This document shows, piece after piece, positions 1 through 64,000 of a DNA stretch of 64,000 nucleotides. The notes beneath the pieces were generated by a model, which worked only from the letters and a program-made list of their open reading frames with translations, had not been told where the DNA came from and made no database searches. A program made the translations under genes and the position numbers. This stretch comes from Bathymodiolus brooksi (taxonomy: Eukaryota; Mollusca; Bivalvia; Mytilida; Modiolidae), in NCBI GenBank assembly GCA_963680875.1, contig OY804577.1, positions 147,392,196 through 147,456,195 of the forward strand. Reading direction: 5' to 3'. Position 1 is the first letter of the stretch. Every line of letters begins with the position of its first letter.

Positions 1-3000
1 GGCGGCTACGGCAGGACTTAGTTTAACATTGGACCCTATGGGAAAAATGTTTCAAAACGCTTCTTCTCTGAAACCACTTGGATAATTGAAACCAAACTGC
101 CTAGGAATGATCATTGGAAGGTCGTCTACAAATTTTATGTTTTTTATGCCATTCGGAAATCCAAGATGGCCACCACCGCAATACATAGATTAACATTGGA
201 CCCTATGGGAAAATATTCAAATGCCTTCTACTCAGAAACTACAAATATGATTAAAGCCAAACTGTACATGAATGTTCATTAGATGGTCCTCTACAAAATT
301 TACGTTTTTTGTTCTGGTATGAAATTCAAAATGGCGGCTACGGCAGGACTTAGTTTAACATTGGACCCTATGGGAAAAATGTTTCAAAACGCTTCTTCTC
401 TGAAACCACTTGGATAATTGAAACCAAACTGCCCAGGAATGATCATTGGAAGGTCCTCTACAAAGTTTCTGTTTTTTTATGCCGATCGAAAATTCAAGAT
501 GGCCGCCACCGCAGGACATAGATTAACATTGGAACCTATGGGAAAATGTTCAAATGCCTTCTTCTCAGAAACTACAAATATGATTAAAGCCAAACTGTAC
601 ATGAATGTTCATTGGATGATTCTCTACAAACAATACGTTTTTTGTTCCGATATGAAATTCAAAATGGCGGCTACGGCAGGACTTAGTTTAACATTGGACC
701 CTATGGGAAAAATGTTTCAAAATGCTTCTTCTCTGAAACCACTTGGATAATTGAAACCAAACTGCCCAGGAATGATCATTGGAAGGTCCTCTACAAGGTG
801 TGTGTTTTTTATGCCGATCGGAAATCCAAGATGGCCACCACCGCAGGACATAGATTAACATTGGACCCTATGGGAAAATGTTCAAATGCCTTCTTCTCAG
901 AAACTACAAATATGATTAAAGCCAAACTGTACAAGAATGTTCATTGGATGGTCCTCTACAAACTTTACGTTTTTTGTTCCGATATGAAATTCAAAATGGC
1001 GGCTACGGCAGGACTTAGTTTAACATTGGACCCTATGGGAAAAATGTTTCAAAATGCTTCTTCTCTGAAACCACTTGGACAGTTGAAACCAAACTAACAT
1101 TGGACCCTATGGGAAAAATGTTTCAAAATGCTTCTTCTCTGAAACCACTTGGACAGTTGAAACCAAACTGCCCAGGAATGATCATTGGAAGGTCCTCTAC
1201 AAAGTTTCTGTTTTTTATGCCGGTCGGAAATCCAAGATGGCCACCACCGCAGGACATAGATTAACATTGGACCCTATGGGAAAATGTTCAAATGCCTTCT
1301 TCTCAGAAACTACAAATATGATTAAAGCCAAACTGTACATGAATGTTCATTGGATGGTCCTCTACAAACTTTGCGTTTTTTGTTCCGATATAAAATTCAA
1401 AATGGCGGCTACGGCAGGACTTAGTTTAACATTGGACCCTATGGGAAAAATGTTTCAAAACGCTTCTTCTCTGAAACCACTGGGATAATTGAAACCAAAC
1501 TGCCCAGGAATGATCATTGGAAGGTCCTCTACAAGGTGTGTGTTTTTTATGCCGATCGGAAATCCAAGATGGCCACCACCGCAGGACATAGATTAACATT
1601 GGACCCTATGGGAAAATGTTCAAATGCCTTCTTCTCAGAAACTACAAATATGATTAAAGCCAAACTGTACAAGAATGTTCATTGGATGGTCCTCTACAAA
1701 CTTTACGTTTTTTGTTCCGATATGAAATTCAAAATGGCGGCTACGGCAGAACTTAGTTTAACATTGGACCCTATGGGAAAAATGTTTCAAAACGCTTCTT
1801 CTCTGAAACCACTTGGATAATTGAAACCAAACTGCCTAGGAATGATCATTGGAAGGTCCTCTACAAATTTTATGTTTTTTATGCCGATCGGAAATCCAAG
1901 ATGGCCACCACCGCAATACATAGATTAACATTGGACCCTAAGGGAAAATATTCAAATGCCTTCTACTCAGAAACTACAAATATGATTAAAGCCAAACTGT
2001 ACATGAATGTTCATTAGATGGTCCTCTACAAAATTTACGTTTTTTGTTCTGGTATGAAATTCAAAATGGCGGCTACGGCAGGACTTAGTTTAACATTGGA
2101 CCCTATGGGAAAAATGTTTCAAAACGCTTCTTCTCTGAAACCACTTGGATAATTGAAACCAAACTGCCCAGGAATGATCATTGGAAGGTCCTCTACAAAG
2201 TTTCTGTTTTTTTATGCCGATCGGAAATTCAAGATGGCCGCCACCGCAGGACATAGATTAACATTGGACCCTATGGGAAAATGTTCAAATGCCTTCTTCT
2301 CAGAAACTACAAATATGATTAAAGCCAAACTGTACAAGAATGTTCATTGGATGGTCCTCTACAAACTTTACGTTTTTTGTTCCGATATGAAATTCAAAAT
2401 GGCGGCTACGGCAGGACTTAGTTTAACATTGGACCCTATGGGAAAAATGTTTCAAAACGCTTCTTCTCTGAAACCACTTGGACAGTTGAAATCAAACTAA
2501 CATTGGACCCTATGGGAAAAATGTTTCAAAATGCTTCTTCTCTGAAACCACTTGGACAGTTGAAACCAAACTGCCCAGGAATGGTCATTGGAAGGTCCTC
2601 TACAAAGTTTCTGTTTTTTATGCCGGTCGGAAATCCAAGATGGCCACCACCGCAGGACATAGATTAACATTGGACCCTATGGGAAAATGTTCAAATGCCT
2701 TCTTCTCAGAAACTACAAATATGATTAAAGCCAAACTGTACAAGAATGTTCATTGGATGGTCCTCTACAAACTTTACGTTTTTTGTTCCGATATGAAATT
2801 CAAAATGGCGGCTACGGCAGGACTTAGTTTAACATTGGACCCTATGGGGGAAATGTTTGAAAACGCTTCTTCTCTGAAACCACTAGAACAGTTGAAACCA
2901 AACTGCCCAGGAATGATCATTGGAAGGTCCTCTACAAATTTTATGTTTTTTATGCAGATCGGAAATCCAAGATGGCCGCCACCACAATACATAGATTAAC

Positions 3001-4171
3001 ATTGGACCCTAAGGGAAAATGTTCAAATGCCTTCTTCTCAGAAACTACAAATATTATTAAAGCCAAACTGTACATGAATGTTCATTGGATGGTCCTCTAC
3101 AAACGTTAGGTTTTTTGTTCCGATATGAAATTCAAAATAGCGGCTACGGCAGGACTTAGTTTAACATTGGACCCTATGGGAAAAATGTTTCAAAACGCTT
3201 CTTCTCTGAAACCACTTGGACAATTGAATCCAAACTGCCCAGGAATGATCATTGGAAGGTCCTCTACAAAGTTTCTGTTTTTTTATGCCGATCGAAAATT
3301 CAAGATGGGCACCACCGCAGGACATAGATTAACATTGGACCCTATGGGAAAATGTTCAAATGCCTTCTTCTCAGAAACTACAAATATGATTAAAGCCAAA
3401 CTGTCCATATGTGTGTACATTGGATGGTCCTCTACAAACTTTACGTTTTTTGTTCCGATATGAAATTCAAAATGGCGGCTACGGCAGGACTTAGTTTAAC
3501 AATGGACCCTATGGGAAAAATGTTTCAAAACGCTTCTTCTCTGAAACCACTTGGATAATTGAAACCAAACTGCCCAGGAATGATCATTGGAAGGTCCTCT
3601 ACAAGGTGTGTGTTTTTTATGCCGATCGGAAATCCAAGATGGCCACCACCGCAGGACATAGATTAACATTGGACCCTATGGGAAAATGTTCAAATGCCTT
3701 CTTCTCAGAAACTACAAATATGATTAAAGCCAAACTGTACATGAATGTTCATTGAATGGTCCTCTACAAAATATACGTTTTTTGTTCTGATATGAAATTC
3801 AAAATGGCGGCTACGGCAGGACTTAGTTTAACATTGGACCCTATGGGAAAAATGTTTCAAAATGCTTCTTCTCTGAAACCACTTGGACAGTTGTAACCAA
3901 ACTGCCCAGGAATGATCATTGGAAGGTTCTGTTTTTTATGCCGATCGGAAATCCAAGATGGCTGCCACCACAGGTCATAGTATTAACACAGAACCATATG
4001 GGGAAAATACAGAAATATATTCTTCTCTGAAGCTATTGCACTGATTGAACCTAAACTGTGCATCAATCATTGGAAGGTCCTTTACAAACTTTGTGTTTTT
4101 TATGTTGATCGTAATTCCAAGATGACGCAGGACATAGTTTTTACATAGGACCAATTGGTTTTTTTTATTAC
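1..4171 (+). repeat. ~332-bp dimeric satellite, about 12 units
   Basis: The anchor ATGGCGGCTACGGCAGG (or a close variant) recurs at about 331, 664, 996, 1402, 1734, 2066, 2399, 2805, 3137, 3472 and 3804, a period near 332 bp. Each unit is a dimer of two diverged ~165-bp halves, both holding ACATTGGACCCTATGGGAAAA, a CTTCTTCTCTGAAAC-like stretch, GATCATTGGAAGGTCCTCTAC or a relative, and AAGATGGCC or AAAATGGCG. Two intervals are 406 bp because of an extra ~74-bp partial duplication near 1096 and 2499. The modules match those inside the element at 42398-43860, and the array ends in that family's 3' terminus, so it looks like an expanded interior of such an element. The 83-119 residue open frames here (for example LTLDPMGK) recur with the repeat and are not genes. 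The array continues left of the window. Confidence 0.92.
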
Positions 4172-4201
4172 CAGGTGAACGATACAGGCTCTTGAGAGCC
4201 T
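4172..4201 (+). mobile_element. 3' terminus of GCTCACCTG-type element
   Basis: CAGGTGAAC at 4172-4180 matches the terminal CAGGTGAGC at 43838-43846. It is followed by GATACAGGCTCT in both copies. Here the end can also form a perfect 7-bp hairpin, AGGCTCT-TG-AGAGCCT, at 4186-4201. This places the 332-bp array inside a copy of the family in + orientation whose 5' end is outside the window. The superfamily is not certain; a terminal hairpin is seen in Helitron-type elements, but a clear CTRR end was not found. Confidence 0.75.
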
Positions 4202-4380
4202 CTGGTTCTTTTGGCCATTGTGTTGTCTGTCCTTCTTCGATTGATGGATTCTGATGACTCCTATAGTATCTTCAAACTCTTCTTGTTTACTTTAATCATT
4301 CCTGTCTCCTTTAATCATACTTGTCACCTTAAAGCATATTATTTCAGATTTTTGTCAGAATAAAAATCCTCTTGCTGTAG

Positions 4381-4644
<264 letters not shown>

Positions 4645-4756
4645 TGATGTTTTTGGGACGAGCAAAACGATGGGTAGCGGGTATAAAGTGATATAAACAA
4701 ACGATATAAAACCTGAACAGATTCACTTCCACTCAAAAAGTTGGCTTCATTAGAAT

Positions 4757-5393
4757 TTAACCCTTTCACTGATGAGTCCCGAAATTTTGAGACTGCCACT
4801 TCAGTCAGTTGATTATGAGTCCCGAAAAACCGGGATTCATATAGATGGTTTGAATTTGACCTGACACTGGTTTATTTTAGATCGGAGTTATCTCTCTTAG
4901 TTCACTTCCGTTTAAGAATAAAATGGAAATTTTTTTATATGAGATAGTTTATGGACATTAGAATGGTGAAATAAAATGGTCGAAATTTGAGATAGAATGT
5001 CAAACTCATAAACAAGTATGAAGCATCCAACGATGAAGAATTTGATGTTATTTTTTGCCAGAGTACCACCATGATCTGCCAAAATGACCTTCTAAACCTT
5101 GAATTTACAGGAAATCTGTATTTTCAGTTGTTTGTTACTGTTGAATTTTATCTGAAAATTTGAGATTGGACCCAGAAAAATGGAAACACAAAAATTCAAA
5201 TTGACTCAGATAAAAATAAAGGCAAATGGACGCCCCCAACTTTATATGAAATGAAAGCCTTTTTTGGTATCGAAATGATCATCCTCATATATGTTATTTG
5301 TCCAAGTGTAGAAAGATATTTCTGTCAGAAGCCTGACCGATTCATATTTCAAAGCCCTGGATATTTAAAAGCATTTAAATACCATTATTAGTT
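4757..5393 (+). mobile_element. piggyBac-like transposon remnant in intron A-B
   Basis: TTAA at 4757-4760 is followed by CCCTTTCACTG, the form expected for a piggyBac-type 5' end with its TTAA target. A subterminal hairpin lies at 4815-4840: ATGAGTCCCG pairs with CGGGATTCAT around a 6-base loop, with one G-U pair. At 5164-5393 the + strand is open and reads GKWTPPTLYEMKAFFGI at the core, then a PSVERYFCQKPDRF stretch. This resembles the early part of the piggyBac transposase domain, where E-(M/I/L)-KAFFG followed by a P...YW region is typical; here the aromatic pair is YF. The frame stops at TAG 5391-5393. The rest of the transposase and the 3' end were not found, so this is a decayed 5' fragment. 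Confidence 0.6.
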
Positions 5394-5817
5394 CTAATAA
5401 AATATTTAAATTGTTAATTACATTTTATGTTACCTCTACAAGGTGATATCAAATTTTAAAGGTAAATATGATGAAATATCATGGTCCCAAGTAATATCTT
5501 TCAAAAGAAAAACAAATAGGATGATAATTTGAGTAATACAATTTTGGTGAATGTTTGAAATTAATTGTGTGGGTATATTTTGCCAGTGAAGCCATTGTCT
5601 GATGTGCACTGTTGTCAAGGAGGTTTGGTGAAAGGATTAAGTCTGTCTGATTCCCATGTAAGGTTCTCACAGATGAGGGACAGGGGTATTGAAATACCAT
5701 GATTGTAGACAAAATCTTCTGGTAACTTAAGAAAGGTGTACATGCAGACATTAAACTTGATCTGGTATGCTTTGATCAATCATAAAAATGTCTAATTTAT
5801 GTCAACTTGTTTTACAG
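5394..5817. other. End of intron A-B, no gene seen
   Basis: AT-rich sequence with no repeat, RNA gene or transposon that I can identify. Open frames of 60 and 90 codons on the minus strand (5436-5751) overlap each other, have no family resemblance and sit in an intron, so they are not annotated. The stretch ends in a pyrimidine-rich acceptor, TTGTTTTACAG. Confidence 0.5.
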
Positions 5818-5896
5818 GAAATCTTCACGACTTTGACAAAATGATGATAGAGAAATGGCCAATTGTACAGGCTTATGCTTTGGATGAGTATACAGG
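5818..5896 (+). CDS. Exon B of the unrecognised gene
   Basis: This 79-nt exon lies between CTTGTTTTACAG and the donor ACAGG|GTATGT. It reads in the frame set by exon A: a shared glycine, then NLHDFDKMMIEKWPIVQAYA and LDEYT, ending with GG of a split codon (phase 2). An open frame continues past the donor into the 39-bp array only because that unit is 39 bp long and lacks stops; codon content changes abruptly at the donor, so I end the exon there. A 366-codon reading from 5799 to 6899 is therefore rejected as a gene. The peptide is mixed and soluble-looking, with no motif I recognise. Confidence 0.72.
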
Positions 5897-5903
5897 GTAT
5901 GTA

Positions 5904-6772
5904 GAGATCAATAATAGAAAAATAACCCTGACCCTAACTCTGGTCTTAACCCTAACCCTAACTCTGGTCTTAACCCTAACCCTGACCCCAACTCTGGCCC
6001 TACCACTGACCCTAACTCATGAGACCAATGATAGACAAATAGCCGTAACCTTCACCCTAACCCATGAGACCAATGATAGACAAATAACCCTGACCCTAAT
6101 TCTTGAGACCAATGATAGAAAAATAACCCTGACCCTAATTCTTGAGACCAATGATAGACAAATAACCCTGACCCTAACTCATGAGACCAATGATAGACAA
6201 ATAACCCTGACCCTAATCCATGAGACCAATGATAGAAAAATAACCCTGACCCTAATTCTTGAGACCAATGATAGACAAATAACCCTGACCCTAACTCATG
6301 AGACCAATGATAAACAAATAACCCTGACCCTAAATCATGAGACCAATGATAGAAAAATAACCCTGACCCTAACCCATGAGACCAATGATAGACAAATAAC
6401 CCTGACCCTAACTCTTGAGACCAATGATAGACAAATAACCCTGACCCTAACTCATGAGACCAATGATAGACAAATAACCCTGACCCTAAATCATGAGACC
6501 AATGATAGACAAATAACCCTGACCCTAACTCATGAGACCAATGATAGACAAATAACCCTGACCCTAACTCATGAGACCAATGATAGACAAATAACCCTGA
6601 CGCTAACTCTGGCCTTAACCCTAATCATAACCCATGAGACCAATGATAGACAAATAACCCTAACCTTGACCCTAACTCTTGAGACCGATGATAGACAAAT
6701 AACCCTAACCCTGACCCTAACTCTTGAGACCAATGATAGGCAAATAGTCCTGACCCTGAACCTAAACCTTGA
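5904..6772 (+). repeat. 39-bp tandem array with telomere-like segments
   Basis: The unit holds GAGACCAATGATAGACAAAT and ACCCTGACCCTAAC, total 39 bp, with about 20 copies. The first diverged unit (GAGATCAATAATAG) starts seven bases after the exon B donor. At 5927-6010 the unit is replaced by ACCCTA/ACCCTG/CTCTGG runs that include TAACCCTAACCCTAAC, the complement of TTAGGG telomere repeat. Because 39 is divisible by 3, one frame stays open and spells a 13-residue repeat (TNDRQITLTLTHE). This sits wholly in an intron, so I treat the peptide as a by-product. Confidence 0.92.
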
Positions 6773-7345
6773 GTGTATATTTTGTCTTTGTTTAATTTTT
6801 GTTTTTTTACATTTTTATCATCTTATTTGTTGGTGTAGTGTGAACATAGTAATAGATGTTCACTTTCTTAAGTTATGGTGTATACTAATGCAATATTAAC
6901 AGAACACAAGTGGCCTTTGATTTGGCCATTGTTTGTTTATAAATGTATCTGTATTAATTGTTTAATTTATGTAGAATAAATACTATCTTTTTCACAAAGA
7001 GTTGACTGTTGACTATTAAACATGAGTGTGAATTTAAACAATGAACAGCATTGCCTTGGCAACATTATTGAGGTATATTACAATAGCAAAAGTATTAATA
7101 CCTCCGCATCATACTGTATGAATAGTCAATAGTGACGGACAAAACTCTGATAAAAAATCAAACTTGAATATGATCATCAAACATATTGTGACACATCTAC
7201 CCTTGTCTTTTTCAAACTATTTTACTCTATGCCCATCGTGAGTTCTTACCACAGCATTTTGAAGTCAGAGGCAATTTTTACTTTTATTATTAGAAATTAT
7301 CATCAAATAATAACATTGTATATCCTTGACATTGGTTTATTTTAG
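6773..7345. other. Rest of intron B-C, no gene seen
   Basis: Unique AT-rich sequence between the 39-bp array and exon C. No repeat, RNA gene or coding similarity was recognised. It ends in GGTTTATTTTAG, a plausible acceptor. Confidence 0.5.
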
Positions 7346-7373
7346 GGGAGGATTCTTTACAATGAAGCATGAG
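7346..7373 (+). CDS. Exon C, a 28-nt micro-exon
   Basis: AG at 7344-7345 precedes a 28-nt stretch ending GAG|GTAAGTG, a strong donor. Joined to the two spare bases of exon B it reads GGGFFTMKHE with no stop and ends in phase 0. The alternative AG at 7349-7350 would put a TGA in frame, so the first AG is preferred. The exon is short, but both splice sites are good and it bridges exon B to exon D in frame. The intron after it is the largest complete one in the window (about 25.2 kb). Confidence 0.62.
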
Positions 7374-7417
7374 GTAAGTGTATTAAAAAAAAACTGCATG
7401 AAATTTTAGTCAGCATT

Positions 7418-10400
7418 GAAACTAATTCTCTCTCACATAGGAAGTAATTCTCTCTCACATAGAAACTAATTCTCTCTCACATAGAAACTAATTCTCTCTC
7501 ACATGGAAACTAATTCTCTCTCACATAGAAACTTATTCTCTCACATAGAAACTAATTCTCTCTGACATAGAAACTAATTCTCTCACATAGAAACTAATTC
7601 TCTCTGACATAGAAACTAATTCTCTCTCACATGGAAACTAATTCTCTCTCACATGGAAACTAATTCTCTCTCACATAGAAACTAATTCTCTCTCGCATAG
7701 AAACTAATTCTCTCTCACATAGAAACTAATTCTCTCTCACATAGAAACTAATTCTCTCTGACATAGAAACTAATTTTCTCTCACATAGAAAGTAATTCTC
7801 TCTCATATAGAAACTAATTCTCTTTCACATGGAAACTAATTCTCTCACATGGAAACTAATTCTCTCTCACATAGAAACTAATTCTCTCTCGCATAGAAAC
7901 TAATTCTCTCTCACATGGAAACTAATTCTCTCTTGCATAGAAACTAATTCTCTCACATAGAAACTAATTCTCTCTCACATAGAAACTAATTCTCTCACAT
8001 AGAAACTAATTCTCTCTGACATAGAAACTAATTCTCTCTCACATAGAAACTAATTCTCTCTCACATGGAAACTAATTCTCTCTCACATAGAAACTAATTC
8101 TCTCTCGCATAGAAACTAATTCTCTCTCACATAGAAAATAATTCTTTCTCACATGGAAACTAATTCTCTCTCACATAGAAACTAATTCTCTCACATAGAA
8201 ACTAATTCTCTCTCACGTGGAAACTAATTCTCTCTAACATAGAAACTAATTCTCTCTCACATGGAAACTAATTCTCTCTCACATAGAAACTAATTCTCTC
8301 TCACGTGGAAACTAATTCTCTCTAACATAGAAACTAATTCTCTCTCACATGGAAACTAATTCTCTCTCACATAGAAACTAATTCTCTCTCACATAGAAAC
8401 TAATTCTCTCTCTTATAAAAACTAATTCTCTCTCACATGGAAACTAATTCTCTCTCACATAGAAACTAATTCTCTCTCTTATAGAAACTAATTCTCTCTC
8501 ACATAGAAACTAATTCTCTCTCACATAGAAACTAAATCTCTCTCACATAGAAACTAATTCTCTCTCATATGGAAACTAATTCTCTCTCACATGGAAACTA
8601 ATTCTCTCTCACATAGAAACTAATTCTCTCTCACATAGAAACTAATTCTCTCTCACATAGAAAATAATTCTTTCTCACATGGAAACTAATTCTCTCTCAC
8701 ATAGAAACTAATTCTCTCACATAGAAACTAATTCTCTCTCATGTGGAAACTAATTCTCTCTAACATAGAAACTTATTCTCTCACATAGAAACTAATTCTC
8801 TCTGACATAGAAACTAAGAAACATAGAAACTTATTCTCTCTCACATAGAAACTAATTTTCTCTCACATAGAAACTTATTCTCTCTCACATAGAAACTAAT
8901 TTTCTCTCACATAGAAACTAATTATCTCTCACATAGAAACTAATTCTCTCTCACATAGAAACTAATTCTCTCTCACATGGAAACTAATTCTCTCTCACAT
9001 AGAAACTTATTCTCTCTCGCATAGAAACTAATTCTCTCTCACATAGAAACTAATTCTCTCACATAGGAACTAATTCTTTCTCACATAGAAACTAATTCTC
9101 TCTCACATGGAAACTAATTCTCTCTCACATAGAAACTTATTCTCTCTCACATAGAAACTAATTCTCTCTTACATAGAAACTAATTCTCTCTCACATAGAA
9201 ACTAATTCTCTCACATGGAAACTAATTCTCTCTCACATAGAAACTAATTCTCTCTCGCATAGAAACTAATTCTCTCTCACATGGAAACTAATTCTCTCTT
9301 GCATAGAAACTAATTCTCTCACATAGAAACTAATTCTCTCTCACATAGAAACTAATTCTCTCACATATAAACTAATTCTCTCTGACATAGAAACTAATTC
9401 TCTCTCACATAGAAACTAATTCTCTCTCACATAGAAACTAATTCTCTCTCACATGGAAACTAATTCTCTCTCACATGGAAACTAATTCTCTCTCACATAG
9501 AAACTAATTCTCTCTCGCATAGAAACTAATTCTCTCTCACATAGAAAATAATTCTTTCTCACATGGAAACTAATTCTCTCTCACATAGAAACTAATTCTC
9601 TCACATAGAAACTAATTCTCTCTCACGTGGAAACTAATTCTCTCTAACATAGAAACTAATTCTCTCTCACATGGAAACTAATTCTCTCTCACATAGAAAC
9701 TAATTCTCTCTCACGTGGAAACTAATTCTCTCTCACATAGAAACTAATTCTCTCTCACATAGAAACTAATTCTCTCTCTTATAAAAACTAATTCTCTCTC
9801 ACATGGAAACTAATTCTCTCTCACATAGAAACTAATTCTCTCTCTTATAGAAACTAATTCTCTCTCACATAGAAACTAATTCTCTCTCACATAGAAACTA
9901 ATTCTCTCTCACATAGAAACTAATTCTCTCTCATATGGAAACTAATTCTCTCTCACATGGAAACTAATTCTCTCTCACATAGAAACTAATTCTCTCTCAC
10001 ATAGAAACTAATTCTCTCTCACATAGAAAATAATTCTTTCTCACATGGAAACTAATTCTCTCTCACATAGAAACTAATTCTCTCTCACATAGAAACTAAT
10101 TCTCTCTCACATAGAAACTAATTCTCTCTCATATGGAAACTAATTCTCTCTCACATGGAAACTAATTCTCTCTCACATAGAAACTAATTCTCTCTCACGT
10201 GGAAACTAATTCTCTCTCACATAGAAACTAATTCTCTCTCACATAGAAACTAATTCTCTCTCTTATAAAAACTAATTCTCTCTCACATAGAAACTAATTC
10301 TCTCTCACATAGAAACTAATTCTCTCTCATATGGAAACTAATTCTCTCTCACATGGAAACTAATTCTCTCTCACATAGAAACTAATTCTCTCTCACATAG

Positions 10401-13400
10401 AAACTAATTCTCTCTCACATAGAAAATAATTCTTTCTCACATGGAAACTAATTCTCTCTCACATAGAAACTAATTCTCTCACATAGAAGCTAATTCTCTC
10501 TCACGTGGAAACTAATTCTCTCTAACATAGAAACTAATTCTCTCTCACATGGAAACTAATTCTCTCTCACATAGAAACTAATTCTCTCTCACGTGGAAAC
10601 TAATTCTCTCTCACATAGAAACTAATTCTCTCTCACATAGAAACTAATTCTCTCTCTTATAAAAACTAATTCTCTCTCACATGGAAACTAATTCTCTCTC
10701 ACATAGAAACTAATTCTCTCTCTTATAGAAACTAATTCTCTCTCACATAGAAACTAATTCTCTCTCACATAGAAACTAATTCTCTCTCACATAGAAACTA
10801 ATTCTCTCTCATATGGAAACTAATTCTCTCTCACATGGAAACTAATTCTCTCTCACATAGAAACTAATTCTCTCTCACATAGAAAATAATTCTTTCTCAC
10901 ATGGAAACTAATTCTCTCTCACATAGAAACTAATTCTCTCACATAGAAACTAATTCTCTCTCATGTGGAAACTAATTCTCTCTAACATAGAAACTTATTC
11001 TCTCACATAGAAACTAATTCTCTCTGACATAGAAACTAATTCACATAGAAACTAATTCTCTCTCACATAGAAACTAATTCTCTCTCGCATAGAAACTAAT
11101 TCTCTCTCACATAGAAACTAATTCTCTCACATAGGAACTAATTCTTTCTCACATAGAAACTAATTTTCTCTCACATAGAAAGTAATTCTCTCTCACATAG
11201 AAACTAATTCTCTCTCGCATAGAAACTAATTCTCTCTCACATGGAAACTAATTCTCTCTTGCATAGAAACTAATTCTCTCACATAGAAACTAATTCTCTC
11301 TCACATAGAAACTAATTCTCTCACATACAAACTAATTCTCTCTGACATAGAAACTAATTCTCTCTCACATAGAAACTAATTCTCTCTCACATAGAAACTA
11401 ATTCTCTCTCACATGGAAACTAATTCTCTCTCACATGGAAACTAATTCTCTCTCACATAGAAACTAATTCTCTCTCGCATAGAAACTAATTCTCTCTCAC
11501 ATAGAAAATAATTCTTTCTCACATGGAAACTAATTCTCTCTCACGTAGAAACTAATTCTCTCACATAGAAACTAATTCTCTCTCACGTGGAAACTAATTC
11601 TCTCTAACATAGAAACTAATTCTCTCTCACATGGAAACTAATTCTCTCTCACATAGAAACTAATTCTCTCTCACGTGGAAACTAATTCTCTCTCACATAG
11701 AAACTAATTCTCTCTCACATAGAAACTAATTCTCTCTCTTATAAAAACTAATTCTCTCTCACATGGAAACTAATTCTCTCTCACATAGAAACTAATTCTC
11801 TCTCTTATAGAAACTAATTCTCTCTCACATAGAAACTAATTCTCTCTCTTATAGAAGCTAATTTTCTCTCACATAGAAACTAATTCTCTCTCACATAGAA
11901 ACTAATTCTCTCTCACATGGAAACTAATTCTCTCTCACATAGAAACTTATTCTCTCTGACATAGAAACTAATTCTCTCTCACATAGAAAATAATTCTCTC
12001 TCACATAGAAAATAATTCTCTCTCACATAGAAAATAATTCTCTCTCACATGGAAACTAATTCTCTCTCGCATAGAAACTAATTCTCTCTCACATGGAAAC
12101 TAATTCTCTCTCACATGGAAACTAATTCTCTCTCACATAGAAACTAATTCTCTCTGACATAGAAACTAATTCTCTCTCACATAGAAACTAATTCTCTCTC
12201 ACATGGAAACAAATTCTCTCTCGCATGGAAACAAATTCTCTCTCACATTGAAACTAATTCTCTCTCACATAGAAACTAATTCTCTCTCTTATAGATTAGA
12301 AACTAATTCTCTCTCACATTGAAACTAATTCTCTCTCATATGGAAACTAATTCTCTCTCTTATAGAAACTAATTCTCTTTGACATAGAAACTAATTCTCT
12401 CTCACATAGAAACTAATTCTCTCTCACCTAGAAACTAATTCTCTCTCACCTAGAAACTAATTCTCTCTCTTATAGAAACTAATTCTCTCTCACATGGAAA
12501 CTAATTCTCTCTCACATAGAAACTAATTCTCTCTCACATGGAAACAATTCTCTCTCGCATGGAAACAAATTCTCTCTCACATTGATACTAATTCTCCCTG
12601 ACATAGAAACTAATTCTCTCTGACATAGAAACTAATTCTCTCTCTTATAGAAGCTAATTTTCTCTCACATAGAAACTAATTCTCTCTCACATAGAAACTA
12701 ATTCTCTCTCACATGGAAACTAATTCTCTCTCACATAGAAACTTATTCTCTCTGACATAGAAACTAATTCTCTCTCACATAGAAACTAATTCTCTCTCAC
12801 CTAGGAACTAATTCTCTCTCTCTTATAGAAACTAATTCTCTCTCACATGGAAACTAATTCTCTCTCACATAGAAACTAATTCTCTCTCACATTGAAACTA
12901 ATTCTCTCTCACATAGAAACTAATTCTCTCTGACATAGAAACTAATTCTCTCTCTTATAGAAGCTAATTCTCTCTCACATAGAAACTAATTCTCTCTCAC
13001 ATGGAAACTAATTCTCTCTCACATAGAAACTTATTCTCTCTGACATAGAAACTAATTCTCTCTCACATAGAAAATAATTCTCCTCACATAGAAAATAATT
13101 CTCTCTCACATGGAAAATAATTCTCTCTCACATGGAAACTAATTCTCTCTCACATAGAAACTAATTCTCTCTCTTATAGAAACTAATTCTCTCACGTAGA
13201 AACTAATTCTCTCTCACGTAGAAAATAATTCTCTCTCACATAGAAACTAATTATCTCTCACATAGAAACTAATTCTCTCTCTTATAGAAACTAATTCTCT
13301 CACGTAGAAACTAATTCTCTCTCACGTAGAAACTAATTCTCTCTCACATAGAAAATAATTCTCTCTCACATAGAAACTAATTCTCTCTCACATAGAAACT

Positions 13401-13527
13401 AATTCTCTCTCACAGACTAATTCTCTCTCACATGGAAACTTATTCTCTCTGACATAGAAACTAATTCTCTCTCACATAGAAACTAATTCTCTCTCACATA
13501 GAAACTAATTCTCTCTCACCTAGAAAC
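7418..13527 (+). repeat. 22-bp tandem array, about 280 copies
   Basis: The unit is AAA followed by CTAATTCTCTCTCACATAG (22 bp). A 20-bp variant lacks one CT pair, and substitutions recur (CATGG, GCATAG, CTTATAG, CACGTGG, GACATAG). Long blocks repeat in the same order, for example the run containing CTTATAAAAACTAATTC near 8400, 9780, 10260, 10650 and 11740, so units were amplified in groups. The array starts about 45 bp after the exon C donor. Each unit looks like a 3' splice site: CTAAT as a branch-point-like motif, then alternating pyrimidines, then ATAG. Confidence 0.95.
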
Positions 13528-13735
13528 CGTAGAAAGACATTTCAGTGATTAAAATCATTTGAGTAAATTGTTATTATGAGTCTAATATAAGAGTTAATGT
13601 ACAATGTACACACATAAGAGTTTAACTAGGTTTGTTCCGATATACACAGGGTATATCTATGAAAAGAAAAAAGAAATTTTAAGCTTCATTGTATGTTCAT
13701 TATATATTACATTTCATGGCACATAGTACAGGGTA

Positions 13736-13747
13736 CACTGAATGTAA
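13736..13747 (+). repeat. Target-site duplication, left copy
   Basis: CACTGAATGTAA here is repeated exactly at 14018-14029, on either side of the SINE body. Confidence 0.8.
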
Positions 13748-14017
13748 GGGGTTGTTGTGGTCGTGATCGTATGGTAGTTGGATTTATTACTGTCTATGCA
13801 ATCAGTGCCTATCACCACTAACATTGTGAGTTTGAATCCCTCTCAGGTGAGGTGTACTCAATACAACATTATGTGATAAAGTTTGTCAGTGACTTGCGGC
13901 AGGTCGGTAGTTTCCGCCGGGTACTCCGGTTTCCTCCACTAATAAAACTGACCCCCACGATGTAGCTGAAATATTGTTGAAAGTGGTGTTAAACACTATT
14001 ACCCTAAACCTCTAACT
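13748..14017 (+). mobile_element. tRNA-type SINE, about 270 bp
   Basis: The 5' part has a polymerase III B-box-like stretch, GAGTTTGAATCCC, at about 13828-13840, and a weaker A-box-like region (ATGGTAGTTGG) at 13771-13781. The body holds GGGTACTCCGGTTTCCTCCAC and then CTGAAATATTGTTGAAAGTG and GTGTTAAACAC, a combination I associate with abundant SINE-type repeats of molluscs. The perfect 12-bp duplication flanking both ends indicates insertion by target-primed reverse transcription, and its identity suggests a fairly recent event. It lies in the large C-D intron between two satellites. Confidence 0.78.
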
Positions 14018-14029
14018 CACTGAATGTAA
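14018..14029 (+). repeat. Target-site duplication, right copy
   Basis: An exact second copy of CACTGAATGTAA, immediately after the SINE tail. Confidence 0.8.
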
Positions 14030-14350
14030 ATAAACCAACGGTCCTTTTTATCATAATTTTCAATGTCCGGTGTGTTGGCACGCATGGTTTGAAAATAGCT
14101 CTATGCATGCATAATGCAATGGTAGGCGTTTATATGAAGCACTAAGAAACTACTTGCATAATCTCTTGCTAACACTTTTAACTATGATATAGCAAATTGG
14201 TATAATCATTCATTAAAAATATATAGTCTATTCTCACCATGTGGTGTTCTGTGGCTTAATTATTTATTAAAAATTAGGTTGTATTCTCAACAGTAAATAA
14301 ATACAAATTGTCAACTTCACAACACTAACAAAAAACAGTTTAATTAAAGA
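14030..14350. other. Spacer between SINE and 58-bp array
   Basis: Mostly unique AT-rich DNA. Two loosely similar stretches (ATTCATTAAAAATATATAG near 14210 and ATTTATTAAAAATTAGG near 14262, each followed by a TATTCTCA motif) suggest an old ~52-bp duplication. No gene was seen. Confidence 0.5.
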
Positions 14351-17300
14351 AACATATAACAAGTTGTATTGTGTGTACATAGGTTATTGTTTACAAGTGT
14401 AGTTCACAAACATATAACAAGTTGTATTGTGTGTACATAGGTTATTGTTTACAAGTGTAGTTCACAAACATATAACAAGTTGTATTGTGTATACATAGGT
14501 TATTGTTTACAAGTGTAGTTCACAAACATATAACAAGTTGTATTGTGTGTACATAGGTTATTGTTTACAAGTGTAGTTCACAAACATATAACAAGTTGTA
14601 TTGTGTGTACATAGGTTATTGTTTACAAGTGTAGTTCACAAACATATAACAAGTTGTATTGTGTGTACATAGGTTATTGTTTACAAGTGTAGTTCACAAA
14701 CATATAACAAGTTGTATTGTGTGTACATAGGTTATTGTTTACAAGTGTAGTTCACAAACATATAACAAGTTGTATTGTGTGTACAAAGGTTATTGTTTAC
14801 AAGTGTAGTTCACAAACATATAACAAGTTGTATTGTGTATACATTGGTTATTGTTTACAAGTGTAGTTCACAAACATATAACAAGTTGTATTGTGTGTAC
14901 ATAGGTTATTGTTTACAAGTGTAGTTCACAAACATATAACAAGTTGTATTGTGTGTACATAGGTTATTGTTTACAAGTGTAGTTCACAAACATATAACAC
15001 GTTGTATTGTGTGTACATAGGTTATTGTTTACAAGTGTAGTTCACAAACATATAACAAGTTGTATTGTGTGTACATATGTTATTGTTTACAAGTGTAGTT
15101 CACAAACATATAACAAGTTGTATTGTGTATACATAGGTTATTGTTTACAAGTGTAGTTCACAAACATCTAACACGTTGTATTGTGTGTACATAGGTTATT
15201 GTTTACAAGTGTAGTTCACAAACATATAACAAGTTGTATTGTGTGTACATAGGTTATTGTTTACAAGTGTAGTTCACAAACATATAACAAGTTGTATTGT
15301 GTGTACATAGGTTATTGTTTACAAGTGTAGTTCACAAACATATAACAAGTTGTATTGTGTGTACATAGGTTATTGTTTACAAGTGTAGTTCACAAACATA
15401 TAACACGTTGTATTGTGTGTACATAGGTTATTGTTTACAAGTGTAGTTCACAAACATATAACAAGTTGTATTGTGTGTACATAGGTTATTGTTTACAAGT
15501 GTAGTTCACAAACATATAACAAGTTGTATTGTGTATACATAGGTTATTGTTTACAAGTGTAGTTCACAAACATATAACAAGTTGTATTGTGTATACATAG
15601 GTTATTGTTTACAAGTGTAGTTCACAAACATATAACAAGTTGTATTGTGTGTACATAGGTTATTGTTTACAAGTGTAGTTCACAAACATATAACAAGTTG
15701 TATTGTGTATACATAGGTTATTGTTTACAAGTGTAGTTCACAAACATATAACAAGTTGTATTGTGTGTACATAGGTTATTGTTTACAAGTGTAGTTCACA
15801 AACATATAACAAGTTGTATTGTGTATACATAGGTTATTGTTTACAAGTGTAGTTCACAAACATATAACAAGTTGTATTGTGTGTACATAGGTTATTGTTT
15901 ACAAGTGTAGTTCACAAGCATATAACAAGTTGTATTGTGTGTACATAGGTTATTGTTTACAAGTGTAGTTCACAAACATATAACAAGTTGTATTGTGTAT
16001 ACATAGGTTATTGTTTACAAGTGTAGTTCACAAACATATAACAAGTTGTATTGTGTGTACATAGGTTATTGTTTACAAGTGTAGTTCACAAACATATAAC
16101 AAGTTGTATTGTGTATACATAGGTTATTGTTTACAAGTGTAGTTCACAAACATATAACAAGTTGTATTGTGTGTACATAGGTTATTGTTTACAAGTGTAG
16201 TTCACAAACATATAACAAGTTGTATTGTGTATACATAGGTTATTGTTTACAAGTGTAGTTCACAAACATATAACAAGTTGTATTGTGTGTACATAGGTTA
16301 TTGTTTACAAGTGTAGTTCACAAACATATAACACGTTGTATTGTGTGTACATAGGTTATTGTTTACAAGTGTAGTTCACAAACATATAACAAGTTGTATT
16401 GTGTGTACATAGGTTATTGTTTACAAGTGTAGTTCACAAACATATAACACGTTGTATTGTGTGTACATAGGTTATTGTTTACAAGTGTAGTTCACAAACA
16501 TATAACCAGTTGTATTGTGTGTACATAGGTTATTGTTTACAAGTGTAGTTCACAAACATATAACAAGTTGTATTGTGTGTACATAGGTTATTGTTTACAA
16601 GTGTAGTACACAAACATATAACAAGTTGTATTGTGTGTACATAGGTTATTGTTTACAAGTGTAGTTCACAAACATATAACACGTTGTATTGTGTGTACAT
16701 AGGTTATTGTTTACAAGTGTAGTTCACAAACATATAACAAGTTGTATTGTGTGTACATAGGTTATTGTTTACAAGTGTAGTTCACAAACATATAACAAGT
16801 TGTATTGTGTATACATATGTTATTGTTTACAAGTGTAGTTCACAAACATATAACAAGTTGTATTGTGTATACATAGGTTATTGTTTACAAGTGTAGTTCA
16901 CAAACATATAACAAGTTGTATTGTGTGTACATAGGTTATTGTTTACAAGTGTAGTTCACAAACATATAACAAGTTGTATTGTGTGTACATAGGTTATTGT
17001 TTACAAGTGTAGTTCACAAACATATAACAAGTTGTATTGTGTGTACATAGGTTATTGTTTACAAGTGTAGTTCACAAACATATAACAAGTTGTATTGTGT
17101 ATACATAGGTTATTGTTTACAAGTGTAGTTCACAAACATATAACAAGTTGTATTGTGTGTACATAGGTTATTGTTTACAAGTGTAGTTCACAAACATATA
17201 ACAAGTTGTATTGTGTATACATAGGTTATTGTTTACAAGTGTAGTTCACAAACATATAACAAGTTGTATTGTGTGTACATAGGTTATTGTTTACAAGTGT

Positions 17301-17780
17301 AGTTCACAAGCATATAACAAGTTGTATTGTGTGTACATAGGTTATTGTTTACAAGTGTAGTTCACAAACATATAACAAGTTGTATTGTGTGTACATAGGT
17401 TATTGTTTACAAGTGTAGTTCACAAACATATAACAAGTTGTATTGTGTGTACATAGGTTATTGTTTACAAGTGTAGTTCACAAACATATAACAAGTTGTA
17501 TTGTGTGTACATAGGTTATTGTTTACAAGTGTAGTTCACAAACATATAACACATTGTATTGTGTGTACATAGGTTATTGTTTACAAGTGTAGTTCACAAA
17601 CATATAACACGTTGTATTGTGTGTACATAGGTTATTGTTTACAAGTGTAGTTCACAAACATATAACAAGTTGTATTGTGTGTACATAGGTTATTGTTTAC
17701 AAGTGTAGTTCACAAACATATAACAAGTTGTATGGTGTGTACATATGTTATTGTTTACAAGTGTAGTTCACAAACATATA

Positions 17781-17807
17781 ACAAGTTGTATTGTGTATAC
17801 AACTTGT
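17781..17807. repeat. Hairpin variant inside the 58-bp satellite, copy 1
   Basis: ACAAGTTGTAT, a 5-base loop, then ATACAACTTGT form a perfect 11-bp stem. The ordinary unit lacks the second arm; the variant reads GTATACAACTTG where others read GTATACATAGG. Confidence 0.85.
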
Positions 17808-20681
17808 TATTGTTTACAAGTGTAGTTCACAAACATATAACAAGTTGTATTGTGTATACATAGGTTATTATTTACAAGTGTAGTTCACAAACATATAACA
17901 AGTTGTATTGTGTATACATAGGTTATTGTTTACAAGTGTAGTTCACAAACATATAACAAGTTGTATTGTGTGTACATAGGTTATTGTTTACAAGTGTAGT
18001 TCACAAACATATAGCAAGTTGTATTGTGCATACATAGGTTATTGTTTACAAGTGTAGTTCACAAACATATAGCAAGTTGTATTGTGTGTACATAGGTTAT
18101 TGTTTACAAGTGTAGTTCACAAACATATAACAAGTTGTATTGTGTATACATAGGTTATTGTTTACAAGTGTAGTTCACAAACATATAGCAAGTTGTATTG
18201 TGTGTACATAGGTTATTGTTTACAAGTGTAGTTCACAAACATATAACAAGTTGTATTGTGTGTACATAGGTTATTGTTTACAAGTGAAGTTCACAAACAT
18301 ATAACAAGTTGTATTGTGTGTACATAGGTTATTGTTTACAAGTGTAGTTCACAAACATATAACAAGTTGTATTGTGTATACATAGGTTATTGTTTACAAG
18401 TGTAGTTCACAAACATATAACAAGTTGTATTGTGTATACATAGGTTATTGTTTACAAGTGTAGTTCACAAACATATAACAAGTTGTATTGTGTGTACAAA
18501 GGTTATTGTTTACAAGTGTAGTTCACAAACATATAACAAGTTGTATTGTGTATACATAGGTTATTGTTTACAAGTGTAGTTCACAAACATATAACAAGTT
18601 GTATTGTGTATATATAGGTTATTGTTTACAAGTGTAGTTCACAAACATATAACAAGTTGTATTGTGTATACATAGGTTATTGTTTACAAGTGTAGTTCAC
18701 AAACATATAACAAGTTGTATTGTGTGTACATAGGTTATTGTTTACAAGTGTAGTTCACAAACATATAACAAGTTGTATTGTGTGTACATAGGTTATTGTT
18801 TACAAGTGTAGTTCACACACATATAACAAGTTGTATTGTGTGTACATAGGTTATTGTTTACAAGTGTAGTTCACAAACATATAACAAGTTGTATTGTGTA
18901 TACATAGGTTATTGTTTACAAGTGTAGTTCACAAACATATATCAAGTTGTATTGTGTATACATAGGTTATTGTTTACAAGTGTAGTTCACAAACATATAA
19001 CAAGTTGTATTGTGTGTACATAGGTTATTGTTTACAAGTGTAGTTCACAAACATATAACAAGTTGTATTGTGTGTACATAGGTTATTGTTTACAAGTGTA
19101 GTTCACAAACATATAACAAGTTGTATTGTGTATACATAGGTTATTGTTTACAAGTGTAGTTCACAAACATATAACAAGTTGTATTGTGTGTACATAGGTT
19201 ATTGTTTACAAGTGTAGTTCACAAACATATAACAAGTTGTATTGTGTATACATTGGTTATTGTTTACAAGTGTAGTTCACAAACATATAACAAGTTGTAT
19301 TGTGTATATATAGGTTATTGTTTACAAGTGTAGTTCACAAACATATAACAAGTTGTATTGTGTATACATAGGTTATTGTTTACAAGTGTAGTTCACAAAC
19401 ATATAACAAGTTGTATTGTGTGTACATAGGTTATTGTTTACAAGTGTAGTTCACAAACATATAACAAGTTGTATTGTGTGTACATAGGTTATTGTTTACA
19501 AGTGTAGTTCACAAACATATAACAAGTTGTATTGTGTATACATAGGTTATTGTTTACAAGTGTAGTTCACAAACATATAACAAGTTGTATTGTGTGTACA
19601 TAGGTTATTGTTTACAAGTGTAGTTCACAAACATATAACAAGTTGTATTGTGTATACATTGGTTATTGTTTACAAGTGTAGTTCACAAACATATAACAAG
19701 TTGTATTGTGTATATATAGGTTATTGTTTACAAGTGTAGTTCACAAACATATAACAAGTTGTATTGTGTATACATAGGTTATTGTTTACAAGTGTAGTTC
19801 ACAAACATATAACAAGTTGTATTGTGTATACATAGGTTATTGTTTACAAGTGTAGTTCACAAACATATAACAAGTTGTATTGTGTGTACATAGGTTATTG
19901 TTTACAAGTGTAGTTCACAAACATATAACAAGTTGTATTGTGTGTACATAGGTTATTGTTTACAAGTGTAGTTCACAAACATATAACACGTTGTATTGTG
20001 TGTACATATGTTATTGTTTACAAGTGTAGTTCACAAACATATAACAAGTTGTATTGTGTATACATAGGTTATTGTTTACAAGTGTAGTTCACAAACATAT
20101 AGCAAGTTGTATTGTGTGTACATAGGTTATTGTTTACAAGTGTAGTTCACAAACATATAACAAGTTGTATTGTGTGTACATAGGTTATTGTTTACAAGTG
20201 AAGTTCACAAACATATAACAAGTTGTATTGTGTGTACATAGGTTATTGTTTACAAGTGTAGTTCACAAACATATAACAAGTTGTATTGTGTGTACATAGG
20301 TTATTGTTTACAAGTGTAGTTCACAAACATATAACAAGTTGTATTGTGTGTACATAGGTTATTGTTTACAAGTGTAGTTCACAAACATATAACAAGTTGT
20401 ATTGTGTGTACATAGGTTATTGTTTACAAGTGTAGTTCACAAACATATAACACATTGTATTGTGTGTACATAGGTTATTGTTTACAAGTGTAGTTCACAA
20501 ACATATAACACGTTGTATTGTGTGTACATAGGTTATTGTTTACAAGTGTAGTTCACAAACATATAACAAGTTGTATTGTGTGTACATAGGTTATTGTTTA
20601 CAAGTGTAGTTCACAAACATATAACAAGTTGTATGGTGTGTACATATGTTATTGTTTACAAGTGTAGTTCACAAACATATA

Positions 20682-20708
20682 ACAAGTTGTATTGTGTATA
20701 CAACTTGT
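20682..20708. repeat. Hairpin variant, copy 2
   Basis: Same perfect 11-bp stem, 2901 bp after copy 1. Confidence 0.85.
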
Positions 20709-23350
20709 TATTGTTTACAAGTGTAGTTCACAAACATATAACAAGTTGTATTGTGTATACATAGGTTATTATTTACAAGTGTAGTTCACAAACATATAAC
20801 AAGTTGTATTGTGTATACATAGGTTATTGTTTACAAGTGTAGTTCACAAACATATAACAAGTTGTATTGTGTGTACATAGGTTATTGTTTACAAGTGTAG
20901 TTCACAAACATATAGCAAGTTGTATTGTGCATACATAGGTTATTGTTTACAAGTGTAGTTCACAAACATATAGCAAGTTGTATTGTGTGTACATAGGTTA
21001 TTGTTTACAAGTGTAGTTCACAAACATATAACAAGTTGTATTGTGTATACATAGGTTATTGTTTACAAGTGTAGTTCACAAACATATAGCAAGTTGTATT
21101 GTGTGTACATAGGTTATTGTTTACAAGTGTAGTTCACAAACATATAACAAGTTGTATTGTGTGTACATAGGTTATTGTTTACAAGTGAAGTTCACAAACA
21201 TATAACAAGTTGTATTGTGTGTACATAGGTTATTGTTTACAAGTGTAGTTCACAAACATATAACAAGTTGTATTGTGTATACATAGGTTATTGTTTACAA
21301 GTGTAGTTCACAAACATATAACAAGTTGTATTGTGTATACATAGGTTATTGTTTAAAAGTGTAGTTCACAAACATATAACAAGTTGTATTGTGTGTACAA
21401 AGGTTATTGTTTACAAGTGTAGTTCACAAACATATAACAAGTTGTATTGTGTGTACATAGGTTATTGTTTACAAGTGTAGTTCACACACATATAACAAGT
21501 TGTATTGTGTGTACATAGGTTATTGTTTACAAGTGTAGTTCACAAACATATAACAAGTTGTATTGTGTATACATAGGTTATTGTTTACAAGTGTAGTTCA
21601 CAAACATATATCAAGTTGTATTGTGTATACATAGGTTATTGTTTACAAGTGTAGTTCACAAACATATAACAAGTTGTATTGTGTGTACATAGGTTATTGT
21701 TTACAAGTGTAGTTCACAAACATATAACAAGTTGTATTGTGTGTACATAGGTTATTGTTTACAAGTGTAGTTCACAAACATATAACAAGTTGTATTGTGT
21801 ATACATAGGTTATTGTTTACAAGTGTAGTTCACAAACATATAACAAGTTGTATTGTGTGTACATAGGTTATTGTTTACAAGTGTAGTTCACAAACATATA
21901 ACAAGTTGTATTGTGTATACATTGGTTATTGTTTACAAGTGTAGTTCACAAACATATAACAAGTTGTATTGTGTATATATAGGTTATTGTTTACAAGTGT
22001 AGTTCACAAACATATAACAAGTTGTATTGTGTATACATAGGTTATTGTTTACAAGTATAGTTCACAAACATATAACAAGTTGTATTGTGTGTACATAGGT
22101 TATTGTTTACAAGTGTAGTTCACAAACATATAACAAGTTGTATTGTGTGTACATAGGTTATTGTTTACAAGTGTAGTTCACAAACATATAACAAGTTGTA
22201 TTGTGTATACATAGGTTATTGTTTACAAGTGTAGTTCACAAACATATAGCAAGTTGTATTGTGTGTACATAGGTTATTGTTTACAAGTGTAGTTCACAAA
22301 CATATAACAAGTTGTATTGTGTATACATTGGTTATTGTTTACAAGTGTAGTTCACAAACATATAACAAGTTGTATTGTGTATATATAGGTTATTGTTTAC
22401 AAGTGTAGTTCACAAACATATAACAAGTTGTATTGTGTATACATAGGTTATTGTTTACAAGTGTAGTTCACAAACATATAACAAGTTGTATTGTGTATAC
22501 ATAGGTTATTGTTTACAAGTGTAGTTCACAAACATATAACAAGTTGTATTGTGTGTACATAGGTTATTGTTTACAAGTGTAGTTCACAAACATATAACAA
22601 GTTGTATTGTGTGTACATAGGTTATTGTTTACAAGTGTAGTTCACAAACATATAACACGTTGTATTGTGTGTACATAGGTTATTGTTTACAAGTGTAGTT
22701 CACAAACATATAACAAGTTGTATTGTGTATACATAGGTTATTGTTTACAAGTGTAGTTCACAAACATATAGCAAGTTGTATTGTGTGTACATAGGTTATT
22801 GTTTACAAGTGTAGTTCACAAACATATAACAAGTTGTATTGTGTGTACATAGGTTATTGTTTACAAGTGAAGTTCACAAACATATAACAAGTTGTATTGT
22901 GTGTACATAGGTTATTGTTTACAAGTGTAGTTCACAAACATATAACAAGTTGTATTGTGTGTACATAGGTTATTGTTTACAAGTGTAGTTCACAAACATA
23001 TAACAAGTTGTATTGTGTGTACATAGGTTATTGTTTACAAGTGTAGTTCACAAACATATAACAAGTTGTATTGTGTGTACATAGGTTATTGTTTACAAGT
23101 GTAGTTCACAAACATATAACACATTGTATTGTGTGTACATAGGTTATTGTTTACAAGTGTAGTTCACAAACATATAACACGTTGTATTGTGTGTACATAG
23201 GTTATTGTTTACAAGTGTAGTTCACAAACATATAACAAGTTGTATTGTGTGTACATAGGTTATTGTTTACAAGTGTAGTTCACAAACATATAACAAGTTG
23301 TATGGTGTGTACATATGTTATTGTTTACAAGTGTAGTTCACAAACATATA

Positions 23351-23377
23351 ACAAGTTGTATTGTGTATACAACTTGT
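23351..23377. repeat. Hairpin variant, copy 3
   Basis: Same perfect 11-bp stem, 2669 bp after copy 2. Confidence 0.85.
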
Positions 23378-26300
23378 TATTGTTTACAAGTGTAGTTCAC
23401 AAACATATAACAAGTTGTATTGTGTATACATAGGTTATTATTTACAAGTGTAGTTCACAAACATATAACAAGTTGTATTGTGTATACATAGGTTATTGTT
23501 TACAAGTGTAGTTCACAAACATATAACAAGTTGTATGGTGTGTACATAGGTTATTGTTTACAAGTGTAGTTCACAAACATATAGCAAGTTGTATTGTGCA
23601 TACATAGGTTATTGTTTACAAGTGTAGTTCACAAACATATAACAAGTTGTATTGTGTGTACATAGGTTATTGTTTACAAGTGTAGTTCACAAACATATAA
23701 CAAGTTGTATTGTGTATACATAGGTTATTGTTTACAAGTGTAGTTCACAAACATATAGCAAGTTGTATTGTGTGTACATAGGTTATTGTTTACAAGTGTA
23801 GTTCACAAACATATAACAAGTTGTATTGTGTGTACATAGGTTATTGTTTACAAGTGAAGTTCACAAACATATAACAAGTTGTATTGTGTGTACATAGGTT
23901 ATTGTTTACAAGTGTAGTTCACAAACATATAACAAGTTGTATTGTGTATACATAGGTTATTGTTTACAAGTGTAGTTCACAAACATATAACAAGTTGTAT
24001 TGTGTATACATAGGTTATTGTTTACAAGTGTAGTTCACAAACATATAACAAGTTGTATTGTGTGTACAAAGGTTATTGTTTACAAGTGTAGTTCACAAAC
24101 ATATAACAAGTTGTATTGTGTATACATAGGTTATTGTTTACAAGTGTAGTTCACAAACATATAACAAGTTGTATTGTGTATATATAGGTTATTGTTTACA
24201 AGTGTAGTTCACAAACATATAACAAGTTGTATTGTGTATACATAGGTTATTGTTTACAAGTGTAGTTCACAAACATATAACAAGTTGTATTGTGTGTACA
24301 TAGGTTATTGTTTACAAGTGTAGTTCACAAACATATAACAAGTTGTATTGTGTGTACATAGGTTATTGTTTACAAGTGTAGTTCACACACATATAACAAG
24401 TTGTATTGTGTGTACATAGGTTATTGTTTACAAGTGTAGTTCACAAACATATAACAAGTTGTATTGTGTATACATAGGTTATTGTTTACAAGTGTAGTTC
24501 ACAAACATATATCAAGTTGTATTGTGTATACATAGGTTATTGTTTACAAGTGTAGTTCACAAACATATAACAAGTTGTATTGTGTGTACATAGGTTATTG
24601 TTTACAAGTGTAGTTCACAAACATATAACAAGTTGTATTGTGTATACATAGGTTATTGTTTACAAGTGTAGTTCACAAACATATAACAAGTTGTATTGTG
24701 TATACATAGGTTATTGTTTACAAGTGTAGTTCACAAACATATAACAAGTTGTATTGTGTGTACATAGGTTATTGTTTACAAGTGTAGTTCACAAACATAT
24801 AACAAGTTGTATTGTGTATACATTGGTTATTGTTTACAAGTGTAGTTCACAAACATATAACAAGTTGTATTGTGTATATATAGGTTATTGTTTACAAGTG
24901 TAGTTCACAAACATATAACAAGTTGTATTGTGTATACATAGGTTATTGTTTACAAGTGTAGTTCACAAACATATAACAAGTTGTATTGTGTGTACATAGG
25001 TTATTGTTTACAAGTGTAGTTCACAAACATATAACAAGTTGTATTGTGTGTACATAGGTTATTGTTTACAAGTGTAGTTCACAAACATATAACAAGTTGT
25101 ATTGTGTATACATAGGTTATTGTTTACAAGTGTAGTTCACAAACATATAGCAAGTTGTATTGTGTGTACATAGGTTATTGTTTACAAGTGTAGTTCACAA
25201 ACATATAACAAGTTGTATTGTGTATACATTGGTTATTGTTTACAAGTGTAGTTCACAAACATATAACAAGTTGTATTGTGTATATATAGGTTATTGTTTA
25301 CAAGTGTAGTTCACAAACATATAACAAGTTGTATTGTGTATACATAGGTTATTGTTTACAAGTGTAGTTCACAAACATATAACAAGTTGTATTGTGTATA
25401 CATAGGTTATTGTTTACAAGTGTAGTTCACAAACATATAACAAGTTGTATTGTGTGTACATAGGTTATTGTTTACAAGTGTAGTTCACAAACATATAACA
25501 AGTTGTATTGTGTGTACATAGGTTATTGTTTACAAGTGTAGTTCACAAACATATAACACGTTGTATTGTGTGTACATAGGTTATTGTTTACAAGTGTAGT
25601 TCACAAACATATAACAAGTTGTATTGTGTATACATAGGTTATTGTTTACAAGTGTAGTTCACAAACATATAGCAAGTTGTATTGTGTGTACATAGGTTAT
25701 TGTTTACAAGTGTAGTTCACAAACATATAACAAGTTGTATTGTGTGTACATAGGTTATTGTTTACAAGTGAAGTTCACAAACATATAACAAGTTGTATTG
25801 TGTGTACATAGGTTATTGTTTACAAGTGTAGTTCACAAACATATAACAAGTTGTATTGTGTATACATAGGTTATTGTTTACAAGTGTAGTTCACAAACAT
25901 ATAACAAGTTGTATTGTGTATACATAGGTTATTGTTTACAAGTGTAGTTCACAAACATATAACAAGTTGTATTGTGTGTACATAGGTTATTGTTTACAAG
26001 TGTAGTTCACAAACATATAACAAGTTGTATTGTGTATACATAGGTTATTGTTTACAAGTGTAGTTCACAAACATATAACAAGTTGTATTGTGTATATATA
26101 GGTTATTGTTTACAAGTGTAGTTCACAAACATATAACAAGTTGTATTGTGTATACATAGGTTATTGTTTACAAGTGTAGTTCACAAACATATAACAAGTT
26201 GTATTGTGTGTACATAGGTTATTGTTTACAAGTGTAGTTCACAAACATATAACAAGTTGTATTGTGTGTACATAGGTTATTGTTTACAAGTGTAGTTCAC

Positions 26301-26657
26301 AAACATATAACAAGTTGTATTGTGTGTACATAGGTTATTGTTTACAAGTGTAGTTCACAAACATATAACAAGTTGTATTGTGTATACATAGGTTATTGTT
26401 TACAAGTGTAGTTCACAAACATATAACAAGTTGTATTGTGTATACATAGGTTATTGTTTACAAGTGTAGTTCACAAACATATAACAAGTTGTATTGTGTG
26501 TACATAGGTTATTGTTTACAAGTGTAGTTCACAAACATATAACAAGTTGTATTGTGTATACATAGGTTATTGTTTACAAGTGTAGTTCACAAGCATATAA
26601 CAAGTTGTATGGTATGTACATATGTTATTGTTTACAAGTGTAGTTCACAAACATATA

Positions 26658-26684
26658 ACAAGTTGTATTGTGTATACAACTTGT
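26658..26684. repeat. Hairpin variant, copy 4
   Basis: Same perfect 11-bp stem, 3307 bp after copy 3. The unit before it differs slightly (CACAAGCATATAAC, GGTATGTAC). Confidence 0.85.
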
Positions 26685-29600
26685 TATTGTTTACAAGTGT
26701 AGTTCACAAACATATAACAAGTTGTATTGTGTATACATAGGTTATTATTTACAAGTGTAGTTCACAAACATATAACAAGTTGTATTGTGTGTACATAGGT
26801 TATTGTTTACAAGTGTAGTTCACAAACATATAGCAAGTTGTATTGTGCATACATAGGTTATTGTTTACAAGTGTAGTTCACAAACATATAGCAAGTTGTA
26901 TTGTGTGTACATAGGTTATTGTTTACAAGTGTAGTTCACAAACATATAACAAGTTGTATTGTGTATACATAGGTTATTGTTTACAAGTGTAGTTCACAAA
27001 CATATAGCAAGTTGTATTGTGTGTACATAGGTTATTGTTTACAAGTGTAGTTCACAAACATATAACAAGTTGTATTGTGTGTACATAGGTTATTGTTTAC
27101 AAGTGAAGTTCACAAACATATAACAAGTTGTATTGTGTGTACATAGGTTATTGTTTACAAGTGTAGTTCACAAACATATAACAAGTTGTATTGTGTATAC
27201 ATAGGTTATTGTTTACAAGTGTAGTTCACAAACATATAACAAGTTGTATTGTGTATACATAGGTTATTGTTTACAAGTGTAGTTCACAAACATATAACAA
27301 GTTGTATTGTGTGTACAAAGGTTATTGTTTACAAGTGTAGTTCACAAACATATAACAAGTTGTATTGTGTATACATAGGTTATTGTTTACAAGTGTAGTT
27401 CACAAACATATAACAAGTTGTATTGTGTATATATAGGTTATTGTTTACAAGTGTAGTTCACAAACATATAACAAGTTGTATTGTGTATACATAGGTTATT
27501 GTTTACAAGTGTAGTTCACAAACATATAACAAGTTGTATTGTGTGTACATAGGTTATTGTTTACAAGTGTAGTTCACAAACATATAACAAGTTGTATTGT
27601 GTGTACATAGGTTATTGTTTACAAGTGTAGTTCACACACATATAACAAGTTGTATTGTGTGTACATAGGTTATTGTTTACAAGTGTAGTTCACAAACATA
27701 TAACAAGTTGTATTGTGTATACATAGGTTATTGTTTACAAGTGTAGTTCACAAACATATATCAAGTTGTATTGTGTATACATAGGTTATTGTTTACAAGT
27801 GTAGTTCACAAACATATAACAAGTTGTATTGTGTGTACATAGGTTATTGTTTACAAGTGTAGTTCACAAACATATAACAAGTTGTATTGTGTGTACATAG
27901 GTTATTGTTTACAAGTGTAGTTCACAAACATATAACAAGTTGTATTGTGTATACATAGGTTATTGTTTACAAGTGTAGTTCACAAACATATAACAAGTTG
28001 TATTGTGTATACATAGGTTATTGTTTACAAGTGTAGTTCACAAACATATAACACGTTGTATTGTGTGTACATAGGTTATTGTTTACAAGTGTAGTTCACA
28101 AACATATAACAAGTTGTATTGTGTGTACATAGGTTATTGTTTACAAGTGTAGTTCACAAACATATAACAAGTTGTATTGTGTGTACATAGGTTATTGTTT
28201 ACAAGTGTAGTTCACAAACATATAACAAGTTGTATTGTGTATACATAGGTTATTGTTTACAAGTGTAGTTCACAAACATATAACAAGTTGTATTGTGTGT
28301 GCATAGGTTATTGTTTACAAGTGTAGTTCACAAACATATAACAAGTTGTATTGTGTGTACATAGGTTATTGTTTACAAGTGTAGTTCACAAACATATAAC
28401 AAGTTGTATTGTGTGTACATAGGTTATTGTTTACAAGTGTAGTTCACAAACATATAACAAGTTGTATTGTGTGTACATAGGTTATTGTTTACAAGTGTAG
28501 TTCACAAACATATAACAAGTTGTATTGTGTATACATAGGTTATTGTTTACAAGTGTAGTTCACAAACATATAACAAGTTGTATTGTGTATACATAGGTTA
28601 TTGTTTACAAGTGTAGCTGACAAACATATAACACGTTGTATTGTGTGTACATAGGTTATTGTTTACAAGTGTAGTTCACAAACATATAACAAGTTGTATT
28701 GTGTGTACATAGGTTATTGTTTACAAGTGTAGTTCACAAACATATAACAAGTTGTATTGTGTGTACATAGGTTATTGTTTACAAATGTAGTTCACAAACA
28801 TATAACAAGTTGTATTGTGTATACATAGGTTATTGTTTACAAGTGTAGTTTACAAACATATAACAAGTTGTATTGTGTGTACATAGGTTATTGTTTACAA
28901 GTGTAGTTGACAAACATATAACAAGTTGTATTGTGTGTACATAGGTTATTGTTTACAAGTGTAGTTGACAAACATATAACAAGTTGTATTGTGTGTACAT
29001 AGGTTATTGTTTACAAGTGTAGTTCACAAACATATAACAAGTTGTATTGTGTGTACATAGGTTATTGTTTACAAGTGTAGTTCACAAACATATAACAAGT
29101 TGTATTGTGTATACATAGGTTATTGTTTACAAGTGTAGTTCACAAACATATAACAAGTTGTATTGTGTGTACATAGGTTATTGTTTACAAGTGTAGTTCA
29201 CAAACATATAACAAGTTGTATTGTGTGTACATAGGTTATTGTTTACAAGTGTAGTTCACAAACATATAACAAGTTGTATTGTGTGTACATAGGTTATTGT
29301 TTACAAGTGTAGTTCACAAACATATAACAAGTTGTATTGTGTATACATAGGTTATTGTTTACAAGTGTAGTTCACAAACATATAACAAGTTGTATTGTGT
29401 ATACATAGGTTATTGTTTACAAGTGTAGTTCACAAACATATAACAAGTTGTATTGTGTATACATAGGTTATTGTTTACAAGTGTAGTTCACAAACATATA
29501 ACAAGTTGTATTGTGTGTACATAGGTTATTGTTTACAAGTGTAGTTCACAAACATATAACAAGTTGTATTGTGTGTACATAGGTTATTGTTTACAAGTGT

Positions 29601-30539
29601 AGTTCACAAACATATAACAAGTTGTATTGTGTATACATAGGTTATTGTTTACAAGTGTAGTTCACAAACATATAACAAGTTGTATTGTGTATACATAGGT
29701 TATTGTTTACAAGTGTAGTTCACAAACATATAACAAGTTGTATTGTGTATACATAGGTTATTGTTTACAAGTGTAGTTCACAAACATATAACAAGTTGTA
29801 TTGTGTGTACATAGGTTATTGTTTACAAGTGTAGTTCACAAGCATATAACAAGTTGTATTGTGTGTACATAGGTTATTGTTTACAAGTGTAGTTCACAAA
29901 CATATAACACGTTGTATTGTGTGTACATAGGTTATTGTTTACAAGTGTAGTTCACAAACATATAACAAGTTGTATTGTGTGTACATAGGTTATTGTTTAC
30001 AAGTGTAGTTCACAAACATATAACAAGTTGTATTGTGTATACATAGGTTATTGTTTACAAGTGTAGTTCACAAACATATAACACGTTGTATTGTGTGTAC
30101 ATAGGTTATTGTTTACAAGTGTAGTTCACAAACATATAACAAGTTGTATTGTGTGTACATAGGTTATTGTTTACAAGTGTAGTTCACAAACATATAACAA
30201 GTTGTATTGTGTGTACATAGGTTATTGTTTACAAGTGTAGTTCACAAACATATAACAAGTTGTATTGTGTATACATAGGTTATTGTTTACAAGTGTAGTT
30301 CACAAACATATAACAAGTTGTATTGTGTGTGCATAGGTTATTGTTTACAAGTGTAGTTCACAAACATATAACAAGTTGTATTGTGTGTACATAGGTTATT
30401 GTTTACAAGTGTAGTTCACAAACATATAACAAGTTGTATTGTGTGTACATAGGTTATTGTTTACAAGTGTAGTTCACAAACATATAACAAGTTGTATTGT
30501 TTGTACATAGGTTATTGTTTACAAGTGTAGTTCACAAAC

Positions 30540-30813
30540 TCTGGTTCCGCTCCAACACACTGGACACGGCAGTATACAGCTGTCAAGGTGTTTAACTGAT
30601 TAGAAATCAGATTAGCCATTGTAATTTGATTGGAAATAGTAACTAAGCTATGAACAAGTTTGCAGGTGAAAAAAACCTTGATACCATATTTTTTATGTAT
30701 TATGTTAAAGAGAATTTCTATATAGTTTGAAATTGAATATTTATGGAATGTGCTGAATGTAGGATGTTGATATTTGCTATTAGTTGGTAAAAAAAATCCT
30801 ACCGTATTTCATT
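30540..30813. other. Unique sequence after the 58-bp array
   Basis: AT-rich intronic sequence with no feature recognised. Confidence 0.4.
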
Positions 30814-31344
30814 CCAAAATGGCTGTCAAGCTCAAAGTAATTTCTGATTGGCTGATTTATGACCAAAACTGCTCTTCAGAAACCACCGTCAGGTAACAGG
30901 AAACACGACACTTGTTTTTTGTTTTTTTTATTTTTGACAAAATGAAAAAAAAATTGATTTTGGCATTTTTAACCCCATGAATTTGTGAGAGAAGAGGTCA
31001 AACTGTAAAATGATAGTTTCCAGGCTTTAATACTTCCTTCCCTTGACTCAATTCTTTTGATATGTTATTGCAATGTTAATTAATGCAGAAAATTCAAACA
31101 AAATTTGAGTTTAGAGGTTTTGACCCTAAGCTTTATTGGAATAGAAGTCCAAAACTGCAAAAGGAATGTAACTATCAACATGTTGAAAATCAGGTTTGTC
31201 AAATATTTATGTAAAGGAGAAATCAATTATTCTAATGAAAAGCACAATATGTCCAGTTGTGTAAAACTAATGGACAAAAAAACCAAACATACCTATTAGT
31301 AAACCAGTTGAGTGATACAGACTCTTAAGAACCTTTGATTGTGT
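30814..31344 (+). mobile_element. Decayed copy of the GCTCACCTG-type element
   Basis: CCAAAATGGCTGTCAAGCTC and TTCTGATTGGCTGATTT near 30824-30856, then CTTCAGAAACCACC, follow the order of the module at 42560-42650 (CCAACATGGCTGCCAGGGTC, TTCTCATTGGCTGAAATTT, TGTCAGAAATCACC). At 31304-31344, CAGTTGAGTGATACAGACTC and TTAAGAACC match the 3' terminus seen at 4172-4201 with several substitutions. The copy is much more diverged than the other two and its left boundary is uncertain. A 64-codon open frame at 31105 overlaps it and is not supported as a gene. Confidence 0.6.
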
Positions 31345-31422
31345 TGTAGAATATGTTGGGTACATTTACATTTGTTATGTGATAGCAATGACATTTTCAT
31401 CACTTGAATTATGTGATATATA

Positions 31423-32310
31423 CAGTGCTCCCTCGGTCTATCGCCCCCCGTTTTATCGCCAACCTCACCTATCGCCAAAATTCTTGTCTGTCCCGATTTC
31501 CCCCATTAAAAATCCCCCGTTATACTGCCAATCTCAGCTACCTCCATCTGCCACAGGTTTTCAGACACAAAAGTAGTAAAACCAATTTAAATTCCCCTGT
31601 TAGTACCGCCCACAACTATTCTTTGACAGCTGTGTATTAATCAGTAATTATGGAATGTCAAAACTGGTCATCGGACACGGTCATTGATCTCATAGTTGAG
31701 GGTCGGAACAGGTGATCAGTTGTTTTGATTAGAATAATTACCTGTAATGCTGTATTTAATTTTCTAGTGATTACATTTGTACTTTTAATCCTGAGTATAA
31801 TTTGTAATTTAATTAGTTGTCATAAAAATGTCGTGCTTGAAGAGAAAGCGTAATTAATTAGACGACAAACAAAAACGTGCAATTATAAGTTATGCAAAGG
31901 AAAATCCAAAATTAACATAACAACATATTGCCGATAATTTGACAATTAAATGGGATCTTCCAATAACCCCACAAATGAAGATGAACTGTGGCTGTCACAT
32001 GTTTATAATGACCTTAATGTCCCAAGCTACAAATGACGGTTCAAGAATTTGTCAACATTGACAAAGATCTGCAAACTGTACAGGACATTTCCGATGTGAA
32101 TATAATTATTCTAATTTATTTATTAAACATGTATTATTTATACTTATGTATTTGTACAAGTGCAAAATGCATGTCAGTCGAGTTGAAAGTTTATCTTTTC
32201 ATATGATCACATAACTTCCGGTTTGCAATGTCCCTCAGTTTATCGCCAAACTCGTTATACCGCCAAACTACCGACTGCACAGAAGGTGGCGGTTTAACGA
32301 GGGAGCACTG
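31423..32310 (+). mobile_element. Tigger/pogo-like DNA transposon, internally deleted
   Basis: The 5' end CAGTGCTCCCTCGGTCTATCGCC and the inverted 3' end agree at 19 of 23 positions (the first 13 are identical). Both ends are flanked by TA, the target of the Tc1/mariner/pogo superfamily. TATCGCC or ACCGCCAA motifs recur below both ends. The interior is too short (888 bp) for a full transposase and holds only a broken N-terminal fragment, so the copy is non-autonomous and dead. It lies about 230 bp upstream of exon D. Confidence 0.85.
31828..31983 (+). pseudogene. Broken pogo/Tigger transposase N-terminus
   Basis: From ATG 31828 the frame reads MSCLKRKRN, a stop, LDDKQKRAIISYAKENPKLT, a stop, then QHIADNLTIKWDLPI. 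This resembles the N-terminal helix-turn-helix shared by CENP-B and Tigger/pogo transposases, where KRK, a basic helix, NPK-T-Q-IA and a KWG-PI stretch are typical. Two stops and loss of everything after this region show it is inactive. A further coding-like stretch in another frame near 32041-32100 (VNIDKDLQTVQDI) may be the remnant of the C-terminal end. Confidence 0.68.
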
Positions 32311-32543
32311 TATATGTATTTTTTTTTAATTTCTCATTGTATGTACATGTATTATTATGTAAACATTTGCCCCTTGAGGATATCTCTTTATAGAAATAAA
32401 AGATATTCTAAAAAAAAGATATTCTATTCTATATGGCTCAAACACTATGCATGGCCTGATGTACCCTGCTTGGCATGCAATGAAAATACTTCATTTTTTC
32501 TATTTACCATTACATTATATACCATTACATTATATACTTGAAG

Positions 32544-32621
32544 GTTACTGATGTTAGTATAGCTGTAAATAACATATACAATAATCTGGATCCATCATCA
32601 CTGGAAATTCTGATAACAGAG
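32544..32621 (+). CDS. Exon D of the unrecognised gene
   Basis: The exon is 78 nt, exactly 26 codons, in phase 0 on both sides. It reads VTDVSIAVNNIYNNLDPSSL and EILITE and ends at ACAGAG|GTAAGTTAC, a strong donor. The acceptor (TATATACTTGAAG) has a weak pyrimidine tract, so the exact 5' boundary is the least certain of the seven exons; the frame follows exon C directly. The region just downstream of the donor resembles the 48-bp satellite unit that fills the intron. Confidence 0.62.
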
Positions 32622-32679
32622 GTAAGTTACGTTGACAAAATCTTCCTCTCAAAACTCTTGTAACTTCTATCAATAAGTC

Positions 32680-35255
32680 ACAAAAACATCTTCTGAAACA
32701 CTATTTTAACTGAGGTCAGTTACTGTGGCACAGACATCTTCTGGAACATTATTTTAACTGAGGTCAGTTACTGTGGCACAGACATCTTCTGGAACATTAT
32801 TTTATCTGAGGTTAGTTACTGTGGCACAGACATCTTCTGGAACATTATTGTAACTGAGGTCAGTTACTGTGGCACAGACATCTTCTGGAACATTATTGTA
32901 ACTGAGGTTAGTTACTGTGACACAGACATCTTCTGGAACATTATTTTAACTGAGGTCAGTTACTGTGGCACAGACATCTTCTGGAACATTATTGTAACTG
33001 AGGTCAGTTACTGTGGCACAGACATCTTCTGGAACATTATTGTAGCTGAGGTTAGTTACTGTGGCACAGACATCTTCTGGAACATTATTTTAACTGAGGT
33101 CAGTTACTGTGGCACAGACATCTTCTGGAACATTATTGTAGCTGAGGTTAGTTACTGTGGCACAGACATCTTCTGGAACATTATTTTAACTGAGGTCAGT
33201 TACTGTGGCACAGACATCTTCTGGAACATTATTGTAGCTGAGGTTAGTTACTGTGGCACAGACATCTTCTGGAACATTATTTTAACTGAGGTCAGTTACT
33301 GTGGCACAGACATCTTCTGGAACATTATTGTAGCTGAGGTCAGTTACTGTGGCACAGACATCTTCTGGAACATTATTTTAACTGAGGTCAGTTACTGTGG
33401 CACAGACATCTTCTGGAACATTATTGTAACTGAGGTCAGTTACTGTGGCACAGACATCTTCTGGAACATTATTGTAGCTGAGGTTAGTTACTGTGGCACA
33501 GACATCTTCTGGAACATTATTTTAACTGAGGTCAGTTACTGTGGCACAGACATCTTCTGGAACATTATTGTAGCTGAGGTTAGTTACTGTGGCACAGACA
33601 TCTTCTGGAACATTATTGTAACTGAGGTCAGTTATTGTGGCACAGACATCTTCTGGAACATTATTGTAACTGAGGTCAGTTACTGTGGCACAGACATCTT
33701 CTGGAACATTATTGTAACTGAGGTTAGTTATTGTGGCACAGACATCTTCTGGAACATTATTATATCTGAGATCAGTTACTGTGGCACAGACATCTTCTGG
33801 AACATTATTTTAACTGAGGTCAGTTACTGTGGCACAGATATCTTCTAGAACATTATCTTAACTGAGGTCAGTTACTGTGGCACAGACATCTTCTGGAACA
33901 TTATTTTAACTGAGGTCAGTTACTGTGGCACAGACATCTTCTGAAACATTATTTTATCTGAGGTCAGTTACTGTGGCACAGACATCTTCTGGAACATTAT
34001 TTTAACTGAGGTCAGTTATTGTGGCACAGACATCTTCTGGAACATTATTTTATCTGAGGTCAGTTACTGTGGCACAGACATCTTCTTGAACATTATTTTA
34101 ACTGAGGTCAGTTACTGTGGCACAGACATCTTCTGGAACATTATTTTATCAGGTTAGTTACTGTGGCACAGACATCTTCTGGAACATTATTTTAACTGAG
34201 GTCAGTTACTGTGGCACAGACATCTTCTGGAACATTATTTTAACTGAGGTCAGTTACTGTGGCACAGACATCTTCTGGAACATTATTGTAGCTGAGGTTA
34301 GTTACTGTGGCACAGACATCTTCTGGAACATTATTTTAACTGAGGTCAGTTACTGTGGCACAGACATCTTCTGGAACATTATTGTAGCTGAGGTCAGTTA
34401 CTGTGGCACAGACATCTTCTGGAACATTATTTTAACTGAGGTCAGTTACTGTGGCACAGACATCTTCTGGAACATTATTGTAACTGAGGTCAGTTACTGT
34501 GGCACAGACATCTTCTGGAACATTATTGTAGCTGAGGTTAGTTACTGTGGCACAGACATCTTCTGGAACATTATTTTAACTGAGGTCAGTTACTGTGGCA
34601 CAGACATCTTCTGGAACATTATTGTAGCTGAGGTTAGTTACTGTGGCACAGACATCTTCTGGAACATTATTGTAACTGAGGTCAGTTATTGTGGCACAGA
34701 CATCTTCTGGAACATTATTGTAACTGAGGTCAGTTACTGTGGCACAGACATCTTCTGGAACATTATTGTAACTGAGGTTAGTTATTGTGGCACAGACATC
34801 TTCTGGAACATTATTATATCTGAGATCAGTTACTGTGGCACAGACATCTTCTGGAACATTATTTTAACTGAGGTCAGTTACTGTGGCACAGATATCTTCT
34901 AGAACATTATCTTAACTGAGGTCAGTTACTGTGGCACAGACATCTTCTGGAACATTATTTTAACTGAGGTCAGTTACTGTGGCACAGACATCTTCTGAAA
35001 CATTATTTTATCTGAGGTCAGTTACTGTGGCACAGACATCTTCTGGAACATTATTTTAACTGAGGTCAGTTATTGTGGCACAGACATCTTCTGGAACATT
35101 ATTTTATCTGAGGTCAGTTACTGTGGCACAGACATCTTCTTGAACATTATTTTAACTGAGGTCAGTTACTGTGGCACAGACATCTTCTGGAACATTATTT
35201 TATCAGGTTAGTTACTGTGGCACAGACATCTTCTGGAACATTATTTTAACTGAGG
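32680..35255 (+). repeat. 48-bp tandem array, about 53 copies
   Basis: The unit contains GTCAGTTACTGTGGCACAGA, CATCTTCTGGAACATTA and TTTTAACTGAG, total 48 bp. Alternate forms (TTAACTGAGGTC, GTAGCTGAGGTT, TATCTGAGG) recur in order, and a block of 22 units is duplicated with a 1054-bp offset: GATATCTTCTAG at 33837 and 34891, TATCAGGTTAG at 34147 and 35201. Because 48 is divisible by 3, frames stay open for up to 261 codons (34117-34902) with a 16-residue repeat. This is a by-product. The unit start GAG-GTCAGTTAC resembles the exon D donor. Confidence 0.95.
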
Positions 35256-37070
35256 TCGTAACAGTGACACATGTTGTTACTTCTGTCAGTAACAGTGACA
35301 CATATGTCATTGCTTCTGTCAGTTACAGTGACACATATAGTGTTACTTCTGTCAGTAACAGTGACATATATTGTTACTTCTGTCAGTAAGTGACACACAT
35401 GTCATTACTTTTATCAGTAACAGTGACACACATGTCATTACTTTTGTCAATAACAGTGACATACATTGTTACTTCTGTCAGTAACTGACACATCTGTCAT
35501 TACTTCTATCAGTGAAAGTGACATATATTATTATTTCTGTCAGTAACAGTGACACATGTCATTACTTCTGTCAGTAAGTGACATACATGTCATTACTTCT
35601 GTCAGTAACTGACATATATGTCATTACTTCTGTCAGTAACAGTGACACATATATTGTTACTTCTGTCAGTAACTGACACATATTGGTACTTCTGTCAGTA
35701 GCAGTCACACACATGTCATTACTTCTGTCAGTAACAGTGACACATATGTCATTACTTCTGTCAGTAACCGTGACATATATTTCGTTACTTCTGTCAGTAA
35801 CAGTGACACATATGTCACTACCTCTGTCAGTAACAGTGACACATGTCATTACTTCTGTCAGTAACAGTAACCAATATGTCATTACTTCTGTCAGTTACAG
35901 TGACACATATATTGTTACTTGTCAGTAAGTGACATGTCATTACTTCTGTCAGTAACAGTGACAAATATATTGTTACTTCTGTTAGTAAGTGACACATGTC
36001 ATTACTTCTTTCAGTAACAGTGACACATATATTGTTACTTCTGTCAGTAGCAATTACACATATGTCATTATTTCTGTCTGTAACATTGACACATTATGTC
36101 ATTACTTCTGTCAGTAACAGTGACATATTTCATTACTTCTTTCAGTAAAAGTGACATATGTCATTACTTCTGTCAGTAACAGTGACAAATTGTCATTATT
36201 GCTGTCAATAACAGTGACACATATGTCATTACTTCTCTCAGTAGCAGTGACACATGTCATTACTTCTATCAGTAAGAGTGACATGTCGTTACTTCTGTCA
36301 GTAAAAGTGACACATTTTTTTTGTCAGTAAGTGACACATGTCATTACTTCTGTCAGTAACAGTGACACATATATTGTTGTTTCTGTCAGTAAGAGACATA
36401 TGTCATTACTTCTGTTAGTAACAGTAACACATGTCATTACTTGTCAGTAGCAGTGACACATATATTGTTACTTCTGTCACTAACTGACACATATGTCATT
36501 ACTTCTGTCAGTAGCAGTGACACATGCCATTACTTCTATCAGTAAGAGTGACATGTCGTTACTTCTGTCAGTAAAAGTGACACATTTTTTTCTGTCAGTA
36601 AGTGACACATGTCATTACTTCTGTCAGTAACAGTGACACATATATTGTTGTTTCTGTCAGTAAGAAACATATGTCATTACTTCTGTTAGTAACAGTAACA
36701 CGTGTCATTACTTGTCAGTAGCAGTGACACATATATTGTTACTTCTGTCACTAACAGTGACATGTGTCATTACTTCTGTCACTAACAGTGACACATATGT
36801 CATTACTTCTGTCAGTAACAGTGACACATTGTCATTATTTCTGTCGGTAACAGTGACACATATGTTATTACTTCTGACTGTAACATTGACACATTATGTC
36901 ATTACTTCTGTCAGTAACAGTGGCATATTTCATTACTTCAGTCAGTAACAATGACATATTCCATTACTTCTGTCAGTAACAGTGAAACATATGCCATTAC
37001 TTCTGTCAGTAACAGTGACACATATTGTTTTTTCTGTCAGTAAATCAGTAAGAGTGACACATATGTCGTT
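35256..37070 (+). repeat. Irregular ~33-bp array related to the 48-bp unit
   Basis: The unit has the form GTCATTACTTCTGTCAGTAA then CAGTGACACATAT, with many length variants (TCAGTAAGTGACACATG, a ~30-bp form, short ATATTGTTACTT forms). It starts where the 48-bp array stops and shares its core: GTCAGTAACAGTGACACA against GTCAGTTACTGTGGCACA. Larger blocks repeat, for example the run with AAAAGTGACACATTTTTTT near 36303 and 36572. Open frames of 72-103 codons on both strands come from the repeat and are not genes. Confidence 0.9.
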
Positions 37071-37329
37071 TAATCCTAATTCAAAACATGAGATAAGGAA
37101 ACGGATATTCTCAATGTAATAATGGAAACATGTTTACAACAGTTTTGAATTTTTATCTTTTCATTTTATTATTCACTGAAAATCTATAATGATGAACTAA
37201 CTCATGTAATTTTTGAAGTGGTGAATAAAGTTTAGCTTTCTCATAACCCTTTGAAAGTTAATATATGTAAAAGTTAAATGCTGTTATTTGAGGCCTTTCA
37301 TTGTATTGCACCATTCATTGATTTTTTAG
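37071..37329. other. End of intron D-E
   Basis: Unique AT-rich sequence with no feature recognised, ending in a good acceptor (CATTGATTTTTTAG). Confidence 0.5.
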
Positions 37330-37388
37330 CAACTGTCCATGTTTGAAAGGCAATGGAGGACAATGTTAGTTACAGCAGATATGGAAAT
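37330..37388 (+). CDS. Exon E of the unrecognised gene
   Basis: This 59-nt exon between TTGATTTTTTAG and the donor GAAAT|GTAAGC reads QLSMFERQWRTMLVTADME plus two bases of a split Met codon (phase 2). It follows exon D in frame without a stop. Tryptophan, glutamine and methionine content and the good splice sites suggest genuine coding DNA. No domain recognised. Confidence 0.7.
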
Positions 37389-37420
37389 GTAAGCATGCAT
37401 TATAGTATAAAAAGTATAAG

Positions 37421-37453
37421 ATAACAACATTTGACACTTTTGCCACAATAAAA
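37421..37453 (+). repeat. Isolated copy of the 37-bp repeat
   Basis: ATAACAACATTTGACACTTT then TGCCACAATAAAA matches the unit of the array at 38733-39087 and lies about 30 bp after the exon E donor. Confidence 0.75.
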
Positions 37454-38299
37454 TAGATTGTTCTAGGATTCATTTAGGTCAGGTTTTCGGATCCATTCCC
37501 AATGCTAAAACCCCTACTTTTTTCCCAATTCACTACCGAAAAATTCCCAAATGTATGTACAGAATTCGTGGTTGCGTAAATTTGGTCTGTTTATAATGAG
37601 GAAACATCTGAATTGGAAAAGAAACAGTAAAAGTGCAGTATTTTAGAGCTCTTCTTACTGGAGATGCGGTTGGTGTAGTTATTTTTGTCTTGATCATATT
37701 TGCATTTAATAGTTAACGATGTAGTAACGAGTGCCATAAGATAAGTAATGAAGTAGAATGTCAAGTCATACAGCCAGTTCTGATTAACGAAGTGATTACT
37801 GCCATTTTGGAAATTTGTCGATCAAGTGTAGAATGAAGGAAAAAAATCAGATTTATCAAAAATGGAGGTTTGTAAATATATTGAGAGCATATAATCTTAT
37901 TTAGCAATTATTTACATTTACATTTATGTCAATTATATCTACAATTATTAATACATTTAAATTGTTTTAGATAATTTGTGTGATAGCCCTATTATTTATA
38001 CCTTTCAAATAGTCATATTTAAAAACCCAATGTTGGTTATTTGGATTTTTTTGCACCGTAGTGCACAATTTATTTTATTATTTAATTCAAAATATACAAA
38101 CATTTATATTATATCTAAATACAATAGACCTATGCATAAATTTGTTCAGAATAATGAAAGTAAAAGAAATTAATAGATGTGTTGTTTACATCTGCAAGCA
38201 AGGGAGATAATCAAACGTCACCTTCATGTCGAATGCATGTTAATAAACTCTCCTATCTATCTCCCCTGTTACAGCAAATATTATTGTTAAAAATTGAAA
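37454..38299. other. Intron E-F sequence, no gene seen
   Basis: AT-rich. A pair of inverted motifs, AAGGGAGATAA near 38199 and TATCTCCCC near 38260, may mark a short MITE-like remnant; the motif also appears in the 38-bp array at 40575. A 65-codon open frame at 37976 has no resemblance to a family. Confidence 0.45.
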
Positions 38300-38563
38300 A
38301 CAGATGATGGGAAAGGTTGTAAAAAGATCAACAACTTGTTTAAAGGAACAAACTCCCTGTCTACAGTTGTTACTGACAATGTTGAAACAGCATCTGCTCC
38401 TAATTATTCCAAGACTCGGGATAAAGTTCCTAATGATGTTGAAAACTTGCTCAATGAATGACATTTGTACTCCAATTAGAGCAAAATTTAGCCAGGCTAC
38501 ATTAGAATCTTTACTTAGAAATTGCCTAGAAGGACCATCTGAACTGGCAGATGATACTTTGTA
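38300..38563 (+). pseudogene. Decayed coding-like fragment, possibly transposon-derived
   Basis: Two frames are needed. From 38300 one frame reads TDDGKGCKKINNLFKG and later TRDKVPNDVENLLNE before a stop near 38461. From 38456 another frame continues MNDICTPIRAKFSQATLESL and then LRNCLEGPSELADDTL before TAA. Residue composition is protein-like in both, suggesting one old reading frame broken by a shift. The second piece loosely recalls the C-terminal end of hAT-type transposases, but I cannot confirm this. The 86-codon frame beginning at 38304 covers the first part in the wrong frame. Confidence 0.35.
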
Positions 38564-38732
38564 AAAACAGAAAAATAAAATTATAATACTTAGATTTATT
38601 GTACTCTTAGGTCATTTTTCAGACTCAATTGATTTAACTGCACAACATCTGTACAATTCCCCTCCAATGATGAAAAAATCCCAAAATACTCTCTGGGACC
38701 TTTTTCCCAAAATACAAAGATAAACCCACGAA

Positions 38733-39087
38733 TAAGTACTGATAAAGACATTTGGCACTTTTGCCACAATGATTACCAATAACAACATTAAGCACTTTTG
38801 CCACAATGATTACCGATAACAACATTAAGCACTTTTGCCACAATGATTACCAATAACAACATTAAGCACTTTTGCCACAATGATTACCAATAACAACATT
38901 AAGCACTTTTGCCACAATGATTACCAATAACAACATTAAGCACTTTTGCCACAATGATTACCAATAACAACATTAAGCACTTTTGCCACAATGATTACTG
39001 ATAACAACATGTAGCACTTTTTCCACCATAAGTGCTGGTAACAACATTTAGCACTTTCGCCACAATAAGTACCGATAACGACATTTA
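38733..39087 (+). repeat. 37-bp tandem array, about 9.6 copies
   Basis: The unit contains GCACTTTTGCCACAATGATT and ACCAATAACAACATTAA; gccac recurs at 38763 and 38800, a period of 37 bp. The outer units are diverged and the centre is nearly uniform. Single diverged copies lie at 37421-37453 and 39674-39727. Minus-strand open frames of 64-69 codons here are repeat by-products. Confidence 0.93.
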
Positions 39088-39551
39088 TCATATACTTTTA
39101 GATAATATAGCTAAAATTTTACCCTGTGATAAATCTTTGAGTTTTGTTTAGAATAATAAGAGGAGTCATGTTTATTTCACCCAGTTTCACAAGAATGGCC
39201 CAAACGGGCTGATAAATCAAGTTTATTAACTGCTTCCGGAATGTTATTACATGACTTTCCGTCAACGTTCGTAAGTTCACTTCATGAATTTCCGGAAACT
39301 GTGTTCACAGACATGGAGGATTAAACTGTTTTATTGAATATTTGCACAGAAAATCAGTAACTGCCAATTTTCTCTCTTTTGATATTGAACGTGCTAAAAA
39401 ACGTTCATTTATTGGATTTGGATATTAAAACAAGAAATTTCTTGTTCTATAACTATGTATTTAATTATAACCAAAAATGACTCAACATTTTGGTACAAAT
39501 CAGTTATTTCCTCTGTTGAAGTATATGATAAACATATATCATTGCATGTCA
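39088..39551. other. Intron E-F sequence, no gene seen
   Basis: AT-rich unique sequence. A short GCCCAAACGGGC hairpin lies near 39199. Nothing else recognised. Confidence 0.45.
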
Positions 39552-39652
39552 TTTTCATATCATACCCTTTATCAGCCCTCGTTCATGTATCATCCTATCA
39601 GTTCTCAGGCTGATATCATAACCTAGGGCTGATAAAGGGTATGATATGAAAA
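39552..39652. mobile_element. Foldback element with 28-bp perfect arms
   Basis: The arm at 39552-39579 (starting TTTTCATATCATACCC and ending TCAGCCCT) is the exact reverse complement of 39625-39652, with a 45-bp spacer. Pairing continues imperfectly outward (GACATGCAATGATATATG against CCATGTAATAATCTATA), so the whole structure may span about 39528-39676. It has no coding capacity and looks like a small MITE or foldback element. The superfamily is unknown. Confidence 0.8.
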
Positions 39653-39673
39653 ATACCATGTAATAATCTATAT

Positions 39674-39727
39674 TTAGCATTTTTGTTACAATAAGTACCG
39701 ATAATGACATTTGGCACTTTTGCCACC
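39674..39727 (+). repeat. Diverged copies of the 37-bp repeat
   Basis: GCATTTTTGTTACAATAAGT and ACATTTGGCACTTTTGCCAC match the outer units of the array at 38733-39087. Confidence 0.7.
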
Positions 39728-39970
39728 ACGTGACATGTTGATAAACTGATGGTTCTAATTCATCTGACGGCAACGACTCAACATCAATAACAATATCTCT
39801 TGCAGTATTATGTCATTTTCTCAAATAATTATGAAAGAAATAATGTTATGATTTTGTAATATATTGTTTTTTTAATGATTTATATGTAACAGAAAAGACC
39901 TCATAAGTTTATAACTTGTGTCTGATCCATTTTCTGTATAATAGCTTGACACTAAAATATGCTAAAAGTA

Positions 39971-40246
39971 ACTGATGTATCAACCTTCACCTTTAAAATG
40001 TGTTAATAAACTGATGGTTAACATATCAACCTTCACCTCTAAAATGTGTTAATAAACTGATGGTTGACATATCAACCTTCACCTCTAAAATGTGTTAATA
40101 AACTGATGGTTGACATATCAACCTTCACCTCTAAAATGTGTTAATAAACTGATGGTTAACATATCAACCTTCACCTCTAAAATGTGTTAATAAACTGATG
40201 GTTGACATATCAACCTTCACCTCTAAAACGTGTTGATAAACTGATG
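39971..40246 (+). repeat. 46-bp tandem array, about 6 copies
   Basis: The unit contains ATCAACCTTCACCTCTAAAA and TGTGTTAATAAACTGATGGT, total 46 bp. It ends 26 bp before the first base of exon F, so the array sits against the acceptor. The first and last units are diverged, as expected for array edges. Confidence 0.92.
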
Positions 40247-40272
40247 TTTTTTTTCAATCAATTTTCCTACAG

Positions 40273-40315
40273 GTTGAACAATTCCACAGGTTTACAAGAA
40301 GAGAAAGTGTGTGAG
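40273..40315 (+). CDS. Exon F of the unrecognised gene
   Basis: This 43-nt exon lies between TTTTCCTACAG and the donor TGTGAG|GTAATG. With the two spare bases of exon E it reads MLNNSTGLQEEKVCE and ends in phase 0. No stop, no recognised motif; NNST contains a possible N-glycosylation sequon (NNS or NST), meaningful only if the protein is secreted, for which there is no evidence. Confidence 0.68.
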
Positions 40316-40390
40316 GTAATGTTTTGTTTTAATAATTATATACACTAAATTGTTGAAAGGATAATCTTAACAATATCAAGCTATCACAAC

Positions 40391-40565
40391 TGTCAAGATC
40401 TAGTTATCAATATAAATACAAGGCTTGTCAAGATATAGTTATCAGTATAAATACAAGGCTTGTCAAGATCTAGTTATCAGTATAAATACAAGGCTTGTCA
40501 AGATCTAGTTATCAGTATAAATACAAGGCTTGTCAAGATCTAGTTATCAGTATAAATACAAGGCT
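40391..40565 (+). repeat. 35-bp tandem array, 5 copies
   Basis: The unit contains TGTCAAGATCTAGTTATCAG then TATAAATACAAGGCT; 175 bp equals five exact periods. It begins 75 bp after the exon F donor. Confidence 0.93.
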
Positions 40566-40574
40566 GACTGTTTC

Positions 40575-40712
40575 CTAAGTTTTGTAAAACAGTTATCTCC
40601 CATTGTTAATTTCTAAGTTTTGTAAAACAGTTATCTCCCATTGTTAATTTCTAACTTTTGTAAAACAGTTATCTCCCATTAAAACAGTTATCTCCCATTG
40701 TTAATTTCTAAG
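40575..40712 (+). repeat. 38-bp tandem array, about 3.6 copies
   Basis: The unit contains CTAAGTTTTGTAAAACAGTT and ATCTCCCATTGTTAATTT. One unit is truncated (CCCATT directly followed by AAAACAG). The AAAACAGTTATCTCCC core contains the complement of the AGGGAGATAA motif seen near 38199. Confidence 0.88.
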
Positions 40713-41214
40713 TATCAAGTCAAAAATTCATTATGAAAAAACAAAGGGGTTATTTATCGGGAGGTAAACGTCCGAGATTTACAAAAATTCCATGGGTCAC
40801 AGACAATATTAAAGCCTTAGGGGTATTCCATGGTTCAAATATAAACACCAATGCTGTATGGAAAACAGTAATAAATAAGATGAAAAGCTGTACCCAAATT
40901 TGGAAAACAAGGAATTTAACCTTCAAAGGGAAAACTTTGATAGTTCAAACTTTTTGGCATACCAGATATATTTATAAAATTATTCAGTGATTTAGAATGC
41001 TGAAATGCTATTGGTAAATATTGACTGAAAAAATATGATAATAGATTTGACTCAGAGTACTCTCTGTGTCAGTGTTCGGATATTTCTGGTGTAGATATTT
41101 CTTCTTTCCCCTTATATTATAAAAAGGTGATTAAATCTTGGAATTTTATACTCATATCGTTTACAGTAGACACGCAAAATGATGTTTTATGACAAAATAT
41201 TTTTGGAAATGTTC
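40713..41214 (+). pseudogene. LINE ORF2 fragment, reverse transcriptase end and linker
   Basis: The frame at 40733-40990 reads PWVTDNIKALGVFHGSN, then WKTVINKMKSCTQIWKTRNL and TFKGKTLIVQTFW. This follows the end of a non-LTR reverse transcriptase domain, where I-K-LG-.., W-..-I-..W..R-LT..GK..I is typical of Tx1/L1-like LINEs. At 41094-41141 another frame gives DISSFPLYYKKVIKSW, matching the linker that usually has P-FY-(E/K)V-..W. Stops and frame changes show decay. The 5' part of the LINE is absent: truncated and abutting the 38-bp array. The last 8 bases (41207-41214) are the left target duplication of the hAT-like insertion. Confidence 0.7.
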
Positions 41215-41633
41215 TAAGGGGGAAATGATTCACCGTATGTACCGAAATCACAATTATTTTGGGGATGGTTCGGTTCACGATACGTGGAGGCCGCTTACGA
41301 TACAAACGATATGATGCTCATTTTTTGAAAAAAAAGTAGTGTTGAACTTCCGTTTTCTTCTTTTGGTGATCATTTAATTGATATTTTGAGAAAAATGAAT
41401 CAATTAATTTACGCTTTTAAAATTAATTAATCAAATATCAAATATTTATAATTTCCGCTAGTACGTAAGCGACCTCATATAAAAAAAAACACATGTCAGC
41501 GCCCATGTCAACCAGCATGGACTTCAAGGAATAGTTACAGTTTCCTATAAAGCGTATCGTGATACGTAACGTAATACATATCAAAAATCGCGATACGTAT
41601 CGCTTTTGGAAAAAGTGTATCGTTACACCCCTA
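41215..41633. mobile_element. hAT-like MITE inserted in the LINE
   Basis: The element is 419 bp and flanked by a perfect 8-bp duplication, AAATGTTC, at 41207-41214 and 41634-41641. The right end, read inward on the minus strand, is TAGGGGTGTAACGATACAC; the left end, TAAGGGGGAAATGATTCACC, is a diverged inverted copy. An 8-bp duplication with (T)AGGGGTGT-type ends fits hAT. Removing it rejoins the LINE reading into a segment that fits the family (see the next LINE piece). The interior has palindromes such as GCGATACGTATCGC at 41590-41603 and no transposase. Open frames of 62 and 71 codons on the minus strand are not supported. Confidence 0.82.
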
Positions 41634-42397
41634 AAATGTTCCCTCCTTTTCAACAGGAAACCATTATTTTTCCAATCTTTCAGTAAGAGTGGAATAAAAG
41701 AAAAAAATTGACATATGAGAGATTATTAAAATAAAACATATGAGAGATTATTAAAATAAAACATTTCAAGACAATAAATATATAATAAATTACAAAATAA
41801 GAGAAACTGGATTGTGGAATGTTCTAAAATTAAGACCTCAGTCCCAAAAGAGTTAGTTGAAAAAGTTAAGACTGTTGATACCTGCACAAATAAGAGAAAG
41901 TGTAAGTTATATATTGATAACAATCTATTTTCTTTGTGACATTAAAAATAATAATTTTCAGCATAAAGATGTTAAATTAAAAACTGTTAAAAAATTATTA
42001 AATAAAACCATGGAACCAAAATGCCAAAATAAATGGGAATTGATATACAACAAAAAAGTCATGTGGAAAGTAGTTTGGAAAAGCTTTAATTTATTAATCT
42101 GCAAGCAAAAAATAATTCTATTTCGGTGGAAATGCAGCATTCATTTTATTGTATGCACAGATAGTAGGTTACAGAAAATGGGAAAATCAAATTCAACGTT
42201 GCCATTTATGTAAAAATAACACTGAAACTCTACAGCATTTATGTTTTCAATGTTTTAAAATAAAACCAATATTTGAAGAATTAAATACATGGCTATTTGC
42301 TTTATGTGAACAAAATTATGTCTTAAATGAAGAACATTATGTTGGGTATATATTTATATGATAAATGTAACATAACATGTACTTTTTGTTAATTTTT
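41634..42397 (+). pseudogene. LINE ORF2 fragment, C-terminal zinc-knuckle region
   Basis: From 41643 the + strand reads LLFNRKPLFFQSFSKSGIK, like the W-N..I...KP.F...W...GI segment of L1/Tx1-type ORF2. A 25-bp direct duplication (ACATATGAGAG...) occurs at 41711 and 41736. Further on, at 41857-42213, comes VWKSFNLLICKQKIILFRWK and later LQKMGKS, then after a +1 shift near 42150-42200, RCHLCKNNTETLQHLCFQC. The C-x2-C-x7-H-x4-C-like order matches the cysteine-rich region near the LINE C-terminus. The reading is broken by at least one frameshift. It ends where the GCTCACCTG element was inserted. Confidence 0.72.
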
Positions 42398-43860
42398 AGC
42401 TCACCTGGCCATAGGCCATGTGAGCTTTTGTCATGGGTAAGCGTCCGTCCGTTAGCTTTTCACATTTAAATCTTCTTCTCTGAAACTGCTGAACAGATTT
42501 CAACCAAACTTGCCAGAAATGTTCATTGGATGGTCCTCTACCAGATTTGTGTTTTTGGTGCTGATTTGAAATCCAACATGGCTGCCAGGGTCCATAATGT
42601 GTTCTCATTGGCTGAAATTTAAAAAATCTTCTTGTCAGAAATCACCAAGCCAATTGAATTGTGACTTTGCAGGAATGATCATTGGGTGGTTCTGTACTAA
42701 AACTGTGAATCGTTTGCCGATCGGAAATTCAAGATGGCCGCCATGACTCGACTTAGTTTAAATTCGACCCTATGGGAATTTCATATTTTCATCTTTTTTT
42801 CTGAATCCACAAAACAGATTTGAACCAAACTTGGCAGAAATGTTCATTGGATGGCCATATACAAGATTTTTGTTTTTGGTGCTGATCGGAAATCCGACAT
42901 GGCTGCCAGGGCCCATAATGTGTTCTGATTGGTCGAAATTTTCAAAATCTTCTCGTTAGAAACCACTAAGCCAATTGAATTGTGACTTTGCAGGAATTAT
43001 CATTGGTTGGTCCTGTACTAAACTTGTGAATCGTTTACTGATCGGAAATTCAAGATGGCCACCATGACTCTACTTAATTTTAACATAGGACCCTATGGAA
43101 AAAATGTTTAAAAGTCTTCTCCTCTGAAACCAGTATGTCAATTTAAAGCAAACATGGCATGAATGGTCCTTAGGTGGTCAACTTTCAAATTTATATCCTG
43201 TGACCCCGACCTCCATCCAAGATGGCCACCGTCAGCGGACATAGTTTTAACATAGGACCCTATGGGAAATATGTTTAAAAATCTTCTCCTCTGAAACCAG
43301 TAAGCCAATGTAAAGCAAACATGACATGAATGGTCCTTATGTGGTCAATTTTCAAAATTGTGTCCAGTGACCCTGACCTCCATCCAAGATGGCCGCCTTC
43401 AGCGGATATACTGTAGTTTTAACATAGGACCCTATGGGAATTTTTTTTTTTAAATCTTCTCTGAAACCAGTAAGCCAATATAGCAAACATTTCATCAATG
43501 GTCCTTAGGTGGTCAACTTCCAAAATTATGTCCTGTGATCCCGGTCTCGGTTCAAAAGGGCCACCGTCAGTGGACATAGTTTTAACGTAGGACCCTATGC
43601 GAAAATTGTTTAAAAGTCTTCTCTTCTGAAACCAGTCAGCCAATTTAAAGCAAACATGGCATGGATGGTCCTTGGGTAGTATACTTTCAAAATTGTGTCC
43701 GGTTACCACGACCTCCATCCAAGATGGCTGCCATGAGCAGACATAGTTTTAACATAGAACCCTATGGCAGTATGGGATTTGAATAGTAACTTAGATGTAT
43801 TCAGCATGTAGACATTCTTAAGAGGACTTAGTTATGTCAGGTGAGCGATACAGGCTCTAG
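42398..43860 (+). mobile_element. GCTCACCTG-type modular element, full-length-looking copy
   Basis: The 5' end forms a hairpin at 42398-42426: AGCTCACCTGGCC pairs with GGCCATGTGAGCT, with one mismatch. The 3' end CAGGTGAGCGATACAGGCTC at 43838-43857 contains the inverse of GCTCACCTG. The interior is modular: two ~330-bp modules (ACATGGCTGCCAGGG at 42567 and 42897), then four or five ~168-bp modules with ACATAGGACCCTATGG, CTTCTCCTCTGAAACCAGTA and CCATCCAAGATGGCC. No coding frame runs through it; the 99-codon minus frame at 43419 and the 70-codon one at 42396 are repeat by-products. It interrupts the LINE. The superfamily is unresolved: no clear target duplication was seen. Confidence 0.82.
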
Positions 43861-44062
43861 TTTTATTTTGTGGCTAAATGGGCAAGTGGAAAGTTAGAAA
43901 TGATATCAAATATAATATAATAATAATGTTGACACAATAGAAATGAAGCAAATGTTAGAAAGAGAACTAAAAAGTAATACTGCATTAATTACAAAATCCC
44001 TTCCTTTAAATAAAAATATAGGAACATTATTATTTGAACCTCTACAAACCAAATTAGGATAA
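43861..44062 (+). pseudogene. LINE ORF2 fragment, extreme C-terminus
   Basis: One frame reads GKWKVRNDIKYN, resembling the KW..W..RN segment close to the end of LINE ORF2. Another, from about 43929, reads NVDTIEMKQMLERELKSNTA and LITKSLPLNKNIGTLLFEPL. This is what would follow the zinc-knuckle region at 42200-42360 if the element at 42398-43860 were removed, so I read it as the displaced end of the same LINE. Confidence 0.55.
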
Positions 44063-44134
44063 TTTTCTGCTATGCCTTTTTGTGTCTACATGTAACCAAA
44101 GGTTGTAAGTATTATAGTTAACCATTTTTTTCAG

Positions 44135-44184
44135 GCTTTAAGGAGCTATTACAAACATGGCAAAGTAGGAAGTGAACATTCCAG
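44135..44184 (+). CDS. Exon G of the unrecognised gene
   Basis: This 50-nt exon is preceded by an excellent tract (AACCATTTTTTTCAG) and ends at TTCCAG|GTAAGA, a strong donor. It reads ALRSYYKHGKVGSEHS plus AG of a split codon (phase 2), following exon F in frame. If joined to the sequence after any 41-bp-unit acceptor, the split codon becomes AGT and the reading continues SDKQARPF, so the true next exon probably starts like that unit and lies right of the window. Basic composition; no recognised domain. Confidence 0.75.
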
Positions 44185-44774
44185 GTAAGATAGTCATTTA
44201 AGATGAAATAACACTTGTATTGTTTGGTAAGATGAAATAACACTTGTATTGTTTGGTAAGATAGTCATTTAAGATGAAATAACACTTGTATTGTTTGGTA
44301 AGATAGTCATTTAAGATGAAATAACATTTGTATTGTTTGGTAAGATAGTCATTTAAGATGAAATAACACTTGTATTGTTTGATAAGATAGTCATTTAAGG
44401 TGAAATACCACTTGTATTGTTTGGTAAGATAGTCATTTAAGATGAAATAACACTTGTATTGTTTGGTAAGATAGTCATTTAAGATGAAATAACACTTGTA
44501 TTGTTTGGTAAGATAATCATTTAAGATGAAATAACACTTGTATTGTTTGATAAGATAGTCATTTAAGATGAAATAACACTTGTATTGTTTGGTAAGATAA
44601 TCATTTAAGATGAAATAACACTTGTATTGTTTGGTAAGATAGTCATTTAAGATGAAATAACACTTGTATTGTTTGGTAAGATAGTCATTTAAGATGAAAT
44701 AACACTTGTATTTTTTGGTAAGATAGTCATTAAAGATGAAATAACACTTGTATTGTTTGGTAAGATAATCATTT
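44185..44774 (+). repeat. 42-bp donor-site array, about 14 copies
   Basis: The unit starts GTAAGATAGTCATTTAAGAT and continues GAAATAACACTTGTATTG then TTTG, total 42 bp. The first base of the first unit is the first base of the intron after exon G, so every unit carries a copy of the donor hexamer GTAAGA. The second unit is shortened (GTAAGATGAAATAAC, 29 bp); others are nearly uniform. The last unit is cut after GTAAGATAATCATTTA and runs straight into the 41-bp array. Confidence 0.95.
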
Positions 44775-47700
44775 ATATTATTATTATTTTCAGTGATAAA
44801 CAGGCCAGACCATTTATATTATTATAATTTTCAGTAATAAACAGGCCAGACCATTTGTATTATTATTATTTTCAGTGATAAACAGGCCAGACCATTTGTA
44901 TTATTATTATTTCCAGTGATAAACAGGCCAGACCATTTGTATTATTATTATTTTCAGTGTTAAATAGGCCAGACCATTTATATTATTATTATTTTCAGTG
45001 ATAAACAGGCCAGACCATTTGTATTATTATTATTTTCAGTGATAAACAGGCCAGACCATTTATATTATTATTTTTTTCAGTGATAAACAGGCCAGACCAT
45101 TTGTATTATTATTATTTTCAGTGATAAACAGGCCAGACCATTTGTATTATTATTATTTTCAGTAATAAACAGGCCAGACCATTTGTATTATTATTATTTT
45201 CAGTGATAAACAGGCCAGACCATTTATATTATTATTTTCAGTGATAAACAGGCCAAACCATTTATATTATTATTATTTTCAGTGATAAACAGGCCAGACC
45301 ATTTGTATTATTATTATTTTCTGTGATAAACAGGCCAAACCATTTATATTATTATTATTTTCAGTGATAAACAGGCCAGAACATTTGTATTATTATTATT
45401 TTCAGTAATAAACAGGCCAGACCATTTGTATTATTATTATTTTCAGTGATAAACAGGCTAGACCATTTATATTATTATTTTCAGTGATAAGCAGGCCAAA
45501 CCATTTATATTATTATTATTTTCAGTGATAAACAGGCCAGACCATTTGTATTATTATTATTTTCAGTGATAAACAGGCCAGACCATTTGTATTATTATTA
45601 TTTTCAGTGATAAACAGGCCAGACCATTTATATTATTATTTTCAGTGATAAACAGGCCAAACCATTTATATTATTATTATTTTCAGTGATAAACAGGCCA
45701 GACCATTTGTATTATTATTATTTTCAGTGATATACAGGGGAGACCATTTGTATTATTATTATTTTCAGTGATAAACAGACCAGACCATTTGTATTATTAT
45801 TATTTTCAGTAATAAACAGGCCAGACCATTTGTATTATTATTATTTTCAGTGATAAACAGGCTAGACCATTTATATTATTATTTTCAGTGATAAGCAGGC
45901 CAAACCATTTATATTATTATTATTTTCAGTGATAAACAGGCCAGACCATTTGTATTATCATTATTTTCAGTGATAAACAGGCCAAACCATTTGTATTATT
46001 ATTATGTTCAGTGATAAACAGGCCAGACCATTTGTATTATTATTATTTTCAGTGATATACAGGGGAGACCATTTGTATTATTATTATTTTCAGTGATAAA
46101 CAGACCAGACCATTTGTATTATTATTATTTTCAGTAATAAACAGGCCAGACCATTTGTATTATTATTATTTTCAGTGATAAACAGGCTAGACCATTTAAA
46201 TTATTATTTTCAGTGATAAGCAGGCCAAACCATTTATATTATTATTATTTTCAGTGATAAACAGACCAGACCATTTATATTATTATTATTTTCAGTGATA
46301 AACAGGCCAGACCATTTGTATTATTATTATTTTCAGTGATAAACAGGGCAGACCATTTGTATTATTATTATTTTCAGTGATAAACATGCCAGACCATTTG
46401 TATTATTATTACTTTCAGTGATAAACATGCCAGACCATTTGTATTATTATTATTTTCAGTGATAAACAGGCCAGACCATTTCTATTATTATTATTTTCAG
46501 TGATAAACAGGCCAGACCATTTATATTATTATTATTTTCAGTGATAAACAGGCCAGACCATTTGTATTATTATTATTTTCAGTGATATACAGATCAAACC
46601 ATTTGTATTATTATTATTTTCAGTGATAAACAGGCCAGACCATTTGTATTATTATTATTTTCAGTGATAAACAGGCCAGACCATTTGTATTATTATTATT
46701 TTCAGTGATAAACAGGCTAGACCATTTGTATTATTATTATTTTCAGTGATAAACAGGCCAGACCATTTGTATTATTATTATTTTCAGTGATAAACAGGCC
46801 AGACCATTTGTATTATTATTATTTTTAGTAATAAACATGCCAGACCATTTGTATTATTATTATTTTCAGTGATAAACAGGCCAGACCATTTGTATTATTA
46901 TTATTTTCAGTGATAAACAGGGCAGACCATTTGTATTATTAATATTTTCAGTGATAAACACGCCAGACCATTTGTATTATTATTATTTTCAGTGATAAAC
47001 AGGCCAGACCATTTGTATTATTATTATTTTCAATGATAAACGGGCCAGACCATTTGTATTATTATTATTTTCAGTGATAAACAGGCCAGACCATTTGTAT
47101 TATTATTATTTTCAGTGATAAACAAGCCAGACCATTTGTATTATTATTATTTTCAGTGATAAACAGGCTAGACCATTTATATTATTATTTTCAGTGATAA
47201 ACAGGCCAGACCATTTGTATTATTATTATTTTCAGTGATAAACAGGCTAGACCATTTATATTATTATTTTCAGTGATAAACAGGCCAGACCATTTGTATT
47301 ATTATTATTTTCTGTGATATACAGGCCAAACCATTTATATTATTATTATTTTCAGTGATAAACAGACCAGACCATTTATATTATTATTATTTTCAGTGAT
47401 AAACAGGCCAGACCATTTGTATTATTATTATTTTCAGTGATAAACAGGGCAGACCATTTGTATTATTATTATTTTCAGTGATAAACACGCCAGACCATTT
47501 GTATTATTATTATTTTCAGTGATAAACAGGCCAGACCATTTGTATTATTATTATTTTCAGTGATAAACAGGCTAGACCATTTGTATTATTATTATTTTCA
47601 GTGATAAACAGGCCAGACCATTTGTATTATTATTATTTTTAGTGATAAACAGGCCAGACCATTTGTATTATTATTATTTTCAGTGATATACAGATCCAAC

Positions 47701-50700
47701 CATTTGTATTATTATTATTTTCAGTGATAAACAGGCCAGACCATTTATATTATCATTATTTTCAGTGATAAACAGGGCAGACCATTTGTATTATTATTAT
47801 TTTCAGTGATATACAGGCCAGACCATTTGTATTATTATTATTTTCAGTGATAAACACGCCAGACCATTTGTATTATTATTACTTTCAGTGATAAACAAGC
47901 CAGACCAGACAGGCCAGACCATTTGTATTATTATTATTTTCAGTGATAAACAGGCTAGACCATTTATATTATTATTTTCAGTGATAAACAGGCCAGACCA
48001 TTTGTATTATTATTATTTTCAGTGATAAACAGGCTAGACCATTTATATTATTATTTTCAGTGATAAACAGGCCAGACCATTTGTATTATTATTATTTTCA
48101 GTGATATACAGGCCAGACCATTTGTATTATTATTATTTTCAGTGATAAACAGGCCAGACCATTTGTATTATTATTATTTTTAGTGATAAACAGGCCAGAC
48201 CATTTGTATTATTATTATTTTCAGTGATATACAGATCCAACCATTTGTATTATTATTATTTTCAGTGATATACAGGCCAGACCATTTATATTATTATTAT
48301 TTTCAGTGATATACACATCCAACCATTTGTATTATTATTATTTTCAGTGATAAACAGGCCAAACCATTTATATTATTATTATTTTCAGTGATAAACAGGC
48401 CAGACCATTTGTATTATTATTATTTTCAGTGATATACAGACCAGACCATTTGTATTACTATTATTTTCAGTGATAAACAGGCCAGACCATTTATATTATT
48501 ATTTTCAGTGATAAACAGGCCAAACCATTTATATTATTATTATTTTCAGTGATAAACAGGCCAGACCATTTGTATTATTATTATTTTCAGTGATATACAG
48601 GGCAGACCATTTGTATTATTATTATTTTCAGTGATAAACAGACCAGACCATTTGTATTATTACTATTTTCAGTAATAAACAGGCCAGACCATTTGTATTA
48701 TTATTATTTTCAGTGATAAACAGGCTAGACCATTTATATTATTATTTTCAGTGATAAGCAGGCGAAACCATTTATATTATTATTATTTTCAGTGATAAAC
48801 AGGCCAGACCATTTGTATTATCATTATTTTCAGTGATAAACAGGCCAAACCATTTGTATTATTATTATTTTCAGTGATAAACAGGCCAGACCATTTGTAT
48901 TATTATTATTTTCAGTGATAAACAGGCCAGACCATTTGTATTATTATTATTTTCAGTGATAAACAGGCTAGACCATTTATATTATTATTTTCAGTGATAA
49001 ACAAGCCAGACCATTTGTATTATTATTATTTTCAGCGATAAACAGGCCAGACCATTTGTATTATTATTATTTTCAGTGATAAACAGGCCAGACCATTTGT
49101 ATTATTATTATTTTCAGTGATATACAGATCCAACCATTTGTATTATTATTATTTTCAGTGATATACAGGCCAGACCATTTATATTATTATTATTTTCAGT
49201 GATATACAGATCCAACCATTTGTATTATTATTATTTTCAGTGATATACAGGCCAGACCATTTGTATTATTATTATTTTCAGTGATAAACAGGCCAGACCA
49301 TTTATATTATTATTATTTTCAGTGATATACATGCCAGACCATTTGTATTATTATTATTTTCTGTGATAAACAGGCCAAACAATTTATATTATTATTATTT
49401 TCAGTGATAAACAGGCCAGACCATTTATATTATTATTATTTTCAGTGATAAACATGCCAGACCATTTGTATTATTATTATTTTCAGTGATAAACAGGGCA
49501 GACCATTTGTATTATTATTATTTTCAGTGATAAACACGCCAGACCATTTGTATTATTATTACTTTCAGTGATAAACCGGCCAGACCATTTGTATTATTAT
49601 TATTTTCAGTGATAAACAGGCCAGACCATTTCTATTATTATTATTTTCAGTGATAAACAGGCCAGACCATTTATATTATTATTATTTTCAGTGATAAACA
49701 GGCCAGACCATTTGTATTATTATTATTTTCAGTGATATACAGATCAAACCATTTGTATTATTATTATTTTCAGTGATAAACAGGCCAGACCATTTGTATT
49801 ATTATTATTTTCAGTGATAAACAGGCCAAACCATTTGTATTATTATTATTTTCAGTAATAAACATGCCAGACCATTTGTATTATTATTATTTTCAGTGAT
49901 AAACAGGCCAAACCATTTGTATTATTATTATTTTCAGTAATAAACATGCCAGACCATTTGTATTATTATTATTTAAGTGATAAACAGGCCAGACCATTTG
50001 TATTATTATTATTTTCAGTGATAAACAGGCTAGACCATTTGTATTATTATTATTTTCAGTGATAAACAGGCCAGACCATTTGTATTATTATTATTTTCAG
50101 TGATAAACAGGCCAGACCATTTGTATTATTATTATTTTCAGTGATAAACAGGCCAGACCATTTGTATTATTATTATTTTCAGTGATAAACAGGCTAGACC
50201 ATTTATATTATTATTTTCAGTGATATACAGGCCAGACCATTTGTATTATTATTATTTTCAGTGATAAACAGGCTAGACCATTTATATTATTATTTTCAAT
50301 ATAAACAGGCCAGACCATTTGTATTATTATTATTTTCAGTGATATACAGGCCAGACCATTTGTATTATTATTATTTTCAGTGATGAACAGGCCAGACCAT
50401 TTGTATTATTATTATTTTTAGTGATAAACAGGCCAGACCATTTGTATTATTATTATTTTCAGTGATATACAGAACCAACCATTTGTATTATTATTATTTT
50501 CAGTGATATACAGGCCAGACCATTTATATTATTATTATTTTCAGTGATATACAGATCCAACCATTTGTATTATTATTATTTTCAGTGATATACAGGCCAG
50601 ACCATTTGTATTATTATTATTTTCAGTGATAAACAGGCCAGACCATTTATATTATTATTATTTTCAGTGATATACAGACCAGACCATTTGTATTATTATT

Positions 50701-53700
50701 ATTTTCTGTGATATACAGGCCAAACCATTTATATTATTATTATTTTCAGTGATAAACAGGCCAAACCATTTATATTATTATTATTTTCAGTGATATACAG
50801 GCCAGACCATTTATATTATTATTATTTTCAGTGATAAACAGGCCAGACAATTTGTATTATTATTATTTTTAGTGATAAACAGGCCAAACCATTTGTATTA
50901 TTATTATTTTCAGTGATAAACAGGCCAGACCATTTGTATTATTATTATTTTCAGTGATAAACAGGCCAGACCATTTATATTATTATTATTTTCAGTGATA
51001 AACAGGCCAGACCATTTGTAATATTATTATTTTCAGTGATATACAGATCAAACCATTTGTATTATTATTATTTTCAGTGATAAACAGGCCAGACCATTTG
51101 TATTATTATTATTTTCAGTGATAAACAGGCCAGACCATTTGTATTATTATTATTTTCAGTGATAAACAGGACAGACCATTTGTATTATTATTATTTTCAG
51201 TGATAAACAGGCTAGACCATTTATATTATTATTTTCAGTGATAAACAGGCCAGACCATTTGTATTATTATTATTTTCAGTGATAAACAGGGTAGACCATT
51301 TGTAATATTATTATTTTCAGTGATAAACATGCCAGACCATTTGTATTATTATTATTTTCAGTGATAAACAGGCCAGACCATTTGTATTATTATTATTTTC
51401 AGTGATAAACAGGCTAGACCATTTGTATTATTATTATTTTCAGTGATAAACAGGCCAGACCATTTGTATTATTATTATTTTTAGTGATAAACAGGCCAGA
51501 CCATTTGTATTATTATTATTTTCAGTGATATACAGGCCAGACCATTTATATTATTATTATTTTCAGTGATAAACAGGCCAGACAATTTGTATTATTATTA
51601 TTTTTAGTGATAAACAGGCCAAACCATTTGTATTATTATTATTTTCAGTGATAAACAGGCCAGACCATTTGTATTATTATTATTTTCAGTGATAAACAGG
51701 CCAGACCATTTATATTATTATTATTTTCAGTGATAAACAGGCCAGACCATTTGTAATATTATTATTTTCAGTGATATACAGATCAAACCATTTGTATTAT
51801 TATTATTTTCAGTGATAAACAGGCCAGACCATTTGTATTATTATTATTTTCAGTGATAAACAGGCCAGACCATTTGTATTATTATTATTTTCAGTGATAA
51901 ACAGGACAGACCATTTGTATTATTATTATTTTCAGTGATAAACAGGCTAGACCATTTATATTATTATTTTCAGTGATAAGCAGGCCAAACCATTTATATT
52001 ATTATTATTTTCAGTGATAAACAGGCCAGACCATTTGTATTATTATTATTTTCAGTGATAAACAGGCCAGACCATTTGTATTATTATTATTTTCAGTGAT
52101 AAACAGGCCAGACCATTTGTATTATTATTTTCAGTGATAAACAGGCCAAACCATTTATATTATTATTATTTTCAGTGATAAACAGGCCAGACCATTTGTA
52201 TTATTATTATTTTCAGTGATATACAGGCCAGACCATTTGTATTATTATTATTTTCAGTGATAAACAGACCAGACCATTTGTATTATTATTATTTTCAGTA
52301 ATAAACAGGCCAGACCATTTGTATTATTATTATTTTCAGTGATAAACAGGCTAGACCATTTATATTATTATTTTCAGTGATAAGCAGGCCAAACCATTTA
52401 TATTATTATTATTTTCAGTGATAAACAGGCCAGACCATTTGTATTATTATTATTTTCAGTGATAAACAGGCCAAACCATTTGTATTATTATTATTTTCAG
52501 TGATAAACAGGCCAGACCATTTGTATTATTATTATTTTCAGTGATAAACAGGCTAGACCATTTATATTATTATTTTCAGTGATAAACAGGCCAGACCATT
52601 TGTATTATTATTATTTTCAGTGATATACAGGCCAGACCATTTGTATTATTATTATTTTCAGTGATAAACAGGCCAGACCATTTGTATTATTATTATTTTC
52701 AGTGATAAACATGCCAGACCATTTGTATTATTATTATTTTCAGTGATAAACAGGCCAGACCATTTGTATTATTATTATTTTCAGTGATAAACAGGCTAGA
52801 CCATTTGTATTATTATTATTTTCAGTGATAAACAGGCCAGACCATTTGTATTATTATTATTTTTAGTGATAAACAGGCCAGACCATTTGTATTATTATTA
52901 TTTTCAGTGATATACAGGCCAGACCATTTATATTATTATTATTTTCAGTGATAAACAGGCCAGACAATTTGTATTATTATTATTTTTAGTGATAAACAGG
53001 ACAAACCATTTGTATTATTATTATTTTCAGTGATAAACAGGCCAGACCATTTGTATTATTATTATTTTCAGTGATAAACAGGCCAGACCATTTATATTAT
53101 TATTATTTTCAGTGATAAACAGGCCAGACCATTTGTAATATTATTATTTTCAGTGATATACAGATCAAACCATTTGTATTATTATTATTTTCAGTGATAA
53201 ACAGGCCAGACCATTTGTATTATTATTATTTTCAGTGATAAACAGGCCAGACCATTTGTATTATTATTATTTTCAGTGATAAACAGGACAGACCATTTGT
53301 ATTATTATTATTTTCAGTGATAAACAGGCTAGACCATTTATATTATTATTTTCAGTGATAAGCAGGCCAAACCATTTATATTATTATTATTTTCAGTGAT
53401 AAACAGGCCAGACCATTTGTATTATTATTATTTTCAGTGATAAACAGGCCAGACCATTTGTATTATTATTATTTTCAGTGATAAACAGGCCAGACCATTT
53501 GTATTATTATTTTCAGTGATAAACAGGCCAAACCATTTATATTATTATTATTTTCAGTGATAAACAGGCCAGACCATTTGTATTATTATTATTTTCAGTG
53601 ATATACAGGCCAGACCATTTGTATTATTATTATTTTCAGTGATAAACAGACCAGACCATTTGTATTATTATTATTTTCAGTAATAAACAGGCCAGACCAT

Positions 53701-56700
53701 TTGTATTATTATTATTTTCAGTGATAAACAGGCTAGACCATTTATATTATTATTTTCAGTGATAAGCAGGCCAAACCATTTATATTATTATTATTTTCAG
53801 TGATAAACAGGCCAGACCATTTGTATTATTATTATTTTCATTGATAAACAGGCCAAACCATTTGTATTATTATTATTTTCAGTAATATACAGGCCAGACC
53901 ATTTGTATTATTATTATTTTCAGTGATAAACAGGCCAGACCATTTATATTATTATTATTTTCAGTGATAAACAGGACAGACCATTTGTATTATTATTATT
54001 TTCAGTGATAAACAGGCTAGACCATTTATATTATTATTTTCAGTGATAAGCAGGCCAAACCATTTATATTATTATTATTTTCAGTGATAAACAGGCCAGA
54101 CCATTTGTATTATTATTATTTTCAGTGATAAACAGGCCAGACCATTTGTATTATTATTATTTTCAGTGATAAACAGGCCAGACCATTTAAATTATTATTT
54201 TCAGTGATAAACAGGCCAAACCATCTATATTATTATTATTTTCAGTGATAAACAGGCCAGACCATTTGTATTATTATTATTTTCAGTGATAAACAGGCCA
54301 GACCATTTGTATTATTATTATTTTTAGTGATAAACAGGCCAGACCATTTGTATTATTATTATTTTCAGTGATAAACAGGGCAGACTATTTGTATTATTAT
54401 TATTTTCAGTGATAAACACGCCAGACCATTTGTATTATTATTACGTTCAGTGATAAACAAGCCAGACCATTTGTATTATTATTATTTTCAGTGATAAACA
54501 GGCCAGACCATTTGTATTATTATTATTTTCAGTGATAAACAGGCTAGACCAATTATATTATTATTTTCAGTGATAAACAGACCAGACCATTTGTATTATT
54601 ATTATTTTCAGTGATAAACAGGCTAGACCATTTATATTATTATTTTCAGTGATAAACAGGCCAGACCATTTGTATTATTATTATTTTCAGTGATATACAG
54701 GGCAGACCATTTGTATTATTATTATTTTCAGTGATAAACAGACCAGACCATTTGTATTATTATTATTTTCAGTGATATACAGGCCAGACCATTTGTATTA
54801 TTATTATTTTCAGTGATAAACAGGCCAGACCATTTGTATTATTATTATTTTTAGTGATAAACAGGCCAGACCATTTGTATTATTATTATTTTCAGTGATA
54901 TACAGATCCAACCATTTGTATTATTATTATTTTCAGTGATATACAGGCCAGACCATTTATATTATTATTATTTTCAGTGATATACAGGGCAGACCATTTG
55001 TATTATTATTATTTTCAGTGATAAACAGACCAGACCATTTGTATTATTATTATTTTCAGTAATAAACAGGCCAGACCATTTGTATTATTATTATTTTCAG
55101 TGATAAACAGGCTAGACCATTTATATTATTATTTTCAGTGATAAGCAGGCGAAACCATTTATATTATTATTATTTTCAGTGATAAACAGGCCAGACCATT
55201 TGTATTATCATTATTTTCAATGATAAACAGGCCAAACCATTTGTATTATTATTATTTTCAGTGATAAACAGGCCAGACCATTTGTATTATTATTATTTTC
55301 AGTGATAAACAGGCAGACCATTTGTATTATTATTATTTTCAGTGATAAACAGGCTAGACCATTTATATTATTATTTTCAGTGATAAACAAGCCAGACCAT
55401 TTGTATTATTATTATTTTCAGTGATAAACAGGCCAGACCATTTGTATTATTATTATTTTCAGTGATATACAGATCCAACCATTTGTATTATTATTATTTT
55501 CAGTGATATACAGGCCAGACCATTTGTATTATTATTATTTTCAGTGATAAACAGGCCAGACCATTTATATTATTATTATTTTCAGTGATATACATGCCAG
55601 ACCATTTGTATTATTATTATTTTCTGTGATAAACAGGCCAAACAATTTATATTATTATTATTTTCAGTGATAAACATGCCAGACCATTTGTATTATTATT
55701 ATTTTCAGTGATAAACAGGGCAGACCATTTGTATTATTATTATTTTCAGTGATAAACACGCCAGACCATTTGTATTATTATTACTTTCAGTGATAAACAG
55801 GCCAGACCATTTGTATTATTATTATTTTCAGTGATAAACAGGCCAGACCATTTCTAATATTATTATTTTCAGTGATAAACAGGCCAGACCATTTATATTA
55901 TTATTATTTTCAGTGATAAACAGGCCAGACCATTTGTATTATTATTATTTTCAGTGATAAACAGGCCAAGCCATTTGTATTATTATTATTTTCAGTAATA
56001 AACATGCCAGACCATTCGTATTATTTTTATTTTCAGTGATAAACAGGCCAGACCATTTATATTATTATTTTAAGTGATAAACAGGCCACACTATTTGTAT
56101 TATTATTATTTTCAGTGATAAACAGGCTAGACCATTTGTATTATTATTATTTTCAGTGATAAACAGGCCAGACCATTTGTATTATTATTATTTTCAGTGA
56201 TAAACAGGCCAGACCATTTGTATTATTATTATTTTCAGTGATAAACAGGCCAGACCATTTGTATTATTATTATTTTCAGTGATAAACAGGCTAGACCATT
56301 TATATTATTATTTTCAGTGATAAGCAGGCCAGACCATTTGTATTATTATTATTTTCAGTGATAAACAGGCTAGACCATTTATATTATTATTTTCAATATA
56401 AACAGGGTAGACCATTTATATTATTATTTTCAGTGATATACAGAACCAACCATTTGTATTATTATTATTTTCAGTGATATACAGGCCAGACCATTTGTAT
56501 TATTATTATTTTCAGTGATAAACAGGCCAGACCATTTGTATTATTATTATTTTTAGTGATAAACAGGCCAGACCATTTGTATTATTATTATTTTCAGTGA
56601 TATACAGATCCAACCATTTGTATTATTATTATTTTCAGTGATATACAGGCCAGACCATTTATATTATTATTATTTTCAGTGATATACAGGGCAGACCATT

Positions 56701-59700
56701 TGTATTATTATTATTTTCAGTGATAAACAGACCAGACCATTTGTATTATTATTATTTTCAGTAATAAACAGGCCAGACCATTTGTATTATTATTATTTTC
56801 AGTGATAAACAGGCTAGACCATTTATATTATTATTTTCAGTGATAAGCAGGCGAAACCATTTATATTATTATTATTTTCAGTGATAAACAGGCCAGACCA
56901 TTTGTATTATCATTATTTTCAATGATAAACAGGCCAAACCATTTGTATTATTATTATTTTCAGTGATAAACAGGCCAGACCATTTGTATTATTATTATTT
57001 TCAGTGATAAACAGGCAGACCATTTGTATTATTATTATTTTCAGTGATAAACAGGCTAGACCATTTATATTATTATTTTCAGTGATAAACAAGCCAGACC
57101 ATTTGTATTATTATTATTTTCAGTGATAAACAGGCCAGACCATTTGTATTATTATTATTTTCAGTGATATACAGATCCAACCATTTGTATTATTATTATT
57201 TTCAGTGATATACAGGCCAGACCATTTGTATTATTATTATTTTCAGTGATAAACAGGCCAGACCATTTTTATTATTATTATTTTCAGTGATATACATGCC
57301 AGACCATTTGTATTATTATTATTTTCTGTGATAAACAGGCCAAACAATTTATATTATTATTATTTTCAGTGATAAACAGGCCAGACCATTTATATTATTA
57401 TTATTTTCAGTGATAAACATGCCAGACCATTTGTATTATTATTATTTTCAGTGATAAACAGGGCAGACCATTTGTATTATTATTATTTTCAGTGATAAAC
57501 ACGCCAGACCATTTGTATTATTATTACTTTCAGTGATAAACAGGCCAGACCATTTGTATTATTATTATTTTCAGTGATAAACAGGCCAGACCATTTCTAA
57601 TATTATTATTTTCAGTGATAAACAGGCCAGACCATTTATATTATTATTATTTTCAGTGATAAACAGGCCAGACCATTTGTATTATTATTATTTTCAGTGA
57701 TAAACAGGCCAAACCATTTGTATTATTATTATTTTCAGTAATAAACATGCCAGACCATTCGTATTATTTTTATTTTCAGTGATAAACAGGCCAGACCATT
57801 TATATTATTATTTTAAGTGATAAACAGGCCACACTATTTGTATTATTATTATTTTCAGTGATAAACAGGCTAGACCATTTGTATTATTATTATTTTCAGT
57901 GATAAACAGGCCAGACCATTTGTATTATTATTATTTTCAGTGATAAACAGGCCAGACCATTTGTATTATTATTATTTTCAGTGATAAACAGGCCAGACCA
58001 TTTGTATTATTATTATTTTCAGTGATAAACAGGCTAGACCATTTATATTATTATTTTCAGTGATAAGCAGGCCAGACCATTTGTATTATTATTATTTTCA
58101 GTGATAAACAGGCTAGACCATTTATATTATTATTTTCAATATAAACAGGCTAGACCATTTATATTATTATTTTCAGTGATATACAGAACCAACCATTTGT
58201 ATTATTATTATTTTCAGTGATATACAGGCCAGACCATTTATATTATTATTATTTTCAGTGATATACAGATCCAACCATTTGTATTATTATTATTTTCAGT
58301 GATATACAGGCCAGACCATTTGTATTATTATTATTTTCAGTGATATACAGACCAGACCATTTGTATTATTATTATTTTCTGTGATATACAGGCCAAACCA
58401 TTTATATTATTATTATTTTCAGTGATAAACAGGCCAGACCATTTATATTATTATTATTTTCAGTGATAAACAGGCCAGACCATTTGTATTATTATTATTT
58501 TCAGTGATAAACAGGGTAGACCATTTGTAATATTATTATTTTCAGTGATAAACATGCCAGAACATTTGTATTATTATTATTTTCAGTGATACACAGGCCA
58601 GACCATTTGTATTATTATTATTTTCAGTGATAAACAGGCTAGACCATTTGTATTATTATTATTTTCAGTGATAAACAGGCCAGACCATTTGTATTATTAT
58701 TATTTTTAGTGATAAACAGGCCAGACCATTTGTATTATTATTATTTTCAGTGATATACAGATCCAACCATTTGTATTATTATTATTTTCAGTGATATACA
58801 GGCCAGACCATTTATATTATTATTATTTTCAGTGATATACAGATCGAACCATTTGTATTATTATTATTTTCAGTGATATACAGGCCAGACCATTTGTATT
58901 ATTATTATTTTCAGTGATAAACAGGCCAGACCATTTATATTATTATTATTTTCAGTGATATACAGGCCAGACCATTTGTATTATTATTGTTTTCTGTGAT
59001 AAACAGGCCAAACCATTTATATTATTATTATTTTCAGTGATAAACAGGACAAACCATTTATATTATTATTATTTTCAGTGATAAACAGGCCAGACCATTT
59101 AAATTATTATTTTCAGTGATAAACAGGCCAAACCATTTATATTATTATTATTTTCAGTGATAAACAGGCCAGACCATTTGTATTATTATTATTTTCAGTG
59201 ATATACAGGCCAGACCATTTGTATTATTATTATTTTCAGTGATAAACAGACCAGACCATTTGTATTATTATTATTTTCAGTAATAAACAGGCCAGACCAT
59301 TTGTATTATTATTATTTTCAGTGATAAACAGGCTAGACCATTTATATTATTATTTTCAGTGATAAGCAGGCCAAACCATTTATATTATTATTATTTTCAG
59401 TGATAAACAGGCCAGACCATTTGTATTATTATTATTTTCAGTGATAAACAGGCCAAGCCATTTGTATTATTATTATTTTCAGTGATATACAGGCCAGACC
59501 ATTTGTATTATTATTATTTTCAGTGATAAACAGGCTAGACCATTTATATTATTATTTTCAGTGATAAACAGGCCAGAACATTTGTGTTATTATTATTTTC
59601 TGTGATATACAGGCCAGACCATTTATATTATTATTATTTTCAGTGATATACAGATCTAATCATTTGTATTATTATTATTTTCAGTGATATACAGGCCAGA

Positions 59701-62700
59701 CCATTTGTATTATTATTATTTTCAGTGATATACAGGCCAGACCATTTGTATTATTATTATTTTCAGTGATAAACAGGCCAGACCATTTATATTATTATTA
59801 TTTTCAGTGATATACAGGCCAGACCATTTGTATTATTATTATTTTCTGTGATAAACAGGCCAAACCATTTATATTATTATTATTTTCAGTGATAAACAGG
59901 CCAGACCATTTATATTATTATTATTTTCAGTGATAAACAGGCCAGACCCTTTGTATTATTATTATTTTCAGTGATAAACAGGGCAGACCATTTGTATTAT
60001 TATTATTTTCAGTGATAAACATGCCAGACCATTTGTATTATTATTATTTTCAGTGATAAACAGGCCAGACCATTTGTATTATTATTATTTTCAGTGATAA
60101 ACAGGCCAGACCATTTGTATTATTATTATTTTCAGTGATAAACAGGCCAAACCATTTATATTATTATTATTTTCAGTGATAAACAGGCCAAACCATTTAT
60201 ATTATTATTATTTTCAGCAATAAACAGGCCAGAACATTTATATTATTATTATTTTCAGTGATAAACAGGCCAAACCATTTATATTATTATTATTTTCAGT
60301 GATAAACAGGCCAGACCATTTGTATTATTATTATTTTCAGTGATATACAGGCCAGACCATTTGTATTATTATTATTTTCAGTGATAAACAGGCCAGACCA
60401 TTTATATTATTATTATTTTCAGTGATATACAGATGAAACCATTTGTATTATTATTATTTTCAGTGATATACAGGCCAGACCATTTGTATTATTATTATTT
60501 TCTGTGATAAACAGGACAGACCATTTATATTATTATTATTTTCAATGATATACAGAACAAACCATTTGTATTATTATTATTTTCAGTGATAAACAGGCCA
60601 GACCATTTGTATTATTATTATTTTCAGTGATATACAGGCCAGACCATTTGTATTATTATTATTTTCAGTGATAAACAGGCCAGACCATTTATATTATTAT
60701 TATTTTCAGTGATATACAGGCCAGACCATTTGTATTATTATTATTTTCTGTGATAAACAGGCCAAACCATTTATATTATTATTATTTTCAGTGATAAACA
60801 GGCCAGACCATTTATATTATTATTATTTTCAGTGATAAACATGCCAGACCCTTTGTATTATTATTATTTTCAGTGATAAACAGGGCAGACCATTTGTATT
60901 ATTATTATTTTCAGTGATAAAAATGCCAGACCATTTGTATTATTATTATTTTCAGTGATAAACAGGCCAGACCATTTGTATTATTATTATTTTCAGTGAT
61001 AAACAGGCCAGACCATTTGTATTATTATTATTTTCAGTGATAAACAGGCCAAACCATTTATATTATTATTATTTTCAGTGATAAACAGGCCAAACCATTT
61101 ATATTATTATTATTTTCAGCAATAAACAGGCCAGAACATTTATATTATTATTATTTTCAGTGATAAACAGGCCAAACCATTTATATTATTATTATTTTCA
61201 GTGATAAACAGGCCAGACCATTTGTATTATTATTATTTTCAGTGATAAACAGGCCAGACCATTTGTATTATTATTATTTTCAGTGATATACAGGCCAGAC
61301 CATTTGTATTATTATTATTTTCAGTGATAAACAGGCCAGACCATTTATATTATTATTATTTTCAGTGATATACAGATGAAACCATTTGTATTATTATTAT
61401 TTTCAGTGATATACAGGCCAGACCATTTGTATTATTATTATTTTCTGTGATAAACAGGACAGACCATTTATATTATTATTATTTTCAATGATATACAGAA
61501 CAAACCATTTGTATTATTATTATTTTCAGTGATATACAGGCCAGACCATTTGTATTATTATTATTTTCAGTGATATACAGGCCAGACCATTTGTATTATT
61601 ATTATTTTCAGTGATAAACAGGCCAGACCATTTATATTATTATTATTTTCAGTGATATACAGGCCAGATCATTTGTATTATTATTATTTTCAGTGATAAA
61701 CAGGCCAAACCATTTGTATTATTATTATTTTCAGTGATAAACAGGCCAGACCATTTGTATTATTATTATTTTCAGTGATAAACAGGCTAGACCATTTATA
61801 TTATTATTTTCAGTGATAAATAGGCCAGAACATTTGTGTTATTATTATTTTCAGTGATATACAGGCCAGACCATTTGTATTATTATTATTTTCAGTAATA
61901 AACAGGCCAGACCATTTGTATTATTATTATTTTTAGTGATAAACAGGCCAGACCATTTGTATTATTATTATTTTCAGTGATATACAGATCCAACCATTTG
62001 TATTATTATTATTTTCAGTGATATACAGGCCAGACCATTTATATTATTATTATTTTCAGTGATATACAGATCCAATCATTTGTATTATTATTATTTTCAG
62101 TGATATACAGGCCAGACCATTTGTATTATTATTATTTTCAGTGATAAACAGGCCAGACCATTTATATTATTATTATTTTCAGTGATATACAGACCAGACC
62201 ATTTGTATTATTATTATTTTCTGTGATAAACAGGCCAAACCATTTATATTATTATTATTTTCAGTGATAAACAGGCCAGACCATTTATATTATTATTATT
62301 TTCAGTGATAAACAGGCCAGACCCTTTGTATTATTATTATTTTCAGTGATAAACAGGGCAGACCATTTGTATTATTATTATTTTCAGTGATAAACATGCC
62401 AGACCATTTGTATTATTATTATTTTCAGTGATAAACAGGCCAGTCCATTTGTATTATTATTATTTTCAGTGATAAACAGGCCAGACCATTTGTATTATTA
62501 TTATTTTCAGTGATAAACAGGCCAGACCATTTGTATTATTATTTTCAGTGATAAACAGGCCAAACCATTTATATTATTATTATTTTCAGTGATAAACAGG
62601 CCAGACCATTTGTATTATTATTATTTTCAGTGATAAACAGGCCAGACCATTTGTATTATTATTATTTTCAGTGATATACAGGCCAGACCATTTGTATTAT

Positions 62701-64000
62701 TATTATTTTCAGTGATAAACAGGCCAAACCATTTATATTATTATTATTTTCAGCAATAAACAGGCCAGACCATTTATATTATTATTATTTTCAGTGATAA
62801 ACAGGCCAAACCATTTATATTATTATTATTTTCAGTGATAAACAGGCCAGACCATTTGTATTATTATTATTTTCAGTGATAAACAGGCCAGACCATTTGT
62901 ATTATTATTATTTTCAGTGATATACAGGCCAGACCATTTGTATTATTATTATTTTCAGTGATAAACAGGCCAGACCATTTATATTATTATTATTTTCAGT
63001 GATATACAGATGAAACCATTTGTATTATTATTATTTTCAGTGATATACAGGCCAGACCATTTGTATTATTATTATTTTCTGTGATAAACAGGACAGACCA
63101 TTTATATTATTATTATTTTCAATGATATACAGATCAAACCATTTGTATTATTATTATTTTCAGTGATAAACAGGCCAGACCATTTGTATTATTATTATTT
63201 TCAGTGATAAACAGGCCAAACCATTTGTATTATTATTATTTTCAGTAATAAACAGGCCAGACCATTTGTATTATTATTATTTTCAGTGATAAACAGGCCA
63301 AACCATTTGTATTATTATTATTTTCAGTAATAAACAGGCCAGACCATTTGTATTATTATTATTTTCAGTGATAAACAGGCCAGACCATTTGTATTATTAT
63401 TATTTTCAGTGATAAACAGGCCAAACCATTTATATTATTATTATTTTTAGTCATAAACAGGCCAAACCATTTATATTATTATTATTTTCAGTAATAAACA
63501 GGCCAAACCATTTATATTATTATTATTTTCAGTGATAAACAGGCCAGACCATTTGTATTATTATTATTTTCAGTGATATACAGGCCAGACCATTTGTATT
63601 ATTATTATTTTCTGTGATAAACAGGCCAGACCATTTGTATTATTATTATTTTTAGTGATAAACAGGCCAGACCATTTGTATTATTATTATTTTCAGTGAT
63701 ATACAGATCCAACCATTTGTATTATTATTATTTTCAGTGATATACAGGCCAGACCATTTATATTATTATTGTTGTCAGTGATAAACAGGCCAGACCATTT
63801 GTATTATTATTATTTTCAGTGATATACAGGCCAGACCATTTGTATTATTATTATTTTCAGTGATAAACAGGCCACACCATTTATATTATTATTTTCAGTG
63901 ATAAACAGGCCAAACCATTTATATTATTATTGTTTTCAATGATAAACAGGCCAGACCATTTGTATTATTATTATTTTCAGTGATATACAGGGCAGACCAT
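44775..64000 (+). repeat. 41-bp acceptor-site array, about 470 copies, runs off the window
   Basis: The unit is GTATTATTATTATTTTCAG (19 bp) followed by TGATAAACAGGCCAGACCAT and TT. The first part is a textbook 3' splice site. Common variants are ATATTATTA for GTATTATTA, a 38-bp form with one ATT fewer, GATATACAG for GATAAACAG, GCTAGACC, GCCAAACC and AGATCCAACC. Variants recur in ordered blocks: ACCATTCGTATTATTTTTAT near 56013 and 57755, and GCCACACTATTTG near 56086 and 57828, both offset by 1742 bp. Since 41 is not divisible by 3 and TGA begins the second part, no frame stays open for long and no protein is encoded. Confidence 0.96.
44794..44815 (+). other. First candidate exon-H-like 5' end (repeat copy)
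   Basis: Directly after the first array acceptor (AG at 44792-44793), TGATAAACAGGCCAGACCAT plus TT would extend exon G as S-DKQARPF. In this copy the next codons are ATA TTA TTA TAA, so splicing here would end the protein almost at once. I take it as a repeat copy of the start of the real exon, which should lie beyond 64000. Confidence 0.45.

Follow-up and report, generated by a model that had tools for sequence, protein, structure and literature searches.

Results

The window analysed here, a stretch of 64,000 nucleotides (C3:147392196-147456195), is located some 3.0 Mb away from its contig's end and carries seven exons on the plus strand: exon A (4462..4558), the first in the window, with an open frame, AG/GT borders and a match to Mytilus, followed by exons B (5818..5896), C (7346..7373), D (32544..32621), E (37330..37388), F (40273..40315) and G (44135..44184), the last of which ends in ...GSEHS in phase 2. 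Joined and translated, these exons give a single open frame, which matched the DAAF9_N domain (116.5 bits, 1.3e-33) and the DAAF9 domain (39.5 bits, 3.8e-10) of Pfam, each against a curated cut-off of 27 bits, as well as the solved Shulin protein (1.3e-10). The top full-length relatives, among the 120 of 238 matches listed, were dynein axonemal assembly factor 9 of Mytilus californianus (83%) and M. edulis (80%), and the first exons showed about 80% identity to Mytilus. Judged by sequence similarity, the host gene is DNAAF9, a cilia gene, nearest to that of Mytilus, and the animal is likely a mussel or closely related to one. Using stretches downstream of the window, we extended the model to 27 exons (A to AA), which correspond to Mytilus residues 134-956 and span 305.6 kb; exons before A and after AA fall outside it. 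All 26 introns of the model have GT-AG borders and its 2468 nt contain zero stops, and on these features the locus looks alive.

The intron between exons G and H is occupied at its acceptor end by a tandem array of a 41-bp unit on the plus strand (44770..64000 in the window), which was identified by TRF and by alignment and runs past the window to end in exon H. TRF counted 472.1 copies with 92% matches inside the window, and wraparound alignment recovered 471 complete units with a mean identity to the consensus of 0.96 and a mean pairwise identity of 0.93. The first-pass annotation had described a 41-bp array of about 470 copies; the array is real and this number is right for the window, but the full array is nearly twice as long, continuing unbroken up to 79595 (window numbering) as a single TRF row of 854.3 copies. 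These copy numbers were taken from one genome assembly. It is nevertheless highly improbable that misassembly has inflated a short array to these numbers, given that the units differ from each other at the pairwise identity stated above, that exons G and H anchor the array, and that the same contig contains further junction arrays built of different units. We also searched the species' own genome (2.0 Gb in 136 contigs) for GTATTATTATTATTTTCAG and found 483 plus-strand occurrences and 1 on the opposite strand; the 483 were located in 124 kb around intron G>H, 269 of them in the window.

Each unit combines the last 24 nt of the intron, CATTTATATTATTATTATTTTCAG, in which G often replaces A after CATTT, with 17 nt from the start of the following exon, TGATAAACAGGCCAGAC, which supports the earlier proposal that the junction of the next exon had been duplicated in tandem. 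The AG was intact in 445 of the 472 acceptors in the window (CAG 426, TAG 16, AAG 3; 27 broken) and in 801 of the 854 units of the full array, and within the window the AG column was no better kept than the other columns of the unit. Translated in the frame that exon G sets, 216 of the 445 intact window acceptors gave exactly SDKQARPF as their first eight residues. A full 3′ splice site had been ascribed to every unit. We found the tract and the AG, but in the consensus unit the interval from 12 to 60 nt upstream of the AG contains no YTNAY branch site and only a single TNAY (TGAT, 38 nt), indicating that the 3′ splice site is demonstrated for tract and AG only and that the true acceptor would be weakened as much as the decoys. 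The two GT sites of the consensus unit score 3/9 to the U1 consensus, and no GT site in the window part of the array exceeds 5/9. A recursive splice site requires AG followed by GT. The AG here is followed by TGATAA, which, together with the poor GT sites, makes it extremely unlikely that recursive splicing takes out the intron piecewise through the repeated acceptors, even though the intron is very long and the acceptors are evenly spaced.

To place the exon part of the unit in the protein, 82 unit translations were slid along the full length (1165 residues) of Mytilus edulis DNAAF9. The best match (DKQARPFVLL / DRQTRPFVLF, residue 280) scored 39 with a runner-up of 25 and is the ungapped continuation of exon G; none of 1000 dinucleotide shuffles reached this score, the highest being 32. 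Against M. californianus the unit scored 36 with a runner-up of 25, while in a scan of five more distant orthologues the continuation of exon G was not the best unit match. The first-pass annotation had also anticipated that a last exon, starting with TGATAAACAGGCC and followed by open coding sequence, would lie to the right of the window. Such an exon was found: the final array copy, at 79566, continues as TGATAAACAGGCCAGACCATTTGTATTATTTGGTACT... and SDKQARPFVLFGTNTRKSVLEAV... to a gtgagt donor. The last acceptor is thus followed by TGATAAACAGGCCAGACCATTTGTATTATTTGGTACTAACACAAGG, which is exon H (79566-79704 in window numbering), and its peptide SDKQARPFVLFGTNTRKSVLEAVRSGETTLNTDIMKSGVDGEIPKFM corresponds to VDRQTRPFVLFGTNTKKTVMESVRTGETTVNTPIMKAGVDGDIPKLM in Mytilus edulis. 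The array therefore ends in a real exon (SDKQARPFVLFGTNTRK... versus Mytilus VDRQTRPFVLFGTNTKK...).

At the other end of the intron, a donor-end repeat of a 42-bp unit beginning GTAAGA occupies 44185..44769 on the plus strand. It holds 13 GTAAGAT sites in 585 nt, counted from the first base of the intron at 44185, the last by 44760, and the first of them is the true donor. The true donor (CAG/GTAAGA) scores 8/9 to the U1 consensus and its 12 copies (TTG/GTAAGA) score 6/9. The acceptor array adjoins this repeat directly at 44770, so that the 35,381 nt of intron G>H consist of 585 nt of donor repeats and 34,796 nt of acceptor repeats and of nothing else.

We then joined exon G in silico to each of the 801 intact acceptors. 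The frame stayed open through the 27 modelled exons for one of them, the last, and the remaining 800 met a stop after 3-59 residues (median 28). On this model, the suggestion that only the last copy gives a full protein held up, and the splicing machinery likely must find one acceptor among about 800 look-alikes. In ten introns whose donors are repeated, we counted 1078 decoys by an 8+6-base rule; the donor repeats of G>H and X>Y fail this rule and are not part of that number. The frame was kept open to the end of the model by one of these decoys, in P>Q. The decoys nearest the true acceptor of exon H lie at 79484, 79443 and 79361, i.e. 82 nt and more upstream, and exon definition alone might not separate them from it.

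Junction copies were further counted across the whole gene with 24-mers made of 12 exon and 12 intron bases, allowing at most 4 mismatches within the junction's own intron. The acceptor of G>H had 844 copies, followed by the donors of L>M (290), R>S (245), W>X (141), T>U (112), V>W (68, with 1 at its acceptor), J>K (31), K>L (13) and P>Q (2), and Y>Z had 16 copies of its acceptor and 3 of its donor. The other 40 of the 52 junctions had no copies in their own introns, and no junction had any in the gene's other introns or in letter shuffles (40 per intron). Alignment of the array units supported D>E, the G>H acceptor, J>K, K>L, P>Q, R>S, T>U, V>W, W>X, X>Y and both ends of Y>Z, with 0 of 1000 letter shuffles for each. 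Taken together with L>M, these alignments give junction-spanning arrays in 12 of the 26 introns and at 13 junctions (11 donors and 2 acceptors), compared with 1.28 expected under a crude random-placement model. The donor arrays of X>Y and Y>Z have only about 3 copies. The D>E array (32686..35271, plus strand) has 54 copies of a 48-bp unit, which aligned, with changes and gaps, to the donor junction of exon D over 21 nt of exon and 24 nt of intron; its score of 31 was reached by 0 of 10000 dinucleotide shuffles and 0 of 503 other non-array windows, and no exact-type junction 24-mer copy is left in it. As read from this alignment, the array is a set of older, diverged copies of the donor junction.

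Two further arrays match intron sequence close to a donor. The 39-bp unit of the array after exon B (6006..6773, plus strand) matched intron nt 8-44 (score 59, 0 of 200 dinucleotide shuffles), indicating that it was seeded just inside the donor and not across it, and the 37-bp unit at 38748..39085 (plus strand) matched intron nt 33-61 after exon E (score 43, 0 of 200 shuffles). No junction array was counted in the other 14 introns, several of which carry large arrays of other origin or of none assigned. Junction-derived arrays, including the donor repeats of G>H, make up 94,963 of the 303,116 intron bases, and all arrays in the locus fill 232,692 of its 305,584 bp. So large an array content would fit a DNAAF9 copy that is dying or dispensable, in which arrays grow unopposed while a working copy lies elsewhere; the 2468 nt without a stop, the GT-AG borders of 26 of 26 introns and the identity of about 80% to Mytilus over the first exons make this very unlikely.

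Several other repeats were observed in and near the window. The intron after exon H contains a 42-bp array of about 869 copies (81833-126238, window numbering) and two further blocks of the same unit, whose length is a whole number of codons; no junction match was counted for this array. A 22-bp array (7414-13527, 280 copies) has the unit CATAGAAACTAATTCTCTCTCA, each with a pyrimidine tract, TAG and a motif (CTAAT) that resembles a branch site, and it gave no junction match either. The segment 31426-32320, with the ends CAGTGCTCCCTCGGTCTATCGCC and, inverted, GGCGGTTTAACGAGGGAGCACTGTA, looks by eye like a transposon with terminal inverted repeats. Two look-alike tandem repeats of 165-335 bp (GGACCCTATGGGAAAAATGTTT...) lie at 1-3927 and 43078-43767, and the first extends upstream through the stretch L014.

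Dynein heavy chain genes on other chromosomes were sampled at places picked from a Pfam search before any sequence inspection, with one stretch taken whole (L035, on C13) and one in part (L036, on C5). At L035:6209-6850 we found nine copies of TTCTATTTGTAG/GTTTCTCGTCAT, the true one included, 57-76 bp apart, and the last copy continues into the exon VSRHLTKLFDSMAKLMFKKDDRGSD, a layout as in the DNAAF9 acceptor array. The dynein heavy chain region of L036 contains one 32-bp array of 25 copies (731-1533). One acceptor array was thus found among the two stretches, with a junction comparison that covers L035 only. This shows that junction arrays are not private to DNAAF9; two stretches give no rate.

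Discussion

From the sequence, the array in intron G>H is best described as the acceptor end of DNAAF9 together with the first 17 exon bases, present 854 times, and we consider it probable that the cell uses the last copy only, since exon definition would pair this copy with the donor at the far end of the exon. In all junction arrays the correct copy lies at the complete exon, last in acceptor arrays and first in donor arrays, and exon definition would favour copies in this position. Exon-proximal sites would then win, and most mis-spliced transcripts would meet a stop and be removed by nonsense-mediated decay. Alternatively, the decoys may often be used, with the first-transcribed acceptors capturing exon G, most transcripts being destroyed, and the array holding back or delaying the output of DNAAF9. 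The AG is kept in 801 of 854 units, the true acceptor and the decoys are near-identical, and wrong joins reach a stop within 59 residues, all of which would suit this alternative; however, the 27-exon frame is intact, no plausible donor follows the decoys in the window part of the array, and in amphioxus, where comparable duplications are called mirages, RT-PCR was reported to suggest that regular splicing is undisturbed by them (PMC3087553). We therefore regard frequent use of the decoys as unlikely.

As to the origin of the arrays, we propose that each began as a duplication across its junction. For G>H, a likely trigger lies beside the last unit, where CATTTATATTATT at the intron end and CATTTGTATTATT in exon H are alike at 12 of 13 positions and 41 bp apart. 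A slip or unequal exchange between these near-repeats would copy precisely the 41 bp that contain the acceptor, and slippage or unequal exchange would then expand the array. The differing base varies among the 471 window units (G in 329, A in 96), as expected if the ends of both origins were mixed.

A wider reading is that introns here grow from their ends genome-wide, with junctions as hot spots of tandem duplication, introns turning into splice-site satellites, and a spliceosome that reads exons from the outside in. This is conceivable, although we hold it with more doubt than confidence. If true, the spliceosome would cope in each intron with hundreds of decoys that are nearly perfect, and this would be a genome-wide mode of intron growth. 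In DNAAF9 the sequence shows how an intron can grow to 35 kb from copies of its own end, as the exon attests, and that junctions were copied at 13 places in the gene. The wider reading would also provide a natural experiment on splice-site choice in which sequence cannot tell right from wrong: the usual explanation of such choice is site strength, whereas here mainly position can decide. With hundreds of near-identical sites, DNAAF9 RNA would show directly which rule governs, be it exon definition, first-come choice or scanning. Gene finders and read aligners likely stumble on so many near-identical junctions, which makes these arrays a trap for annotation.

Parts of this arrangement recall known systems. 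The Drosophila Y dynein genes, which serve axonemal motility, have giant satellite-filled introns, and DNAAF9 shares with them very long satellite introns in an axonemal motility gene; the Drosophila satellites are not known to be copied from the junctions of the introns that hold them. Introner-like elements are single sequences spread across many genes. Here, all 483 plus-strand genome matches lie in the 124 kb around intron G>H and the junction 24-mers have no copies in the gene's other introns, both of which argue against such an element. Intron gain by tandem duplication does not fit the 41-bp unit, whose GT sites score 3/9 to the U1 consensus. In the potato RdRp gene, an intron was gained by tandem duplication across an intron-exon boundary (PMC4974935); there, as in DNAAF9, a boundary-crossing duplication copies the boundary signals, but a new intron arises in potato whereas in DNAAF9 the unit lacks a good donor and the old intron grows. 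Among mollusc studies, the available text on an abalone intronic minisatellite mentions no junction (PMC6905558), and the titles and abstract starts listed contained no junction arrays in molluscs, a partial coverage that does not prove absence.

One of the two closest known systems is the VNTR in intron 18 of human ABCA7, which begins with the exon 18 donor, ranges from 12 to about 427 units and has a length linked to altered splicing (PMC5954066). One-unit shifts to the second donor were detected there in human RNA, indicating that such decoys can be used. In both systems the repeated unit opens with the GT donor of the exon itself, but the ABCA7 unit is 25 bp long and confined to the donor side of one intron, whereas DNAAF9 also has arrays at acceptors, where every unit includes exon sequence.

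The other is the amphioxus mirages, described in two reports as minisatellite-like tandem duplications over intron/exon boundaries in BflGb6, BflGb9, Adh3, PGBD5 and troponin C (PMC3087553, PMC3902484). As in amphioxus, the DNAAF9 arrays are boundary duplications on the donor or acceptor side, with AG/GT signals in the units and the authentic boundary on the exon side: the unit at G>H spans 24 nt of intron and 17 nt of exon with a real exon following, boundaries are spanned at 13 junctions, and splice signals are present as AG in 801 of 854 units and as 1078 decoy donors in ten introns. The haplotypes of the globin gene BflGb6 have 6 and 3 mirage units (PMC3087553), compared with 854 at one acceptor and up to 292 at donors in DNAAF9. 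Unlike the mirages described there, the DNAAF9 arrays occupy both ends of one intron with no unique sequence between them and reach 12 of 26 introns, in what is likely a mollusc. Altogether, the DNAAF9 arrays are a variant of the amphioxus mirage kind, and they differ from the mirages and from the ABCA7 VNTR in the copy number at an acceptor, the gene-wide spread, and an intron built only of its two ends.
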